Assembly (NCBI GenBank): GCA_013289695.1 | Contig: JABCZK010000002.1 | Coordinates: 124,001-188,000 of the forward strand | Source: Acidobacteriota bacterium | Lineage (GTDB): Bacteria > Acidobacteriota > Terriglobia > Acidiferrales > UBA7541 | Direction: 5' to 3' | DNA length: 64,000 bases | Shown: positions 1 to 64,000 of the stretch, one piece after another | How positions within the stretch are numbered: position 1 is the stretch's first letter | How the letters are laid out: each line of letters opens with the position of its first letter | Notes under the pieces: generated by a model | The model's database searches: none | The model's input: only the letters and a program-made list of their open reading frames with translations | Told to the model about the DNA's origin: nothing | Made by a program: the position numbers and the translations under genes

Positions 1-930
1 GCCTACATCCGCGGGGAATATCGTTACATCATTGACATCCTGGAAACCGCGATCGCCGAAGCCTACGCCAAGGGTTATCTCGGCAAAAATATTCTCGGCA
101 GCGGATTTGATTTCGACCTCGCCGCCCACACCGGCGCGGGCGCCTACGAATGCGGCGAAGAATCCGCGCTGATGGAATCGCTCGAGGGCAAGCGCGGCTA
201 TCCGCGCATCAAACCGCCGTTCCCAGCTGTCGTCGGCCTATACGGCTGCCCCACGGTGATCAACAACGTGGAAACTCTCAGCTCCGTCCCCGCCATCATT
301 CGCGGCGGCGGCGATTGGTACGCCAGCCTGGGCACGCCGAAAAATGGCGGCACGCGCCTGTATTCGATTTCCGGTCATGTGAACAAGCCCGGCATCTACG
401 AGCTTCCACTGGGATTCAATCTCCGTCAGCTCATCGAGGACGTTGCCGGTGGCGTGCGCGGCGGCAAGAAACTAAAAGCCGTAATCCCCGGCGGCAGTTC
501 GTGCCCGTTGTTGAGCGCCGATGAAATTGACGTCAACATGGACTACGACTCTGTCGCCAAGATTGGCTCGATGCTCGGCTCTGGTGGCACGGTGATCATT
601 GACGAAGACACCTGCATGGTGGATCTCGCTCGCCGGATCATGCATTTTTATGCGCACGAATCCTGCGGCTGGTGCATACCTTGCCGCGAAGGCACCACCT
701 GGCTGCGCAAGATGCTCGACCGTTTCCACGAGGGCGGCGGTCGCGCGGAAGACATTCCGCTGATCGACGAACTTTCAAAAAATATGCTCGGGCGCACTTT
801 CTGCCCGCTCGGTGATGCCGCGGCTATGCCGACAATCAGCATCGTCAAGAAATGGCGCAACGAATTTGAAGACCATCTGCACGGGAAATGCGCGCACAAG
901 CCCGCGGAGATGATTCTGGGAGCTCACTAG
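1..930 (+). CDS. nuoF: NADH-quinone oxidoreductase subunit F, 5'-truncated
   Basis: This is the C-terminal part of the NADH-binding subunit of respiratory complex I; the frame is open from base 1, so the FMN/NADH fold lies before the window. The visible part holds the soluble-ligand-binding beta-grasp region (about 275-500) and the N3 [4Fe-4S] site: the ESCGWCIPCREGT motif at about 658-696 supplies three cysteines and the FCPLG cysteine near 800 the fourth. NuoF passes electrons from FMN to the NuoG clusters at the tip of the peripheral arm. The stop is 7 bases before nuoG, so the two are in one operon. Family assignment is secure; only the start is missing. Confidence 0.97.
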   Translation, partial: AYIRGEYRYIIDILETAIAEAYAKGYLGKNILGSGFDFDLAAHTGAGAYECGEESALMESLEGKRGYPRIKPPFPAVVGLYGCPTVINNVETLSSVPAIIRGGGDWYASLGTPKNGGTRLYSISGHVNKPGIYELPLGFNLRQLIEDVAGGVRGGKKLKAVIPGGSSCPLLSADEIDVNMDYDSVAKIGSMLGSGGTVIIDEDTCMVDLARRIMHFYAHESCGWCIPCREGTTWLRKMLDRFHEGGGRAEDIPLIDELSKNMLGRTFCPLGDAAAMPTISIVKKWRNEFEDHLHGKCAHKPAEMILGAH

Positions 931-937
931 GAAACGC

Positions 938-3217
938 ATGGCGGAACAAAAGCAAGTCACTTTTAGTCTCAACGGGCAGCCGATCGTCACGCCCGCCGGC
1001 ACGCTGGTAATCGAAGCCGCCAAAAAACAGGGCGTCGAGGTCCCTTCGTTCTGCTATTACCCGGGCCTTTCGCTGCAGGCCGCTTGCCGCATGTGCCTTG
1101 TGGAAGTCGAAAAGATGCCCAAGCTGCAAACCGCGTGCACGCTCGTCGCCACCGAAGGCATGGTCGTAAAGTCCGACACCGAGCAAGTTCACAAAGCGCG
1201 CAAGGACATGATCGAGTTCCTGCTTTCCAATCATCCGCTGGATTGCCCCGTCTGCGATAAGGGCGGCGAGTGCGAACTGCAGGACATGACTTTCCGTTAC
1301 GGCCTGGACCACAGCCGCTTCACCGAAGAGAAGTTGCATTATCCGGAAGAAAAATGGTCGCCGCTGGTTTATTACGATGCCCCGCGCTGCATCATGTGCT
1401 TCCGTTGCGTGCGCGTGTGCGATGAGGGCATGGACGTAAAAGCTCTGGGCGTCGGCGCGCGCGGCGTACATTCCGTGATCATTCCCAACGAACCGGGCCA
1501 GCTGGCCTGCGAAGAATGTGGCATGTGCATTGATATTTGCCCGGTGGGCGCGCTGACCAGCGGCACGTATCGTTATCAGACGCGTCCATGGGAGATGCAA
1601 TATGTTTCCAATCCCTGCACGCACTGCTCGAACGGCTGCAAGACCACGCTCAGCATCCGCAACAACGAAATTCTGCGCGCCAATAATCGCGATTCCTCCG
1701 GCGTGAATGGCGAATTCCTGTGCGGCAAGGGCCGCTTCGGCTTCGACTTTACCAATCACGCCGAGCGCGTGCGCCAGCCGCTGCTTCGCCGCAATGGCAA
1801 GCTTGAGCCGGCAAGCTGGGAAGACGCGCTCGAAGAAGTGGCGCGACGCCTAAAACAGGTTCGCGACAAGCATGGCGCCAATGCGATTGGCGTGATCGGC
1901 TCGAACCACACGACGAACGAAGAAAATTACCTGCTCAATCGTTTCGTGCGCGCGACCCTGGGCACCAACAATATTGACCACCACCGGACCGCGGACTACG
2001 CCGGACTCGCCGCGGCCCTGGGCCCTGAGGCGAAAAGCGCCCTCGCCACGATGTCCGACGTCTACACCGCGCCCGCCATCCTGCTGATTGGAAACGACGT
2101 CACCCAGCAAAACCCACTCGTCGCCTGGCAGATTCGCACCGGTGTGCGCCATCACAAGACGCGCCTCTACGTAATCAACGGCGTCGAAAGCAAAATCCAT
2201 CGCCAGGCCACCCATCTGGTGAAAACCGCCGAGGATGGCGAGCGCGCCGCAGTCCGCTGGCTCACACACGGTGAAGGTACATTCGACGCTCCTACGACGG
2301 AAGCGCTGGTGCAATTAAAAGCCGCGCTCGAAGCGGAACAAGACGTCGTGATTCTGTTCGGCGCGAACATCCAAGGCCCCGCGCTGCGCGATCTGGTTTC
2401 CTTCGCGGCGCGTAGAAACGGCCAGACCAAGATCATGGCGCTCGGCGACTACTCGAACTCGCGCGGTGCTGCAGACATGGGCCTGCTCCCCGATCGTTTG
2501 CCCGGTTATGCCTCGCTTCACGATGCCGGCGAACGCGCTCGCTTCGGAAAAATTTGGGGCGTCGAAATTCCGTCCGCGCCTGGCATGACCGCGCGCGCCA
2601 TGATGGACGCATCCGTCACCGGAAAACTGAAAGCGCTGTACGTCGTCGGCGCCAATCCCGTGAAAACTTTCGGCGTCGCGGAACCCGACAAGGTCGGCCG
2701 CCTGGAACTGCTCGTGGTTCACGACATGTTCTTGACCGAAACCGCGCAGCGCGCCGACGTCGTATTCCCGGCAGCGTCGTCCTACGAAAAAGACGGCACG
2801 CTAACCAACACCGCGGGCGAAGTCCAAATGACGCATCGATCGATCGACCCGCAAGGTCCGCGCAGCGATTTCGACTTGATCCGCATTCTTTCGCACCAGC
2901 TTGGCATGTTGGGAGTCGGCGCGCCCATCCGCCTGCGCACACCCGAAGCTGCCTTCGACGAAATTCGCCAAAATGTCACGGGCTATGACCTCCCGGTTTC
3001 CAGTCTGCTCGGCGGCGGCGCGCCGCAATCCGCTGCAACGTGTAAAGCTTCCGAGCCGTCGTACGATGTGCCGGTAGGAAATACTTTTTCGGCCAACGAT
3101 TTTCTTTTTACCAGCGGCTCCCTGGGCCGTTACTGTTCCAAGCTCACTTCTACCAAAGAGGCCAAAGATACGCCGTGGATTTCATCACCCAGCATCCAGT
3201 CCTGGTGGTATCGCTAG
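938..3217 (+). CDS. nuoG: NADH-quinone oxidoreductase subunit G
   Basis: Iron-sulphur electron-wire subunit of complex I, 759 residues. The N-terminal 2Fe-2S ferredoxin fold carries C39, C50, C53 and C67 (N1b). H99, C103, C106 and C112 form the His-ligated N5 site. The CIMCFRCVRVC and CEECGMCIDIC motifs (about residues 150-210) supply a further 4Fe-4S region. CTHCSNGC plus a later CGKGRFG is the pattern of the optional N7 cluster. The rest is a molybdopterin-oxidoreductase-like fold. The 3' end overlaps nuoH by 43 bases, longer than the 1-4 base overlaps elsewhere in this operon, and the last 14 or so residues are read from nuoH sequence, suggesting loss of an earlier stop. Confidence 0.96.
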   Translation: MAEQKQVTFSLNGQPIVTPAGTLVIEAAKKQGVEVPSFCYYPGLSLQAACRMCLVEVEKMPKLQTACTLVATEGMVVKSDTEQVHKARKDMIEFLLSNHPLDCPVCDKGGECELQDMTFRYGLDHSRFTEEKLHYPEEKWSPLVYYDAPRCIMCFRCVRVCDEGMDVKALGVGARGVHSVIIPNEPGQLACEECGMCIDICPVGALTSGTYRYQTRPWEMQYVSNPCTHCSNGCKTTLSIRNNEILRANNRDSSGVNGEFLCGKGRFGFDFTNHAERVRQPLLRRNGKLEPASWEDALEEVARRLKQVRDKHGANAIGVIGSNHTTNEENYLLNRFVRATLGTNNIDHHRTADYAGLAAALGPEAKSALATMSDVYTAPAILLIGNDVTQQNPLVAWQIRTGVRHHKTRLYVINGVESKIHRQATHLVKTAEDGERAAVRWLTHGEGTFDAPTTEALVQLKAALEAEQDVVILFGANIQGPALRDLVSFAARRNGQTKIMALGDYSNSRGAADMGLLPDRLPGYASLHDAGERARFGKIWGVEIPSAPGMTARAMMDASVTGKLKALYVVGANPVKTFGVAEPDKVGRLELLVVHDMFLTETAQRADVVFPAASSYEKDGTLTNTAGEVQMTHRSIDPQGPRSDFDLIRILSHQLGMLGVGAPIRLRTPEAAFDEIRQNVTGYDLPVSSLLGGGAPQSAATCKASEPSYDVPVGNTFSANDFLFTSGSLGRYCSKLTSTKEAKDTPWISSPSIQSWWYR

Positions 3218-4389
3218 CTAAAATCGTCGGTCTGATGTTTGTGTTGATGACGACGCTGGCGTACCTGTCCTGGTTTGAACGCAAGGTCATAGCGCACATT
3301 CAGTCGCGCTGGGGCCCGTACTACGTCGGCGCGCATGGCTTGCTCCAGCCGCTCGCCGACGGCGTGAAATTTCTATTCAAGGAAGACCTCACACCTCCAG
3401 GCGCGGACCGCTTCGTGTACATTCTCGCGCCGATGCTGGCGCTTACGCTCGCCATGACCACTCTGGCGCTGATTCCTTTCGGCCCGCCCAGCGTGCAATG
3501 GCTCGGGGAGTCTACGCTCATCGTCGCCGATAGCAGCATCGGCCTGATGTTCGTGTTCGCGATTACTTCGATAGGCGTATACGGCGTGGCACTCGCGGGC
3601 TGGTCGTCCAACAGCAAATATCCGCTGCTGGGCGGCCTGCGCAGCTCCGCGCAAATGATCAGCTACGAAGTAGCGCTCACCCTCGCGGTCGTCGGTGTGG
3701 TGCTGCTCTCGGGAACGCTGAACTTCAACGAAATGATTCAATCGCAGAGCGGCTATTATCTCCATTTCGTTCCGCGCTGGAACGTCGTTCCACAAATCGT
3801 CGGCTTCCTCTGCTATTTCATGTCCGCCGTCGCCGAAACCAATCGCGCCCCCTTCGATCTTCCAGAGGGTGAAACCGAACTCGTCGGCGGCTTCCACACC
3901 GAATATTCCAGCTTCAAATTCGCCATGTTTTTCATGGCCGAATACGCCAACATGATCACGGTATCGTGCCTGGCCACAATTCTTTTTTTCGGCGGCTGGC
4001 TCTCTCCCTTCCCGGAATCCTGGACGTTCATGCGCTACCTTCCGCCCGTGGGATTGCTGGCGCTCGCAGTCTATCTTGCCTATGACACCGTAGTTCTCGC
4101 GCGCGGCATCGCGCGCATCCAGCTCATCGTCGTCACCGCGGGCGCACTGGTAATCGGCCTAGCCTGCCTGCATCCCGTGGTGCTTGCGATAATTCAAGGG
4201 CCGTTCTGGTTTTTGCTGAAAGTCGGCTTGATTATGTTTTTCTATGTGTGGACCCGCGCGACGCTGCCGCGCCTGCGTTATGACCAGCTGATGTCCTTCG
4301 GCTGGAAATTCCTACTACCGGTTGCGCTCGCAAATCTGGTGATCACGGCGCTGGTGAAAGTCTGGCCGATGCTGGTGAACCACGGATGA
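3175..4389 (+). CDS. nuoH: NADH-quinone oxidoreductase subunit H, operon 1
   Basis: Membrane subunit of complex I at the junction of the two arms, forming part of the quinone chamber; 404 residues with about eight to nine hydrophobic helices. The conserved LSWFERKVIAHIQSRWGP segment after helix 1 and the AETNRAPFDLPEGE loop in the middle identify it. The start is GTG at 3175, inside the end of nuoG; it was chosen because the MDFITQHPVLVV start precedes the first helix and no later start leaves that helix whole. It is followed by nuoJ with a 4-base ATGA overlap, which leaves no room for nuoI, normally found between H and J. Confidence 0.95.
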   Translation: MDFITQHPVLVVSLAKIVGLMFVLMTTLAYLSWFERKVIAHIQSRWGPYYVGAHGLLQPLADGVKFLFKEDLTPPGADRFVYILAPMLALTLAMTTLALIPFGPPSVQWLGESTLIVADSSIGLMFVFAITSIGVYGVALAGWSSNSKYPLLGGLRSSAQMISYEVALTLAVVGVVLLSGTLNFNEMIQSQSGYYLHFVPRWNVVPQIVGFLCYFMSAVAETNRAPFDLPEGETELVGGFHTEYSSFKFAMFFMAEYANMITVSCLATILFFGGWLSPFPESWTFMRYLPPVGLLALAVYLAYDTVVLARGIARIQLIVVTAGALVIGLACLHPVVLAIIQGPFWFLLKVGLIMFFYVWTRATLPRLRYDQLMSFGWKFLLPVALANLVITALVKVWPMLVNHG

Positions 4390-4895
4390 CGCTACCCTTC
4401 ATAATGTTCTTCGTGTGCGCGGCTCTGGCCGTCATCGGCGCGCTCACGCTGATCCTGGCGCGCGAACCTATCCACAGCGCGCTGGCGCTCGTGCTGGTGA
4501 TGGTCTCGCTCGCTGTGCTCTATCTCTTGCTTGGCGCCGAATTCATCGCCGCAGTGCAAATCATCGTCTATGCCGGCGCGATCATGGTGCTATTCGTGTT
4601 CGTAATCATGCTGCTCAACGCGGGCGTCGAAGAACGCACGGACTACAGCAAGCTCGCGAAATTTGCCGGCCTGCCGCTGGGCATTTTCCTGTCGCTCGCG
4701 CTCGCGTACTGGATGCTCGAATCCTTCATCGGCAAGCAAATCGCCAATGGCTTAGGCGGCACCAACGCATCGGTTTCCACGCGCGAGCTTTCCGCGCAGC
4801 TTTTTCAGAAATATCTGTTCCCGTTTGAAGCCACTTCAATCCTGATCTTGATCGCCATTCTCGGCGCGCTAGTTCTGGCGAAGAAGGACGAATGA
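4386..4895 (+). CDS. nuoJ: NADH-quinone oxidoreductase subunit J, operon 1
   Basis: Membrane-arm subunit of complex I, 169 residues with five predicted helices. The VQIIVYAGAIMVLFVFVIML segment (third helix, with the pi-bulge seen in structures of the family) is diagnostic. The C-terminal helix reads FEATSILILIAILGALVLAKK. NuoJ links the quinone cavity to the antiporter-like subunits. The ATGA overlaps with nuoH upstream and nuoK downstream indicate translational coupling. Identity is about as strong as for any NuoJ; its length is usual for the short bacterial form. Confidence 0.95.
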   Translation: MTLPFIMFFVCAALAVIGALTLILAREPIHSALALVLVMVSLAVLYLLLGAEFIAAVQIIVYAGAIMVLFVFVIMLLNAGVEERTDYSKLAKFAGLPLGIFLSLALAYWMLESFIGKQIANGLGGTNASVSTRELSAQLFQKYLFPFEATSILILIAILGALVLAKKDE

Positions 4896-5200
4896 GCATA
4901 GTCCCCATTTCGTATTACCTGGTGCTGAGCGCTGTCCTGTTCGGCCTCGGCATCGTCGCGTTTGTCGTCAAACGCAACATCATCACCATCTTCATGGCCA
5001 TCGAGCTGATGCTCAACGCCGTGAACCTGGCCTTCGTGGCTTTCGCGCGCGCGCATAACCAGCTCGATGGCCTGGTTTTCGTCTTTTTCGTGATTGTGGT
5101 CGCCGCAGCGGAATCTGCGGTGGGCCTCGCCATCATCATCACGGTGTACCAGAACCGACAAACTCTGAACCTCGAACGGATAAACCTACTCAAATTCTAA
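4892..5200 (+). CDS. nuoK: NADH-quinone oxidoreductase subunit K, operon 1
   Basis: Small complex I membrane subunit of 102 residues with three helices, related to MrpC of multisubunit antiporters. It keeps the two buried glutamates used in proton transfer: one in the IFMAIELMLNAVNLAF helix and one in VAAAESAVGLAIIITVYQ. It overlaps nuoJ by ATGA and its TAA stop shares a base with the nuoL ATG. It is recognisably the same protein as the minus-strand copy at 17666-17968, but the two differ at roughly half of their positions, so this is an old duplication or separate acquisition, not a recent copy. Confidence 0.96.
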   Translation: MSIVPISYYLVLSAVLFGLGIVAFVVKRNIITIFMAIELMLNAVNLAFVAFARAHNQLDGLVFVFFVIVVAAAESAVGLAIIITVYQNRQTLNLERINLLKF

Positions 5201-7170
5201 TGTTCATACTGGACCATCTCTGGATCATCATCGCGCTGCCGCTCCTCGGCGCGGCCATCAACGGTCTCCTCGGCAAGAATTTTTCCAAGCCCATCGTAAA
5301 TTCCGTCGGCATCGGCTCCATCGCGCTGGCGTTCCTTTCCTACGTCGAAGCGGTACGTGAATTTTCACAGCTCTCCGGCGACCAGATTCCTGTGGTAAAG
5401 AGCTACTTCACGTGGATCACCGCGGGCCAGTTCAAAGTAGATTTCGCTCTGCAGGTTGACCAGCTCACCATCGTCATGCTCGGCGTCGTGACCTTCGTCA
5501 GCCTGCTCGTGCACATTTATTCCACCGGGTACATGGCGCACGAAGAGGGCTACTACCGCTTTTTCAGCTACCTGAACCTTTTCGTCTTCTTCATGCTCAC
5601 CCTGGTGCTCGCCACCAATGTCGTCCTGATGTTCGTCGGCTGGGAGGGCGTAGGCCTCTGCAGCTACTTACTCATCGGTTTCTGGTTCCTGAAGCAGTCC
5701 GCCATCAGCGCGGGGAAAAAAGCCTTCATCACCACGCGCATCGGCGATTTCGCCTTCACTGTCGGCATTCTGCTGCTTTTCTGGACATTCAACTCCGTCG
5801 ACTTCGCCGCCATCTTCAAGCAAGCCGCGAACGTGCAGCCGGAAGCATTTGCTCCCACCGGCGTCCTCACCGCGATCTGCCTGCTGCTCTTCACCGGGGC
5901 GATCGGCAAATCGGCGCAACTACCTCTGTATGTCTGGCTGCCGGACGCGATGGAAGGCCCCACACCGGTCAGCGCCCTGATTCACGCCGCCACCATGGTC
6001 ACCGCAGGCGTCTACATGGTCGCGCGCATGAATCCGCTGTTCTCCCGCGCGCCGTTCGCGATGTTCGTCGTCGCCCTGGTCGGCGCGCTCACCGCGTTCT
6101 TCGCCGCCACCATTGGCCTGGTGCAAACGGACATCAAAAAAGTTCTCGCCTACTCCACCGTCTCGCAGCTCGGCTACATGTTCCTCGGCCTCGGCGTCGG
6201 CGCCTACGCCTCTGGCGTATTCCACCTTATGACGCACGCCTTCTTCAAAGGTCTGCTCTTCCTTGCAGCCGGCAGCGTGATTCACGCCATGGGCGGCGAC
6301 CAGGAAATGCCGCACATGGGCGGCCTGCGCGATAAAATTCCCATTACGTTCTGGTGCATGTTTGTCGCCACATTCGCGATCGCCGGCATTCCTGGATTCG
6401 CCGGATTTTTCAGCAAGGACGAAATTCTCGAAGCTGCGCGCTCGGGCCCCAACGCCAATATCTGGCTCTGGCTGCTCGGCCTGATCGGCGCAGGCCTCAC
6501 GTCGTTCTACATGTTCCGCCTGATTTTCCTCACCTTCTTCGGCAAGCCGCGCTACGACGAGCATAAAGTGCACGTGCACGAATCACCGCGCAGCATGACG
6601 GTGCCGCTAATCTTCCTCGCGATTCTCTCAACCGTCGGCGGATGGGTCGCCGCGCCGCACCTCATCGGTCGCACGGATTACTTCGAGAAATTCCTGCATC
6701 CAGTATTCGCTACCTACGCGCCGGCAGTCGCCGAGGGCGCCCCAGAGGCGTTGGAAACCCCTGGGATAATGTTGCTGCACGCGCTCACCGGATGGCCCGT
6801 CATCATCGCGCTCGCGGGTTTGCTCGTAGCCTGGTGGTTCTACATCAAGAGCCCGCAAACCCCGAAAAAACTGGCGGCGAGCCTGCGCGCGCCTTACACA
6901 CTGCTGCTGCACAAATATTATGTGGACGAACTTTACAACGCCGCAATCATTCAGCCGCTGCTCTGGGTCTCGACGAACGTGCTCTGGCACGTAGTGGATG
7001 AAACTGTGATCGATGGCACCGTGAACGGTGTCGCTCGCGTCGCACGCGAGTCCGGCAGCGAGCTGCGCGAAATTCAATCCGGTAACGCGCGCAGTTACGC
7101 CACCTGGGTTGTGATTGGCGCGGTCGGCGTCACGGTGCTGATGATCGGACTCTGGGGGATGGTGCGCTAG
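5200..7170 (+). CDS. nuoL: NADH-quinone oxidoreductase subunit L, operon 1
   Basis: Distal antiporter-like, proton-pumping subunit of complex I, 656 residues. It has the N-terminal block up to GYMAHEEGYYRFF, the VGWEGVGLCSYLLIGFW segment with the key glutamate of helix 5, and the PDAMEGPTPVSALIHAATMV signature before the broken helix 7. FGKPRYDEHKVHVHESP marks the start of the C-terminal part that in NuoL carries the long lateral helix. The start codon overlaps the nuoK stop by one base. The second copy (15589-17655) is 688 residues; both have full-length lateral-helix regions, so neither is a truncated remnant. Confidence 0.96.
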   Translation: MFILDHLWIIIALPLLGAAINGLLGKNFSKPIVNSVGIGSIALAFLSYVEAVREFSQLSGDQIPVVKSYFTWITAGQFKVDFALQVDQLTIVMLGVVTFVSLLVHIYSTGYMAHEEGYYRFFSYLNLFVFFMLTLVLATNVVLMFVGWEGVGLCSYLLIGFWFLKQSAISAGKKAFITTRIGDFAFTVGILLLFWTFNSVDFAAIFKQAANVQPEAFAPTGVLTAICLLLFTGAIGKSAQLPLYVWLPDAMEGPTPVSALIHAATMVTAGVYMVARMNPLFSRAPFAMFVVALVGALTAFFAATIGLVQTDIKKVLAYSTVSQLGYMFLGLGVGAYASGVFHLMTHAFFKGLLFLAAGSVIHAMGGDQEMPHMGGLRDKIPITFWCMFVATFAIAGIPGFAGFFSKDEILEAARSGPNANIWLWLLGLIGAGLTSFYMFRLIFLTFFGKPRYDEHKVHVHESPRSMTVPLIFLAILSTVGGWVAAPHLIGRTDYFEKFLHPVFATYAPAVAEGAPEALETPGIMLLHALTGWPVIIALAGLLVAWWFYIKSPQTPKKLAASLRAPYTLLLHKYYVDELYNAAIIQPLLWVSTNVLWHVVDETVIDGTVNGVARVARESGSELREIQSGNARSYATWVVIGAVGVTVLMIGLWGMVR

Positions 7171-7171
7171 C

Positions 7172-8815
7172 GTGGAAATGCAATCTCATCTGCTTTCGGT
7201 GATCATCTTCCTGCCGCTGCTGGGTCTGCCGGCATTGCTGATGCTGCGTTCGGACGATCACACCTGGATTCGCCGAATCGCTCTAGCCGTCTCGCTCGCG
7301 GAATTCATAATTTCGCTCGCGTTCTTGCTGCCCACGTTCGATTCCGCGATTCCCGGTTACCAGTTCGTAGAAAATCACCGCTGGATCGGCGATATGATCC
7401 GTTACCACATCGGCGTGGACGGCATCAGCCTGTTCCTCGTGCTGCTCACCACCTTCCTTACGCCGCTCGCGATCCTCTGTTCCTGGAATTCCATCCACGA
7501 ATACGTGAAGGGCTTCTTCGTCGCGCTACTGGTGATCGAAACCGCCATGATCGGCGTATTCGTTTCGCTCGATCTGTTCCTCTTCTTCGTCTTCTGGGAA
7601 ATGACGTTGATTCCAATGTATTTCCTAGTCGGCATATGGGGCCACACCCGCCGCATCTACGCCGCCGTGAAATTTATTCTCTACACCATGTTCGGTTCGA
7701 TCCTGATGCTGGTGGCGATTCTGTGGCTTTACAATCTGAGCAGCGGAGCGAGCGGCGCCGTCCGCACCTTCGATTTGGTTGAACTCGTCGGGCGGCTGCA
7801 GCGGGGCGACATTGTGATCCCCGCACACACCGAACTCTGGCTTTTCGGCGCCTTCTTCCTGGCGTTTGCCATCAAAGTCCCGCTCTTCCCGCTGCACACA
7901 TGGCTGCCGGACGCGCACACCGAAGCTCCCACCGCCGGCTCCGTAATCCTTGCGGGCGTGATGCTGAAGCTCGGCACCTACGGCATGATGCGCTTTTGCC
8001 TGCCGCTCTTCCCTGATTCCGCGCACCGCATGGCCCCGCTCATCGGCGTCCTGGCAATTATTGGCATTGTTTACGGCGCGCTGGTCGCCACCATCCAACC
8101 GAATTTCAAGCGGCTGATCGCTTATACCTCCGTCAGCCACCTGGGATTTGTGGTGCTCGGAATTTTTTCCTTCACCACCATTTCATTTCAAGGCGCCATC
8201 TTTCAAATGATCAGCCACGGCGTTTCCACCGGCGCGCTCTTCCTCGGCCTGGGCATGATTTACGACCGCCGCCACACCTACGAAATCAAGGAATTTGGCG
8301 GCCTGGTGAATCCCATGCCTGTTTTGATGTCCTTCTTCCTGTTCGTGTGCCTGTCGTCGCTCGCGCTGCCGCCGCTGAACGGATTCATCGGAGAATTTCT
8401 GATTCTGATCGGCGTCTTCCAGCATCATCACGCCTGGGCCTCCTGGGCTGCCAGCGGCTCGGTGCTCTCGGCGATTTATTTGCTGTGGTCGTATCAACGC
8501 GTCGCGCTCGGTGAACTCAGCAACGAAAAGAATCGCACGCTGCCCGATGCTTCCGGCCGTGAACGCCTGATTCTCGTCACCGTCGCCCTCGCCATCGTTT
8601 TTATGGGTGTTGCGTCGCCGCTCTTCACGCGCCGAATGCAGACGTCGACCGATACCCTGGTCCAGCAAACAAAGGGCCTGCAGCGGAACGATGCGACGCG
8701 GTCTCCAGGGCCGGCACCCGCGCTCGCAGCCGGACAAAGGATGCTTCTAGCGCCACCGCAGCCGTTGCATGATCGCTCGCTCACCTCCACCGCGCCACGG
8801 ACGGTGCAGCCGTGA
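7172..8815 (+). CDS. nuoM: NADH-quinone oxidoreductase subunit M, operon 1
   Basis: Antiporter-like proton-pumping subunit of complex I, 547 residues, starting at GTG two bases after nuoL. The FFVFWEMTLIPMYFLVGIWG segment carries the helix-5 glutamate, and LPDAHTEAPTAGSVILAGVM is the NuoM signature (NuoL has PDAMEGPTPVSAL instead). VSHLGFVVLGIF follows the lysine-bearing region. About 60 residues at the C terminus, rich in Ala, Pro, Gln and Thr, extend past the last helix and are unlike normal NuoM ends; they may be a disordered tail. The stop overlaps the GTG start of nuoN. Confidence 0.95.
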   Translation: MEMQSHLLSVIIFLPLLGLPALLMLRSDDHTWIRRIALAVSLAEFIISLAFLLPTFDSAIPGYQFVENHRWIGDMIRYHIGVDGISLFLVLLTTFLTPLAILCSWNSIHEYVKGFFVALLVIETAMIGVFVSLDLFLFFVFWEMTLIPMYFLVGIWGHTRRIYAAVKFILYTMFGSILMLVAILWLYNLSSGASGAVRTFDLVELVGRLQRGDIVIPAHTELWLFGAFFLAFAIKVPLFPLHTWLPDAHTEAPTAGSVILAGVMLKLGTYGMMRFCLPLFPDSAHRMAPLIGVLAIIGIVYGALVATIQPNFKRLIAYTSVSHLGFVVLGIFSFTTISFQGAIFQMISHGVSTGALFLGLGMIYDRRHTYEIKEFGGLVNPMPVLMSFFLFVCLSSLALPPLNGFIGEFLILIGVFQHHHAWASWAASGSVLSAIYLLWSYQRVALGELSNEKNRTLPDASGRERLILVTVALAIVFMGVASPLFTRRMQTSTDTLVQQTKGLQRNDATRSPGPAPALAAGQRMLLAPPQPLHDRSLTSTAPRTVQP

Positions 8816-10290
8816 TCCAGTTCCCCGCTGAGCAGCTCCAGAACCTGCATCGCCTCGCGCCGGAAATTGTCCTGTGCTTCTTCGGCATCATCATCATGGT
8901 CGCCGACCCGTTCCTCGGCCCCGCGAAACAGCGCATCTTAGGCTGGGTAGCATTCGCGGGTACGCTCATAGCGCTCATCTCAGTTCGCCTGATGGCCCTC
9001 GATCAAGGCATGGCGTACAACAATCTGATCAGCGCCGATGGCTTCAGCATTTTTGTGCACGTGGTGATCATCGGCGCCGCTGCGCTTGCGATTCTCGGCT
9101 CCATGCAATACCTCGACCAGGAAGGCATACAGCGCGGCGAATATTATTCGCTCGTTCTGTTCGCAGCGGCCGGCATGGGCATCCTCGCGGGGGCAAACGA
9201 ACTTGTTACCGCGTTCATCGGCCTGGAAATGAGTTCCATCTCCACCTACATCCTCGCCGGATTTCGCCGCCGCGCCGTGAAATCCAATGAAGCGGGACTG
9301 AAATATTTCATCCTCGGCTCGTTCGCCACTGCATTCTTCCTCTATGGCATCGCCATGGTGTACGGCTCCACGGGAACTACGCGCATTGATCTGGTGCGGG
9401 ACGCGCTCGAAACAATGATCGCCGGCCCTCAAGGTCGCCTCGATTCACTCTCCATCGTCGGCCTCGCGCTAATCTTTGTGGGCCTGGGCTTCAAAGTCGT
9501 TGCCGCGCCTTTCCACATTTACGGCCCGGACGTTTACGAAGGCGCCCCCACGCCCGTCACGGCTTTGCTCGCTTCGGGGCCCAAGGCCGCCACCTTCGCG
9601 CTAATGCTGCGAATTTTCTACGTGGGCTTTGGCACTACGGACGGCCTGTGGTTCTGGCCCATCGCGATTTCCGCCGTCCTCACACTGTGCATCGGCAATT
9701 TCGCCGCGCTCGTGCAGACCAACGTCAAGCGCATGCTGGCCTATTCCTCCATCGCGCACGCCGGATACATTCTGGTCGCCTTCGCCGCAGGCACCGTTTA
9801 CGGCGTCGCCGCGGTTCTGTTTTATCTCGCCGCCTACGTCCTGATGAAAGTCGGCGCCTTCCTGGTAATCGCGCATCTCGGCCAGCGCGACGAACAACGC
9901 CTGGAAATCACCGACTACGCCGGGCTCGGCACCAAGCAGCCGGTCCTCGCCGCGTGCTTCACCCTATTCCTATTTTCGCTGCTCGGCTTGCCCGCCACCG
10001 GCGGTTTCCTCGGCAAATTCTTCGCGTTCCAGGCGGCGCTCGATTCGCGCATCGTCTGGCTGGTAGTGATAGCCGCGATCAACAGCGTCGTGGGTGCCTA
10101 CTATTACCTGCGCGTAATCGTCGCCATGTATTTCTGGGAGCCATCGAAGGACTACACGCCATCGAAAGTCGCCCCCGCGCTCGTCCTGGCGCTCAGCATC
10201 GCCGCCATCGGCACCCTCTACCTGGGCATCCTTCCCAGCCACGTCCTCGACTACGCCAAAGCCGCCGCGGACTCGCTCACCTTGCATTAA
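8812..10290 (+). CDS. nuoN: NADH-quinone oxidoreductase subunit N, operon 1
   Basis: Third antiporter-like proton-pumping subunit of complex I, 492 residues, about 14 helices. Signatures are the helix-5 region IGLEMSSISTYILAGF, the VYEGAPTPVTALLASGPKAA segment and NVKRMLAYSSIAHAGYILVA. The start is GTG overlapping the nuoM TGA. This is the last gene of operon 1; the converging minus-strand operon ends only about 200 bases away. It is one of the best-supported genes in the window and shows no sign of decay. Confidence 0.95.
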   Translation: MIQFPAEQLQNLHRLAPEIVLCFFGIIIMVADPFLGPAKQRILGWVAFAGTLIALISVRLMALDQGMAYNNLISADGFSIFVHVVIIGAAALAILGSMQYLDQEGIQRGEYYSLVLFAAAGMGILAGANELVTAFIGLEMSSISTYILAGFRRRAVKSNEAGLKYFILGSFATAFFLYGIAMVYGSTGTTRIDLVRDALETMIAGPQGRLDSLSIVGLALIFVGLGFKVVAAPFHIYGPDVYEGAPTPVTALLASGPKAATFALMLRIFYVGFGTTDGLWFWPIAISAVLTLCIGNFAALVQTNVKRMLAYSSIAHAGYILVAFAAGTVYGVAAVLFYLAAYVLMKVGAFLVIAHLGQRDEQRLEITDYAGLGTKQPVLAACFTLFLFSLLGLPATGGFLGKFFAFQAALDSRIVWLVVIAAINSVVGAYYYLRVIVAMYFWEPSKDYTPSKVAPALVLALSIAAIGTLYLGILPSHVLDYAKAAADSLTLH

Positions 10291-10334
10291 TCGCAACGAT
10301 CCACTCGCATTTTGCTCTTATCGATGGGATGCGT

Positions 10335-10372
10335 GGGGCGCTGCTTGCTGCGCCCCGGCTTGCCCAGGCGTC
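10335..10372 (-). repeat. Dispersed palindromic element, type A
   Basis: Copy of a repeat also found at 31191-31230, 46859-46890 and 54666-54706. Read on the minus strand it is GACGCCTGGGCAAGC followed by a hairpin that begins GGGGCGCAGC, turns at AA, and ends GCGCCCC. The stem is seven pairs plus two beyond a mismatch. The flank GCCYGGGCAAGC is kept in all good copies, which shows this is a family and not a chance palindrome. Confidence 0.75.
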
Positions 10373-10420
10373 AATCCCACAGAACGTGCTCAGCCCGCGG
10401 CGCTCATCCAACCACGCCGC

Positions 10421-10465
10421 AAAATAAAAAGGCCCGGAAGCTCGCTCTCCGCGAACTTCCGGGCC
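10421..10465 (-). terminator. Intrinsic terminator of the nuo-atp operon
   Basis: On the minus strand a perfect ten-pair stem GGCCCGGAAG / CTTCCGGGCC (10465-10456 with 10440-10431) encloses a 15-base loop and is followed directly by TTTTTATTTT (10430-10421). It lies 24 bases after the atpE stop. Stem strength, position and U-tract make this the clearest terminator in the window. Confidence 0.92.
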
Positions 10466-10488
10466 GATTAAACTTCGATACCGCCCTA

Positions 10489-10812
10489 CTAGTAGCCCAC
10501 CTTCGCAAATACCACGACCAGCGTGAACAGCACCAGCGTCTCAATGAAAACCAATCCTAGAATCATGGCCGTGCGAATCGCGCCCGCCGCCGCCGGATTC
10601 CGCGCCATTCCTTCGCAAGCTGCAGCCGCTACGCGCGACTGAGCGATTCCGCACGCCGCCGCCGCAATCGCCATCGAGAACCCCGCAGCCAGCACAATCC
10701 ACCGCGCCACATGCTCGGGCGGCTTTCCGGCCTCTCCTGCTTGTGCGAACGCAGGCGCCGCCGCTATGGCCGCAACGAACAACATAGACAACAACCCCGC
10801 AACCTTTTTCAT
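10489..10812 (-). CDS. atpE: ATP synthase F0 subunit c with N-terminal signal-like leader
   Basis: Proteolipid that forms the rotating c-ring of F1F0 ATP synthase; 107 residues from the chosen ATG. AGGGGAG lies six bases before this ATG (10812), which also starts the basic-hydrophobic leader MKKVAGLLSMLFVAAIAAA ending in AFA|Q, a likely signal peptide; usual c subunits lack it. The mature part has two helices joined by a polar ARNP loop. Helix 2 holds the ion-binding glutamate in LVFIETLVLF, and a glutamine stands 15 residues before the loop proline, as in sodium-binding c-rings. Leu and Phe replace two other sodium-site positions, so ion choice is open. It ends the operon, 90 bases after atpB. 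Confidence 0.93.
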   Translation of the reverse strand: MKKVAGLLSMLFVAAIAAAPAFAQAGEAGKPPEHVARWIVLAAGFSMAIAAAACGIAQSRVAAAACEGMARNPAAAGAIRTAMILGLVFIETLVLFTLVVVFAKVGY

Positions 10813-10902
10813 GTTCATCTCCCCTTTTATTAAACGCCGCCAGGAGGTGGCTCCCGTCATCCTCAAGCAGCCGGGATCACACTGGTCGGCAATCAAGCCA
10901 GA

Positions 10903-11718
10903 TTAATGCTCATCCGCGGTTCCCATGCCGATATATATCGCGGGAAGAATCGTGAATACGAAGGCCTGAATGATAGCCACAAACAGATGCAAGCCCAGGA
11001 ACAGAATAGGAATTACTGCCGGAAAAATTCCCAGCACAATCCCCAGGATGGGATGCGTGTGGCTTACCGACATTACCGGCGCGATGAACGCCGTCAGAAA
11101 AATTATATAGATCAATTCGCTCGCAAAAATATTGGCCCACAAGCGGACCGTCAAGGAGAGCAAGCGCGCCGTGTGGCTGATGATCTCGACCGGAAATATC
11201 AAAATCGCCAGCGCCGGAACCGGGCCGGCAAAGTGCTTGGCGTAACCAATCGGCCCGTGATGCTTTATTCCCAGCCAGTTATAGTAGACGAAAGTAAGGA
11301 TGGCGCAGGCCAGCGGAACGCTCGGATGACCCGTGGGCGAAAGGAACGCAGGTAGCAGGCTGATCGCGTTCGCAAACAATATAAAAATCGAAATCGCGCC
11401 CACCAGCGGCATGTAGTTGCGGCCTTCGGGTCCTACGTTTTCATCCAGCAGATCGCGGATGCCCACTCCCATCGGGTTCGTGAGCAGCATCTCCATCACC
11501 TGTTGCGTCGCGCCAGGACGCTCCGCCGAAATTCTCGGCCGCAACCAAAGAAAGAAAATCGCGGCCAAAATGCATACAGCCAGCGACGCCGCCACAAAAT
11601 TCGGGATCGGATGCTCCGGATCGTGAGGAACCACATGAACCGCATGCAGCACAGCCAGAGCCGCGCCGCCGAAGACCTTGTTGAGTAGGACTGTAAACCA
11701 GTTCAGGTGCTCGTTCAT
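10903..11718 (-). CDS. atpB: ATP synthase F0 subunit a
   Basis: Stator channel subunit of ATP synthase, 271 residues with five to six helices. The essential arginine is in LLSLTVRLWANIFASELIY, the equivalent of Arg210 of the Escherichia coli protein, and the last helix keeps the conserved glutamine in FVAIIQAFVFTILPAIYI. The N-terminal stretch contains a histidine-rich periplasmic part (HAVHVVPHDPEH). It lies 3 bases after atpI and upstream of atpE in the usual order I-B-E. The b, delta and F1 genes are not in this window, so F0 and F1 are encoded at separate loci. Confidence 0.95.
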   Translation of the reverse strand: MNEHLNWFTVLLNKVFGGAALAVLHAVHVVPHDPEHPIPNFVAASLAVCILAAIFFLWLRPRISAERPGATQQVMEMLLTNPMGVGIRDLLDENVGPEGRNYMPLVGAISIFILFANAISLLPAFLSPTGHPSVPLACAILTFVYYNWLGIKHHGPIGYAKHFAGPVPALAILIFPVEIISHTARLLSLTVRLWANIFASELIYIIFLTAFIAPVMSVSHTHPILGIVLGIFPAVIPILFLGLHLFVAIIQAFVFTILPAIYIGMGTADEH

Positions 11719-11721
11719 TCG

Positions 11722-12150
11722 CTATTCGGACCCCGTGCTGACTTCGTAGACGCTGCCCACAATGGCCCCTGCTCCAAGTGCCAGAAGCCCTACTAGAACG
11801 GATACAAGAGGTAATGCAAAGTAGTGGACAATAACATAGATAACCACTGCTATCAACACGTAACGGCCCACCAGCTTCCAATAAAAACTAGCCGGCACGC
11901 CGCGCGCTTCCGGGCTGTCGGGCTTCGCGGTCGTCACGGTCACCAGCATACCCAACGACTGGTCCAGCCACCGATAGTTGACCCAAGCCAGAACCGTTCC
12001 TATTGCGATTCCAATTCCCGCGCGATTTGATTTCGCAAAAAATACCACCGCCGCGGTCGCGAAGCCCAGGGCTAAAGTCAGCCAGGCAACCCGTTGCGTA
12101 GCTCGCGTAAGCTTTTCTTCATCCGGATTTTCCGGCGTTGTCGCGGTCAC
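11722..12150 (-). CDS. atpI: ATP synthase subunit I-like membrane protein
   Basis: Protein of 142 residues with four predicted helices, at about 22-40, 45-62, 95-113 and 115-135. The gene lies between atpZ and atpB, the usual place of atpI, whose product helps assemble the c-ring. The sequence matches the family only in layout: a charged N terminus, a first helix pair with AIGTVLAWVNYRWLDQSL, and a final helix pair. The start overlaps the end of atpZ by 32 bases. Function is assigned from position and topology, so less firmly than for its neighbours. Confidence 0.75.
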   Translation of the reverse strand: MTATTPENPDEEKLTRATQRVAWLTLALGFATAAVVFFAKSNRAGIGIAIGTVLAWVNYRWLDQSLGMLVTVTTAKPDSPEARGVPASFYWKLVGRYVLIAVVIYVIVHYFALPLVSVLVGLLALGAGAIVGSVYEVSTGSE

Positions 12151-12376
12151 TTTTCTGCAGCCTCTTCAGCATGTCCCACAATCCCGCTCCAAATCCAGTG
12201 GCGCCGACCAGCAGCATCAAGATTGGCTTCGTATGCAGCCAGTGGTCCAGCAGGTAACCGAGGAACCCTCCCACCAACGCGCCGCCGGCCAGCAAAAAAG
12301 GGAGTTCCATCGCGAGCGCCATCTGGCGTGAGACTGCCCCGGGACTCTTGCGAGGCGGTGGATTTTCGGGGGTCAT
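12119..12376 (-). CDS. atpZ: AtpZ/AtpI-family F0 accessory protein
   Basis: Small protein of 85 residues with two helices (about 22-40 and 45-62). The segment PFLLAGGALVGGFLGYLLD followed by a second helix and GLWDMLKRL is typical of AtpZ, a two-helix protein encoded before atpI in many F0 operons and proposed to act in ion uptake or ATPase assembly. The ATG at 12376 was chosen over an upstream one at 12577 because the extra 67 residues overlap nuoN and have no membrane or family character. It is the link between the nuo and atp parts of this operon, 41 bases after nuoN. Confidence 0.82.
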   Translation of the reverse strand: MTPENPPPRKSPGAVSRQMALAMELPFLLAGGALVGGFLGYLLDHWLHTKPILMLLVGATGFGAGLWDMLKRLQKSDRDNAGKSG

Positions 12377-12417
12377 TTTTTGCTGCCGGTCAACGGCCGC
12401 TTGTCGTTGGCCACCAG

Positions 12418-13935
12418 TTACTGGCCAAACGGCGTCAATATAGAATACGTCGCCAACCGCAGGAACTGCTCTGGAAACATTCCCGCCGCGAGCGTGACGA
12501 TCACCATCGCTCCCAGCGCAAATTTCTGCGCCCAGGAAATCACCGGTTGCGCCCTGTCGCTCGACTCGCGCACCCACATCGCCTCAACCATCCGGAAATA
12601 GTAATACACCGCCGGAAGAATGTAGAGCACGCCCAGAACCGCCAGCACCGTGTGATGCGTTTCGATCAGCGCCCAAAAAATCAAAAGTTTCGCGACAAAT
12701 CCAGCGGTAGGCGGAATCCCTGCCAGCGACAGTAGGAATATCAGCATCAGCACCGCCGCGCCCGGACTGCGCTCGATCAGCCCATTCAAATCATCGATCT
12801 CGTCGCCAATAATCCCTTTCCGCCGCAACAAAATCACCACCGCGAACGCGCCGGTATTGAAGAACACATACACGAACAAATAAAACGCCATCGCCTGCAG
12901 TCCCCGCTCGTTCAAAGTGCCGTCCGGCTTTACGGCAGCGACAAACCCCAGCAAAATGTATCCCACCTGTGCGATGGAGGAATACGCCAGCAACCGCTTG
13001 ATATTCGTCTGCGTGATCGCCGCCAGCGTGCCCACTGTCAGCGACAGCACTCCCACCGCCTCCATGATGCGCACCCAATCCAGATTCACCGGCCAGAAAA
13101 CCGTGAGGAACAACCGCAGCAACAGCGCGAAGCTCGCAGCCTTGGAGGCGCCGCTAACGAACGCCGTAATCGCAGTCGGCGCTCCCTCATAAACGTCCGG
13201 CGCCCACTGATGAAACGGCACGCCCGCTATCTTGAAAAATATTCCCGCCGCCACGGTTCCCAGCGCGAGAAAAGTCAGCAGATCGGTCCCCGGAACTGAC
13301 GTGTGCCGGTACCGAATCGCTTCTTCAATCTTCGCCAGGTTCGTCGATCCGGCCAGCCCGTACAAAATCGAAAATCCATAAGCCAGAATGCCCGAGCTGA
13401 AAGCCCCCATCAGCATGTACTTCATCGCCGCTTCGTTCGACCGCCGATCGCGTCGCAAGAATCCGCTGAGCACGTAAAAACTCAGCGCCATCGTTTCGAG
13501 CCCAAGGAACAGCACTACCAGATCGTTCCCGCACGCCAGAAACATCATGCCCACGGTGGCAAACAGCATCAACGCGTAATATTCGCCGTGCTGCTCGTCC
13601 TCAATCTCCATGTAGCGCACCGAAATTAAAATCACCAGCGCGGTGGACGCGAGGAACAAAAAACCAAAAAAAATAAAAAATGGATCGATCACGATGGAAT
13701 CAGAAAAACCCGGCGCCGGGCCAATAGGCGCTGCGGCATAAGCCCGCAGCATGTAAAGCGAGCCGGCGCTGAACACCACGCCCAGCATCGCGGTCAATGC
13801 ATTCCAGGATTTCTGGGGCTTGGTAAGCAGGAAATCGCTCAGCAAAATCGCGAGGCCGAAAAATATCAGCATCGCTTCCGGCAGCACCAAGAAGAAATCC
13901 CCGCGCGTCTGCTCGAAGATCTTCTGCCAGGGCAT
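12418..13935 (-). CDS. nuoN: NADH-quinone oxidoreductase subunit N, operon 2
   Basis: Second NuoN paralogue, 505 residues. It has LGLETMALSFYVLSGFLRRD at helix 5, VYEGAPTAITAFVSGASKAA and NIKRLLAYSSIAQVGYILLG, so all landmarks of an antiporter-like subunit are intact. The ATG follows the nuoM TAA with no gap. It differs from the plus-strand NuoN along its whole length. It is followed at 41 bases by atpZ, so complex I subunits and ATP synthase F0 subunits are probably made from one transcript. Confidence 0.95.
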   Translation of the reverse strand: MPWQKIFEQTRGDFFLVLPEAMLIFFGLAILLSDFLLTKPQKSWNALTAMLGVVFSAGSLYMLRAYAAAPIGPAPGFSDSIVIDPFFIFFGFLFLASTALVILISVRYMEIEDEQHGEYYALMLFATVGMMFLACGNDLVVLFLGLETMALSFYVLSGFLRRDRRSNEAAMKYMLMGAFSSGILAYGFSILYGLAGSTNLAKIEEAIRYRHTSVPGTDLLTFLALGTVAAGIFFKIAGVPFHQWAPDVYEGAPTAITAFVSGASKAASFALLLRLFLTVFWPVNLDWVRIMEAVGVLSLTVGTLAAITQTNIKRLLAYSSIAQVGYILLGFVAAVKPDGTLNERGLQAMAFYLFVYVFFNTGAFAVVILLRRKGIIGDEIDDLNGLIERSPGAAVLMLIFLLSLAGIPPTAGFVAKLLIFWALIETHHTVLAVLGVLYILPAVYYYFRMVEAMWVRESSDRAQPVISWAQKFALGAMVIVTLAAGMFPEQFLRLATYSILTPFGQ

Positions 13936-15528
13936 TTATTTCGCCTCGGCCTGAGCGCCAGACGGATTCGTCGCCGGAGCCGTCGCGCCACCTTCCGCTG
14001 CCGCAGCCTTTTCGCCCGGCGAATGCGTAGCCGCGTAGTACCCCGGATGCACGCACTCCACCAACCGACGCACCGGCTGTTGCACCACTTTGAAAAGCGG
14101 CGCGGGATAAATTCCAATCCAGAACGCCAGCACCACCAGCGGAATCAGCGTCGCGTATTCCCGCGCATTCAGATCCGGCAGATGCTCGTTCGCGGGATTC
14201 GTCACCGAGCCGAACATCACCCGCTGGTACAGCCACAACAAATACGCCGCGCCCAAAATCACGCCGAACACGCCCCACGCCGCCCACTGCCAGCTCACCT
14301 CAAACACACCGCGCAAGATCGTGAACTCGCCGATAAATCCGTTCAGCAGCGGCATGCCCAGCGAGCTAAGCGTAATAATCAAATACACCGCCGCGAAATT
14401 CGGCATCGGCGTCGAAAGCCCGCCGAATTCCGAAATCAGCCGCGTGTGCCGCCGCTCGTATAGCACGCCCACCAGCAGGAACAGCGCGCCGGTGGAAATG
14501 CCGTGATTGATCTGCTGAATGATGCTGCCGGAAAGACCCAGTGGCGTCAGCACGAAAATCCCCAGCGTGCAAAATCCCATGTGGCTTACCGACGAGTACG
14601 CGATGAGCTTTTTCATGTCCTTTTGCATCATGCAGACGAGCGCCCCGTAAATAATTCCGATTAGCGACAGCACAATCACGATGCCGCGGTATTTCACCGT
14701 CGCGTCTGGAAACATCGGCACGGAAAATCGCAAGAATCCGTACGTGCCCATTTTCAACAGCACGCCAGCCAGAATGACGGAACCAGCCGTCGGTGCCTCA
14801 GTGTGCGCATCCGGCAACCATGTGTGGAACGGAAACATCGGTACTTTGATCGCAAATGCGAAAAAGAATCCCCAGAAAAGCCATTTCTGGAGCCACCCGT
14901 CCTGCGCCGTGAAAGGGTGCTCCAGAATCGCGCGCACGTCGAATGTGTTGCGGTAATAATAAATCGCAAGGATCGCCAGCAGCATCAGCACCGACCCGGC
15001 TAGCGTGTACAGGAAAAATTTGATCGCCGCGTACAGCCGCCGCTCGCTGCCCCACACCCCAATCAGGAAGTACATCGGCACCAGCATCACTTCCCAAAAA
15101 ACGTAAAACAGCACGAAGTCCAGCGACATGAAAACGCCCAGCATGCCCGTCTGCAGCAGCAACAGCAAAATGTAATATTCCTTTTCGCGTTTGTGGATCG
15201 CCGACCACGACGACAAAATCGCAATCGCCCCCAGCACCGTCGTCAACATCACCATCAGAAAGCTCAGCCCATCAATCCCCAGCGTGAAATGCGCCCCGAC
15301 CGACGGAATCCAATTCGCATTTTCCACAAATTGAAATTGCGGCGCGCCCGGCCCGGATTGAAACTGCCATATCAGCGGCAGCGATACCAGCAATCCGAGA
15401 AACCCAAACAGATTCCCCATCCACCGATGCAGGTCGGCACGCTCGCGCGGAATAAATAGCATCAAGATCGCGCCGACCAGTGGAGTGAACAGGACGATGC
15501 TTAAGGCGTATTTACCGTAAAAGTCCAT
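13936..15528 (-). CDS. nuoM: NADH-quinone oxidoreductase subunit M, operon 2
   Basis: Second NuoM paralogue, 530 residues. LFYVFWEVMLVPMYFLIGVW carries the helix-5 glutamate; LPDAHTEAPTAGSVILAGVL and YSSVSHMGFCTLGIFVLTPL are NuoM signatures. As in the other copy, the C terminus is extended past the last helix by about 40 residues rich in Ala, Gly, Pro and Glu, here ending AEAK. A 60-base gap separates it from nuoL, the largest inside the nuoD-N part of this operon, and holds no recognisable element. Confidence 0.95.
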   Translation of the reverse strand: MDFYGKYALSIVLFTPLVGAILMLFIPRERADLHRWMGNLFGFLGLLVSLPLIWQFQSGPGAPQFQFVENANWIPSVGAHFTLGIDGLSFLMVMLTTVLGAIAILSSWSAIHKREKEYYILLLLLQTGMLGVFMSLDFVLFYVFWEVMLVPMYFLIGVWGSERRLYAAIKFFLYTLAGSVLMLLAILAIYYYRNTFDVRAILEHPFTAQDGWLQKWLFWGFFFAFAIKVPMFPFHTWLPDAHTEAPTAGSVILAGVLLKMGTYGFLRFSVPMFPDATVKYRGIVIVLSLIGIIYGALVCMMQKDMKKLIAYSSVSHMGFCTLGIFVLTPLGLSGSIIQQINHGISTGALFLLVGVLYERRHTRLISEFGGLSTPMPNFAAVYLIITLSSLGMPLLNGFIGEFTILRGVFEVSWQWAAWGVFGVILGAAYLLWLYQRVMFGSVTNPANEHLPDLNAREYATLIPLVVLAFWIGIYPAPLFKVVQQPVRRLVECVHPGYYAATHSPGEKAAAAEGGATAPATNPSGAQAEAK

Positions 15529-15588
15529 CCATTCCCTCGCGTTCTTCTACCACAGCAATTTGCAGACCGTGCCCGCCTGCATGGAAAG

Positions 15589-17655
15589 CTAGTGCACCGC
15601 GTAATGCGCCAGATAAAAGTAATATCCCAGGAACCCAATCAATCCAATCACGATGAACAGCATGTAACTCTGCACCAATCCGTCCTGAATCAAGCGCACT
15701 GGAAAACTAAGCACCCACACAATCCGCGCGCCCAGTTTTACCGAACCGTCCACGATCCACGTGTCCCACCACATCGAAACGCGCGAAACGAAACGCGCGA
15801 GCCATCCCGCGCCGTCCACGCCCACGCCATTGATCACATTCGTATCGAACCAGCCCAGCGCCAACCCCAAATCCTTCGCGCGATTCACGAACAGCGCGTC
15901 ATACAGCTCGTCCACATAATATTTGTGGTACACCAGCTCGTAAAATCCGTTCAGGCTCTTCGCAATTTTCGCCGGCAATTCCGTCCGCTTGATGTACAGA
16001 TACCACGCGCACAAAATTCCCAGCACTACGAGCCCTTCCGACAGCAGCATCAAATTAATCTCGCCGATGCGCGAACTCGGCCCCTTCAGCGGCTCCATGC
16101 GCGCGTCATGCGCCGCACCCACGACTGGCTCGAGAAAATGCACGAAATGGCTGTTGCCTCCCAGAATTTCCGGCCAACTGACCAACCCGCCCACAATCGA
16201 AAGCCCGGCCAGAATCACCAGCGGAACAAGCATGGCTTTCGGCGATTCATGAATGTGGTGCTCCACCTCGTGGTCCACGCGCGACGTTCCGTGGAACGTC
16301 ATGAAAATCAGCCGGAACATATAAAACGCCGTCATGCCCGCGGTGAAATACCCTATGGCCCACAGCAGCACATCTTGTTCGTACGCTTTGCCGAGAATCA
16401 GGTCTTTGCTCACGAATCCGGCAAACGGAAAAATTCCCGCGATCGCGAGCGTCGCGATCAGCATCGTCCAATACGTCACCGGGATGCGCTTCGATAGCGC
16501 GCCCATCTTGCGCATGTCCTGCTCGCCCGAAAGCGCGTGAATCACGCTGCCCGCCGCAAGGAACAGCAACCCTTTGAAAAACGCATGCGTCATTAAGTGG
16601 AAAATTCCCGCGGTAAATGCGCCCACACCGCAGGCCAGGAACATATAACCCAGCTGCGAAACGGTCGAATACGCCAGAACTTTTTTGATGTCGTTCTGCA
16701 CCACGCCAATCGTTGCCGCGAAAAGCGCCGTGATCGCTCCGACCAGCGCGACCACGTACATGGCCTTCGGCGCCAACTCATAAATCGCGTTCGTGCGCGT
16801 CACCATGTACACGCCCGCGGTGACCATCGTCGCCGCATGAATCAACGCGCTCACGGGCGTCGGCCCCTCCATCGCGTCCGGGAGCCACACATACAGCGGA
16901 ATCTGCGCCGACTTCCCCGCCGCGCCAACAAAAAGCAGCAGCGCGATCGCCGTCAACCACGGATCGCCGTTCTGAAAATGACCGGCTCGCAGCGTCGGAC
17001 CGATATCGCTGAAGCGCACCGTCCCCAGCACCGCCGAGCACAGAAAAATTCCCAACAGAAATCCCGCATCGCCCACGCGATTGACGATGAACGCCTTTTT
17101 CCCCGCGTCCGACGCCGACTTGCGGTGAAAATAAAATCCGATCAGCAAATAGCTGCAAGTCCCCACGCCTTCCCAACCCACAAACATCATCAGGAAATTA
17201 TTCGCCAGCACCAGAATCAGCATCGCGAACATAAAAAGGTTCAGATAGCCGAAGAACCGGTAATACCCGCCCTCGTGCGCCATGTATCCAGTGGAATACA
17301 CATGAATCAGGAATCCCACGCCGGTAACCACCAGAATCATCACCGCCGAAAGCGGATCAATCTGAAATTCCCAGGACGCCACGAAATTCGCCAGCCGCCC
17401 ATCGAACATGTGATACGGGATCGCGGGCAGCCACTGGAAAAGTACCTTCGTGAAGAATCGCTCGCCTTGCGGCATTGCGACCAGCTGAAAAAATGCGCCG
17501 ACCGAAAAAATGAACGAAACGAACACGCTTCCCGCGCACAAATAGCTCACGATGTTGTTCGCCAGCTTTCGCCCGTAGAACAACATCACCGCCGCCGTCA
17601 GCAGCGGAAACAGCGGAATCAGCCAGATATGCTCCAGGAAATACGGCGCGTTCAT
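15589..17655 (-). CDS. nuoL: NADH-quinone oxidoreductase subunit L, operon 2
   Basis: Second NuoL paralogue, 688 residues. Landmarks are HVYSTGYMAHEGGYYRFFGY, MFVGWEGVGTCSYLLIGFYF, PDAMEGPTPVSALIHAATMV and NDIKKVLAYSTVSQLGYMFL. The C-terminal third includes the charged segment before the lateral helix (HEVEHHIHESPKAM) and KYYVDELYDALFVNRAKD. It starts 10 bases after nuoK. All pumping residues visible in the operon 1 copy are present here too, so this operon codes for a complete set of three antiporter-like subunits. Confidence 0.95.
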   Translation of the reverse strand: MNAPYFLEHIWLIPLFPLLTAAVMLFYGRKLANNIVSYLCAGSVFVSFIFSVGAFFQLVAMPQGERFFTKVLFQWLPAIPYHMFDGRLANFVASWEFQIDPLSAVMILVVTGVGFLIHVYSTGYMAHEGGYYRFFGYLNLFMFAMLILVLANNFLMMFVGWEGVGTCSYLLIGFYFHRKSASDAGKKAFIVNRVGDAGFLLGIFLCSAVLGTVRFSDIGPTLRAGHFQNGDPWLTAIALLLFVGAAGKSAQIPLYVWLPDAMEGPTPVSALIHAATMVTAGVYMVTRTNAIYELAPKAMYVVALVGAITALFAATIGVVQNDIKKVLAYSTVSQLGYMFLACGVGAFTAGIFHLMTHAFFKGLLFLAAGSVIHALSGEQDMRKMGALSKRIPVTYWTMLIATLAIAGIFPFAGFVSKDLILGKAYEQDVLLWAIGYFTAGMTAFYMFRLIFMTFHGTSRVDHEVEHHIHESPKAMLVPLVILAGLSIVGGLVSWPEILGGNSHFVHFLEPVVGAAHDARMEPLKGPSSRIGEINLMLLSEGLVVLGILCAWYLYIKRTELPAKIAKSLNGFYELVYHKYYVDELYDALFVNRAKDLGLALGWFDTNVINGVGVDGAGWLARFVSRVSMWWDTWIVDGSVKLGARIVWVLSFPVRLIQDGLVQSYMLFIVIGLIGFLGYYFYLAHYAVH

Positions 17656-17665
17656 CAGTAAGCCT

Positions 17666-17968
17666 TCACCATTTCATGATGTCCATTTCATCCGCCAACA
17701 CCGTCTCGCGATTGTGGAAAAACGCCAAAATAATTCCCAATCCCACCGCGGCTTCCGCAGCCGCATCGGTAATAATAAATATCGCGAACACTTGCCCATC
17801 CACCGTGCCCCACATCCGCGAAAAAACCATCAAGTTGATGTTCACCGCGTTCAAGATCAGCTCGATGGACATCAGCATGATGATCACGTTGCGCCGCGTC
17901 AGCACACCGATCACACCGATGGTGAAAAGCGCGAGACTCAGAAACAAATAGTAGTCCACCGGAATCAT
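17666..17968 (-). CDS. nuoK: NADH-quinone oxidoreductase subunit K, operon 2
   Basis: Second NuoK paralogue, 100 residues, three helices. The buried glutamates are kept: MLMSIELILNAVNINLMVF and TDAAAEAAVGLGIILAFF. It overlaps nuoJ by 4 bases (ATGA). Against the plus-strand copy it is clearly homologous but divergent, including the C-terminal cap (DEMDIMKW against ERINLLKF). Confidence 0.96.
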   Translation of the reverse strand: MIPVDYYLFLSLALFTIGVIGVLTRRNVIIMLMSIELILNAVNINLMVFSRMWGTVDGQVFAIFIITDAAAEAAVGLGIILAFFHNRETVLADEMDIMKW

Positions 17969-18477
17969 CCCACTCTCCGCTTGGCCATCACCACCGCCCC
18001 AATCATCGCCACCAGCAGCAGAATCGAAGCAATCTCAAACGGCAGCATGTAGTGGCTGAACAGCGCGTCGGCAACCGCCTCAGTATTTTTCGGCGAGATT
18101 TCGTCGGCCATCGCGGGCAAACGCAGCGCTCCCCTTCCCGCCCAAATCGCGAACAAAAATTGCGCCGCCAGCACCAGCGCCAGCGCCCCCGCCACAAACC
18201 ATTGCCGGTTGAATTGCACCTGACGCATCGAAACGTCCAGATTCACCAGCATGATCACGAACACGAACAGCACCATGATTCCGCCCACATACAAAATCAC
18301 TTGCACAATGAAAAGAAACTCGGCCTCCAGCAGCAGGAAAATTCCCGCTGTGGATAGAAGCGTGGTGATCAAAAACACCGCGCCGTGCACGATATTCCGG
18401 CGCGTCACCATCAAAATCGCGGAAGCCACCGCCAACACCGCGAAAAAAATAAATAGCGCCTGATTCAGGGTCTGCAT
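17965..18477 (-). CDS. nuoJ: NADH-quinone oxidoreductase subunit J, operon 2
   Basis: Second NuoJ paralogue, 170 residues with five helices. FLFIVQVILYVGGIMVLFVF is the diagnostic third helix and PFEIASILLLVAMIGAVVMA the last one. It starts 4 bases after the nuoH stop, so nuoI is absent from this operon as well. It overlaps nuoK by 4 bases. Length and topology match the operon 1 copy. Confidence 0.95.
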   Translation of the reverse strand: MQTLNQALFIFFAVLAVASAILMVTRRNIVHGAVFLITTLLSTAGIFLLLEAEFLFIVQVILYVGGIMVLFVFVIMLVNLDVSMRQVQFNRQWFVAGALALVLAAQFLFAIWAGRGALRLPAMADEISPKNTEAVADALFSHYMLPFEIASILLLVAMIGAVVMAKRRVG

Positions 18478-18481
18478 CTAG

Positions 18482-19804
18482 CTATTCACCGTCCGCCGTC
18501 TGTGCCTCAGAAACCGGCGCATCGTCTTTCGCCAACAACATCGCGACGCCCAAAGTTGCCAGCGTCGTGGGAATCAACGACACGATCGGCCCCCAAGCGA
18601 ATTGCTGCCGCAGCACAATCGCCACGCCCACACCAATCACGTTGACCAGCGCCAAAGGAATCAAAAATCGCCAGCCCAGCCGCATCAATTGGTCAAACCG
18701 ATACCGCGGAAACGTAAACCGGATCCACAAAAACGCATAAATGTACGCGAACACTTTCGCCATGAACCAAAAAGCGCCATGAATTCCCTGCATCACACCA
18801 GCAGGCGCAAACAGCGCCCCAGCCAATATGCCAGCTATGCCCAAGCACAGCACCGCAACCAACCCCATCACGATTTTCTGAATTTTTACCGGCTGCTGCG
18901 GCGCAAGCTTCAGCGAATACAACGCCACGCCCAAAGTCAGAAGCGCAGGGAGTGCATCCAACCACTCGATGCCTGTCCCTGGAATATGTTCGTGGTAACG
19001 CGCACCCGGCCGCAGCCACCCACCCAAAAACAAAGTCGTCGCGATCCCCGCCACGATAATCATGTTCGCGTATTCCGCCAGAAAATAAAGCGACCAGCGA
19101 AATCCGCTGTACTCCGTCATGTATCCGGCCACCAATTCCGATTCCGCTTCCGGCAAATCGCATGGCGCGCGATTCGTTTCCGCGATCGACCCCACCAGAT
19201 AAATGAAAAATCCGAATGGCACCGAGAATCCGAACCACACGCCCTGATCCGACTGCGCCTGCACAATATCTTTCATCGAAAGCGAGCCTGCCAGCAGCAG
19301 CACCGAAATCAATCCCAGTCCCGCCGCGGTTTCGTAACTCACCAGCTGCGCCGCGCTGCGCAAAGCCCCCAGCAGCGAATAATGGCTGTTCGACGCCCAT
19401 CCGCCCAGCACAATTCCGTAAATCCCCAGCGAGCTGACCGCCAGAATAAAAAGCAATCCAATATTCAAATCCGCAATCTGAAACGCCGGACCGATGGCCA
19501 GCGCCGAATAAGCCAGCAGCGCCATCGTCACGCTCACCAGCGGCGCAAACCAGAACATCAGCCGGTCCGCCTTGTCCGGAATAATATCTTCCTTCAACAG
19601 CAGCTTCACCGCGTCCGCGATCGGCTGCAACAATCCGTGCGGCCCCACGCGCATCGGACCGAGCCGCGCCTGCATATCCGCCATTACTTTTCGTTCCATC
19701 AACACGATGTAGCCGGCCAGCAGCGGCAACACCGCCACGATCACCACCGCGTACAAGACCGGCAGCACGTACGGCATGATCGATGGTGGAATCAGATGGC
19801 CCAT
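18482..19804 (-). CDS. nuoH: NADH-quinone oxidoreductase subunit H, operon 2, with extra C-terminal part
   Basis: Second NuoH paralogue, 440 residues against 404 for the first. It has YIVLMERKVMADMQARLGP after helix 1 and the quinone-side loop AETNRAPCDLPEAESELVAG, in which Cys replaces the usual Phe/Tyr before DLPE. About 35 extra residues at the C terminus form one more hydrophobic stretch (VSLIPTTLATLGVAMLLA) and an acidic end. It begins only 3 bases after nuoD. These differences in the quinone chamber and in length suggest the second complex is not an exact functional copy. Confidence 0.94.
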   Translation of the reverse strand: MGHLIPPSIMPYVLPVLYAVVIVAVLPLLAGYIVLMERKVMADMQARLGPMRVGPHGLLQPIADAVKLLLKEDIIPDKADRLMFWFAPLVSVTMALLAYSALAIGPAFQIADLNIGLLFILAVSSLGIYGIVLGGWASNSHYSLLGALRSAAQLVSYETAAGLGLISVLLLAGSLSMKDIVQAQSDQGVWFGFSVPFGFFIYLVGSIAETNRAPCDLPEAESELVAGYMTEYSGFRWSLYFLAEYANMIIVAGIATTLFLGGWLRPGARYHEHIPGTGIEWLDALPALLTLGVALYSLKLAPQQPVKIQKIVMGLVAVLCLGIAGILAGALFAPAGVMQGIHGAFWFMAKVFAYIYAFLWIRFTFPRYRFDQLMRLGWRFLIPLALVNVIGVGVAIVLRQQFAWGPIVSLIPTTLATLGVAMLLAKDDAPVSEAQTADGE

Positions 19805-19807
19805 TTT

Positions 19808-20962
19808 TTAGCGGTCCACTTCCCCCAGCACAATATCAATCGTCCCGATGATCGCCACGACGTCCGCGATCAGCGAGCCTTTCGCCATTTTGTCGAACGC
19901 CTGCAAATTAATAAATGACGGAGGCCGCACGCGCACGCGATACGGCTGCGTGGTTCCGTCGCTCACGATGTAATACCCAAGCTCGCCCTTGGGCGCTTCA
20001 ATCGAGTGATACACCTCGCCCGGCGGCGGCTTCAGCACTTTCCCTATGCGCGCCATGATCGGCCCCGTAGGAATATTCTCCACCGCCTGCAAGCAGATGC
20101 GCCGCGACTGCCGCATTTCTTCCATGCGCACCACGTACCGGTCATATGTGTCGCCGGTTTCGCGCGTCGGAATATCGAATTCGTATTGGTCGTACGCAGC
20201 GTACGGCTGCGCTTTCCGCAAATCCCATTTCACGCCGCTCGCGCGCAGCACCGGCCCGGTCACACCCAACGCAATCGCATCTGCCGCGTTCAGAATTCCC
20301 ACACCTTTCGTTCGCCCGACCCAGATGCGATTCTCCGTCAGCAGCGTTTCGTACTCGTCAATCTTGTGCGCGAAATCGTTGCAGAAACGCTTCGTGTCCT
20401 CTTCGAAGCCGTCGTACGTCTCGTACTGCAATCCGCCAATGCGAAAAGCATGAGTCGTAAGCCGCGCACCGCAATACTTCTCGAAAATTTTCAGGATCTC
20501 TTCGCGCTCGCGAAAGCAGTAAAACACCGGCGTCAGCGCGCCGATATCCAGCGCATGCGTCCCCAGCCACAACAAGTGGCTCGCGATGCGCTGCAGTTCC
20601 GTCAGAATCGTGCGCACCACACGCGCGCGCGGCGGCGCTTCGGTGCCGAGCAATTTCTCCACGGCCTCGCAATAACCCAAGCCGTTCGAAACCGCCGCCA
20701 CGTAATCCATGCGGTCCACATACGGCGCGAATTGCTGGTAGCTGCGATGCTCGGCGATTTTCTCCACACCGCGATGAAGGTAGCCGATGATGCATTCCGA
20801 CCCCGCCACGCGCTCGCCATCCAGTTTCAATTTCACGCGCAGCACGCCGTGCGTCGAGGGATGCTGCGGCCCCATGTTCAAAATGATTTCGTCTGCGCCC
20901 AGCACCGTGGTGTCGACGCTGTCCATCCCCGAAATCGTTTTCGTGGTGCGCTCGTCGTTCAT
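19808..20962 (-). CDS. nuoD: NADH-quinone oxidoreductase subunit D, operon 2
   Basis: 49-kDa-type subunit of the quinone-reducing module, 384 residues from ATG 20962. [15 protein letters not shown] carries the conserved histidine of the quinone site, and the tyrosine near [20 protein letters not shown] is kept. [16 protein letters not shown] and the C-terminal DIVLGEVDR are typical. An in-frame start further upstream (21079) would overlap nuoC by 94 bases and adds 39 residues of nuoC shadow, so it was rejected. The gap to nuoC is 23 bases. NuoD normally docks on NuoB and NuoC; NuoB is not encoded next to it here. Confidence 0.95.
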
Positions 20963-20985
20963 TCGCCCGTGGCCGTCTTGCGGCG

Positions 20986-21798
20986 CTACTGCCCGCTCTC
21001 GATTCCCAAATTTTCCCGAACCCAGTCGGTATCCTGTTTCAAAATATCGTAATCCTTGCGCAACGGATGGCCCTGCCACTCGTCCGGCAGCAAAATGCGT
21101 TTCAGGTCGGGGTGGCCGTCAAACACAATCCCGAACATGTCGTAGCATTCGCGCTCCATCCAATTCGCCGCAGGCCAGATTTCGCAGACGCTCGGCGCCG
21201 GCTCGGTTTCGCCCGCGTGCGCTTTCAAACGCAGCCGTTCGTTCTTCGCGAAAGAATAAAGATTCAGCACGACGTCGAATCTCTTTTCGCGCTTCGGCCA
21301 ATCCACCGCGGTCAAATCCGTGAGCATGTCGAATTTTTCGTCGTCGCGGCAATAATGCGAAATTTCCCGCAGTTTTTCGACTGCAATGAGCACGATGGCC
21401 TGCTTGCGGTCCAGCGAAGCTTCGCGAATTGCATCGCCGAAGCGCGCCTTGAGCCGTTGCACCAGTTCGTTATCCAGCGCAACAGGCTTCGGCGGCGCTT
21501 CTTTCGGTGGTGCTGGAGGAGCCGCAGGTTTCGGCGGCGCCGCGGCTGCAGGAGCGCCGGGCGCGGCTGGTGTTCCAGGCGCGGCAGTCGTAGGCGTCGT
21601 GGCAGGAGGTTTGGCCGCAGGCGGCGTTGCAGCAGGAGGCTTCGCCGCAGGTGGCGCGACAGGCGGTTTCGCTGCGACTGGCTCAGCAGGCGCCTCAGGA
21701 ACCGTTGGCGTCTCCGGCTTGGAAGGAATAGAAGGCTTGTCCGCCGTGCCTTCCGGCGGTTTTGCGGCTGGACCTTTTTCCGAGGGGTCGTTGACCAT
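20986..21798 (-). CDS. nuoC: NADH-quinone oxidoreductase subunit C with long Pro/Ala-rich N terminus, operon 2
   Basis: 30-kDa subunit of complex I, 270 residues. The folded part starts near residue 110 and contains [33 protein letters not shown] and [16 protein letters not shown], the family signature near the C terminus. Before it lies about 100 residues made almost only of Pro, Ala, Lys and Thr, with repeated AAKPP and APPK units; NuoC proteins usually lack this. The tail could be a flexible tether, or could stand in for contacts with missing subunits; both are inference. No nuoB lies between nuoA and this gene. The start is uncertain inside the low-complexity part, since later starts would still leave the whole domain. 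Confidence 0.92.
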
Positions 21799-21972
21799 CG
21801 GTTCGATCGGCTGCCCTCACCCGGCACGCGCAACATCCCGCGTCCTGCTATCGGCTCGCAGCCCGCCTTTTTAACACACTCCAAAAAACAACGTCAATTC
21901 CACTCTCTCGCCACTTCCGCAGCGGCGGGTCCCGCTCTGCGGGACCCGCCCTGACTTACCTCGCTCGCGCGA
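21799..21972. other. Gap where nuoB would normally lie
   Basis: In the common order nuoA-B-C-D the NuoB gene (about 500 bases) sits here, but only 174 bases are present and no frame has the NuoB cysteine motifs. The gap holds a strong palindrome (21924-21950). It could mark an old deletion. Confidence 0.6.
21924..21950. repeat. Palindromic element, type C-like
   Basis: Twelve-pair perfect stem GGCGGGTCCCGC / GCGGGACCCGCC around a TCT loop, at the nuoA-nuoC junction. It resembles the type C elements elsewhere (GGCGGGTC ... GACCCGCC) with a longer inner stem. No U-tract follows on either strand, so it is not a classical terminator, but it may weaken transcription or protect the nuoC mRNA 5' side. 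Confidence 0.7.
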
Positions 21973-22332
21973 TCACACCCAGTCCAGCGCTCCCTTGCGA
22001 TACAACCACACATACCCGATGAGCAAAATCCCCAAAAACACCAACATCGTCACCAATCCATACACGCCCAACTGCCCGTACTTGATCGCCCACGGAAACA
22101 GGAAAATCGTCTCCACGTCGAAAATCACAAACAGAATCGCCACCATATAAAACCGCACCGAATACCGCCCGCGCGCATTCCCTTCCGGCGGCACGCCACA
22201 TTCGTACGGCTCCAGCTTCGCGCCGTTCGGCTTCATGTCCGGACGAATAAACTTGAAAACTATCAGCGTAACGGCGGGGAAAGCCGCGGCAAGAAGCGCG
22301 TAAATCAATATCGGAATGTATTGGCTCGGCAT
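21973..22332 (-). CDS. nuoA: NADH-quinone oxidoreductase subunit A, operon 2
   Basis: Small membrane subunit of complex I, 119 residues, three helices. KLEPYECGVPPEGNARGRYS is the conserved loop with the family cysteine, and FYMVAILFVIFDVETIFLFP is the second helix with the conserved acidic pair. First gene of operon 2. ATG 22332 (MPSQYIPIL) gives the usual N terminus; an upstream in-frame ATG at 22365 would add 11 residues (MRCSWVNVDPA) that do not resemble the family. Neither start has a strong ribosome binding site. Confidence 0.93.
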   Translation of the reverse strand: MPSQYIPILIYALLAAAFPAVTLIVFKFIRPDMKPNGAKLEPYECGVPPEGNARGRYSVRFYMVAILFVIFDVETIFLFPWAIKYGQLGVYGLVTMLVFLGILLIGYVWLYRKGALDWV

Positions 22333-22457
22333 CGCCGGATCGACGTTGACCCACGAACAGCGCATCCTAGCACAGCGGTCAAGTCTCAGCCAGCGTCATC
22401 CGACATAAAAATTTCGCTCCATCGAACTCGCGAAGCGTCTAGATTTTGCGATTGAAT

Positions 22458-22504
22458 ATGTAGCGGCCATTTCGTCCCGCGCTCTTCGGGACGAAGCGGG
22501 CTCG
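22458..22504. repeat. Dispersed palindromic element, type D
   Basis: ATGTAGCGGCCATTT followed by the palindrome CGTCCCGC-GCTCTTC-GGGACG and AAGCGGGC. A near copy lies at 30103-30150. Both copies sit in promoter-side gaps: here upstream of nuoA, there between divergent glgA and rsmA. The rest of the 181-base gap before nuoA (22366-22546) shows no other feature. Confidence 0.75.
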
Positions 22505-22546
22505 TCAGCCTCCAGGCGGTCCCGCGATTAAGTTTCTGGGTTTGTG

Positions 22547-23020
22547 CTAATGACGTGCGCCGTGCAGCACATCCACGGCATGAGGCAGCAGCGAAGCAAT
22601 AGCATCCAGCGATTCGACAGCTCCACGAGGACTTCCCGGCAAATTCACAATCATCGTAGTCCCGCGAATTCCCGCAGCCCCGCGCGACAAAATCGCGCGC
22701 GGCGTTTTCTTCAGCCCCTCCGTGCGCATCTGCTCCGCAAATCCGGGAATCAGCCGCTCCGCAACGGAAATCGTAGCTTCGGGCGTCACATCGCGCGGCC
22801 CCACACCAGTGCCCCCGGTCGTCAGAATCAAATCCACCACTTTCGCATCGGCTGTTTTCCGCAAAAGTCCGGCAATGCTTTCGCGCTCATCTGGCAACAC
22901 AGTCGCCGACACAATTTCCCAGCCCAGTTCCCTGCACCGGCCCGCAACAGCCGGCCCGGAAGCATCTTCGTGCTTCCCGCCCGCGACCGAATCGCTCACC
23001 GTCAGTATGGAAACCCGCAT
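22547..23020 (-). CDS. mogA: Molybdopterin adenylyltransferase (MogA/MoaB family)
   Basis: Cytoplasmic enzyme of 157 residues that adenylylates molybdopterin with MgATP, before metal insertion by MoeA. The family fold is shown by LTTGGTGVGPRDVTPEA (residues 66-82), where the GTG loop binds the pyranopterin and Asp77 is the expected catalytic residue, and by NLPGSPRGAVESL near the C terminus. Length fits the short MogA/MoaB form, not a MoeA fusion. It is the last gene of a minus-strand molybdenum cofactor cluster, 26 bases after a response regulator gene. Confidence 0.9.
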   Translation of the reverse strand: MRVSILTVSDSVAGGKHEDASGPAVAGRCRELGWEIVSATVLPDERESIAGLLRKTADAKVVDLILTTGGTGVGPRDVTPEATISVAERLIPGFAEQMRTEGLKKTPRAILSRGAAGIRGTTMIVNLPGSPRGAVESLDAIASLLPHAVDVLHGARH

Positions 23021-23046
23021 GGAGTGGCGTCCCGACGATTCCGGGA

Positions 23047-23811
23047 TTATCCCTCGGTGACCTGCGCGTCTTCGCTCTCGCCGTCGCGCTGCCCTTCATC
23101 CACCAAACGCAGCGCTTCCATCAGCAGTCCGGTAGTAGTGCGTGAAATGATGTCCCGCGTCGGCGCGCGATTGAAATCAATTTCGAACTCGCCCTCGGGC
23201 CAACGCACCGCCTCAAACACTGCCGCTTCGCCCTCCAGCGCTCCCAGCCGCGCATCCTTGCATTGCCCCGACGCAAAAAATAAATCGCCGCTTTCTTCCC
23301 CGCGCCGAATCGTCAGCTGGCAAGACTTCTGCCCCATCTCCAGCGACTGCATCAAATCCATGATGGACATTTCTTCCAGCCGTCCCTGCACCACTCCCGG
23401 ACGCACTTGGCGATTCTGCAACTTCTCCAGCTGCAGCCGGTCCACCACTTTTTTCGCGCGCCGGACCAAATCTTTCAGAAAAAATGGCTTGGGAATAAAT
23501 TCTTCGACGCCTTCCACGATCGGCCGTAATTTCTCTTCAATGTCGCTGCGGCTAGCCAGAAAAATAAACGGGATCGCTTTCGTTTGCTGCCGCCCGCGCA
23601 GCTTTTCGTACAGCTGACGCCCATCCAGCCCCGGCATGCGATAGTCGCACACCACCAGATCTGGCGGATCATCCACAATTTTCAACAGCGCATCGGCGCC
23701 ATCCCCAGCCGCACGCGCATCGCAATGCGGCAGCAGCCCCTTCATCAAAAGGTCGAGGATCAGCGCGTTATCGTCGACGACCAGAACTTTGACATCCTTC
23801 ATCGGCGTCAT
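23047..23811 (-). CDS. Response regulator with C-terminal DUF4388 (PatA-like) domain
   Basis: Protein of 254 residues. Residues 7-125 are a receiver domain with acidic pair D13-D14, phospho-acceptor Asp56 in [13 protein letters not shown], and the lysine in FIPKPFF. Residues about 140-225 ([20 protein letters not shown], then [14 protein letters not shown]) match the DUF4388/PatA N-terminal type domain found in many signalling proteins of acidobacteria, deinococci and myxobacteria. No DNA-binding domain is seen, so it likely acts through protein contacts. The ATG overlaps the moaC stop (ATGA), so it is translated with a cofactor enzyme, an unusual place for a signalling protein. A start at ATG 23802 is possible. 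Confidence 0.85.
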
Positions 23812-24296
23812 CGCTTCACACGCTTCCCAGGACGCACGTACTCGCCGCTTCGCCCGCCCGCCTTCTTCACCACGTACACTTCAGTGATTTCCATGCCGCG
23901 TTCCAGCGCCTTGCACATATCGTAAATCGTCAGCGCCGCAACCGACACCGCTACCAGAGCTTCCATCTCGACGCCGGTCGGGCCAGTAGCCGTCGCCTCC
24001 GATGTCAGCTCAATTCCATTCTGGCACAGCTTGGCGCTCACATCTACGTGAGTCAAAGCGAGGGGATGACAAAGTGGAATCAGCTCCGCCGTGCGCTTGG
24101 CCGCGCCGATTCCAGCGATCCGCGCGATTTCAAGTGGATTGCCCTTGGGCGATTTCAGCGCGCGCACGCTGCTTATCGTCGCGCGCTCCATGCGAATAAA
24201 TGCGTGCGCAGCAGCGGTGCGCGACGTCGCCGCTTTTGTCGTAACGTCCACCATCCGCACGCGCCCTTTTTCATCGTAGTGCGAAAGCTTCGCCAT
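23808..24296 (-). CDS. moaC: Cyclic pyranopterin monophosphate synthase
   Basis: Second enzyme of molybdenum cofactor synthesis: converts the MoaA product into cyclic pyranopterin monophosphate. 162 residues, the usual length. [16 protein letters not shown] (71-86) and [20 protein letters not shown] with Asp126 and nearby Lys129 give the active-site set. moaA, moaD and moaE are not in the window. The gene is followed by the response regulator with a 4-base overlap. Confidence 0.95.
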
Positions 24297-24380
24297 AATA
24301 TTTGCTGCGCCGGCATTTCGGTTGAACTTGCATTTGAATCTGGAGGTGCGGCACTTAGACCCGCCCCTACCGCGTCCAAC

Positions 24381-25613
24381 TCAGAACAATCCCCGCCGCG
24401 GCAGCACATCAGCCATCTCCCCCGCCGCGTACACCAACTTCGCGTCATGCACCACCAAAAAACAATTCCCCTTAACGACGGACCCGATGTCCCCAGAACC
24501 TTCCCAGTGAATCGCTTCCACCACCGGCTCGCCCTCTGGCCAGCTCACACGCGCCGGCAGAAAATGCGCCAGCGGCGGCTTCTCGTTCAAAGGATGGGCT
24601 AGCTTAGCCCTCAGCAACGCCAAAGGATGCGGCTTGTACCCACTCAGCAGCTCAATTGCCGGCACCACGAACAACTCAAACGTCACCATCGTCGAAACCG
24701 GATTTCCCGGCAGCCCGAATACCGGCTTACCGTGGCAAAAACCGAACACCGCAGGCTTGCCCGGACGAATCGCCACCGCATCGAAATAAAATTCCGCGCC
24801 CATCTCCCGCAACACCTGCTCGACGAGATCGTACTTCCCTACCGATACGCCGCCCGTGAGCGCCACAATATCCGCAGCTAGCGCTTGCTGGATGTGCGCA
24901 CGCAGTTCCACCAGATTGTCCGGCGCGGTTCCCAACATCAGCGGCTCGCCCCCCGCCAGCACGACCTGCGCCGCGAGCGACACGTTGTTGCTGTTGCGAA
25001 TCTGATATTTCGTCGGCGCCTGGTCCAGCCTAACCAATTCGTCGCCCGTTGAAAGAATGGCGACGCGCGGCTTCTTCGCCACCACCAGCCGCGTGCGTCC
25101 CACCTGCGCCGCGATCGCCAGCTCGGCATAGCTCAGCCGTTTGCCGCGCGCGATCACGCTCTCTCCCACGCGTGTTTCCTGCCCTTCGAGCACGAAATGC
25201 GCACCCTCGCGCGCCGCTTCGTTCAACACCACGTACTCGCCCTCGCTCCGCGCATGCTCGTTCATCACAATCGAATTCGCGCCTCGCGGCAAGGAAGCGC
25301 CTGTCATGATCTGCACGCAAGTGCCCGGTTCCACGATACCGTCGAAAGGCACGCCGGCACGGCTTTCGCCAATCAGCCGGAGCTTTGCGCCCGGTTGCGC
25401 CGCATCTGCCGCACGGAGCGCGAAACCGTCGCGCGTCGAACGGTCAAACGGCGGGTAATTCCGATCGGCACGCACATCTTCCGCCACGATACGCCCCAGC
25501 ACACGCAAAGGGTCTTCCGCGAATTCAATGGTTTCGGTGGGCGGGGGAGGCGCACAACGGCGCGCGCAGATCACTTCGATCACTTTCGCGCGAGCTGCTG
25601 CGTAGGAAAGCAT
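24381..25613 (-). CDS. moeA: Molybdopterin molybdenumtransferase
   Basis: Inserts molybdate into adenylylated molybdopterin in the cytoplasm. 410 residues. Motifs: DRSTRDGFAL near residue 60, TGASLPRGANSIVM, ILSTGDELV, the MogA-like site ALTGGVSVGKYDLVEQVL, and FGLPGNPVSTMVTFELFV. The C-terminal part (from about 330) is the domain IV beta-barrel. It lies 6 bases after purA, with which it may be transcribed, and 84 bases before moaC. Good full-length match; whether it handles Mo or W cannot be told from sequence. Confidence 0.95.
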   Translation of the reverse strand: MLSYAAARAKVIEVICARRCAPPPPTETIEFAEDPLRVLGRIVAEDVRADRNYPPFDRSTRDGFALRAADAAQPGAKLRLIGESRAGVPFDGIVEPGTCVQIMTGASLPRGANSIVMNEHARSEGEYVVLNEAAREGAHFVLEGQETRVGESVIARGKRLSYAELAIAAQVGRTRLVVAKKPRVAILSTGDELVRLDQAPTKYQIRNSNNVSLAAQVVLAGGEPLMLGTAPDNLVELRAHIQQALAADIVALTGGVSVGKYDLVEQVLREMGAEFYFDAVAIRPGKPAVFGFCHGKPVFGLPGNPVSTMVTFELFVVPAIELLSGYKPHPLALLRAKLAHPLNEKPPLAHFLPARVSWPEGEPVVEAIHWEGSGDIGSVVKGNCFLVVHDAKLVYAAGEMADVLPRRGLF

Positions 25614-25619
25614 GGCGCC

Positions 25620-26936
25620 TTAGAGCCAGGACGCGAGTTTCGTCCCTCGCGGGACAATCGTCGCATCGCGTTCCGGCCCGGTGGATATCATTCCGATTTC
25701 AATTTGCAGTTGATCGGCAATAAAAGTCAGATAATTGCGCGCCGCTTCCGGCAATTCCTTCACGCTGCGAATTCCCGGAGTCGGCTTTTGCCAGCCGGGC
25801 AATGTCACGTACACCGGCTCGACCTGCATCAGCGTCTCGACGTCAGCGGGCATATGTTCCAGCGTCTTGCCCTTGTATTTGTAGCCGGTACAAACTTTGA
25901 TCTCCGGCTGCGTGTCATACACGTCCATCTTGGTCACGACCAGCGAGTCAATCCCACTCAGCATTTTCGCGAACTTCAGCACCACCAGATCCAGCCAGCC
26001 GCAACGCCGCGGCCTGCCGGTTACAGCGCCAAATTCCTTGCCGCGCTCGCGCAACGCTTGCGCGTCCAGGTCCGGCATCTCCGTGGGAAATGGCCCGCTG
26101 CCCACGCGCGTGGTGTAAGCCTTGGTCACGCCCACCACTCCGCCAATTCGCGTCGGCGCCACGCCCAGCCCCGTCGCCACGCCGCCCGATGTCGCATTCG
26201 ACGACGTGACGTAAGGATAAGTCCCGTGGTCAATATCGAGCATCGTGCCCTGCGCGCCCTCAAACAGCACCGATTCGCCGTTATCCAACGCGCGATTCAG
26301 CAGCACGCCCGTGTCTGTCACCAGGCCATGAATATGCGCCGCCAGTTCCATATATTGATCGTAGATTCCAGCGGTTTCCAGTGGATGTCCGTATGTCGCG
26401 CGGCTGATCGCATTTTTTTCGGCGATCACGCGCTCCAGTTTTTCCTTGAAGCCGGCCGGATCGAACAAATCGCACACGCGAATCCCGCGCCGCGCCATTT
26501 TGTCCTCATACGCAGGACCAATGCCCCGCGAAGTCGTCCCAATCGCCGCCGCCCCGCGCGCCGATTCCGCGGCCTTATCCATCTCGCGATGATAAGGAAA
26601 AATCAGATGAGCGCGATCACTCAGAAAGAGCCGCCCGCGTACTTCGATGCCCGAGCGTTTCAGATTTTCCAGCTCGGCCACCAGCGCCGCCGGATCCACG
26701 ACGGTGCCCGCGCCAATCACCGCTTTCTTCTCCGGCCGCAAAATCCCGCTGGGAATCAATTGCAGGATATATTTGTGATTATTGAAAATGACGGTGTGAC
26801 CCGCATTGTGACCGCCCGCATAACGAGCCGTGTAGTCGAAGGACTGCGCCAGGTAATCGACAACCTTGCCCTTGCCCTCGTCGCCCCACTGCGCGCCGAC
26901 CACGCAGACCGCCTTCGCTCGCACCTTCTCAGTCAC
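25620..26936 (-). CDS. purA: Adenylosuccinate synthetase
   Basis: Joins IMP and aspartate with GTP in the first step towards AMP; 438 residues from GTG 26936. VVGAQWGDEGKGKVVD is the GTP/active-site loop, followed by YAGGHNAGHTVIF, ATSRGIGPAYEDK, GAQGTMLDIDHGTYPYVTSS and the C-terminal FIADQLQIEIGMISTGPERD. The reading frame stays open to an ATG at 27071, but the additional 45 residues are unlike any PurA, so GTG 26936 (MTEKVRAK) is preferred; GTG 26924 is another choice. The gene precedes moeA in the same direction. Confidence 0.95.
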   Translation of the reverse strand: MTEKVRAKAVCVVGAQWGDEGKGKVVDYLAQSFDYTARYAGGHNAGHTVIFNNHKYILQLIPSGILRPEKKAVIGAGTVVDPAALVAELENLKRSGIEVRGRLFLSDRAHLIFPYHREMDKAAESARGAAAIGTTSRGIGPAYEDKMARRGIRVCDLFDPAGFKEKLERVIAEKNAISRATYGHPLETAGIYDQYMELAAHIHGLVTDTGVLLNRALDNGESVLFEGAQGTMLDIDHGTYPYVTSSNATSGGVATGLGVAPTRIGGVVGVTKAYTTRVGSGPFPTEMPDLDAQALRERGKEFGAVTGRPRRCGWLDLVVLKFAKMLSGIDSLVVTKMDVYDTQPEIKVCTGYKYKGKTLEHMPADVETLMQVEPVYVTLPGWQKPTPGIRSVKELPEAARNYLTFIADQLQIEIGMISTGPERDATIVPRGTKLASWL

Positions 26937-27089
26937 CGTCGCCGCTTCATCCTTCGTCAGGCCGCACTTTGCCCCTGTTGTTAACACCAGAAGCACTACA
27001 GGCGGGCTAGCGCAAAAACCAGTACGAGTAATTCTAGCCTCCGCCTGCCTCCGACGCAAGCGTAGGGGCAAAAGCCAGAGGCGGACGAG

Positions 27090-27671
27090 CTAACCAACCG
27101 ATTTATAGCGGAAACAATCGCGGGCGTGGTCATTGACCATGCCGACGGCCTGCATGAAGGCGTAACATATGGTGGTGCCGACGAAGCGAAAACCGCGAGC
27201 TTTCAAATCCTTGCTCAGCGCATCCGATTCCGCCGTGCGCGCCGGAATCTTGCGCGACGTCGCCCAATTGTTTTTCTTAGGGCGTCCAGCTACGAACTGC
27301 CAAACGTAACGGTCAAACGATCCGAATTCGCGCTGCACCTCAAGAAACGCCGCAGCATTGGAAATCGTAGCAGCAATCTTTAGCCGATTGCGCACAATCC
27401 CCGCATCCGCTAGCAGCTCCCGCACTTTGCGCTTGTCGTACCGCGCAATTTTCTCTGCATCGAATCCGTCGAACGCTCGCCGGTAATTCTCGCGCTTGTT
27501 GAGGATCGTCTCCCAACTCAACCCGGCCTGCGCGCCTTCGAGAATCAGAAACTCGAAGAGCACCCGGTCGTCATGCACCGCTTTACCCCACTCCCGGTCG
27601 TGGTACTCCACCATCAGCGGCTTCTGCGCCCAATGGCAACGCCGCTGCTCTTTTTTCGCAATCACACCCAT
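27090..27671 (-). CDS. tag: DNA-3-methyladenine glycosylase I
   Basis: Base-excision repair enzyme that removes 3-methyladenine from DNA. 193 residues. RCHWAQKPLMVEYHDREWG near the N terminus holds the cysteine and histidine of the zinc site and the base-recognition part, AGLSWETILNKRENYRRAFD is the core helix pair, and GFRFVGTTICYAFMQAVGMV followed by NDHARDC completes the zinc site. All are family hallmarks. It stands alone between purA and a small CWC protein gene. Confidence 0.93.
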   Translation of the reverse strand: MGVIAKKEQRRCHWAQKPLMVEYHDREWGKAVHDDRVLFEFLILEGAQAGLSWETILNKRENYRRAFDGFDAEKIARYDKRKVRELLADAGIVRNRLKIAATISNAAAFLEVQREFGSFDRYVWQFVAGRPKKNNWATSRKIPARTAESDALSKDLKARGFRFVGTTICYAFMQAVGMVNDHARDCFRYKSVG

Positions 27672-27724
27672 AGGAAATGTTGCAACAAGCTCTGAAGATT
27701 ATGTGCCGCGATTCGGTAATCTTT

Positions 27725-27752
27725 GTAGGTCGTGGCTTCAGCCACGAGATAA
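27725..27752. repeat. Dispersed palindromic element, type F
   Basis: TGTAGGTCGTGGCTTCAGCC plus ACGAGA: an eight-pair palindrome CGTGGCTT-CAGCCACG (27731-27746) behind GTAGGT. The same core with two changes in the loop (CGTGGCTAAAGCCACG) is at 54279-54294. It lies between tag and the CWC protein gene. Confidence 0.6.
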
Positions 27753-27801
27753 ACAGAAGAAGGCGAGCGCGGCTTCAGCCGCCGAAGTACCGCTTTTGCA
27801 G

Positions 27802-28062
27802 TCACGATCTCGACTCGAACCGTGCAGCGGATTCTGAATCCACCAGTGCTGGATTGCGAGCAGCAGCTGAAAGACATCGCTGGCACAAACAATCCGCATA
27901 ATGCGCGCGCAAATCACGCAACACTTCGGGCGTGATCTGCAATTCCTCACACCAACAACCCGCCGCCGGCGCGCCACACGAAAACTCAACGCCGCAAGCC
28001 GCGCACTTCTTCAACGTCGGCGCAGTCCCCAGCATCGTCAGCTCTACCTCGCCGCCGCTCAT
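27802..28062 (-). CDS. Cysteine-rich CWC-family small protein
   Basis: Protein of 86 residues with nine cysteines, seven of them in the CWC-like core. The pattern KKCAACGVEFSCG - CWCEEL - CLCQRCL is that of the Cys-rich CWC family, named for its CWC motif and thought to bind a metal; its role is unknown. The ATG at 28062 was preferred over the GTG at 28068; a later ATG (28035, MLGTAPTLKK) would still keep the whole domain. The gene lies 28 bases after trxA on the same strand, so the two may share a transcript; a redox or zinc link is only a guess. Confidence 0.75.
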   Translation of the reverse strand: MSGGEVELTMLGTAPTLKKCAACGVEFSCGAPAAGCWCEELQITPEVLRDLRAHYADCLCQRCLSAAARNPALVDSESAARFESRS

Positions 28063-28090
28063 GGTCACCTGGCTTGAAGTGAAATCGCGC

Positions 28091-28426
28091 CTACGAAATG
28101 TGGCGCTGGATGACTTTCTCGATCTGCTCTTTCGGCTGCGCCCCGACGAGCTGGTCGGCCACCTGCCCGCCCTTAAAAATCAACAAAGTGGGAATGCCGC
28201 GAATATTGAATTTCCCGGCCGCGTTGATGTTCTCATCCACGTTGAGCTTCACCACTTTCAGCTTGCCGGCGTGCTCTTTCGCCAGCTCTTCCACCGTCGG
28301 CGTCAACATATGGCAGGGGCGGCACCAATCTGCCCAGAAATCCACCATCACCGGCTGGGTCTTGCTGGCTTCCACCACGTCTGCTTCGAAATTCGCGTCG
28401 TTCACCGCTTGGATGTTATCTGACAT
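28091..28426 (-). CDS. trxA: Thioredoxin with WCRPC active site
   Basis: Small thiol-disulphide oxidoreductase of 111 residues with a complete thioredoxin fold and no signal peptide, so cytoplasmic. The active site is WADWCRPCHM with Cys35 and Cys38; the usual Gly of WCGPC is Arg36. The cis-proline is in GIPTLLIF and the buried acid in VDFWADW is kept. AAGGGACAAC lies just before the ATG. Arg in the dithiol loop should change the redox potential and partner choice; this is inference from known loop variants. Confidence 0.93.
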   Translation of the reverse strand: MSDNIQAVNDANFEADVVEASKTQPVMVDFWADWCRPCHMLTPTVEELAKEHAGKLKVVKLNVDENINAAGKFNIRGIPTLLIFKGGQVADQLVGAQPKEQIEKVIQRHIS

Positions 28427-28495
28427 GTTGTCCCTTATTGTCCCTTGTAGCGCCGCACCACGCCTCCCAAAAAACTCCAGGAAACGTCTCCAGCG

Positions 28496-29974
28496 CTAAC
28501 CTTTAGATGTCCCAGCAACCCGCGGGATTCGAGCCCTCTTAGCTGCTTCATACAGTGTGACATAAGCCGCTGCCGAAGCCTTCCACGAATAATCCTTAGC
28601 CATGCCGTTCTTCTGCAACGCCTGCCACGCTTTCGGATCGCGCTGCAATTTCAAAGCCGTCCGCAGCGAGTCCAGCAGCGCCCGCCCGTCATACGCCTCG
28701 AACTTAAACCCAGTCCCGTGATGCATTTTGGGGTCAAAGTTTTGCACGGTGTCATCGAGGCCGCCCGTTGCCCTCACGATCGGCACGGTACCGTAGCGCA
28801 AGCTGTATATCTGGTTCAAGCCGCACGGCTCGTACCGCGAAGGCATCAAGAACATGTCCGCCCCGGCCTCAATCTTATGCGCCAGGGGGTTGTCGTAACC
28901 GATCTTCACGCCTACGCGCCCCGGATATTTCTCCGCCATATCCTTAAACAGCGTTTCGTATTCCATCTGGCCCGTGCCCAGCACTACCAGCGTCAAATTC
29001 TCCTTCATCAAATCGCCCGCAACTCGCGCGATCAGGTCGAACCCTTTCTGATCCGCAAAGCGCGAGACGATGCCCACGACCGGGCGGTCCACATCTTCCG
29101 GCTTATCCGCCGGGAGCTTGAACTGCTGCAGCAAATCTTTCTTGTCGGCCTTCTTCGCTTCCAGATTGTGCACGGAATAATTCTGTGTGATGAAGGTGTC
29201 CACCTCCGGACTCCATACGGAATAGTCCACGCCGTTCAGAATCCCGATCAACCGGTCCGCGCGCCCCCTGATCACTCCTTCCAAACCATTGCCAAATTCC
29301 GGCGTTTGAATTTCCTGCGCGTAGCGGCGGCTCACGGTCGTCAGGTAATCGGCGTAGAGCAGCCCGCCCTTCAGAAAGTTTACTTTGCCGTAAAACTCCA
29401 GGCGGTCCATCGTGAAAAAAGCGTCCGGCAGGCCGAGCGTACGCATCACCGCCTGCGGAAATATTCCCTGGTAGCCGATGTTGTGAATGGTGAACACCAC
29501 CGGCAACCCGCGCACTACCGGATCCTCGGCGTGTTGCGTGCGCAGCAGCACTGGGACCAGCGCGGTCTGCCAGTCGTGGCAATGGATCACGTCCGGCAGC
29601 CACACGCGCTTCATGAACTCGATCGCCACGCGCGAAAATTCGGTGAAGCGCTCGGCGTTGTCCGGATAATCCGCGCCCTTTTCGCCGTACAACTGCTCGC
29701 GGTCGAAAAATCCGCGGTCATCCACGAAGAAAAAACGCACGCCCGCGACCGCCACGCCCTCGCCAATCGCAGGGAAGCGCAACTTGTCGCCCAGAGTAAC
29801 CGTCACGCTGGAGACCAGGATCGAGCTGATTTTATTCCCACGGTAACGCGGCAGCAGTACCGCCACTTCGTGGCCCAGCTCCGCCAGCACCTTGGGCAAC
29901 GCGCCCACCACGTCCGCCAAGCCGCCGGTCTTCGAGTAAGGCAAACCTTCCGACGCGATGAACAGAATTTTCAT
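28496..29974 (-). CDS. glgA: Glycogen synthase (ADP-glucose, GT5)
   Basis: Transfers glucose from ADP-glucose to the growing alpha-1,4-glucan. 492 residues. The N-terminal YSKTGGLADVVGALPKVL has the KTGGL nucleotide-sugar loop; HCHDWQTALVPVLLR, VFTIHNIGYQGIFP and LMPSRYEPCGLNQIYSLRYG (C-terminal domain) are the other signatures, the last with the catalytic glutamate. It is divergently oriented from rsmA, with a 301-base gap that holds two palindromic elements. No other glycogen gene lies near it. Confidence 0.95.
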   Translation of the reverse strand: MKILFIASEGLPYSKTGGLADVVGALPKVLAELGHEVAVLLPRYRGNKISSILVSSVTVTLGDKLRFPAIGEGVAVAGVRFFFVDDRGFFDREQLYGEKGADYPDNAERFTEFSRVAIEFMKRVWLPDVIHCHDWQTALVPVLLRTQHAEDPVVRGLPVVFTIHNIGYQGIFPQAVMRTLGLPDAFFTMDRLEFYGKVNFLKGGLLYADYLTTVSRRYAQEIQTPEFGNGLEGVIRGRADRLIGILNGVDYSVWSPEVDTFITQNYSVHNLEAKKADKKDLLQQFKLPADKPEDVDRPVVGIVSRFADQKGFDLIARVAGDLMKENLTLVVLGTGQMEYETLFKDMAEKYPGRVGVKIGYDNPLAHKIEAGADMFLMPSRYEPCGLNQIYSLRYGTVPIVRATGGLDDTVQNFDPKMHHGTGFKFEAYDGRALLDSLRTALKLQRDPKAWQALQKNGMAKDYSWKASAAAYVTLYEAAKRARIPRVAGTSKG

Positions 29975-30066
29975 AAGCGGTCAACAGAAACGCAAACGGT
30001 ATCGGAACGCCGGAGGTTCGTCAAGCATGGCGTAGCATAGGCGATCGCGCCTGTACTCTTGCTTTC

Positions 30067-30150
30067 GTAGCGCCGGCGTCTCGCCGGCGCTTTGCAGTTG
30101 ACTATGTAGCGGCTGCTTCGTCCCGCGCTTTTCGGGACCAAGCGGGCATC
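30067..30150. repeat. Palindromic elements type B then D in the glgA-rsmA gap
   Basis: First, a type B element: GTAGCGCCGGCG-TCT-CGCCGGCGC then TTTGCAGTTGA (30067-30102), the reverse of copies at 48443-48480 and 54561-54600. It is joined to a type D element at 30103-30150 (CTATGTAGCGGCTGCTT, then CGTCCCGCGC...GGGACC). The rest of the gap (29975-30275) shows no clear promoter to me. Confidence 0.75.
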
Positions 30151-30275
30151 TTGCTTTCAGTTTTAGACAGCCGTGACCGTTCAGGCTGTCGCAAAGTCAC
30201 GGGAGCCCGTCATCGAATTCGCGCCGCATCCCATTTGTTCGCACACACCCCGCATTGCTACACTCGCACGACACA

Positions 30276-31076
30276 ATGTCACGCCAACGCTTAGGCCAGC
30301 ATTTTCTCCACGATCTCGGATGGCGCAAACGCATCCTCGCCACCCTGCCCCTCGCTGCCAACCAAACTTGGGTCGAAATCGGCCCCGGCCACGGCGAAAT
30401 GACGCAACTGCTCGTAGGCGAAGGCCGCCGCGTCATCGCGATCGAAACCGACCAGAGACTAGCGGAAGGCCTAGGAGCCGCCCGCGACACCGATCCCGCA
30501 AAATGGCTCGGCCTTGAAATCGTCACCGCCGACGTCCTAGCGACAAACGTCGGTGATCTAGCCGCCGCAACAATTCATGTGTACGGCAGCCTGCCGTACT
30601 ACATCGCCTCGCCCATCCTGCATCATCTTTTCCGCTGGGCCGCCCGGATCGCTTCCATCAGCATCGTCATTCAACTGGAAGTCGCCGAACGCATCGCCGC
30701 GCATCCCGGCGTGCGCGACTACGGCTATCTTTCCGCGCTCTGCCAGTTTTACGCCCAGCCGAAAATCGCGCTACGCATTCCCCCCGGCGCATTCCGCCCG
30801 CCGCCAAAAGTAAAATCCGCGCTTGTAGGTATGACGCTCCCCGGCGCACAAGCAAACCTCAACATGGCAGGAGAAGCGAACGAAAAGCATTTCCTGGAGT
30901 TCGTGCAGACCTGCTTCAGCCAAAAACGCAAAACCCTGCGCAACAACCTGCTACCCATCGCGACCGACAAAAAAATCCACGAAGCGTTGGCAGCAACCGC
31001 GCTCCGCCCCGACGCCCGCGCCGAACAACTCACCCTAGCCCAATTCGCCGCGCTCTTCGCCCAGCTCGCTAAGTAG
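30276..31076 (+). CDS. rsmA: 16S rRNA dimethyladenosine methyltransferase (KsgA)
   Basis: Dimethylates two adjacent adenines in the 3' hairpin of 16S rRNA, a late ribosome maturation step. 266 residues from ATG 30276; a TTG at 30255 would add 7 residues without family support. RLGQHFLHD is the N-terminal signature, VEIGPGHGEMT (33-43) binds S-adenosylmethionine, and AIETDQRLAEGL follows. The adenine-pocket motif, usually NLPY, reads SLPYYI here, with Ser105 for Asn. The C-terminal helical domain (CFSQKRKTLRNNL) is normal. A terminator follows 14 bases after the stop. Confidence 0.93.
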   Translation: MSRQRLGQHFLHDLGWRKRILATLPLAANQTWVEIGPGHGEMTQLLVGEGRRVIAIETDQRLAEGLGAARDTDPAKWLGLEIVTADVLATNVGDLAAATIHVYGSLPYYIASPILHHLFRWAARIASISIVIQLEVAERIAAHPGVRDYGYLSALCQFYAQPKIALRIPPGAFRPPPKVKSALVGMTLPGAQANLNMAGEANEKHFLEFVQTCFSQKRKTLRNNLLPIATDKKIHEALAATALRPDARAEQLTLAQFAALFAQLAK

Positions 31077-31090
31077 TGCAGTGCCCTGGG

Positions 31091-31118
31091 AACGCCAATC
31101 TCCCAATTGGCGTTTTTT
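31091..31118 (+). terminator. Intrinsic terminator of rsmA
   Basis: Perfect nine-pair stem AACGCCAAT / ATTGGCGTT (31091-31099 with 31106-31114), six-base loop CTCCCA, then a run of Ts. It begins 14 bases after the rsmA stop codon. Confidence 0.85.
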
Positions 31119-31190
31119 AAATGCTGCGGCATGCCCATATTTCGATCGCGAACAACGAACAGCAAACCTTTGAGCACTTTAATTTACCGG

Positions 31191-31230
31191 TAGGGTCGCT
31201 GTTTGCTGCGCCCCAGCCTGCCCGGGTGCC
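31191..31230 (+). repeat. Dispersed palindromic element, type A (variant)
   Basis: TAGGGTCGCTGTTTGCTGCG then CCCCAGCCTGCCCGGGTGCC. Same family and same orientation as the element at 10335-10372, with changes that weaken the stem (GGGTCGC against GCGCCCC). It lies in the 207-base gap between convergent rsmA and the phosphodiesterase gene. Confidence 0.65.
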
Positions 31231-31283
31231 AACATTTCCGCGGCGCGGCTTTGTCTGTGATTTTTGAAACGCCAGCGCGGTGA

Positions 31284-32009
31284 CTATGACTCTTCGAGAA
31301 CCGTCTGCAGCCGATCCGGAAAATTCGACATAATTCCATCCACGCCCGCCGAAGCCACGGTCCGCATCACTTCCGGATCGTCCGCGGTCCACGTGGCCAC
31401 CTGCAAATCCACGCGATGTGCTTCCTCCACTAATTTCGGGGTAACCAGATTCACCTTAGGACACAGCTGCCGCACGCCCAACTCGGTCGCAACTTTCGCA
31501 ACGTCTTCACTGGGTTCGTCCACCAGCAACCCCATCATCATCGTGGAATCCACCTGGCGCAGCGCGGTCAGCGTGGACTGGTCGAACGAAATCACGATCG
31601 ACCGCGCCGTGCTTTGCGATTTATGCAGCTCGGCCGCCAGCGAATGGTGCATGCCCCACGCCGCGTCATACTTCACTTCGAGATAAAAAATCACGTCATG
31701 CTCCTTCCCGAATTTCAGCACTTCCTCCAGCGTCGGTATGCGCTGCCCCATGAATTCCCGGTCGAACCACATGCCCGCATCCAGCTGGCGCAGTTCCGCC
31801 AAAGTGAAATCGTGGACGTTCCCGCGTCCATTGGTGGTCCGCTCCAAAGTGGCGTCGTGGATCGCCACGAACCGCGCGTCGCGCGTCAGATGCAGATCCG
31901 TCTCGATGAATCCAGCACCCAGCTGAACGGCACGCTCAAACGCGGCAAGCGTATTTTCCGGCGCGTGCCCGGAAGCCCCGCGGTGCGCAATAACCCAAGG
32001 TTTTCGCAT
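31284..32009 (-). CDS. Glycerophosphodiester phosphodiesterase family protein
   Basis: TIM-barrel enzyme of 241 residues that cleaves glycerophosphodiesters into glycerol 3-phosphate and an alcohol. IAHRGASGHAPENT holds the catalytic histidine, FIETDLHLTRDARFVAIHD the metal-binding acids and second histidine, and YLEVKYD another metal ligand. There is no signal peptide, so it is the cytoplasmic UgpQ-like type. ATG 32009 starts right before the first strand (MRKPWVIAHRG); the frame continues open to 32111 but that part has no family character. It could equally act on related phosphodiesters of lysophospholipids. Confidence 0.9.
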   Translation of the reverse strand: MRKPWVIAHRGASGHAPENTLAAFERAVQLGAGFIETDLHLTRDARFVAIHDATLERTTNGRGNVHDFTLAELRQLDAGMWFDREFMGQRIPTLEEVLKFGKEHDVIFYLEVKYDAAWGMHHSLAAELHKSQSTARSIVISFDQSTLTALRQVDSTMMMGLLVDEPSEDVAKVATELGVRQLCPKVNLVTPKLVEEAHRVDLQVATWTADDPEVMRTVASAGVDGIMSNFPDRLQTVLEES

Positions 32010-32784
32010 AAGCACGGCTATCCTAGCAGAGAACGCGGACGCGACGGCTCCCCGGTATTGACGGTGGTGATGGAAGTTGCACCCCAAAGGACCGCACTCA
32101 AATCGAGCCATATCAGCGCCTCAGTCGTGCGTGCGAGCTCTGTAAATTACTGCAAAACGTTTCATAAATTGGACAATGTGTTGGTCAGCGTGCGAATTTC
32201 CGAGATGAAGGCTCGGCCATTCTGCGCTTCGCGGCGTCCTCAAATCCCACGAACGTAAATATCCCCAATCTTTGCATGAAGTTAGATGGCGCCTCTCCAT
32301 CGCCTCCGGCCGAGTACCTTTGGAAGCCCGATTGCCCCTCCCTATCCGCCTTCTCAGCGGCGTCGCAGTGTCGGTCGTAGCTGCTGAAAGAATGATTTTG
32401 ACGAACGAGTTCAATCCGTCGTAGGCTCAGCGGCGAATTCCCCGCTGGCACGCCGGTCGAGTTTGCAGGGTTTGCCGGTGGAGTCTTGGGAATTGCACCG
32501 AAAGGCAGCATCGTAATGCAAGCCATGCTAAGGCGCATGGCGCGGGAAGAACTTGCATCACAAGAAGAGCATTGCAAAAGGGCAAAAGCAACGGGGTCTG
32601 TCGAGGCAGCAAAGCCGCTACAGGCAAGAGCGGCCGCGCACTGAGGATGTAATTCGGCAGCAACGGCCCTGGTGCCGTTTCAGCTCCATGTCCGGCAACG
32701 GAACCTTTGCTCCGCGGAGCGAGCCGCCTCCGGTGCTTGGCAGCCGTAAAAGAGCAGCAACGGTGCGCGCTTGGGGAGGGGGAC
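32010..32784. other. Intergenic region, 775 bases, nothing assignable
   Basis: No RNA gene, clear promoter or palindromic element is seen. On the plus strand two adjoining open stretches in different frames (about 32205-32418 and 32398-32646) have protein-like composition without a proper start, and on the minus strand several open frames run through it. A decayed gene is possible, but I recognise no family. Confidence 0.4.
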
Positions 32785-33138
32785 GTGGCGCTGTTCGTTT
32801 TGATGGTTGCAGCATTAGTAGTCGCGCAAACGTGGCTTGACTGGCGCGACGCGAAAAAAGACTGGGTCGTTCCGGAGTGGGCAAAAGGCATGGCGCTCGC
32901 CGGAGCCGTGGCCGTGTCGCTCACCGCCGCCACTTCGTTCGCATCTTCCTGGCTTCAGGATCCAGCCAACGCCTCCAATAGCACATTCAACTCCGCCATG
33001 TTCTGGCCCGAGCTGGGCTTCCTGCTCTGCGCCATGGGCGTAATTATCGTAGCCGTGCGTAAAAAGCGCCTGCGCCTGATGCTGCTCCTAACAGGCATCC
33101 TCACCGCCGCCTTCTGGATCGGCATGACCCTGTCGTAA
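32785..33138 (+). CDS. Small four-helix membrane protein, unknown
   Basis: Protein of 117 residues with four predicted helices: about 2-16 (ALFVLMVAALVVAQ), 38-56, 72-92 (GFLLCAMGVIIVAVRKK) and 97-115. A charged patch, DWRDAKKDW, lies after helix 1, and positive charges after helix 3 suggest that end is cytoplasmic. GTG 32785 has GGGGAGGGGG just upstream and was preferred over the longer frame from 32707; ATG 32803 would cut helix 1. I do not recognise the family. It lies about 300 bases before the LiaF-like operon in the same direction. Confidence 0.65.
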   Translation: MALFVLMVAALVVAQTWLDWRDAKKDWVVPEWAKGMALAGAVAVSLTAATSFASSWLQDPANASNSTFNSAMFWPELGFLLCAMGVIIVAVRKKRLRLMLLLTGILTAAFWIGMTLS

Positions 33139-33436
33139 ACGCGGAAGTTTCGCACTTGCGGGCGCAGTCTGCGTTGACGCAGCACCGGCTGAACTGCGCA
33201 ACTCGGTGTTTTCCAGCGTCTCGGGTTCTCGCGCTTGTCGCCTCGATCCCTCTTTCGATCTAAGTTTCGTTTCTCTCCCTGCCTCTGCGCCTCTGGGCAG
33301 ATTACCTCCTTCACCTCCCTACCCCGCCATTCACCGATACGCACCCGCCATTCGCCGATTAACACAAGACGCCCCACCTGTCGTCGTCTATTCTCGCCTC
33401 ATGAACGGCAATGCACTTCGAACCGGAGATGAGACC

Positions 33437-33754
33437 ATGACCAGCATAAATGGCCAGTCGCCCATGACTTCAATGATTTCCAGCGCGCGAATCCCCATGG
33501 TGGGCGCGACGTTGCTGATCCTGCTGGGCATCGTCTTCCAGCTGGGCGAACTCGGCTATGGCCATCTTCGCCTAGACAACCTCTGGCTCTTTTCCATGAT
33601 GCTCGGCGACATTTGGAATATCCTCTCCATGCGCCTGAATCTCCCCAATGCGGGAGAGGTGCTGCGCTACTGGCCCTTGATCCTCGTGGGTCTGGGACTC
33701 GCAATCTTGCTAGCGACACAGGAAAATCGCTTCTCCGCATCCCGGAGGGGTTAA
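33437..33754 (+). CDS. Small membrane protein, LiaI/LiaF-like transmembrane type
   Basis: Protein of 105 residues with two hydrophobic segments: about 17-38 (VGATLLILLGIVFQLGELGY) and 75-92 (YWPLILVGLGLAILLA). The second is the WPL-type helix common in the small membrane part of LiaI/LiaF-like proteins. ATG 33437 has GGAG eight bases upstream; the ATG at 33401 has none. It is 5 bases before the LiaF-like gene, so it is likely a partner in the same operon. No enzyme motif is present. Confidence 0.7.
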   Translation: MTSINGQSPMTSMISSARIPMVGATLLILLGIVFQLGELGYGHLRLDNLWLFSMMLGDIWNILSMRLNLPNAGEVLRYWPLILVGLGLAILLATQENRFSASRRG

Positions 33755-33759
33755 CAATC

Positions 33760-34512
33760 ATGGGAAGCAACCGCTCATACAGTTGGAGCTTCATCTTCGG
33801 CGCGCTGATCGTCGCCGCCGGAGTGGTGCTCCTGCTCGATCAACAAGGACTCATCAACGCTGACCGCGTCTTCAGCTATTTCTGGCCGGTGGTTCTGATC
33901 GCCGCCGGCTCGACGATGCTGATTAATGGCCGCGGCTGCGGCGGACGAGGCGTGTGGGGCATCACTCTGCTAGCGATCGGAGTGCTCCTGGTTCTGGAAA
34001 ATCTCGGCTTCGCACACATCCGCTTTGACACGATCTGGCCCCTCATAATCATCGGCGGCGGAGTCTTGATGATCTGGCGGGCCGCCAGCCCGCGTACCCG
34101 TCCCGATGGCACAACCGGTTCTCAGTGGCCAGAGTTTTTCAATAGCTGGGCCCGCACCGGTTCCCCGGACGCCGATTTCAACGGCGTCGCAATTCTCGGC
34201 GGCTTCAAACGCCGCATTACCAGCAAGAAATTCAAAGGCGGCAGCGTCTTGTCCGTGATGGGCGGCTTTCAAATTGACCTGCGCCAAGCGGACATGGAAG
34301 GTGATTCGGCCACCATCGAAGCCATGTCCTTCATGGGTGGCGGCGAAATCAAAGTTCCGGACGAGTGGCTGGTTTCCATGGAGGGTATCAGCCTGTTCGG
34401 CGCCTTCGTGGACGAAACCGATCAGCAACCGCCCAGCGTCAGCGGCACGCAACAAAAACGACTGATTATGAAAGGTGCCAGCCTGTTCGGCGGCATCGTC
34501 GTAAAGAACTAA
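33760..34512 (+). CDS. LiaF-like membrane protein
   Basis: Protein of 250 residues. The first 110 residues have four short helices in the pattern of the LiaI-LiaF-like transmembrane domain (for example FSYFWPVVLIAAGSTMLING and DTIWPLIIIGGGVLMIWRA). From about residue 140 follows the beta-helix-like cell-wall-active antibiotics response domain, with repeated short units: NGVAILGGFKRR, SVLSVMGGFQIDLRQ, ATIEAMSFMGGGEIKVP, ISLFGAFVDE and ASLFGGIVVKN. In Bacillus LiaF restrains a two-component system that senses envelope damage. Here the next two genes are a sensor kinase and regulator of another type (LytS/LytTR), so a similar control role is likely. GGAGGGG lies upstream of the ATG. Confidence 0.85.
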   Translation: MGSNRSYSWSFIFGALIVAAGVVLLLDQQGLINADRVFSYFWPVVLIAAGSTMLINGRGCGGRGVWGITLLAIGVLLVLENLGFAHIRFDTIWPLIIIGGGVLMIWRAASPRTRPDGTTGSQWPEFFNSWARTGSPDADFNGVAILGGFKRRITSKKFKGGSVLSVMGGFQIDLRQADMEGDSATIEAMSFMGGGEIKVPDEWLVSMEGISLFGAFVDETDQQPPSVSGTQQKRLIMKGASLFGGIVVKN

Positions 34513-34521
34513 AGCGCAATC

Positions 34522-35592
34522 ATGCATCCCATACTCAGCCAATTCCGCCGCGTCTTAATTTACCTCCTCGCGTGGATTCCCATCGCCGGCCTGCTCGCCT
34601 ATCTCCTCACCGTCTCTCACGAATTAAGCGATCACGAAGCAATCGTCCTTTCCGTGCCGCTCTGCCTTCTGTACGCGTTTCTTTGCCTCACTTCCTGGTA
34701 TTCCTGCCGCGGTAACCCGCTGGAAAAATATAGCCTCGGCCGCTTGATTGCCACGCACCTAACCGCGGCGCTCGTCGCCGCTATCATCTGGGCCGTTGCG
34801 GCCGAGAGCCTCGCCAGCACGCTCTCCAAGATGCAATCCTTTCCAGGCCTGAGCCACCGTTTCCGGCCGGAAGTTCCGCTGGTGATCGTCACCGGCCTGC
34901 TGCTTTATCTGCTCTGGGTAACCTTGTATTACGTGATAATTGCAGTCGAAGCCTCGCGTGACGCGGAAGCCCGTGTGATGAAAGCCAGCGTCCTCGCACG
35001 CGATGCCGAACTGCGCGCGTTGAAAGCTCAAGTCAATCCGCACTTCCTCTTCAACAGTTTGAATTCCATCAGCGCGCTCACCAGTTCCGACGCATCCAAG
35101 GCGCGGGAAATGTGTATCCTGCTCGGTGATTTCTTGCGACGCACTCTGGGCCTGGGAGAAAAAGCCGCGATTCCGCTGGAAGAAGAGCTCTCTCTCATCC
35201 GCGCCTTCCTCGCCGTCGAAAAAGTCCGCTTCGGCGCGCGCATCCACATGGAAGAAAATATTGACCAAACCGCTCTGCACGTTCCGGTGCCGCCTCTTCT
35301 GTTGCAACCGCTCGTCGAAAACGCCGTCGTGCACGGCATCGCCAACCTCGTCGAAGGCGGCTGGATCCGTCTGGACGTCCACTCGCAAAACGGCGACCTG
35401 ACCATCACGGTCGAAAACAGTTTCGATCCCGATGCTCCGCCGCGGCGCAAAAGCGGCGTCGGCCTGGTGAACGTCCGCCAGCGTTTGCAGGCGCGCTACG
35501 GCAATCAAGCCAGCTTCGCCGTAAAAACCGAAGGTGATCGTTACCGCGTGGCCCTGACTCTGCCCACGGAAAGCGAGGCGCAACCGGCATGA
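34522..35592 (+). CDS. LytS/YehU-type sensor histidine kinase
   Basis: Membrane histidine kinase of 356 residues. Four helices occupy about residues 8-30, 40-61, 75-98 and 118-142, with almost no extracellular domain, so it probably senses within the membrane or through a partner protein. The His_kinase domain begins at about 160: ALKAQVNPHFLFNSLNSISA with phospho-acceptor His174. The ATPase domain has PPLLLQPLVENAVVHGI and the glycine box KSGVGLVNVRQRL. The stop overlaps the start of the response regulator (ATGA), so they form a pair. The LiaF-like gene 9 bases upstream is the likely partner. Confidence 0.93.
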   Translation: MHPILSQFRRVLIYLLAWIPIAGLLAYLLTVSHELSDHEAIVLSVPLCLLYAFLCLTSWYSCRGNPLEKYSLGRLIATHLTAALVAAIIWAVAAESLASTLSKMQSFPGLSHRFRPEVPLVIVTGLLLYLLWVTLYYVIIAVEASRDAEARVMKASVLARDAELRALKAQVNPHFLFNSLNSISALTSSDASKAREMCILLGDFLRRTLGLGEKAAIPLEEELSLIRAFLAVEKVRFGARIHMEENIDQTALHVPVPPLLLQPLVENAVVHGIANLVEGGWIRLDVHSQNGDLTITVENSFDPDAPPRRKSGVGLVNVRQRLQARYGNQASFAVKTEGDRYRVALTLPTESEAQPA

Positions 35593-36359
35593 CCCGCGCA
35601 GCTGCAGCAAAAATTCGAGCGGTGATTGTGGACGACGAAGAACTCGCTCGCCAGGTCCTGCGCGAATTCATCGCCGCGCACAACGAAATCGAGCTGATCG
35701 CCGAATGTGCCAACGGTTTCGAAGCCGTGAAGATCGTCACCGAGCAGAAGCCCGACCTGATGTTTCTCGACATCCAGATGCCCAAGCTCGATGGCTTCGA
35801 AGTCCTCGAGCTGATTGGCAACGACACCGCCGTCGTCTTCGTCACCGCCTACGACAGCTACGCCATCAAAGCCTTCGAAGTTCATGCAGTCGACTACCTT
35901 CTGAAGCCCTTCGGCGCCGACCGCTTCGAAGCATCGCTGCAACGCGCCAAAGAGCGCCTCGCAGGCAAACTGCCGGAGCAGACGCCGTCCGCGACAGAAT
36001 TAGCCGTCGCCGCTCGCGCGCCCGCGCAATTCCTCGATCGCATTGCGGTCCGCGATGGCACCCGCGTTTGCATCATTCCGCTCGCCAAGCTCGACTACGC
36101 CGAAGCTCAGGACGATTACGTCGCGCTCGCCGCCGAAGGCAAGAAGCATCTGAAGCAGCAAACCATCTCCAGCCTGGAATCCGCGCTCGACCCCGCGCGC
36201 TTCATGCGCATTCACCGGTCCTACATCGTCAACCTGGAACGAGTAGCTAAGGTCGAGCCCTACGGCAAAGAGAGCCACATCGCCGTCCTCGCCAATGGCA
36301 CCCAGCTTCCAGTAAGCCGCGCAGGCTACGCACGCCTCCGCGCCTTTCTCGACCGCTAA
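35589..36359 (+). CDS. LytTR-type response regulator
   Basis: DNA-binding regulator of 256 residues, partner of the kinase just upstream. The receiver domain (8-125) has acidic pair D15-D16, phospho-acceptor Asp61 in LMFLDIQMPKLDG, and the lysine in YLLKPFG. From about residue 148 the LytTR domain follows: DYAEAQDDYVALAAEGKKHL, FMRIHRSYIVNLERVAKVEP and GTQLPVSRAGYARLRAFL. LytTR regulators bind direct repeats with a beta-fold, often upstream of envelope genes. Its targets are not evident; the operon's own promoter region (33139-33436) is a first place to look. Confidence 0.94.
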   Translation: MTRAAAAKIRAVIVDDEELARQVLREFIAAHNEIELIAECANGFEAVKIVTEQKPDLMFLDIQMPKLDGFEVLELIGNDTAVVFVTAYDSYAIKAFEVHAVDYLLKPFGADRFEASLQRAKERLAGKLPEQTPSATELAVAARAPAQFLDRIAVRDGTRVCIIPLAKLDYAEAQDDYVALAAEGKKHLKQQTISSLESALDPARFMRIHRSYIVNLERVAKVEPYGKESHIAVLANGTQLPVSRAGYARLRAFLDR

Positions 36360-36860
36360 CTCCGCTCGTCGCGCTACAGCACGCCGCGTCCTCGCCTGGC
36401 CCTAGATGGAGTGCGACGGCTTGCCGGCGCTTTCGCCGAAGCGAATTGCCCGGCAACAAAACGATCCAGGCGAAGCTTGCCTCGCCCCTCTCGCCTGCTG
36501 TGTAAGGGGTCGCCGGTAGGGTCGCAGCTTGTGAATCGCCCCGTAGGGCGATTCATCCGGAGATCCCGCAGTGCGGGATCGAAGGGCCACGCTGCGAACC
36601 CCCGACTTTCAACGTTCAAGCCTCGACTGTAAACTCCGTCAGCCGCTCCAGCCCATTACCTCGAGCGCACGACCGCGCCACAATCTCATTTTTTTACACG
36701 CCCCAGTTCTAGGACTTCTACTACTCGCTGTTCGCCCGTTGTAGACGACCTGTATATTGCGGCACGCGTCCATTCGTAGTAATGTCCGCCCATGCCCCGC
36801 CCTTCCTCGCGACGGTCCCCCCGGCATCGCGCTAAGGGCATGCAAAGGAGAGGTAGGAAA
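36360..36860. other. Intergenic region with palindromic elements
   Basis: This 500-base gap holds one type E element (36531-36585, listed separately) and a degenerate GC-rich palindrome around 36419-36445 (GCTTGCCGGCGCTTTCGCCG). From 36690 to 36860 the sequence is less GC-rich and must contain the promoter of the coiled-coil/OmpA/GTPase module; I see no convincing -35/-10 pair. Confidence 0.5.
36531..36585 (-). repeat. Dispersed two-hairpin element, type E
   Basis: On the minus strand: CCCTTCGATCCCGCACTGCG closing as GCGGGATC, then the linker TCCGGATGAATC, then hairpin 2 ATCGCCCTACGGGGCGAT and TTCAC. Four other copies at 46718-46760, 51160-51214, 54488-54543 and 56276-56335 keep the linker but have different stem sequences that still pair. 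Confidence 0.8.
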
Positions 36861-37427
36861 ATGGCATCCCCGGCGGACGCAAAAATGCACAATTCAAATT
36901 CCAAGGAAAACGCGGAAGGCGCCAATGTAGACAAGATCCGCGACATCTTATTCGGCTCGCAGATGCGCGATTACGAGAAACGCTTCGTCCGCCTGGAAGA
37001 AACCGTCAGCAAGGCCATCGATACACTGCGCGAGGACATGACCAAACGCCTCGACACTCTGGGCAATTACATCAAGGAAGAAACCGATTCCCTGGGGCAG
37101 CGCATCAAGACCGAAAAGTCCGAGCGCGCTGAAGGACTGAAAGAACTTACGCGCGAAATGAAGGACACCGGAAAGATCGTCGACAAGAAACTCTCGCAAC
37201 TCGAAGACCAGATGTCCGATGGCCACGCCGAGCTGCGCGCCAAGCTGCTTGAGCATTCAAAGTCGGTCTCCGCGGAAATTGATAAGCTGCGCCGCGATTC
37301 CACCGCGGCCCTGAACCGGGAAGTCGAAGTCTTGCGCGATGAAAAAACGGACCGCGCCGGCCTCGCCGACTTGTTTAACGAATTCTCGCTGCGGCTCAAG
37401 AACAAATTCGAGCTGCCCGGAGAGTAG
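36861..37427 (+). CDS. Coiled-coil protein of the GTPase/OmpA module
   Basis: Soluble, highly charged protein of 188 residues, without signal or membrane segment. After a short disordered start it opens with a helix DKIRDILFGSQMRDYEKRF and then forms almost unbroken heptads to the end (LDTLGNYIKEETDSLGQRI, LSQLEDQMSDGHAELRAKLL), so a long coiled coil is expected. The opening helix resembles the start of the next gene's product (AYEELRHLIVAPEQEGI...RLENLE), as if both bind a common partner. AGGAGAGGTAGGA precedes the ATG at 36861. It lies 112 bases before the OmpA gene in the same direction. No function is known to me; a scaffold role is inferred. Confidence 0.75.
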   Translation: MASPADAKMHNSNSKENAEGANVDKIRDILFGSQMRDYEKRFVRLEETVSKAIDTLREDMTKRLDTLGNYIKEETDSLGQRIKTEKSERAEGLKELTREMKDTGKIVDKKLSQLEDQMSDGHAELRAKLLEHSKSVSAEIDKLRRDSTAALNREVEVLRDEKTDRAGLADLFNEFSLRLKNKFELPGE

Positions 37428-37539
37428 CCGAAGAGTGACCGGAAGACTTGCCGGCAGATTCGCCGGCGAGTGCATCGGTAACGCGCGGATTCAGCGAGTT
37501 GCATCCTGAGCCCGCCGGCGAAACCTTCACCCTCCCAAT

Positions 37540-39360
37540 ATGGCCGAGCAAGCGCAACGCCGCGCCTTCGAGGCGCAGGCCCAGGAAAAACCGACGGACA
37601 ACAACCACGCGTACGAAGAGTTGCGCCACTTAATCGTCGCGCCCGAACAGGAAGGCATCGCGTCGATCCAGGATCGCCTCGAAAATCTCGAAAAACGCAC
37701 GGAAGACGTGAGTGTCGTCGTCGCCGAAGCCATTCAGATGCGCCGCGCGAAAGGCGATGACCTCGCTCTGGCCGCTGCTCTCGCCCCCACCATTCAAGAA
37801 ACTCTGCGCGAATCCGTTCGCCGCGATCCTCACGTTCTTGCCGACGCGCTTTTCCCCGTCATGGGTCCTGCCATTCGCAAATCCATCGCGGAAACTCTGC
37901 GCGGCATGCTCGAATCTTTCAACGAAGCTCTCGAGCACAGCCTGTCGTGGCGCGGAATCAAATGGCGCATCGAAGCGTTCCGCACCGGAAAACCGTTCGC
38001 GGAAATTGTTTTGATGCACAGCCTGCTCTATCGCGTCGAGCAGGTTTTCCTGATCCATCGCGAAACCGGGTTGGTCCTGAATCACGTCGTTGCTCCGTCC
38101 GCTCCTGCGCAGGACGCCGACATGGTCGCGGGGCTCCTCTCCGCGATTCAACAGTTTGCGCGCGATTCCTTTCAGCCGGGGAAAACCGAAAACCTCGGCA
38201 ACATGACGTTCGACGAGTTGCAGATTCGCGTCGTCAGCGGTCCGAACGCCGTAATCGCTGCCGCCATTCGCGGCCACGCGCCTGAAGCTTACAACCTGGC
38301 GATGAACGAAACATTGGAAGAGATCCAACGGCATTACAGTTCCGCGCTGGCCCGCTTCGCGGGCGATCCGGGGCCGTTCCGCGCGGCGGAATCTCAGATC
38401 GCGCGCCTGCTCGAAACCCAGTATCGTGAGAAGCCGCCGGAAATGCGCAGACCGCGCGCGGCCATGATCGCGGGAGCCATTGCCGCCGTCCTGCTGCTCG
38501 GTTGGATTGGCTACTCCACGTACTTGCTCATCGAATGGTCGCGATTCCTGTCTGCGATGCGCAAACAGCCCGGCATCGTCGTGGTTTCGTACACCAAAGA
38601 CGGCCGTACGTTTCACATTCAAGGATTCCGTGATCCTCTCTCGGAAGATCCCAAGAAATTGATCGCTCAGGCCGGCCTCGATCCCGATCACGCGGACCTG
38701 CAGCTCGCGCCCTACTATTCGCTCGATGATGCCATCGTGGCCAGGCGTGCCGCGGCGTTGCTGCATCCGCCCACGGGCGTCACGTTCACGGCAAACGACG
38801 GCGAATTAATTCCCGAAGGCGCCGCATCGCAGAATTGGATCGCACAGCTTGAGGAAAAAGCTCCCTGGATTGCCGGCGTCAGCCGCGTGGACGAATCTCA
38901 TTTGCAGAATTCGAACCTCCAGGAACTCAATGCGCTGAAGAACACGCTTGAATCCACTGCGCTGCTATTCCCTCTGGGCCGCGCGGAGCTGGAAGTCGGC
39001 CAGGAAAATAATCTCACCCAAACCGAAAAGAATATCCGCGAACTCGTCGCGCAGGCCGGCTCTCTGCACCAGGCCGTCAGCATCGAACTGGTCGGCCACA
39101 CCGATATTACCGGCGTCGAAGCCGCAAATCTTGCTCTCAGCCGGCAGCGTGCCGACCAAATTCGCGCGGCTCTGTTGCGCAACGGCGTCCGATCCGCCAG
39201 CCTGCTTCCGCGCGGTGTCGGCACTTCCCAGCCTCTGCGCGATGAAGGCACCGAAGAAGGGCGCCGCCTCAATCGCAGCGTCACGTTCAAGATCACTGTT
39301 TCTCCTCTGCCCGCCGCCGGCACAGTCACTGGTGCCTCAGGCGCTGCTCCCTTAAACTGA
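37540..39360 (+). CDS. OmpA-family membrane protein with cytoplasmic roadblock-like domain
   Basis: Protein of 606 residues. Residues 1-305 are cytoplasmic: a helical part with ALFPVMGPAIRKSIAETL (104-120), then about 155-275 a predicted alpha/beta domain with LLYRVEQVFLIHRETGLVLN and DADMVAGLLSAIQQFARDSF. The latter resembles the longin/roadblock folds that bind small GTPases. One helix (307-331) crosses the membrane. The periplasmic part begins with a BON-like stretch (residues about 345-440) and ends in an OmpA-type peptidoglycan-binding domain (about 475-590): VSIELVGHTDITGVEAANLA, LSRQRADQIRAALL, EGRRLNRSV. So it connects the cytoplasm to the cell wall. The Ras-like GTPase gene follows after 13 bases. 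I recall related proteins from cyanobacteria; the fold call is from pattern and needs structure prediction. Confidence 0.82.
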   Translation: MAEQAQRRAFEAQAQEKPTDNNHAYEELRHLIVAPEQEGIASIQDRLENLEKRTEDVSVVVAEAIQMRRAKGDDLALAAALAPTIQETLRESVRRDPHVLADALFPVMGPAIRKSIAETLRGMLESFNEALEHSLSWRGIKWRIEAFRTGKPFAEIVLMHSLLYRVEQVFLIHRETGLVLNHVVAPSAPAQDADMVAGLLSAIQQFARDSFQPGKTENLGNMTFDELQIRVVSGPNAVIAAAIRGHAPEAYNLAMNETLEEIQRHYSSALARFAGDPGPFRAAESQIARLLETQYREKPPEMRRPRAAMIAGAIAAVLLLGWIGYSTYLLIEWSRFLSAMRKQPGIVVVSYTKDGRTFHIQGFRDPLSEDPKKLIAQAGLDPDHADLQLAPYYSLDDAIVARRAAALLHPPTGVTFTANDGELIPEGAASQNWIAQLEEKAPWIAGVSRVDESHLQNSNLQELNALKNTLESTALLFPLGRAELEVGQENNLTQTEKNIRELVAQAGSLHQAVSIELVGHTDITGVEAANLALSRQRADQIRAALLRNGVRSASLLPRGVGTSQPLRDEGTEEGRRLNRSVTFKITVSPLPAAGTVTGASGAAPLN

Positions 39361-39373
39361 GCGAGACATCGGA

Positions 39374-39871
39374 ATGCTCCAGAAGAAAGTCTGCATGCTC
39401 GGTTCCTTCTCCGTCGGAAAATCCAGCCTGGTGCGGCGCTTCGTCGAAAGCATGTTCGACGAGCAGTACCACACGACCATCGGCGTGAAGGTGGATAAAA
39501 AAGTGGTGCATGCCAACGGCGAAGACCTTACGCTGGTGCTCTGGGATATTTACGGCGAAGATGTGTTCCAGAAAATGCGCCTGTCCTACCTGCGCGGTAT
39601 GCATGGCTATCTTCTGGTCGTGGACGGCACGCGCCGCCAAACTCTGGACGATGCGCTGGAATTGAATGAACGTGTTGTGGCCGCAATCGGAAAAGTGCCC
39701 GCGGTGCTGGCCCTGAATAAATATGACCTCACAGATCAGTGGGAAATCGAACCCGCTCAGGAAGCGCAGCTGGCCGCAGCAGGCTGGACGCTCGAGCACA
39801 CCAGCGCCAAAACAGGCGATGCTGTCGAAAACGCTTTCTCGCATCTGGCACAAGCGATGCTAGCAAAATAA
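39374..39871 (+). CDS. Ras-like small GTPase (Rab-like, bacterial)
   Basis: Single-domain GTPase of 165 residues, the size of Ras/Rab. G1: GSFSVGKSS (10-18); G2: Thr35 in TTIGV; G3: WDIYGED (57-63) with Asp58 and Gly61; G4: NKYD (115-118); G5: TSAK (143-146). Position 62, the catalytic Gln61 of Ras, is Glu, so slow intrinsic hydrolysis or need for a partner is expected. There is no lipidation motif at the C terminus (LAQAMLAK). It lies between a roadblock-like membrane protein and a histidine kinase whose ATG follows its stop directly. This recalls MglA with its roadblock partner MglB, but the sequence is closer to Rab than to MglA. Confidence 0.93.
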   Translation: MLQKKVCMLGSFSVGKSSLVRRFVESMFDEQYHTTIGVKVDKKVVHANGEDLTLVLWDIYGEDVFQKMRLSYLRGMHGYLLVVDGTRRQTLDDALELNERVVAAIGKVPAVLALNKYDLTDQWEIEPAQEAQLAAAGWTLEHTSAKTGDAVENAFSHLAQAMLAK

Positions 39872-41959
39872 ATGGCCACGAATTCCATCTTCGAATCATT
39901 CCTCGGCAGCGAAGGTTACGTGCTGTTTGAGTATCTCGGCGATGGCGATTTCCGGCTGATCGGCGACTGGCCTCCATGGTGCGCAAACATTTGGGCCGCA
40001 GTGCCCGGCGGCGGCGGGCCGATACGTTTGATCGACAAATCGACCTTCCTTGAGAATTTCCTCGTTGATGCTGAAGAATTCTGGCGCGCTCTTTCGCCGG
40101 GCTCAGTGAATTCCGGCACTTGGATCGAACGAGGCGCGGATGGCGGCGAAATTCCACTCGAAGCTTCCGCACGCTCGCTCGACGGAAAACGAATTCTGCT
40201 GATTCAAAACCTTTCGGAAACGTTTGGGCAGCGGCAGAAGTGGTTCCAGGCCGCGCGGGATTCCGTTCTCGAACACGAAAAGCTGCTGAAAGAAATTCAG
40301 AAGAAGGAAATTCTGCTGCATTGCATCGTGCACGACCTCACTCAACCGCTCAGCGCCATGAACGGAGTTTTCCATCTCCTCGAACGGGAAAATCTCCCCG
40401 CCGCGCTGCGCAAATACGTAACAGCCGGCGAGCGCGAGTCACAGCGTCAGGAACTGATGATTCGCGGGATCCTGGAAGCTTTTTCCAGCGACCTCGCCGC
40501 GCAGCAAGCGCGTGAAACTACGCTTTCCGAGGCTCCGGACCTGCTCGTCTGCGCCAAGCAAGCGATCGAGGAATTCTCTCCTGCGTTTCGCGAGCGCCAG
40601 ATCCACCTGGCTCTGGGCGCGCACGCTAGCGGTTCGCGCGGCTGGCGCGTGGCCGGTGATGCCTCGCGAATCGATCGCATCTTCGGCAATTTGCTGGAAA
40701 ACGCCATGCGCTACGCGCCGAAGGGAACTTCGGTTACGATTGGTTTGCAGGACCACGATGGATTCGCCTTCGCGTTCGTGGACGATGAAGGTCCAGGCTT
40801 GCCGCCCGATCAGCGCCCCGATCAGCTTTTCGCGCTTTTTTCCAAGGGCAAGACGCAGGCAGGAAAAGCCGGACTCGGACTTTATTTCTGCAAGATCACG
40901 GTAGAGCGTTGGGGCGGCGCCATCGGCGCGGAAACGCGTGAGCGTGGCGGCTCGCGATTCTGGTTTCGCTTGCCGCGCGCGGCGGAAACCGCGGAGAGCA
41001 AAGGAACCGCTGCGGCACGGAGGAAATCCGTGGAGCATCTGGAAAAAGATAAATCACACAAACTCAAGAAGGCCGAAAAATCTCTGCGTATTCTCGTCGC
41101 CGATGATGCCGAACTGAATCGCGACCTGATCATTGAGCTATTAAAGAAGCGCGGGCACTTCGCCGAAGGCGTCGCCGACGGCCGCCAGGCCCTCGCCGCG
41201 CTGGAAAATCACACCTTCGACGTGGTGCTGCTGGACGAAGAAATGCCGATCATGACCGGGCTGCAAGCCACCGCCGCGATTCGGCGGCGCGAAGCCACTA
41301 CCGGAAAACATCAGGTCATCATCGGCATCTCCGGCCATACCACTGAAGACGACGAGCATCGTTTTCGTGAAGCGGGAATGGACTCATCTCTCGCGAAACC
41401 CGTGGATGTGAAGACGCTCTACAAGGCCGTCGAGTCGACGGATCAGTGCTTGCATCCGGCTGCCTCACATTCTCAACATGACGCAGAACCCATCGCAGCG
41501 ACTGCGTCATCCGCGACGCCACGCGCCTCAACGGATTCCGTGGCAAATTCGCCGGGGGTTTCCGAAGACGTCGTCACGCACTTGCGCCGCACGACCGGAG
41601 GAAATGAGAAACTGATTCGTTCGCTCGCCGCCACGTTCTTGGCGGATGCGCCGAAGGCGCTGTCGCGCATCCGCAACGCGGTCGCGAAGAAGAACTCCGC
41701 AGAACTCACGAGCGCCGCTCACCTGCTGAAAGGATCGCTTGCCATTTTTGGCGCCCCGAAAGCCGTCGCTGCGGCGCGCAATCTCGAGGCCCTCGGTCGC
41801 GCGGAGAACCTCCGCGAAGCGCCAGCGGGATTGAGCTCCCTCGAATCCGAATTCGCGCTCCTGCAGCACGAACTTCGCGCGATTCACTCCGCGCCGCCTC
41901 CCACAGTCAAATCGCGGCCCACGCCGCAGGCCACGCGCGAGCGCAAACGCGCACGTTAG
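39872..41959 (+). CDS. Hybrid histidine kinase with receiver and Hpt domains
   Basis: Soluble signalling protein of 695 residues. Residues 1-125 form a PAS-like domain (FEYLGDGDFRLIGDWPPW). A helix leads to the dimerisation domain with His154 in IVHDLTQPLSAMNG. The ATPase domain has LLENAMRYAPKG, VDDEGPGLPP and GKAGLGLYFCK. A linker rich in Lys/Glu precedes a receiver (about 408-525; ADDAELNRDL, LLDEEMPIMTG, SLAKPVD) and a C-terminal Hpt domain with AAHLLKGSLAIFG. So a full phosphorelay sits in one chain. Its ATG touches the GTPase stop, so the two are translated together. No output regulator is next to it. The C-terminal basic tail has no known role. Confidence 0.93.
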   Translation: MATNSIFESFLGSEGYVLFEYLGDGDFRLIGDWPPWCANIWAAVPGGGGPIRLIDKSTFLENFLVDAEEFWRALSPGSVNSGTWIERGADGGEIPLEASARSLDGKRILLIQNLSETFGQRQKWFQAARDSVLEHEKLLKEIQKKEILLHCIVHDLTQPLSAMNGVFHLLERENLPAALRKYVTAGERESQRQELMIRGILEAFSSDLAAQQARETTLSEAPDLLVCAKQAIEEFSPAFRERQIHLALGAHASGSRGWRVAGDASRIDRIFGNLLENAMRYAPKGTSVTIGLQDHDGFAFAFVDDEGPGLPPDQRPDQLFALFSKGKTQAGKAGLGLYFCKITVERWGGAIGAETRERGGSRFWFRLPRAAETAESKGTAAARRKSVEHLEKDKSHKLKKAEKSLRILVADDAELNRDLIIELLKKRGHFAEGVADGRQALAALENHTFDVVLLDEEMPIMTGLQATAAIRRREATTGKHQVIIGISGHTTEDDEHRFREAGMDSSLAKPVDVKTLYKAVESTDQCLHPAASHSQHDAEPIAATASSATPRASTDSVANSPGVSEDVVTHLRRTTGGNEKLIRSLAATFLADAPKALSRIRNAVAKKNSAELTSAAHLLKGSLAIFGAPKAVAAARNLEALGRAENLREAPAGLSSLESEFALLQHELRAIHSAPPPTVKSRPTPQATRERKRAR

Positions 41960-42090
41960 GCGCTCGATTCTGATGCAACGCTCACCGCATCGAGACCTCC
42001 GCTCGCCAGATATGACTGTGGCTGACTAAACAAGCAACCGCTTCGCGCCCACGCTTGCCGCTCGCGTGCCCCGGCGCGATACTCGAACGC

Positions 42091-43059
42091 ATGAACCGAA
42101 GGATCGCATCCGTCGCCGGCCTCGCCGCGCTGACCTTTCTGCTGCTCGCTGCATCAGCGCGCGCCGACGAGATCAAACTCAAGGACGGCTCGAAGATTAA
42201 CGGCACCATCGTCGGCTTCGAGGATAATTCCTTCAAGGTGAAGACCAGCTACGGATTCGCCGTGGTGCAGAAGGACCAGGTCGTTTCCATCACAGTCACA
42301 GGTGAGGCGAAGCAACCGGAGCCTGCGGCGGCCAAAACTCATGTCGCCGCGCCTGCGCCGGCAACGGCGAAACCAGAAAAGGTCGAGCACGCTTCCGCGC
42401 CGCTCGGCAAAACTCCGGCGTCGGAATCTGCACCTTCGGCCAACCATTCCGCCGTCGAATATCCGCACGCGAACACGCCGAGTTCTTCATCGAACAATTC
42501 GACGCAGCCTGCGTCCGGCGCGTTGAATGCATCGAACGCATCAGCTCCCGTCGCAACCCCGGCGCCGCCGCCGAAACCCGCTGCGCCTGAACCGATGCGC
42601 GAAGAAGTGAGCGGCAACCTCTATACGAACGATACGTACGGTTTTCAGATGTACAAACCGCCGACGTGGAAACTGATCGAAGGCGCGCGCACGATTTTGC
42701 CAGGATCAATCACAGCACTCGGAACGGACGATCAGAACACTTATCTTTTAATCGGGCAGGAACCCAGCGGCAAATCGCTGGCGAACGATATCGCCACGAC
42801 GGAACAGCGCCTGCACGAAGTGATGGAAAACTTCCGTCCGCTGGGCGAGAAGCAAGTGATGATTTCAGGCGTCTCCGCTACCGAGCGGCGTTTTCGCGGC
42901 AGCGTGGACGCGCGCGATTGGTCCGGCATCGTGGTTTACATTCCGCGCGGCGCGCGCGTGTACACGATTTTCGGGATGACCCTGGCGGATACTGATTTGG
43001 TGCAGATTCAGGAGAACGTGATTTCCCGCGCCATCACCAGCCTGCAATTCACCAAATAA
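42091..43059 (+). CDS. Secreted protein with Sm-like N-terminal and PsbP-like C-terminal region
   Basis: Protein of 322 residues with a signal peptide (MNRRIASVAGLAALTFLLLA, cleavage after ARA). Residues about 26-70 (DEIKLKDGSKINGTIVGFED) look like a small SH3/Sm-type barrel seen in many exported acidobacterial and planctomycete proteins. Residues 75-165 are low-complexity Ala/Pro/Ser/Asn. The C-terminal 150 residues start NDTYGFQMYKPPTWKLIEG, a pattern of PsbP/DcrB-like domains. ATG 42091 was chosen over 42055 because it begins the signal peptide. Function is unknown; it may belong to the same envelope region as the GTPase module, but 131 bases separate them. Confidence 0.72.
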   Translation: MNRRIASVAGLAALTFLLLAASARADEIKLKDGSKINGTIVGFEDNSFKVKTSYGFAVVQKDQVVSITVTGEAKQPEPAAAKTHVAAPAPATAKPEKVEHASAPLGKTPASESAPSANHSAVEYPHANTPSSSSNNSTQPASGALNASNASAPVATPAPPPKPAAPEPMREEVSGNLYTNDTYGFQMYKPPTWKLIEGARTILPGSITALGTDDQNTYLLIGQEPSGKSLANDIATTEQRLHEVMENFRPLGEKQVMISGVSATERRFRGSVDARDWSGIVVYIPRGARVYTIFGMTLADTDLVQIQENVISRAITSLQFTK

Positions 43060-43142
43060 CGGAGCTGTTTTTTCTGCGCGTACATATTTCTACTTTCGCG
43101 AAGATGTGTCTGGCCTCTCCGGAAGCACTGTTGGTAGACGCG

Positions 43143-44561
43143 TCAGAATTTTGTGACTTCGCTGAAATGGAAATTGTTGATTTTCATCGCCGGAACTACC
43201 ATTTCGAAGGATTCTTCGCCGGCGGAGCGCACGGCGGGGCCTAGCATCTCGACGTTGGCGAGCGCTTCGATGACGCTTTGATTGAAGCGGAAATTGCGAA
43301 TGCCGCCCGCGACGCGGCCATTTTCCACCAGGAACGTGCCGTCGCGGGTCATGCCCGTCAAAACTTTTTCGTAGGGATCCACTTCGCGGATGTACCAGAG
43401 GCGCGTGACCAGGATTCCGCGCTCCGTGGAGCGAATCATATCGTCCACGGATTTATCGCCGCCGGAAAATACCAGGTTCATCGGCGCTTCGCCGAATTCA
43501 TTCGGTAGTGTGAAGCCGTGGCCGGTGGGTTTGGTTTTCATTTTTTCCGCGGTGGCGCGAGAGTACACCAGATTTTTCGGCACGCCGCGATCCACCAACA
43601 AAACCTTCTGTCGCGGGAGACCTTCACCATCCCACGGCGCGCCGATTTGCAGCGGATGATAGACGTCGTCCCACAGCGTGATGTTGTCGCCGAAAATCTT
43701 TTTGCCCATGCGATCGTTCAGGCAGGAACGCTTGTCGAGGACGCCGGTACCAGCGAAATCGTAGAAAATCGAGCCGACCAGATCGAGCACGGCGGGCGGT
43801 TCCAGAATCGCGGTGTAGCGTCCGGGCGGAAGTTCGCGCGGTTTGCGCGAGCCGGCCGCTTTTTCGCTGGCGCTTTCGAACAGCGCGTCCGGATCAATAT
43901 TCAAAATGTCCGCGGAATTGGCTTTGGCCCAACCCGAAGAATTGTCTTCCAGGATGGTGACGGAAAATTCGGCGCGGGTGTGGTCGTGCCGTGCGACAAG
44001 CCCTCTGGAATTTGCGAGCACATTCTGCACGAAGCCGGTGGTGAAAATCCCGGCGGCAGTCTGGTCGGCGGCATCCGCCATTTTGCAGACGCGCGCCACG
44101 GCGCGGGCGCGATCATGCGGAGTGGCCGCGACCGTGGAGCGATAGAAATTCGAGACCTTTTGATATTTCTGCGGACCGAGCAGCGGAAGCAAGTCGGGAT
44201 TTTCCGGCTGGTTGCGCGCGAGGCTCACGGCGGCGGCGATCACACGGCGGAGGGATTCTTCGTCGGTCTTGTTGGTGGTGGCGCGGGCGGTGCGGCCGTC
44301 CACGACGGCGCGGACGGAGATGCCCAGAGTGTGTTCGGCGACGTTCTGATGGATGGTGTTGTTGGCGAAGCGGGTCAGGGCGTCCACCGTCGCGTCGATT
44401 TCTACTTCCGTTTCGTCGGCGTTGCTCCATTTAATGATGCGGTCGGCTATGCGATCCAGTTCCGACGAGGTGAAGCGCGCGCCGCTGGGATGATTCGAGG
44501 ACTGAGGTGCGGAGGAGTTCCGCGGCTGTTTGGTTGCCGATTTTTTCTTGGCTTTTGCCAT
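43143..44561 (-). CDS. pmbA: PmbA/TldE family metallopeptidase subunit
   Basis: Partner of TldD in a heterodimeric protease that in other bacteria trims unfolded peptides and matures microcins and other modified peptides. 472 residues from ATG 44561 (MAKAKKKS), an Ala/Lys/Ser-rich start. It has VDALTRFANNTIHQNVAEH, the N-terminal signature of the TldD/PmbA family, but no HExxxH metal site, as expected for the non-catalytic TldE partner. It lies 114 bases after tldD on the same strand. The gap holds a palindrome and no third gene. Confidence 0.9.
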   Translation of the reverse strand: MAKAKKKSATKQPRNSSAPQSSNHPSGARFTSSELDRIADRIIKWSNADETEVEIDATVDALTRFANNTIHQNVAEHTLGISVRAVVDGRTARATTNKTDEESLRRVIAAAVSLARNQPENPDLLPLLGPQKYQKVSNFYRSTVAATPHDRARAVARVCKMADAADQTAAGIFTTGFVQNVLANSRGLVARHDHTRAEFSVTILEDNSSGWAKANSADILNIDPDALFESASEKAAGSRKPRELPPGRYTAILEPPAVLDLVGSIFYDFAGTGVLDKRSCLNDRMGKKIFGDNITLWDDVYHPLQIGAPWDGEGLPRQKVLLVDRGVPKNLVYSRATAEKMKTKPTGHGFTLPNEFGEAPMNLVFSGGDKSVDDMIRSTERGILVTRLWYIREVDPYEKVLTGMTRDGTFLVENGRVAGGIRNFRFNQSVIEALANVEMLGPAVRSAGEESFEMVVPAMKINNFHFSEVTKF

Positions 44562-44587
44562 TTTCAGTTCTGCGGCACGCTGCAAGT

Positions 44588-44605
44588 GGCGCACTAAAGT
44601 GCGCC
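44588..44605. repeat. Palindrome in the tldD-pmbA gap
   Basis: Nine-pair perfect palindrome GGCGCACTAAAGTGCGCC followed by GCTACCAAGGCGACTGCAAC, the same kind of flank (GCTAC, ACTGCAA) as at the type B elements. A second weak palindrome, CAGGCAAGATTGCCTG, lies at 44633-44648. Confidence 0.65.
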
Positions 44606-44675
44606 GCTACCAAGGCGACTGCAACTGCGCACAGGCAAGATTGCCTGCCTGCGGCGGGCAGACCTATGCTACCGG

Positions 44676-46136
44676 CTACTTCGCAAACGCTACTCCTACC
44701 TTAATGTTACGGAAACGGGCTGGCGATGCGCCGTGCCCTGTGCCCATGGTTTGCATTGGCTGGCCCTTGCCGCAATTCGGGGTGCCCCAAAGCGTCCAGT
44801 GATCGCGAGAGCATATCGCGTCGCAGCTGTTCCAGAATTCGGTGGTGATGCCGCTGTAACTGGGATTTTTTATCATGCGGCCGAGCTTGCCGCCTTTCAC
44901 TTCCCAGCCGATTTCGGTGGAAAATTGAAAATGATAGCGGCGATCGTCAATGGACCAGGACCGATTGGTCTCCATCAGAATCGCGTCGTCGGTATCGGCG
45001 ATCAGGTCGTCGTATTTCCAGGTGCCGGGGTTGATGCTGATGTTGGTCATGCGAATCATGGGGAGGCGATTCCAGGATTCGGTGCGCATGGTGCCGCCGG
45101 AGCGCGTTTCGCCGATGGCCGAAGCCAGCTCGCGGTTGCTGAGGTATCCGGTGAAGAGACCGTCGGTGATGATGGGCGTGCACTGAGCGGGGACGCCTTC
45201 GTCGTCGTACGCAAACGTGCCGAGACCGGGGCCGTGTTCGAGGCGCGCGTCGGCGACGACGTTAACAATGTCCGAGCCATACTTTAATTTGCGCAGTTTT
45301 TCGATGGTGAGAAAACTCATGCCGGCGAAATTCGCTTCCTGGCCGAGCACGCGGTCGAGTTCGATGGGGTGGCCGATCGATTCGTGAATCTGTAAACCCA
45401 ATTGCGAGCCGCCGAGAATAATTGTAGAGGTGCCTTCGGGACATTGCGCGGCGGAGTGTAGCGCGACGGCTTCTTCCGCGGTGCGCTGGGCATTCCCCGC
45501 CAGATCGAGCGCCTCGACCAATTCGTAACCCTGCAGCGCATGCTGTCCGCCGAAGCTATTCGGATACGAGCGTTTCTGAATTTCGGTGCCCGCGAAACTG
45601 GTGGCCACAATTCCCGCGCCGGAATGCATTTTCACTTGATGAATCACCGCGCCGATGCTGGAAACGAAAAGCTGGTCAATGCGCTTGAAGGACATGGAGC
45701 CTTCGGCAAGCGTGACGCCTTTCACGCGCATCATTTCCTTGTCGGCGGCGAGCAGCACGGCGATCTGGTGCTCGACGGGAATGCGGAAAGGATCCTTCAG
45801 AAATGGATTCTGCCAGGTGTCCACGTGCGGCTTCTCGGGAGCGAGCGCCACATCGGCGCGCTTCGCGAGGGCCGAAGCTTTAGCGATGGCTACTGCTTCG
45901 GCGGCGCAGGCTTGAATGCCTTCGCGCGTGAGTCGGTCGGTGGAGGAGAATCCCCAAGCGCCGCCCGCGATCACGCGGATGCCGATGCCCAGGGTTTCGG
46001 ATTCGACGAGGGTGCCGACTTCGCCGTTCTTGGTGCCAAGTTCGCGCTGGCGGATGTCCATGACGCGCGCGTCGGAATACGTGGCCCCTCGGCGCTTGGC
46101 CGTTTCGATGGCCCAGGAGGCCCAATCTTGCATCAT
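44676..46136 (-). CDS. tldD: TldD family zinc metallopeptidase
   Basis: Catalytic subunit of the TldD/TldE protease, 486 residues. The zinc motif is LQIHESIGHPIELDRVLG: His251 and His256 of HExxxH with the glutamate between, and a third ligand is expected from the C-terminal NSCDAICSRDHWTLWGTPNC region. The substrate chamber threads unfolded peptides. It lies upstream of pmbA as in most genomes. Two ATG codons stand in a row at 46136 and 46133; either could be used. About 150-310 bases upstream lie three direct repeats. Confidence 0.93.
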   Translation of the reverse strand: MMQDWASWAIETAKRRGATYSDARVMDIRQRELGTKNGEVGTLVESETLGIGIRVIAGGAWGFSSTDRLTREGIQACAAEAVAIAKASALAKRADVALAPEKPHVDTWQNPFLKDPFRIPVEHQIAVLLAADKEMMRVKGVTLAEGSMSFKRIDQLFVSSIGAVIHQVKMHSGAGIVATSFAGTEIQKRSYPNSFGGQHALQGYELVEALDLAGNAQRTAEEAVALHSAAQCPEGTSTIILGGSQLGLQIHESIGHPIELDRVLGQEANFAGMSFLTIEKLRKLKYGSDIVNVVADARLEHGPGLGTFAYDDEGVPAQCTPIITDGLFTGYLSNRELASAIGETRSGGTMRTESWNRLPMIRMTNISINPGTWKYDDLIADTDDAILMETNRSWSIDDRRYHFQFSTEIGWEVKGGKLGRMIKNPSYSGITTEFWNSCDAICSRDHWTLWGTPNCGKGQPMQTMGTGHGASPARFRNIKVGVAFAK

Positions 46137-46288
46137 GCGCAGGGGGTCCGGGAAGCGAGGATGGGGTGGAATTTGCCAGCTGAGAGCGCGACATCCGCGA
46201 AAACGCAGACATGCGTTTTTTCGCGATGAGAGACGGTGCCGATGCTCTGTTTTGTGTGAGTTAGGCGTGCTTCTAAATCCGGAGATTT

Positions 46289-46443
46289 GCGATTAGAAAT
46301 AGCGGGTTGCGACGACGGTGGGGGGGAATACGTAAGCGATGCAGCACGAAACGTGGCGAAAAAGTAGCGATTAGAACATGTCGCCGTTGTTTGTTTTGAA
46401 TAAGTTACGACGATTCCTAATTCTGGCGCACTAGCGATTAGAA
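46289..46443. repeat. Three direct repeats GCGATTAGAA upstream of tldD
   Basis: GCGATTAGAA occurs at 46289-46298, 46367-46376 and 46434-46443, all in the same direction, 78 and 67 bases apart. The last two share 13 bases (TAGCGATTAGAAC). Spacing is near seven and six and a half helical turns. They may be regulator sites or residue of a small duplication. Confidence 0.5.
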
Positions 46444-46717
46444 CGGGATTGAGAGCGCGCACGCAGCCCGTCGGCGCGCGGCGCGCAGCCGGGGCAAGGA
46501 TCGGCGCCTCAACCAATTCGCGTTGCCCGGCTTCGCGCAAAAAAATCACCTGCGTATTTTAGAGAGACAGCGGAGAGAAAGCAAACGATGCTGTGTGGAC
46601 ATGGGGCGGGCGGCGATGGGTAGGGCAAGTGAAGGAGTTAATAGTTGAGAGCTGACAGTTGAAAGCCGCGAGGACCGCAAAATGGCAAGCTGGGCGCAGC
46701 CTTTCGCAGCGGCACCG

Positions 46718-46890
46718 CCGGTTCTCAGGATGAATTGCGGTTTGGCGCAATTCACAAGCAGCGCCCCTACCAATTTAACTGCCAAGAGCCGGCGGGACGT
46801 TGGCGCTACGTAAAGCGGGGCGGGTCTGAGACCCGCCGCTACGGCCCGACTTTGCGCCAAGCAGGGGCGCAGCAAGCAGCGCCCCTACCA
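46718..46890. repeat. Chain of palindromic modules E-A-B-C-A
   Basis: In order on the plus strand: a type E unit with CTCAGGATGAATT and hairpin AATTGCGG..GGCGCAATT (46718-46755); the right end of a type A unit, AAGCAGCGCCCCTACC; a degenerate type B unit, TTTAACTGCCAAGAGCCGGC ... GGCGCTACG (46774-46810); a type C unit GCGGGTCTGAGACCCGC (46820-46836); and a complete type A unit (46859-46890). Modules are joined with little or no spacer, which shows that they move or grow as mosaics. Confidence 0.75.
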
Positions 46891-46914
46891 AGAAAAAGGC
46901 AACGGCGCTCGCGG

Positions 46915-48201
<1,287 letters not shown>

Positions 48202-48242
48202 TTAAATTTGAAGTGCGTGAGATAAGTTCCAAAACCTTTTTT

Positions 48243-48270
48243 ACCGCAGAGACGCAGAGGGCGCAGAGAA
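48243..48270. repeat. Iterated CGCAGAG motif upstream of ahcY
   Basis: Three copies of CGCAGAG at 48245, 48253 and 48262, reading CTCTGCG on the ahcY strand and followed there by GGTAAAAAAGG. Iterated CTCTGCG/CTTTGCG strings are a common dispersed motif in several phyla; a shorter related run is at 33278-33294 (CCCTGCCTCTGCGCCTC). It lies in the ahcY leader, about 55-80 bases before the start. Confidence 0.55.
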
Positions 48271-48417
48271 AAGCTACGTCAAATTCGGCAGTGTTGCGGC
48301 CGACACTGCAAACGCAAAACCAGGTAACGGCGGCCCGGTGCGACGAGGCTGAACCGGCCCCTACATAATTCAAAGACAAATGCGTCCAGTTACGGACGGC
48401 CGCTGTAAAGTTGCGAA

Positions 48418-48480
48418 GGGCGGTTCGCGAACCGCCCCTACGAATTCAACTGCAAAGAGCCGGCGAGAAGCCGGCGCTAC
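48418..48480. repeat. Palindromic elements next to the metK stop
   Basis: GGGCGGTTCGCGAACCGCCC (48418-48437), a perfect ten-pair palindrome, then CCTACGAATTCAACTGCAAA and the type B hairpin GCCGGCGAGAAGCCGGC, then GCTAC up to the last base before the metK stop codon. On the metK strand the type B hairpin starts directly after the stop, where it could protect the mRNA 3' side or reduce read-through into ahcY. Confidence 0.75.
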
Positions 48481-49662
48481 TTAGCTTCGAGAGACGGCTA
48501 CGGCGCCGCGGGAGCCGGCTTCCTTGCGGATGGCTTCGGCTTTGTCGGTGCGCTCCCAGGTGAATCCCGGGCCGGTGCGGCCGAAGTGGCCGTAGGACGC
48601 GGTGGGCCGGAAAATCGGGCGGCGCAGGTCGAGCGTCTCGATTATGCCTTTGGGCGTCAATTTGAAGAACGCGCGGATCAGCTCGGTGATCTGCGAATCG
48701 GGAATTGTGCCGGTGCCAAAAGTATCGGCCATAACGGAAACGGGTTCAGCGACGCCGATGGCGTAGGCCAACTGGACTTCCACTTTCGTGGCTAGGCCGG
48801 CGGCGACAAGATTCTTTGCGACGTAGCGCGCCATGTAGCAGGCGGAGCGGTCAACTTTCGTGGCGTCCTTGCCAGACAGAGCGCCGCCGCCGTGACGGCT
48901 GTAGCCGCCGTAGGTGTCCACGATAATCTTGCGACCCGTTAGGCCTGCATCGCCCATGGGGCCGCCGGTGACGAACCGTCCGGTGGGATTGATGTGGTAC
49001 TTCGTATTTTTGTCCACCATGGCCGCGGGCAGCACGGGATCGATCACGTGTTTGCGCACGGCGTGCTGCAGATCTTTCAGGGAGACTTTGTCGCTATGCT
49101 GCGTGGAGATGACCACGGTATCCACGCGCGCGGGGCGGCCATCAATATATTCGATGGTGACCTGGGATTTTCCATCGGGGCGGAGGAAATCAACGACGTT
49201 CTGTTTGCGGGCTTCGGCGAGTTTGTGCGTGAGGCTGTGCGCGAGTTGGATCGGCATAGGCATCAGCTCGGGCGTTTCGTCGCAGGCGAAGCCGAACATC
49301 AAGCCCTGGTCGCCGGCGCCGCCGGTGTCTACGCCCATGGCGATGTCTGGAGATTGTTTGTGGATGGTGCAGATCACGCCGCAGGTTTCGGCATCGAAGC
49401 CAAATTTTGCGCGAGTGTAGCCGACGTCGCGAATGACTTCGCGGGCGAGGTCGGAGAAATCCACGTAGGTGGTGGTGGTGATTTCGCCGGCAACGACGAT
49501 CAGGCCAGTGGTAACCAGAGTTTCGCAGGCCACGCGGCCCATGGGATCGTCCGTCAAGACGGCGTCGAGAACGGAGTCGGAAATCTGGTCGGCGATTTTG
49601 TCGGGATGACCTTCGGTTACAGATTCTGAGGTAAAGAGAAACTTTTCATCGTGGTGAGCCAA
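48481..49662 (-). CDS. metK: S-adenosylmethionine synthase
   Basis: Makes S-adenosylmethionine from methionine and ATP. 393 residues. [20 protein letters not shown] is the ATP-binding start, [20 protein letters not shown] and [20 protein letters not shown] are the other two signatures. The frame opens at TTG 49677, but that codon is part of TTGGAGG; GGAGG fits as the ribosome binding site for TTG 49662 ([10 protein letters not shown]), eight bases downstream, so that start is chosen. Next on the strand is ahcY. A sigma-70-like promoter lies about 75-105 bases upstream. Confidence 0.95.
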
Positions 49663-49736
49663 AACAGTATCCTCCAACGGAGTAAGTGCAATTCGGGGGC
49701 CCCTAATGCGCGTGGGACAGTTAAGCCCAAAAAATC

Positions 49737-49765
49737 AGGCTAGCATGCGGGTTGGGGGGTGTCAA
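49737..49765 (-). promoter_or_regulatory. Probable metK promoter
   Basis: Minus strand: a perfect -35 box TTGACA (49765-49760), 17-base spacer, and a weak -10 TAGCCT (49742-49737). The spacer begins with six Cs. It lies in the 229-base gap between prfB and metK, which suggests metK has its own promoter. Position and spacing are good; the -10 box matches only at three positions. Confidence 0.5.
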
Positions 49766-49891
49766 ACATTTGCATCGAAAGGCGTTAAATCGGCGCTGAA
49801 TGGTCGCCAAGGCAGGGGGAATTGTGCGGTGCTGAGCCAAAATTGGCGGGCAAAGGGGAACGTTGCTTGCCGTTTCGGGGAAAAAGCTCGG

Positions 49892-51017
49892 CTACGCCAT
49901 GTCGCGGCGGTAGAGCAGGTAGGCGCGGATGAACGGGTCGAGGTCGCCATCGAGAACTTTTTGGACATCGCCGCGCTCGACTTTGGTGCGATGGTCCTTG
50001 ATGAGTTGATACGGCTGCATGGTGTAGGAACGGATCTGGCTGCCGAAACTGATTTCGGGCTTGGAGGCGTCGAGCTTGTTGAGCGCGTCGCGGCGTTTTT
50101 CGAGCTCGAGTTCGTAAAGTTGCGAGCGCAGAACTTTCATGGCGATTTCGCGGTTCTTGTGCTGGCTGCGTTCGTTCTGGCATTGCACGACGATTCCAGA
50201 AGGCAAGTGCGTGATGCGCACGGCGGATTCGACTTTGTTGACGTTCTGGCCGCCGTGGCCGCCGGCGCGGAAGGTGTCAATGCGCAGGTCGTCGGGCTTG
50301 ACGTTGATTTCGATGCGATCGTCAATTTCCGGGATGACGAATGCGGACGCGAACGAGGTGTGCCGGCGCGCGGCCTGATCGAATGGCGAGATGCGCACCA
50401 AGCGATGGACGCCGCTTTCGCCTGACAACATGCCGTAGGCGTTTTCGCCTTCGATTTGGACCGTGGCGGATTTGATGCCGGCTTCTTCGCCGGGCGTGGA
50501 ATCGAGAATTGTGGCGCGAAAACCTTTTTGTTCCGCCCAGCGGAGGTACATGCGGAGGAGCATTTCGGCCCAGTCCTGGGATTCGGTGCCGCCGGCGCCC
50601 GGCTTTACGGTGACGATGGCGTTGAGGCGATCGTTTTCACCGGCGAGCAAGGTTCTGGTTTCCAGCTCGGAGACGTAGGCATCGGCGGAGGCGATTTCTT
50701 TGGCGACGTCTTCGAGGAGCGAATCGCGCTGGGCGTCGTCTTTTTCTTCTTGCGCCAGGCCCAGGTAGGTTTCGATATCGCTCTTTTTGGTGTCGAGAGC
50801 TACTTCGGCGTTTACGCGGTCTTCGACGACTTTGCGCTGTTGCAGGGTGGCTTGCGCTTTTTCCTGGTCCTGCCAGAAATTGGGGTCGCTGGTTTTTGCT
50901 TCGAATTCGGCTAGTTGTTTGCGGGCGGATTCGGCGTCAAAGAAAGCTCCGCACAAGCTGGATGCGTTTATTCAGCTCGGCGAAGCGTTGCTGCAGGTCT
51001 TCGATGTGTTCGGCCAT
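49892..51017 (-). CDS. prfB: Peptide chain release factor 2, with programmed +1 frameshift
   Basis: Recognises UGA and UAA stop codons and releases the finished protein. Translation starts at ATG 51017 and reads 26 codons ([10 protein letters not shown]...LVRSFL) to CTT TGA at 50942-50937. The ribosome shifts +1 over CTT and goes on with GAC at 50938, giving 374 residues in all. GGAG lies four bases before CTTTGA, like the stimulating Shine-Dalgarno element of other prfB genes. The second part has the stop-codon tripeptide SPF in [11 protein letters not shown] and the catalytic GGQ in [14 protein letters not shown]. Low RF2 raises frameshifting, which restores RF2: autoregulation. It follows lnt after a repeat-filled gap. 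Confidence 0.96.
50937..50950 (-). promoter_or_regulatory. prfB +1 frameshift site
   Basis: On the minus strand: GGAGCTTTCTTTGAC. CTT TGA C is the conserved slippery codon, in-frame UGA stop and following C; the GGAG in front acts as an internal Shine-Dalgarno. The spacer of CTTT between GGAG and CTT is one base longer than the classic three-base spacer, which could lower efficiency somewhat. Confidence 0.92.
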
Positions 51018-51096
51018 TGGGTGTCTATATGTTAATTGATTTTTCATCGGGTGTCATTGCGAGCCGGAGGTCGATGCGCCGCAAGGTGCTGACGTT

Positions 51097-51125
51097 GTAG
51101 GGGCGAGTCTGAGACCCGCCCCTAC
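51097..51125. repeat. Dispersed palindromic element, type C
   Basis: GTAGGGGCGAGTCTGAGACC followed by CGCCCCTAC: a 29-base near-perfect palindrome, then GGATTCAACAGCG. Other type C copies are at 46815-46842, 54410-54438 and 56209-56234. It lies between lnt and prfB, 80 bases before the prfB start. Confidence 0.75.
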
Positions 51126-51159
51126 GGATTCAACAGCGCGCCGCATTGCTGCGGGGATA

Positions 51160-51214
51160 CCCTTCGATTCGACACTGCCGAATCTCAGGGTGAATCGCCC
51201 TTCGGGAGATTCAC
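51160..51214. repeat. Type E element that forms the end of lnt
   Basis: CCCTTCGATTCGACACTGCC then GAATCTCAGGGTGAATCGCC and CTTCGGGAGATTCACGAAGG. Hairpin 2 and the linker overlap the last 30 bases of lnt: they encode its last residues VNLPKGDSP and the stop codon. This is the only palindromic element of this window that enters a coding region. Confidence 0.7.
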
Positions 51215-52714
51215 GAAGGACATCGCCAGGAGGACGATGCTTACGGCTACGCAGAGCCAGGAGAACCAATCGCCGAAGCGGGCGTAGGGGGTTAGGTCGC
51301 TGCGATAATCGTAGGGGGCGTCTAGCTGGCCGCGGATGTCTAGCGGGAGTTGGGCGGCGGTGCGGCCGTAGGGGTCTATGGATTCTGTGTAGCCGTTGTT
51401 AGTGTCGCGCAGGAGCCAGCGGCGATTTTCGACCGCGCGGACGCGGGCCATGGCCATGTGCTGTTCGGGGGCGGAGGAGCGGCCGAACCAGCCGTCGTTG
51501 GAGATGGTGACGAGCAATTGCGCGCCGTTGGCGGTGAACTGGCGGACTTCGCTGGGGAAAATTGCTTCGTAACAGATGAAGGCGCCGAATTTGCCTTCGG
51601 GGATTTGTGCAACGCCGTAGGTGGAGCCGGGGGTGAAATCGGAAATGTCCGCGGTGAGTTTTTTTGCGAAGGTGAGCCAGCCGCGCAGCGGGACGTATTC
51701 CCCGAAGGGGAGGAGATGAATTTTGTCGTAGCTGAAGATGCGCTGACCTTGCGGATTCAGCAGGTCCGCGCTGTTCGATGCCAGCCACTTCCCTTCCGGG
51801 TCCCGTTTCCAGTCCACCACTCCGACCAGAAAATAATTTCCGGAATCTTGCGCGATGCGCCGGGCGCGTTCAGCGAAGGGCTGCTCCGTGAACGAAAAGG
51901 GCGCGGGGACTTCCGGCCAGATGACGATGCCAGGGATTTGATGCGCGGCATCCACGCTGATTTGTTCTAACTGGTCTAGCTCACCGGCATGGACCTGCAG
52001 CCAATCGGGGGGATAACTTTCGGACTGCGGGAAATTGGTTTGCACCAGATGTGCGACGTGGTGGGGCGTGACAATGGGGATCAGATGCGGTCCGAGTAGC
52101 GCGACCAGGATCAGGACGATCGTCGCTGTCGCGACCGTGGTCCACGCGCGCCGCGTCTGGGTGAGCACGGCGTAGGCCACGAGCGATCCGAACGCGGCGA
52201 TCAGGAAACAGAGGCCGTAGATTCCGGTGACGGAAGTGATTTGCAGCAGCGCCAGGCTGCGCGCGGCGGGATAGCCGGATAAATCCCAGGACGAGCCAAT
52301 GATGGGGATGTTGGTGCGGAAGAACTCGAGGATCGTCCAGAGGAAGGGCGCCAGCGCGCAGGCGAGGAGCTTGCTTTTGCGCGACGCGAGGGCTACGCCG
52401 GTGGAAAACACCATGCAGATCAATCCGCCGATAAATCCGATCAGGCCCACGAACGCGGCGGAGATCCACGGGTCAATGTTGCCGTATTGGCGCATCACTG
52501 TATCCACCCACGGAAGGCACACCGGGTAGAACACTTGGCCGTGCAGGAAACCGTAGAGCGGCGCTTCTTTCAGCGGCGCGCCGGCCGATGCCAGCACCAG
52601 CATCCCCATGGCAATCCAGGCCAGCAGATGCAAATTGTAATTGGGGAACGAGAGGCCGAGGGCGACTCCGCTACCGATGGCGAGCAAGACTCGCGCGTAA
52701 CGAGGCAAATTCAT
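51185..52714 (-). CDS. lnt: Apolipoprotein N-acyltransferase
   Basis: Inner-membrane enzyme that adds the third acyl chain to bacterial lipoproteins, required for their sorting to the outer membrane. 509 residues. About seven N-terminal helices and one C-terminal helix (WLCVAVSIVLLAMSFV) frame a periplasmic nitrilase-like domain. The catalytic triad is Glu268 (IWPEVPAPF), Lys331 (YDKIHLLPFGEY) and Cys381 (FICYEAIFP). The ATG follows the stop of the SPOR gene without a gap. The last residues are encoded by a palindromic repeat. Presence supports a diderm cell. Confidence 0.95.
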   Translation of the reverse strand: MNLPRYARVLLAIGSGVALGLSFPNYNLHLLAWIAMGMLVLASAGAPLKEAPLYGFLHGQVFYPVCLPWVDTVMRQYGNIDPWISAAFVGLIGFIGGLICMVFSTGVALASRKSKLLACALAPFLWTILEFFRTNIPIIGSSWDLSGYPAARSLALLQITSVTGIYGLCFLIAAFGSLVAYAVLTQTRRAWTTVATATIVLILVALLGPHLIPIVTPHHVAHLVQTNFPQSESYPPDWLQVHAGELDQLEQISVDAAHQIPGIVIWPEVPAPFSFTEQPFAERARRIAQDSGNYFLVGVVDWKRDPEGKWLASNSADLLNPQGQRIFSYDKIHLLPFGEYVPLRGWLTFAKKLTADISDFTPGSTYGVAQIPEGKFGAFICYEAIFPSEVRQFTANGAQLLVTISNDGWFGRSSAPEQHMAMARVRAVENRRWLLRDTNNGYTESIDPYGRTAAQLPLDIRGQLDAPYDYRSDLTPYARFGDWFSWLCVAVSIVLLAMSFVNLPKGDSP

Positions 52715-53392
52715 TCAGCGTTTGATTATAGGCTTAAAACCCAATTGTTCGAGGGCGCGTTTGGCGTTTTCCGCGGAGGGCATATCGGGGTAGGGGCCGA
52801 CTTGGACGTGGAAAAAATTGTCGGCAGGCGAGGTAGAGACGAAGGAGGGGAATTTTTTCTGTTGAATGGCATCGGCCACTTCCAAGGCGTCACGTTGCAA
52901 CTTGACGGCCGCCACTTGCAGGACGATGGAATTCTTGTTCATCGCGGGCGCCTGGAATCGCGCGGGTTGTTTCGGCGTGGCCGCGACGGTCTTGGTGGCC
53001 GCCGGGGGCGGCGCGTTGGTTGATTTCGTAGCTACCGCGGGAACCGAGGTGGGAGCTTTCGCAACGGGAGCAGCCGTGGCAGGCGCCGGCTCCAGATGGT
53101 CGCTTGCGGACTTCTTATTGTCGTAGAAATCCCATCCGCCGTTATCGGCGGCGGGCGCGGGTGCGTTTTTCGCGGCGGGCGCGGATTTTGATTTCGGAGA
53201 GACTGACGCCGAGGGCACGTTGCTGTTAAAGCCGTCTGCGGCGTGTACGGCGCCACCGTATTGCGTGCGTCCCATCACGTAGCCAAGCGTGAAGAAAACT
53301 CCGCAGAGCAGGACGACGCCGAGAAACAGCCCTACCAGGTGCCGGCTCTCGAGAACCCGGTCGCCGCTGCCGCGTCTTGCGTTGCTTGCCAT
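52715..53392 (-). CDS. SPOR-domain membrane protein
   Basis: Protein of 225 residues. One transmembrane helix (about 19-40, VGLFLGVVLLCGVFFTLGYV) follows a short basic cytoplasmic part. A periplasmic linker rich in Ala, Pro and Lys runs to about residue 145. The C-terminal 75 residues (SIVLQVAAVKLQRDALEVAD ... FHVQVGPYPDMPSAENAKRA) form a SPOR domain, which binds glycan strands stripped of peptide stems at the division septum. So a cell-division or cell-wall role is likely. It lies between the slipin gene and lnt in the same direction. Confidence 0.88.
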   Translation of the reverse strand: MASNARRGSGDRVLESRHLVGLFLGVVLLCGVFFTLGYVMGRTQYGGAVHAADGFNSNVPSASVSPKSKSAPAAKNAPAPAADNGGWDFYDNKKSASDHLEPAPATAAPVAKAPTSVPAVATKSTNAPPPAATKTVAATPKQPARFQAPAMNKNSIVLQVAAVKLQRDALEVADAIQQKKFPSFVSTSPADNFFHVQVGPYPDMPSAENAKRALEQLGFKPIIKR

Positions 53393-53396
53393 TCTT

Positions 53397-54161
53397 TTAC
53401 TTTTTCTCCAGAGCCTTCATCCACTGCGAAATGATGTCCACAGGCAGCGGGAAGACGACCGTGGTATTTTTCTCCACGCCAATTTCCACCAGCGTCTGCA
53501 AATAGCGCAGCTGGATGGCCGTTGGTTCCTTTTGCAGCACTGCCGCTGCTTCGGATAATTTCGCCGAGGCTTGAAATTCGCCTTCGGCGGCAATTACTTT
53601 GGCCCGGCGCTCGCGCTCGGCTTCCGCCTGCCGGGCGATGGCGCGCTGCATATTCTCCGGAATATCTACTTGCTTGACCTCAACCTTCGTTACTTTGATA
53701 CCCCAAGGCTCGGTATCCTGGTCAAGAATTTGTTGCAGCTTGGCGTTAACTTTTTCGCGCTCCGAGAGAATGGAGTCGAGTTCGAACTGGCCGATTAGGC
53801 TGCGCAGGGTGGTCTGCGCTAGCTGGGAAGTAGCATATAGATAATTCTGCACTTGCGACAGGGCCAGATTCGCGTCCACTACGCGGAAGTAACATACGGC
53901 GTTGACCTTCACGGAGACGTTGTCGCGGGTGATGACGTCTTGCGGCGGGACGTCGAGAGTTTCGATGCGCAGGCTTATGCGCGTGAGTTTATCAATCGGA
54001 AAGAAGACCAGTTGGAGGCCGGCGCCTTTGGCTTCAGGCAACATGCGGCCGAGGCGGAGGACTACCCCGCGTTCCCATTCTTTTATGACGTACACGGAGT
54101 TCGAGAGCCAGATCAGGAAGATGATGATGGCCACGCCAAGGACGATTGTTACGAAATCCAT
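53397..54161 (-). CDS. SPFH/stomatin-like protein (slipin)
   Basis: Membrane-bound scaffold protein of 254 residues with one N-terminal helix (VTIVLGVAIIIFLIWLSNSV) and an SPFH domain: VIKEWERGVVLRLGRMLP, DNVSVKVNAVCYFRVVD and LIGQFELDSILSEREKVNAK. The C-terminal helical part (ARQAEAERERRAKVIAAEGE) drives oligomer formation. AAGGAG lies five bases before the ATG. NfeD, the usual protease-like partner of bacterial slipins, is the next gene upstream on this strand, although 600 bases of repeats separate the two. Such pairs are linked to membrane microdomains. Confidence 0.93.
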   Translation of the reverse strand: MDFVTIVLGVAIIIFLIWLSNSVYVIKEWERGVVLRLGRMLPEAKGAGLQLVFFPIDKLTRISLRIETLDVPPQDVITRDNVSVKVNAVCYFRVVDANLALSQVQNYLYATSQLAQTTLRSLIGQFELDSILSEREKVNAKLQQILDQDTEPWGIKVTKVEVKQVDIPENMQRAIARQAEAERERRAKVIAAEGEFQASAKLSEAAAVLQKEPTAIQLRYLQTLVEIGVEKNTTVVFPLPVDIISQWMKALEKK

Positions 54162-54765
54162 TTTGTCTCCTTCGATGAAACATTTCTAAATTCAACGGCG
54201 CTTGCTGACGTGTGCGCGTGAGAACTGCAAGCCGGTACTGCAGCGGCTGCAGCCGCATGAACTTTGCTTAGTCTATGTCGTGGCTAAAGCCACGAGCGAC
54301 AAAGACTCTCCAGTTCGGCCGCGGCCTAGGTGCGGATTCAGCGCGAAGAGAGATCCTTCGTCGCTGCGCTCCTCAGCATGACGGAGCGAGGCGCGATCGA
54401 GCCCGTGCAGTAGGGGCGGGTCTTAAACCCGCCCCTACTGGTTCAAAAAACTAAAGTCAAATACGCCCAGCTAAAGTAGGCCGCGACCCTTCGATTCGGT
54501 TCCGCCGAATCTCAGGATGAATCGCCCGGTTGGGCGATTCGCAAATTCAAAGGCAACGTCAAATTCAACCGCGAAGCGCCGGCGAGACGCCGGCGCTACG
54601 GGACTGCGCTGCGCGCCGTCGGCAGAGGCACGGCATGCCGTGCCCCTACGGCATCTAGGTGATGTGGACGCCCGGGCAAGCTGGGGCGCAGCAAGCAGCG
54701 CCCCTAGCCTCGCACGTTTTGTTGGTACAAGCACGAACATCTCAACCTTTACGACTAGACACTTG
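54162..54765. repeat. Island of palindromic modules between the slipin and nfeD genes
   Basis: At least six modules in 470 bases, none coding: GCGGCTGCAGCCGC (54243-54256); type F CGTGGCTAAAGCCACG (54279-54294); type C (54410-54438); type E (54488-54543) with hairpins GATTCGG/CCGAATC and GAATCGCCC/GGGCGATTC; type B (54561-54600); GGCACGGCATGCCGTGCC (54627-54644); type A (54666-54706). The linkers repeat GCCCCTAC, TTCAA and ACTGCAA-like words. Any frame read here is an artefact. Confidence 0.8.
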
Positions 54766-56154
54766 TTAGCGCGATTCTACCGGCTCGACTTCGAGCGTTA
54801 GGCCTTTTACTTTTTTCACGCGGACGCGGGCGCCGGCGGGGATGTTTTCTCCGGCGCGCACTGCGGCGCGCCACAACTCGCCGTGGACGAATACGCTGCC
54901 AACTGCTTCGCCCGTGCCTACTGGCTCGCGCACTTCGCCTACCTCGCCGACCAACTCTTCCCTGCCGGTGGAAACTTTCCAGGTGCGCGAGCGGAGCACC
55001 AGGCGCATGAGGATGATAACGATGATCGCGAACGGAATCACCACTGCGAGGGCGGTCCAGAGGCTTACGCCCATGCCCGTCATCGGCGACTTAATCAGGA
55101 ACAGCGCGCCGAGCACCATGGATATCACTCCTCCGACGCCGAGCACGCCATGCGTGGGAAATTTCGCCTCCAGAATGAATAGCACGAATGCGCAGACAAT
55201 GAGCAGCAGGCCCGCGAGATTGATGGGCAGCATGTGCATCGCGTACAGCGCCAGCAACAGCGCGATCGCGCCAAACACACCCGGAGCAAACGCGCCGGGA
55301 TGGGTGAACTCCGTGTAGAGGCCGAGGACGCCGATGATCAGCAGGATGAAAAATACGTCGGGCTGGACGATGCGGGAGAGAAAGTTTTCGCGGCCGGTCA
55401 TTTCGCGGGCCACGACTACGGGATGCGGAAGCGCGAGCGCGAGTTTGGCGCCATCGAAGCGCGTGATGGTGCGGCCGTTCAGCTGCGCCAGCAAATCTTC
55501 TTTCGATGCGGTGACGATTTCCACCAGCTTGCCATCGAGGGCTTCTTTATCGCTGAAGGCTTTGGCATCGGTGACGGCCGTGGCTGCCAGTTCGGGATCG
55601 CGGCCGCGTTTGCTGGTGTAGCTGCGCAGGTAGGCGGTAGCGTCGTTCACGATTTTTTTGCGCAGGGTGTCGTCGATTTGCACGGGCGAGCCGCCGATTT
55701 CGATGAGCGGCGAAGCGGCGCCGGTTTCGGTGCCAGGAGACATGGCGGCGACGTCGGCGGAAAGTAAGATGAAGAATCCGGCGGAAGCGGCACGCGAGCC
55801 GGTGGGGTACACGTAGGTAACGACCGGAACGGAGGAGCGCAGGATCGATTGGATGATGTCGCGCATGGAAGTGTCGAGGCCACCGGGGGTATTGATGGTG
55901 ATCAGGATCAGGCTGGCGTGTTCGGTATTGGCTTGTGCGATTTCGCGGACCAGGTATTCCCCGAGGATGGGTTCGATTTCGCCGTCGATGTGGAGTTCGA
56001 CGACGGTAGAATTCGCTGTCGATGCTGACGGCGCGGGCGGCGCGGTTTGCGCGCGGAGCGGCGTGGGCGCGGCAGAAATGAGCGCGATTGCGGCGAGGAC
56101 GGAGCAAAGCAGCGGCAAGCGACGAACTGCGCGGAGGAACATTTCGCGAGTCAT
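54766..56154 (-). CDS. nfeD: NfeD-like membrane serine protease (ClpP-class)
   Basis: Long NfeD form of 462 residues. An N-terminal signal or anchor (to about 36) is followed by a ClpP-like periplasmic protease domain: VELHIDGEI, ITINTPGGLDTSM, then VYPTGSRAASAGFFILLSAD with the expected nucleophile Ser124; general-base lysine at 166/167 in DTLRKKIV. Four to five helices follow (about 260-400). The C-terminal OB-fold (GREELVGEVGEVREPVGTGE ... GARVRVKKVKGLTLEVEPVE) is the NfeD domain. In archaea the homologue cuts the C terminus of its stomatin partner. ATG 56154 was chosen; the open frame reaches further back through repeats. Confidence 0.9.
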   Translation of the reverse strand: MTREMFLRAVRRLPLLCSVLAAIALISAAPTPLRAQTAPPAPSASTANSTVVELHIDGEIEPILGEYLVREIAQANTEHASLILITINTPGGLDTSMRDIIQSILRSSVPVVTYVYPTGSRAASAGFFILLSADVAAMSPGTETGAASPLIEIGGSPVQIDDTLRKKIVNDATAYLRSYTSKRGRDPELAATAVTDAKAFSDKEALDGKLVEIVTASKEDLLAQLNGRTITRFDGAKLALALPHPVVVAREMTGRENFLSRIVQPDVFFILLIIGVLGLYTEFTHPGAFAPGVFGAIALLLALYAMHMLPINLAGLLLIVCAFVLFILEAKFPTHGVLGVGGVISMVLGALFLIKSPMTGMGVSLWTALAVVIPFAIIVIILMRLVLRSRTWKVSTGREELVGEVGEVREPVGTGEAVGSVFVHGELWRAAVRAGENIPAGARVRVKKVKGLTLEVEPVESR

Positions 56155-56208
56155 TATAGCAACAGTTGCGGCTGGCGCCGTAATGTTCCGGTGGGTAGTC
56201 GGGGAAAA

Positions 56209-56345
56209 CGGGCGGGTCTGTGACCCGCCCCTACAGTGCGTCACCGGGCCGGCATCGTCGCAAGCTGGGGCGGAGCCATGCGATCCCGCGCCGCGGGATC
56301 TCAGGATGAATCGCGCTGCGGGGCGATTCACAAGCAGCGCGCCCA
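56209..56345. repeat. Palindromic elements C and E upstream of nfeD
   Basis: Type C: GGGCGGGTCTGTGACCCGCC then CCTAC (56210-56234). Type E (56276-56335): hairpin 1 GATCCCGCGCCGCGGGATC, linker TCAGGATGAATC, hairpin 2 GAATCGCGCTGCGGGGCGAT, then TCACAAGCAGCGCGCCC as a partial type A. These fill most of the 277-base gap between nfeD and the SnoaL-like gene; the nfeD promoter must lie between 56155 and 56205 or upstream of the repeats. Confidence 0.75.
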
Positions 56346-56431
56346 CCGAGTACGAACATTGGAGGCGTGTGGCGCAGCCGTGGCGAAGTACACCAATCGG
56401 GAGATTGGCGTTCCCAGGTGCGGTTTGCGAA

Positions 56432-56806
56432 TTAAGTTTGCGGGTCGTGAATATGCATGCTGACGATTTGGGCGCCGTCGAGGCGATAGAGGTGCTGAAC
56501 CGTTTGGTCGAGGATGATTTTGCCATCGAGATCGCGCACCACATGGTGGACGTGCGCGACAATTCTGCCGTCGGGCAGCAATTCAAAGCGCTGGGGTCTG
56601 ACGATGGGGTCAATCAAATCCCACTGGCGAGTCCAGTATTCACGCACGGCTTCGTGGCCGCGGATTCGGCCGCCCTCCATGCCGTTGGGCCAATCCACAT
56701 CGGGATGCATCAGGAACAGCAAATAATCGAGATCGCGCTCGTTGTACGCGTCGTAGGCCGACTGGAGTAGATCTTTGTATGCGAGAGCCGGAGCTTCGCC
56801 TGTCAC
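56432..56806 (-). CDS. SnoaL-like / NTF2-fold protein
   Basis: Small cone-shaped fold protein of 124 residues. The pattern is typical: a first helix pair LLQSAYDAYNERDLDYLLFL, then MHPDVDWPNGMEGGRIRGHE, AVREYWTRQWD, and beta strands with VAHVHHVVRDLDGKIILDQT and QHLYRLDGAQIVSMHIHD. Such proteins serve as ketosteroid-isomerase-like enzymes, polyketide cyclases or ligand binders; nothing here decides between these. The start is GTG 56806 with GGGAG nine bases upstream. It lies 27 bases after the TPR gene on the same strand. Confidence 0.85.
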   Translation of the reverse strand: MTGEAPALAYKDLLQSAYDAYNERDLDYLLFLMHPDVDWPNGMEGGRIRGHEAVREYWTRQWDLIDPIVRPQRFELLPDGRIVAHVHHVVRDLDGKIILDQTVQHLYRLDGAQIVSMHIHDPQT

Positions 56807-56833
56807 AGTATGATTCTCCCGGGAAACATCGTA

Positions 56834-57676
56834 TCAGTTCTGAACTAGTTTTTTCGTTGAGCCCGCGTAGGAAGGCGGTTCGTGCAGAACCTCCTGCAGA
56901 GCGGGATCCTTGATGACTCTTGCGAATGCGGGATCGGTTTGCGCGGTGAGGAAACCCTCGTATCCGTCGTCGCGCGCGAGCTTCAGGTAATGCGCGGCGC
57001 GCTCGGCGTCGCCGGCTTGCGCGTAGGTCTTGGCGACGAAGAAATAGAACAGGCCAGGATCGGTGGTGGTGCGCTGCTGTACAACAGTGCCGCCCAGTCC
57101 GCGACGATCGAAGATGGTGGGGTCCAGCGCCAGAGCTTTCTGGAATGAATCCATCGCTTGCGGAAACTGCTTATCCGCGAAATAGGCGTAGCCCAGGTTG
57201 CTGTACACGGTGGGCAGATCGGCGCGTAGATCGAGCGCCTTGCTGTAGAGGCCGATGGCCTTGGTGTAGTGCTTTTTCTCATACTCGACGGTGCCGCAAT
57301 TATTGGCGGCGCTGGCAAATTTCTTATCCGCATGCATCGAGCGCTTATAGAATTTTTCCGACCGGTCCAGGTCGCCCAACTGCTGGTAGGCGACGCCCAC
57401 TTTGTTCATGAGCGCCGCGTTTTTGGGTTCACTCACCAGAATCGCCATATAGGCGCCCGCGGCCTGGCCATATTCCTTGCGCGCCATCAGGATGTCCGCG
57501 CGCATTTCCGCTGCTTCGCGCGGGGACATCGAGGAAAGCGGTTTCGCACCGCCGGAAGAGTTCACAGACGTCGAATTCGAAGTGCTGTCGCTGACTTTGG
57601 TCGGAGTTTGTTGCGCAAATGCGGGACAAGCTACAACCAAAACCAGCGGGATGGCAAAGAGAGTCACTCGGCTCAT
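56834..57676 (-). CDS. Secreted tetratricopeptide-repeat protein
   Basis: Protein of 280 residues with a signal peptide (MSRVTLFAIPLVLVVACPAF, cleavage near AFA|QQ) and a Ser/Asn-rich stretch to about 45. Four TPR units follow: GQAAGAYMAILVSEPKNAAL, GDLDRSEKFYKRSMHADKKF, HYTKAIGLYSKALDLRADLP and QFPQAMDSFQKALALDPTIF. A final helical part has GDAERAAHYLKLARDDGYEG. It is likely a periplasmic protein-protein adaptor. AAGGAG lies eight bases before the ATG. The gene lies 30 bases after the PBP gene, so a role near peptidoglycan synthesis is plausible but unproven. Confidence 0.87.
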   Translation of the reverse strand: MSRVTLFAIPLVLVVACPAFAQQTPTKVSDSTSNSTSVNSSGGAKPLSSMSPREAAEMRADILMARKEYGQAAGAYMAILVSEPKNAALMNKVGVAYQQLGDLDRSEKFYKRSMHADKKFASAANNCGTVEYEKKHYTKAIGLYSKALDLRADLPTVYSNLGYAYFADKQFPQAMDSFQKALALDPTIFDRRGLGGTVVQQRTTTDPGLFYFFVAKTYAQAGDAERAAHYLKLARDDGYEGFLTAQTDPAFARVIKDPALQEVLHEPPSYAGSTKKLVQN

Positions 57677-57706
57677 AGCCCGACTCCTTTTTCCGCGCCC
57701 CTGAAC

Positions 57707-60235
57707 CTACGGCTGAGGTTTCTGGCTGTCCGCAGGCTTCTTGCTTGACCCAAAGATACCAAAAATCTTGTCCAGAAGCCCCTTTTTCTTTTCGGCCTCG
57801 GCGTCGGCGGGAGCGGGCGGCGGAGCGTCGCCGGGCCTCGGCGGTTGACCGGGCTGATTGGCGGTAGCCGAGGGCGGAGGCGGGGGATTGTTGCCTTTGC
57901 CGAAAAGGTGCGACAGCCAGTTTGAAGGCGTGGACGCCAGTTGGCCGCACACTTCGGTCGGCTCGCTGCCCGCGATGAAATATTCCTGCACGTACTGTGG
58001 GCAGCTGGAATTGGCCAGTTCGCCGGTTTTCGGATCGATCATTTCGGCTATGACGCCGGGTGGCGGATCGAAATCCTCGGTCATTTTGAATTGCGGCAAG
58101 GCCGTAGCGCGTTTCATGAATTCAGCCCAGACCGGGGCAGCAGACGCGCTGCCGGAAAGGCCGAGGTCGCGATTGTCGTCGAATCCAATCCAGACCACGC
58201 AGAGCAGGTTCGAAGTGAAGCCCGCGAACCAGCCATCGCGCGAAGTGCCCGTCTTCCCCGCAGCTACCGGCGTGAACCCCAAGGAGCGTACCGTGACGCC
58301 GGTGCCGCGGTTGATGACCTCTTCCATGATGCTGGTGGTGAGGAAGGCCACGCGCGGGTCGAGGACGGCACGCACGCGCGGCCCGGCCGTCTCTTCGACC
58401 GTACCGTCGGCGGCCAGCACGCTGCGCAGGAAGAGCGGCTCGGCGCGAAAGCCATTGGTGGCGAAGGGGGTGTAAGCGGCGGCGACGTCAATCGGGGTCA
58501 TTTCATAAGCCCCGAGCGCGACCGCGGGCGTTGGTTGGATATTGGTGCCGAGGCCCATCTGACGGGTGAGGTTCACCACGCGCTGATAGCCGATCAGCTC
58601 GGCGACTTTTACCGTGGCGACGTTGAGCGAATGGATCAGCGCGTCGCGCACCGTGACGGTGCCGTAAAATTCCTCGCCGTAGTTGTCAGGCGTGTATTCC
58701 TTGCCGTCGAATTCAAATGTGGTGGGCACGTCGTCAACTGTGGTGACTGCCGTGACGATTGGCGTGAAGCCCTCGGCGGCATTGTCAAAGGCCGCGGCGT
58801 AGACAAAGGGCTTGAAGACGGAACCGGGTTGGCGGCGGGCCAGCGCGTGATTGAGCTGGCTTTCACCGTAATTGCGGCCGCCGACGAGCGCGCGAATTTC
58901 GCCGGTGTGCGCGTCCATGGCTACGAGCGCCACCTGCACGCGTGTGGCCGGCTCGCCCTTCTTGGCCCAGGCGGCGTAGCGCTTGGCGAGCAATTTGTCC
59001 ACGCCTTGCACACCGGTCTGGATGGCTTCGGCCGCCGCATGTTGCAATTGCGGATCGAGAGTGGTGTAAATGCGAAAGCTCTGCGTTTCCAGGTCGGCTT
59101 CGGAGAAATTTTCGAGCAAGTTGTCTTTCACCATGTCCACGAAGTAGGGCGCGGAGCCGCTGTTTATGCCGCCATTGACGAATTTCAGTTTCACTTTTTT
59201 GGCGGCGTCGGCTTGCTCTTGTGTGATGTAACTGTCTTCAACCATCTGCGGCAGCACGCGGTCGCGCGATTCCTCGGCGCGATCGAGGTGGCGCTCGGCG
59301 GTGGCGTAGCGATTGGGCGCACGGATGATTCCGGCCAGGAAGGCGCACTCTGCCAGGGTCAGCTCGCGGACATCCTTGCCGAAATAAGCCTCGGCGGCCT
59401 CGCCGAACCCGCGAATGGAAAAGCTGCCGCGATTGCCCAGATAGACCTCGTTCGCGTACAGCTCGAAAATCTGCTGCTTGGAATAGCGCTGATTGATTTC
59501 CACGGCCATCAGGATTTCTTTTACTTTGCGGCGCCACTCGCGCTTGGTGGTGAAGAAGAAGCTGCGCGCCACTTGCATATCAATTGTGCTGGCGCCCTGA
59601 GCTTTCTGGCCGCGGCGCAAGTCCGCCAGGGCCGCCCCGAAGACGCGCACGATGTCCAGGCCGCCATGTTCGAAGAAGCGCTTGTCCTCGGCCGCGAGGA
59701 CGGCGTCCACGAGATCCTTGGGAAGATCATCGAAGCGCACCACGCGGCGTTTTTCGCGCGAGCTGTCAAACAGGTTGGTGATGAGCTCCGGCTCGATCTC
59801 GGCGGAATCGTGCGGAGAGCTGTCGGAAAGCTGCACGATGCGAGAAATTGAGCCGCCGGAAAAATCCACGCGCAGCGCGTTGCCGCTGCGGAAATACGAA
59901 GCGGACGAAGGATGAACCTCCACGCTCGGGCCTTTTACTTTGAACCAGCCGAGGGCGCCTTCGGCCTCGCCTTCCTGATATCCCGCGCGGAGCAGATAGG
60001 TGGCCAGATCGCTCGCGTGCATGGTCTCGCCAAGGTAAACATGCCCAGGCGCGGAAAAAACTCGTGAGGTGTTCTGGAAGACCTGGCCAGTCAGGCGCTG
60101 GTCAATCAGCTTGCCGAATTGAACGTAGTAGTAGGCGAAGACGGAAGTGGCGGTGATGAACGCAAGCAAAACGCTGCCCAAGACGGCCAAACCAACACGC
60201 GAGGTCCAGAAGCCCGGGGCGATTCGAATCCGCAA
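57707..60235 (-). CDS. mrcB: Class A penicillin-binding protein, PBP1B-like
   Basis: Bifunctional peptidoglycan synthase of 842 residues. A cytoplasmic start and one helix (about 14-37) are followed by a UB2H-like domain (about 50-125: FSAPGHVYLGETMHASDLAT), typical of PBP1B. The glycosyltransferase GT51 has catalytic Glu183 in AAEDKRFFEHGG, then GASTIDMQVAR. The transpeptidase has Ser472-x-x-Lys475 (PGSVFKP), SLN at 536-538 and KTGT at 661-664. The tail from about 770 is Pro/Ala-rich and ends with a short amphipathic stretch (LLDKIFGIFGSSKK). The start is TTG 60235 with GGAG seven bases upstream. In proteobacteria UB2H binds the lipoprotein activator LpoB; a local partner is not known. Confidence 0.93.
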   Translation of the reverse strand: MRIRIAPGFWTSRVGLAVLGSVLLAFITATSVFAYYYVQFGKLIDQRLTGQVFQNTSRVFSAPGHVYLGETMHASDLATYLLRAGYQEGEAEGALGWFKVKGPSVEVHPSSASYFRSGNALRVDFSGGSISRIVQLSDSSPHDSAEIEPELITNLFDSSREKRRVVRFDDLPKDLVDAVLAAEDKRFFEHGGLDIVRVFGAALADLRRGQKAQGASTIDMQVARSFFFTTKREWRRKVKEILMAVEINQRYSKQQIFELYANEVYLGNRGSFSIRGFGEAAEAYFGKDVRELTLAECAFLAGIIRAPNRYATAERHLDRAEESRDRVLPQMVEDSYITQEQADAAKKVKLKFVNGGINSGSAPYFVDMVKDNLLENFSEADLETQSFRIYTTLDPQLQHAAAEAIQTGVQGVDKLLAKRYAAWAKKGEPATRVQVALVAMDAHTGEIRALVGGRNYGESQLNHALARRQPGSVFKPFVYAAAFDNAAEGFTPIVTAVTTVDDVPTTFEFDGKEYTPDNYGEEFYGTVTVRDALIHSLNVATVKVAELIGYQRVVNLTRQMGLGTNIQPTPAVALGAYEMTPIDVAAAYTPFATNGFRAEPLFLRSVLAADGTVEETAGPRVRAVLDPRVAFLTTSIMEEVINRGTGVTVRSLGFTPVAAGKTGTSRDGWFAGFTSNLLCVVWIGFDDNRDLGLSGSASAAPVWAEFMKRATALPQFKMTEDFDPPPGVIAEMIDPKTGELANSSCPQYVQEYFIAGSEPTEVCGQLASTPSNWLSHLFGKGNNPPPPPSATANQPGQPPRPGDAPPPAPADAEAEKKKGLLDKIFGIFGSSKKPADSQKPQP

Positions 60236-60368
60236 TCAGTTTCTCCGTGAAATGCAGTCAGATAAAATGTACTCAGATGATTAGACGCACGCCAGAGCCT
60301 GACGGTTGGGCGGACGCGGCGCTGGCACGATTGATTCCGCACCACTGCGATCAGCATGGATTGTAAAT

Positions 60369-60803
60369 CTAAATCGGACGGCTGTCTGCGTAGAGATGAA
60401 ATGGATGAGTGATCTGAGTAACAGCCAAATCGTAGGTGACTGAGTAGTCCAGTGAAATGGTGACCAGATTTCCCTCAAAGGTTACCTTGATGTCTTCCTT
60501 TTTCGCCGGAACGCCGAGCTCCTGAGCCCTCTTAAAAACGTCGCCCTGGATATCTTCCGGGGTTTTCTTGGGATAGGTGGAAGTTGCAAAGCGCGCTTCG
60601 GTGGTGATGGCGTCCTGCAGCTGGTAATTGGCGAACCACGATGGAACTACCTTGACGGCGCAGAAGACCATCGTCCCCAGAATGATGATGGTTATCGCGA
60701 AGTTAAGCCTGGCCCCGCCCCGCTGTCCGTCTCGAACTGGCTGCGCGCGCAAGGTGAAAAGTCCTCCCAAGTGCAATTTCGTTAGTGCTGATGCTAACAG
60801 CAT
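60369..60803 (-). CDS. Single-helix membrane protein, DUF4845-like
   Basis: Protein of 144 residues. A basic N-terminal part with QPVRDGQRGGARLN leads into one helix (FAITIIILGTMVFCAVKVVP). The external part has helices and strands, ending VTISLDYSVTYDLAVTQITH. Topology and the GGARLNFA...VPSWFANYQL pattern recall DUF4845 proteins, which have no known role. ATG 60803 was taken; the frame is open further upstream through the proS end but that part is a shadow. GTG codons closer to the helix are possible starts. It lies between proS and the PBP gene. Confidence 0.65.
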   Translation of the reverse strand: MLLASALTKLHLGGLFTLRAQPVRDGQRGGARLNFAITIIILGTMVFCAVKVVPSWFANYQLQDAITTEARFATSTYPKKTPEDIQGDVFKRAQELGVPAKKEDIKVTFEGNLVTISLDYSVTYDLAVTQITHPFHLYADSRPI

Positions 60804-60877
60804 AGGAAACCCGCGTACGCCTGGGTCAAAGCGCGTGTTCTGAATGAGTAAACGGGGCGCGCCGTACGATCGTACCG

Positions 60878-62317
60878 CTAGTAAGCGCGCGCGAAAATGG
60901 CTTTCTCGGTGGACGGCTCGCCGCAGTGGATGCACTTGCCGGAGCCGCCGGGCTGCTCGAGCGGAATGCAGCGCATGGTGGCTTTGGTTTCTTCCTTGAT
61001 GTTTGCTTCGCATTCGGCCTTGCCGCACCGCCACGAGAAAGCGAAGCCCTTTTCGACGGCCTTCTTGAATTCTTGGTAATCGGCAGTCTCGTGAGTGTTC
61101 GCTTTGCGGAAGGCCAGCGCGCGATCGAAGAGCGCTTTCTGGATTTCGTCGAGCGTTTGCACGACCGCTGCGGCGATTCCCTGCTGCGAGACGAACGCTT
61201 TGCCCTCTTTTCCGGGGCGATCGCGGCGGGCGAGCACTACCGAGCCTTTGGCGACGTCTTTGGGGCCGAGTTCCAGGCGCAGCGGCACTCCGCGCATTTC
61301 CCAATCATTGAATTTGAAACCGGGGCTGGAGCCTTCGCGCTCGTCGAGCTTTACGCGGATTCCGGCATCCACCAATTCCTTGCGTAGCTTGTGGGCGCAT
61401 TCGAGGACGCTCGATTTTTCTTCGTCCGTCTTGAAAATTGGGACGATCACCAACTGAATGGGTGCCAGGCGCGGCGGGAAAATCAGCCCTTGATCGTCGC
61501 CGTGAACCATAATGATGGCGCCGACGAAACGCGTGGAAAGTCCCCACGAAGTGGTCCAGCAATGCTGCAGCACGCCGCCCTTGTCGAGGTAGCGAATGTC
61601 GAATGCCTTCGCGAAATTTTGGCCTAGATTGTGCGAAGTGCCGGCTTGCAGCGCTTTGCCGTCGCCCATCATGGCTTCGATCGAGAAGGTTTGATCTGCA
61701 CCGGCGAAGCGCTCGGAATCGGATTTGCGCCCGGGAATCACCGGCACGGCAGCTTCCTTCACCGCGAAATCCGTGTAGATGTCCAGCATTTGGCGGGTTT
61801 CGAATTCCGCTTCCGGCAGCGTGGCGTGCGCGGTGTGGCCTTCCTGCCAGAAAAATTCCAGCGTGCGCAGGAACAGCTTGGTACGAAGTTCCCATCGCAC
61901 CACGCTGTTCCATTGATTGATCAGCACGGGCAGATCGCGGTAAGACTGAATCCACTTCGCGTAGGAGTGACCGATGATCGTTTCCGAAGTGGGACGAATT
62001 ACCAGCGGCTCTTCCAGCTCTTCGCCGCCGCCGTGCGTAACCACCGCCAGCTCGGGCGAAAAACCCGCCACGTGGGATTTTTCCTTCTCGATGAAGCTGC
62101 GCGGAATGAGCAGCGGAAACGCCGCGTTCAGGTGGCCGGTAGCCTTGAAGCGGCTATCCAGGGCCGCGGTGATGTTCTCCCACAGCGCCCAGCCATAAGG
62201 GCGGACGATCATGCATCCGCGCACGGGAGCGTAGTCCGCCAGTTCGGCCCGCAACACGACCTGGTTATACCATTCCGAAAAATCTTCCGCGCGAGTTGGC
62301 AACTTCTGGTCCGACAT
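60878..62317 (-). CDS. proS: Prolyl-tRNA synthetase, archaeal/eukaryotic type
   Basis: Charges tRNA-Pro. 479 residues, the short type without the editing insertion of the long bacterial enzyme. FSEWYNQVVLRAELADYAPV and RGCMIVRPYGWALWENI mark the N terminus; LVIRPTSETIIGHSYAKWIQ and NQWNSVVRWELRTKLFLRTL are motif 2; GTSHNLGQNFAKAFDIRYLD and WTTSWGLSTRFVGAIIMVHG motif 3. The C-terminal extension has a CGKAEC...CIHCG pattern, a likely zinc site, and ends in AY, as in archaeal-type enzymes. ATG 62317 (MSDQKLPTR) was chosen; the extra 25 residues of the longer frame lack homology character. Confidence 0.95.
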   Translation of the reverse strand: MSDQKLPTRAEDFSEWYNQVVLRAELADYAPVRGCMIVRPYGWALWENITAALDSRFKATGHLNAAFPLLIPRSFIEKEKSHVAGFSPELAVVTHGGGEELEEPLVIRPTSETIIGHSYAKWIQSYRDLPVLINQWNSVVRWELRTKLFLRTLEFFWQEGHTAHATLPEAEFETRQMLDIYTDFAVKEAAVPVIPGRKSDSERFAGADQTFSIEAMMGDGKALQAGTSHNLGQNFAKAFDIRYLDKGGVLQHCWTTSWGLSTRFVGAIIMVHGDDQGLIFPPRLAPIQLVIVPIFKTDEEKSSVLECAHKLRKELVDAGIRVKLDEREGSSPGFKFNDWEMRGVPLRLELGPKDVAKGSVVLARRDRPGKEGKAFVSQQGIAAAVVQTLDEIQKALFDRALAFRKANTHETADYQEFKKAVEKGFAFSWRCGKAECEANIKEETKATMRCIPLEQPGGSGKCIHCGEPSTEKAIFARAY

Positions 62318-62644
62318 ACCGAGGTGGGCTCTTTTCTGCGCCGATTGAGTGCAGCGCGCGCACAATGGCGCGCGCATCGGCGCGGTAAGCAATCAAGGTT
62401 AGGGGAGAGTTTGCGCGAAGTCAATCGCGGGAGGAACATCGCGGGAGGAAGTCAAAGGCACCACAGATGAATACAGCTAGAGCCAAAGGCGAAAATAGAA
62501 GAGGGAAAATGGAAAACCTCCCCGGGTGCGTGGGTCCGAAGGTCGAAAGGCATCGCACGCTTGATCATTCCGCCGCTAAGCAACTAGACACGTCTGGATG
62601 TCTGGTGCATAGCAATTCGCGGTAGCCAGTGCTATTCACTGTAT
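62318..62644. other. Divergent promoter region, 327 bases
   Basis: Separates proS (minus) and the zinc-ribbon/RHS gene (plus), so promoters for both should lie here. A small inverted repeat AGACACGTCTGGATGTCT is at 62586-62603. None of the palindromic families is present. I see no convincing promoter pair. Confidence 0.5.
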
Positions 62645-64000
62645 ATGCGCTACCTCCCAATGGAACGGGTGTGCCCTCGTTGCAACCGTGTAACGGCCGG
62701 CTCAGCTTCCCAGTGTCCGGCCTGTGGACTCGAATCAACAGGCGATCAATTCTCCTGGAGCACGACAAAGCGACTTTTGATTCTTGCCATGGGCGTATCT
62801 GGGGTCATTCTGGTAGCCGCCGCGGCCATCGTGGCCGGCATCTTCGTTTACCTAAGCGGACGCATAACTGTAACCGGCGCGTACCGGGACTCGCTAGCGA
62901 TAGCCGAGTCTTCGCCCCAAGTGCAGAGCGCTCTCGGAACTGGCATTCAGGCGAAATGGCCGGTCATGGGCACCAGTCTCCGGTCCCAAAACTCCGAATT
63001 CGCGCAATGGTCGGTGAAGCTGCGCGGTTCGCGGGGTGAGGGCCGTCTATATGGGGTTGCAAATGAGATCAACGGAACCTGGGAATTCTCGCGGCTGGCC
63101 GTCGTCGCTGACGCTGGGCAAGAGAAAATTGATCTGAGTCCGAAGCCGCTTCCGTTGCACCTTCATGCCGCAACAGTCCAGCGGGTCTTTCTGATACCGA
63201 TCGGCCTTTCCGAAACTGAGAACCTCGCTTGGGCGCCCGGCTATTACAAAGCTAAACTCGGGATTGACGCCGTGGTGCTTCCCCCAGCCGCATGGGATTC
63301 GAGTCTCGAAGATCCACATCGCCATCAGCTGGATGCCAACAGGTGCGTCGAGTTTCTGCAGCGCTCATATCCGGACCTGGCGCGCGATCCCGCCGCGATC
63401 CTGATCGGCGTCACCTCGCGCGATATGTACATTCCCTATTTCGGCTGGGAGTATGCTGAGAACTTGCGCCTCGAGGACCGGTTCGCGATCGTCTCGTCAG
63501 CAAGGCTGCATCCGCCTTCGCCACTCGACAACTGGAATCCCGAATGGCTGAATTCGCGCTTGCTAAAATTGCTTACAAAAAATATCGCCATGTTGTATTT
63601 CGGGCTGCCGATGAGCAGTGACAGCACAAGCCTGCTGGGCGGTGGAGTCCTCAATGGCTGGCAAATCGATCAGATGGGCGGACAGGTTATTGGAGCGGAT
63701 GGCGCCTGGAACTCATTCATCAACTCAGGCGATCCGGGGTTCACGGTTTACGATGCGCCGGGCAAGCCTGTCCTCTGGAGAACCGAATATGTGAACCAAG
63801 CTGTCCGGGATACTGCCGCGCAACTATTCAGCACCGACCTGAGCCTGGGGCTTTTTGTCCAACGGAAAATGGATTTCATCCTCGACGACGAATATCCTCT
63901 GCGCTTCACACGGGTTTACACCATTGGCGATGACCGCAGCCGCGCGTTCGGGGTCGGTGCTTCGGATTCATTGGACATGTTCTTGGTGGGTCAAATGGGC
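62645..64000 (+). CDS. Zinc-ribbon, Coa1-like, archaemetzincin-like, RHS-type protein, 3'-truncated
   Basis: Open from ATG 62645 to the end of the window (452 codons, no stop). Order: zinc ribbon CPRCNRVTAGSASQCPACG (10-28); one helix (about 44-70, ILAMGVSGVILVAAAAIVAG); a Coa1-like domain (about 73-165; AYRDSLAIAESSPQVQSALG, then WEFSRLAVVAD); about 175-345 a domain like archaemetzincin-type proteins (VFLIPIGLS, ILIGVTSRDMYIPYFGWEYA, FAIVSSARL), but no HExxH. From about 375 (LSLGLFVQRKMDFILDDEYP, LRFTRVYTIGDDRSRAFGVG) it matches the start of the conserved region in front of RHS repeats. The N terminus would be cytoplasmic and the large part outside. ATG 62660 is another start. The rest probably continues as RHS/YD repeats. 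Confidence 0.75.
   Translation, partial: MRYLPMERVCPRCNRVTAGSASQCPACGLESTGDQFSWSTTKRLLILAMGVSGVILVAAAAIVAGIFVYLSGRITVTGAYRDSLAIAESSPQVQSALGTGIQAKWPVMGTSLRSQNSEFAQWSVKLRGSRGEGRLYGVANEINGTWEFSRLAVVADAGQEKIDLSPKPLPLHLHAATVQRVFLIPIGLSETENLAWAPGYYKAKLGIDAVVLPPAAWDSSLEDPHRHQLDANRCVEFLQRSYPDLARDPAAILIGVTSRDMYIPYFGWEYAENLRLEDRFAIVSSARLHPPSPLDNWNPEWLNSRLLKLLTKNIAMLYFGLPMSSDSTSLLGGGVLNGWQIDQMGGQVIGADGAWNSFINSGDPGFTVYDAPGKPVLWRTEYVNQAVRDTAAQLFSTDLSLGLFVQRKMDFILDDEYPLRFTRVYTIGDDRSRAFGVGASDSLDMFLVGQMG

Follow-up and report, generated by a model that had tools for sequence, protein, structure and literature searches.

Organization of the Locus

The window analyzed here is a 64,000 nt stretch of DNA from an Acidobacteriota bacterium (GCA_013289695.1, contig JABCZK010000002.1, positions 124,001–188,000, forward strand). 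Between positions 36861 and 41959, four genes follow one another on the plus strand, encoding a coiled-coil protein, an OmpA-family protein with one transmembrane (TM) segment, a Ras/Rab-like GTPase, and a soluble histidine kinase with HisKA, HATPase, receiver and Hpt domains. The gaps between the open reading frames are 112 bp (coiled coil/OmpA), 13 bp (OmpA/GTPase) and 0 bp (GTPase/kinase). The first-pass annotation had described four genes in a row, the last three almost without gaps, with the GTPase stop codon touching the kinase start codon; this is indeed the arrangement, the last two genes meeting at a TAAATG junction. A scan of the module for promoters and terminators gave signals no better than those in shuffled sequences. 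The module was compared with 33 other loci, which were chosen through a matching OmpA protein. Mesorhizobium and Nostoc also carry it (L045, L047).

The first gene (36861..37427, plus strand) encodes the coiled-coil protein of 188 residues. Its Pfam matches are of the coiled-coil type and all fall under the curated cut-offs, and hydropathy showed no TM-like segment. In the 33-row alignment, the conserved parts are the two ends, with the patterns DKIRDILFG...RF..LE at the N-terminus and K.DR..LA..f.E.a.RL at the C-terminus.

The GTPase

The third gene (39374..39871, plus strand) encodes a small Ras-superfamily GTPase of 165 residues, which by Pfam, motifs and alignment is of the Group 1 Rup type (see below). 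It matches the Pfam family Ras (PF00071; E = 9.2e-31), and the solved structures nearest to it by sequence are Rab GTPases, the best being Rab-23 (E = 3.1e-24), in agreement with the initial description of the protein as Rab-like. The motifs are G1 (GSFSVGKSS), G2 (TTIGV), G3 (WDIYGE), G4 (NKYD) and G5 (SAK). After the DxxG of G3, where the catalytic Gln is expected, stands Glu62. This Gln is present in a single row of the 33 in the GTPase alignment (L073), while the G3 Asp (Asp58 in the window) is found in every one. Hydropathy gave no TM-like segment, and scans of viral contigs with the GTPase and with the OmpA-protein domain alignment described below detected no relatives.

The OmpA-Family Membrane Protein

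The second gene (37540..39360, plus strand) encodes a protein of 606 residues, delineated by Pfam, alignment and hydropathy. Its OmpA domain (PF00691, residues 489–579, E = 1.9e-13) contains the motifs VGHTD (518–522) and LSRQRA (533–538), whose Asp and Arg we take to be the peptidoglycan-binding residues. The single TM-like segment of the four proteins lies here, at residues ≈307–333. Both the TM segment and the OmpA domain had been noted in the first-pass annotation and are borne out; the sides of the membrane are deduced from this layout, in which the N-terminal half is presumably cytoplasmic and the stretch between the TM segment and the OmpA domain periplasmic. Assuming that it shares the wall binding of its OmpA relatives, the protein can probably hold on to the cell wall. 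The N-terminal half is conserved, most strongly at ≈125–285.

We considered the possibility that this cytoplasmic domain is a GTPase regulator of the roadblock/longin type, as MglB is for MglA. A pattern of that kind had been proposed for residues 155–275; a strongly conserved domain is present there, but the sequence profiles give no support for the fold. The domain was aligned in 32 of 33 rows (L036, near-identical to L035, was dropped) and compared with 12 Acidobacteriota MglB-type sequences, obtained from 22 roadblock loci after leaving out four with stops and six of the other 18 that were apparently read on the wrong strand. The profile comparison returned a probability of 0.2%, and its score was reached by 42 of 100 shuffles in local and 37 of 100 in global mode. 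Against a longin profile made from three Ykt6 sequences only, the corresponding numbers were 43 and 95 of 100. Neither the domain in the window nor the family consensus had a Pfam match. A PDB profile search with the domain alignment listed apolipoprotein A-I alone, at E of at least 0.84, and searches with the domains of L084 and L047 returned nothing useful. One of the 32 members matched Intu_longin_1 (E = 0.12, model positions 39–108 of 112); nine Pfam families match some member at E ≤ 0.22, however, and the longin match is therefore at chance level.

A conserved β-β-α-β-β-α pattern that can be traced by eye at ≈166–270 does fit the fold, although Chou–Fasman averaging is too crude to count, and the nearest solved GTPase by sequence, Rab-23, has the longin pair Inturned/Fuzzy as its exchange factor, according to the title of PMC6864590. 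An AlphaFold model of residues 1–310, based on an alignment of four sequences (the window and L031–L033), had a pLDDT of 40. We consider a roadblock/longin regulator somewhat unlikely. It is compatible with the chain from envelope receptor through GTPase to output that we favor below, and would further specify the fold of this domain and how it acts.

The Kinase and Other Outputs

The fourth gene (39872..41959, plus strand) encodes the kinase, a protein of 695 residues studied by Pfam, AlphaFold, Foldseek and alignment. Pfam matches to HisKA, HATPase_c, Response_reg and Hpt confirm its initial identification as a hybrid kinase with receiver and Hpt domains. It is laid out as a predicted PAS-like region (≈10–115), a helix with Gln126, HisKA, HATPase_c (262–370), receiver (407–521) and Hpt (585–666), and the phospho-sites by motif are His154 (HisKA), Asp455 (receiver) and His617 (Hpt). 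Hydropathy showed no TM-like segment in the kinase, and an envelope signal must therefore arrive via another molecule.

The window's kinase had no Pfam PAS match. In a Foldseek search with the AlphaFold model (mean pLDDT 76, pTM 0.63), the best 50 of 1300 matches were LOV, HIF/ARNT/AHR, FixL, DosP and similar chains, all of which, going by their titles, we take to be PAS proteins. Only one of the 1300 matches had E ≤ 0.001 (7yx0, 4.4e-4), and the query TM scores were 0.33–0.44. The Gln-bearing output region is thus predicted, from the model, to begin with a PAS domain. Around Gln126 itself, the confidence of the model is low (pLDDT averaging 52 over the block).

The output proteins of the other loci include kinases, GGDEF proteins, class III cyclases and a sigma-54 activator, in which the Gln is kept, and some have no domain over the Pfam cut-off. 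(The outputs of L034–L041 and L044 were called kinases from BLAST alone.) In the output alignment, from which L035 was excluded and which takes from the L085 output only what follows the GTPase, the column of Gln126 holds Gln in 35 of 38 rows. The exceptions are Ala in L077 and L082, where the sole kinase found is upstream of the coiled coil, and Met in L043, where a Gln lies one residue earlier.

Conservation of Gene Order

Of 396 Acidobacteriota genomes, 21 gave strong matches to the GTPase, and these same 21 gave strong matches to the N-terminal part of the OmpA protein. Among the 24 strong GTPase matches, 21 cluster with an OmpA gene. The coiled coil, OmpA protein and GTPase occur together and in this order in 30 of the 33 other loci. 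The order kept in these loci and the clustering of the GTPases argue that the genes are not chance neighbors. The first-pass annotation, which had proposed a signaling module and named rare co-occurrence of the four genes as one outcome that would speak against it, is in this respect supported by the survey: in these soil Acidobacteria, the parts are nearly always kept together. Pairwise distances within the coiled-coil, OmpA and GTPase families are correlated (r = 0.79–0.87 over 32 rows, compared to a maximum of 0.57 in 500 label shuffles), although these correlations, like the shared presence, also mirror shared descent.

At three loci (L149, L150 and L151), the GTPase is located away from the OmpA gene, and in each case it adjoins a Gln-bearing output. 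No coiled-coil or OmpA N-terminal match was detected within the 8–10.5 kb examined per locus, while each of these genomes has one OmpA N-terminal match. The three detached pairs suggest that each genome has a single receptor, from which branches of GTPase and output can be detached; the GTPase and the output look like the tightest pair, and the receptor could act from elsewhere. At L070 (genome G124), the OmpA gene adjoins an output and there is no GTPase at that locus.

Comparison with Known Systems

The module had initially been called undescribed. This was incorrect: the four-gene set matches the Group 1 Rup neighborhood published in 2014 by Wuichet and Sogaard-Andersen (PMC4316618), whose paper includes 71 Rup sequences. 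Shared with that description are a rup GTPase without the G3 Gln, a coiled coil, and a protein with a conserved domain, a TM segment and an OmpA domain. The Group 1 output protein is described as having an invariant N-terminal Gln, which we infer to be Gln126 in the window's kinase. The GTPase is within the limit of 240 residues and has Ras-type G1–G5 motifs with the G3 Asp and without the catalytic Gln; the neighboring genes and the N-terminal output Gln likewise correspond. Judged by sequence, the module is a Group 1 Rup signaling module, a member of a described kind.

In the available text of PMC4316618, Group 1 is assigned to Bacteroidetes, Chloroflexi, Cyanobacteria and gamma-Proteobacteria, plus an example from Sorangium, and Acidobacteria are named once, for MglA. 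For the output it names “typically” a DGC/PDE or a histidine kinase; to these the present survey adds class III cyclases, a sigma-54 activator and some proteins in which no domain exceeds a Pfam cut-off.

The MglA/MglB system of Myxococcus, suggested earlier as the nearest known idea, is similar in that a small Ras-type GTPase is tied to two-component signaling. It proved to be a less fitting comparison: the window GTPase has the Ras- and Rup-type Asp58 in G3, whereas MglA is described as having no conserved Asp in G3 (Thr78), and Robl_LC7 (PF03259) had no match among the four proteins or in the window's own genome, which is 87% complete. The actinobacterial conservon CvnA–D likewise combines a small GTPase with a histidine kinase in one operon, an analogy that the 2014 authors drew. 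The conservon includes an MglB homologue, and its kinase is a membrane protein, whereas in the window the kinase is soluble, the OmpA protein is in the membrane, and no MglB-type roadblock protein was detected among the four proteins or elsewhere in the 87% complete genome.

Proposed Mechanism

The reading that we favor, and hold to be fairly probable as a whole, is a Group 1 Rup module in which an envelope receptor acts through the GTPase on a PAS/Gln output. The OmpA protein would be the fixed receptor in the wall or envelope and, together with the coiled coil, would determine where the GTPase sits or which nucleotide it carries. Once loaded, the GTPase would bind the PAS/Gln region of whichever output its neighboring gene encodes and switch that output. 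With its Gln, the output may complete the active site of the GTPase, acting as effector and GAP at once; this extends a speculation on supply of the Gln in trans by the 2014 authors (PMC4316618). In the window, the output would be a phosphorelay from His154 via Asp455 to His617 and on to a response regulator.

A more specific version, in which the cytoplasmic part of the OmpA protein is a new longin/roadblock-type platform, wall contact sets the GTPase directly, and a single receptor per genome serves one or more GTPase/PAS–Gln output pairs, each output providing the missing catalytic Gln, appears distinctly unlikely to us. If true, bacteria would have a pathway that runs from a receptor via a small GTPase to an effector and branches by the logic of eukaryotic Ras/Rab signaling.

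The flow could also be reversed, with the PAS kinase or cyclase sensing a cytoplasmic signal and the GTPase relaying it to the OmpA protein, which would act on the envelope, for example by anchoring or organizing wall-linked structures. PAS is a common sensor fold, the window's output opens with a predicted PAS domain, and the present data are compatible with either direction. However, the catalytic domains of the outputs are interchangeable between second-messenger, phosphorelay and transcription functions, which one would expect of the last link in a chain, and the three GTPase/output pairs have no local OmpA gene. We regard this reversal as quite improbable.

Compared with the available description of Group 1 Rup, the survey contributes another phylum and more kinds of output, along with GTPase/output pairs that stand apart from the OmpA gene and hint at a receptor-hub design. 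Rup GTPases are described as the prokaryotic group closest or very similar to eukaryotic Rab, Ran, Ras and Rho (PMC4915359 and PMC4316618), and as of 2014 no member had been experimentally characterized, according to PMC4316618. The literature searched, with subscription papers mostly outside it, contained no later experimental work on them. The steady composition, the swappable output and the near-invariant Gln make the question of whether the output finishes the GTPase active site one that can be tested cheaply and precisely.

That the four genes are unrelated and neighbors by accident is extremely improbable, being refuted by the survey through the shared genomes, the conserved order and the distance correlations. 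The genes on either side show how other neighbors behave: the flanking LiaF/LytS/LytTR (upstream) and PmbA/TldD genes were rejected as module parts, their hits among the 33 loci falling in same-genus loci, except that L042 and L075 gave weaker hits for a histidine kinase and a response regulator.

Gene content and published counterpart

Four plus-strand genes make up the module, encoding a coiled-coil protein (an ORF at 36861–37427), an OmpA-family protein (37540–39360; Pfam OmpA at residues 489–579), a small GTPase (39374–39871; Pfam Ras) and a hybrid kinase (39872–41959; Pfam HisKA, HATPase_c, receiver and Hpt), with intergenic gaps of 112, 13 and 0 bp, in that order. By hydropathy, the OmpA protein alone has a transmembrane-like segment, at about residues 307–333, and the kinase is therefore soluble. 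The source genome is a draft of 64 contigs, 87% complete, and among relatives with a name, palsa Acidobacteria MAGs are the closest.

The module is real, conserved and published. The first-pass annotation had called it a candidate undescribed module; its gene content and signature features correspond to Group 1 Rup, a neighborhood type of prokaryotic Ras-like GTPases. As described in the consulted part of the source article (PMC4316618), these GTPases lack the catalytic Gln and are accompanied by a coiled-coil gene, a conserved-domain gene, often with a TM helix and an OmpA domain after it, and an output gene. The output is typically a DGC/PDE or a histidine kinase, and an invariant Gln is present in its N-terminal region. 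All four features from this description that were checked were present in the window module. The new element is a member in Acidobacteriota, a phylum unnamed for Group 1 Rup in that part of the article; the published picture also gains further types of output and a hypothesis on the Gln that can be tested. A literature search, with subscription papers mostly outside its reach, found no experimental work on Rup.

The GTPase has intact G1, G2, G4 and G5 motifs. G3 reads WDxxG, with the Asp present in 33/33 aligned rows, followed by Glu (27 rows), Lys (3), Ser, His or Gln (1 each). The closest solved structures by sequence are Rabs, the best being Rab-23 (E = 3.1e-24). MglA/MglB had been suggested as the nearest known system. 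MglA/MglB involves a Robl_LC7 partner, whereas the source genome (87% complete) contains one GTPase of the module's type and gave no Robl_LC7 match; therefore, the GTPase is not half of an MglA/MglB pair.

Co-occurrence and gene order

Residues 1–300 of the OmpA protein matched in 21 of 396 Acidobacteriota genomes, and the GTPase in 61 of 396 at E ≤ 0.001. The GTPase scores showed a clean gap between the 24 strongest matches (E ≤ 3e-39), which come from 21 genomes, and the next one, at 5e-10. These 21 genomes are the same 21 that contain the OmpA N-terminal match, a coincidence with a probability of 2e-35 for random draws, a figure that ignores shared descent. The genes do occur together: 21 of the 24 strong GTPase matches were clustered with the OmpA gene, including two in tandem in one genome (G159). 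Within the genus, 8 of 20 genomes, counting the source genome, contained the OmpA protein, one copy being cut by a contig end. All four plasmid records that matched the GTPase also matched the OmpA N-terminal part; the OmpA protein itself matched 82 plasmid records, and among the 60 listed, 56 matched only from residue 448 on.

Among 33 loci chosen by OmpA-protein match (30 Acidobacteriota, two Rhizobiales plasmids and one Nostoc plasmid), 30 had the coiled coil, OmpA protein and GTPase contiguous and in the same order; the exceptions were a changed order (L043), a contig end (L044) and a GTPase on another contig (L070). Pairwise distances in the three families were correlated over 32 rows (r = 0.854, 0.870 and 0.793; maximum of 500 label shuffles, 0.569).

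Output proteins and the conserved Gln

AlphaFold gave a moderate model of the kinase N-terminus (pLDDT 76, pTM 0.63), which is predicted to be a PAS domain. The 50 Foldseek matches listed were LOV, HIF/ARNT, FixL, DosP and similar chains. Going by their titles, all 50 are PAS proteins, although only one reached E ≤ 0.001 and query TM scores were 0.33–0.44.

The output type differs among loci. Besides histidine kinases, Pfam identified GGDEF proteins (L043, L084), class III cyclases (L045, L046 and an extra gene in L078) and a sigma-54 activator (L069); two outputs had a below-cut-off PAS_4 match only (L070, L151), and five had no domain over the cut-off (L073, L076, L079, L149 and an extra gene in L074). 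The L069 activator (3800–5572) has a Fis-type HTH and is a candidate direct link from GTPase to transcription. The L045 cyclase (10408–11481) is on a Mesorhizobium plasmid, the record of which names the adjoining GTPase “Rab family GTPase”. In L074 (8705–11636), two tandem Rup GTPase genes precede a 175-aa frame with the Gln and no Pfam match, followed by a kinase.

The conserved Gln126 lies in a predicted helix after the PAS domain, in a block of low model confidence (AlphaFold mean 52). Over the first 230 residues, its column shared the highest identity with one Leu (32/35 rows, close relatives among them), and Gln occupied the position in 35/38 after three rows were added. L043 has Met there and Gln one residue earlier. 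L077 and L082 have Ala; in both, the sole kinase found precedes the coiled-coil gene, and the search behind the GTPase gene gave no output.

Detached pairs and a proposed mechanism

The remaining three strong GTPase matches were a second match elsewhere in the genome in G314 and G364, and the sole one, away from the OmpA gene, in G124. All three detached GTPases (loci L149, L150 and L151) adjoin a Gln-bearing output, and the stretches that hold them, 8–10.5 kb long, showed neither a coiled-coil match nor one to the OmpA N-terminal part. Since each of the 21 genomes has one OmpA N-terminal match, these three cases in draft genomes suggest one receptor with detachable GTPase/output branches.

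On the preferred reading, the OmpA protein would be an envelope receptor that, jointly with the coiled coil, determines the state or location of the Rup GTPase. The GTPase in turn would dock at the output's PAS/Gln region, switching the output, and the Gln there may complete the active site of the GTPase. Of the earlier proposal of a path from the wall through the OmpA protein and GTPase to a phosphorelay, the composition, conservation and co-occurrence of the parts stand, while wall sensing and signal direction, like docking and in-trans catalysis, are features that we infer.

Presumed cytoplasmic domain of the OmpA protein

The segment at about residues 125–285 is strongly conserved throughout the family, and neither the window copy nor the family consensus gave a Pfam match there. 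The roadblock/longin-like domain put forward from sequence pattern has no statistical support: MglB and Ykt6 profiles scored at shuffle level. When 32 family members were compared with Pfam, one longin match appeared (L084, E = 0.12, residues 73–148 against model positions 39–108); it is at chance level, because nine families reach E ≤ 0.22 somewhere among these members. AlphaFold, with an alignment of four close sequences only, gave no usable model.

Genes flanking the module

Directly upstream (33613–36359) are, by Pfam, genes for a LiaF-like membrane protein, a LytS-type kinase of the His_kinase family and a response regulator of the LytTR type. This trio adjoins the module again in L036; elsewhere among the 33 loci, its kinase and LytTR members gave only weaker hits, in L042 and L075. 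On the other side, two minus-strand genes (43143–46136) encode metallopeptidases of the PmbA/TldD family; L036, L037 and L044 likewise have them near the module. The gene at 42055–43059 encodes a protein of 334 aa that matched no Pfam family at E ≤ 0.001; four loci from the same genus, the window included, have it 3' of the kinase.
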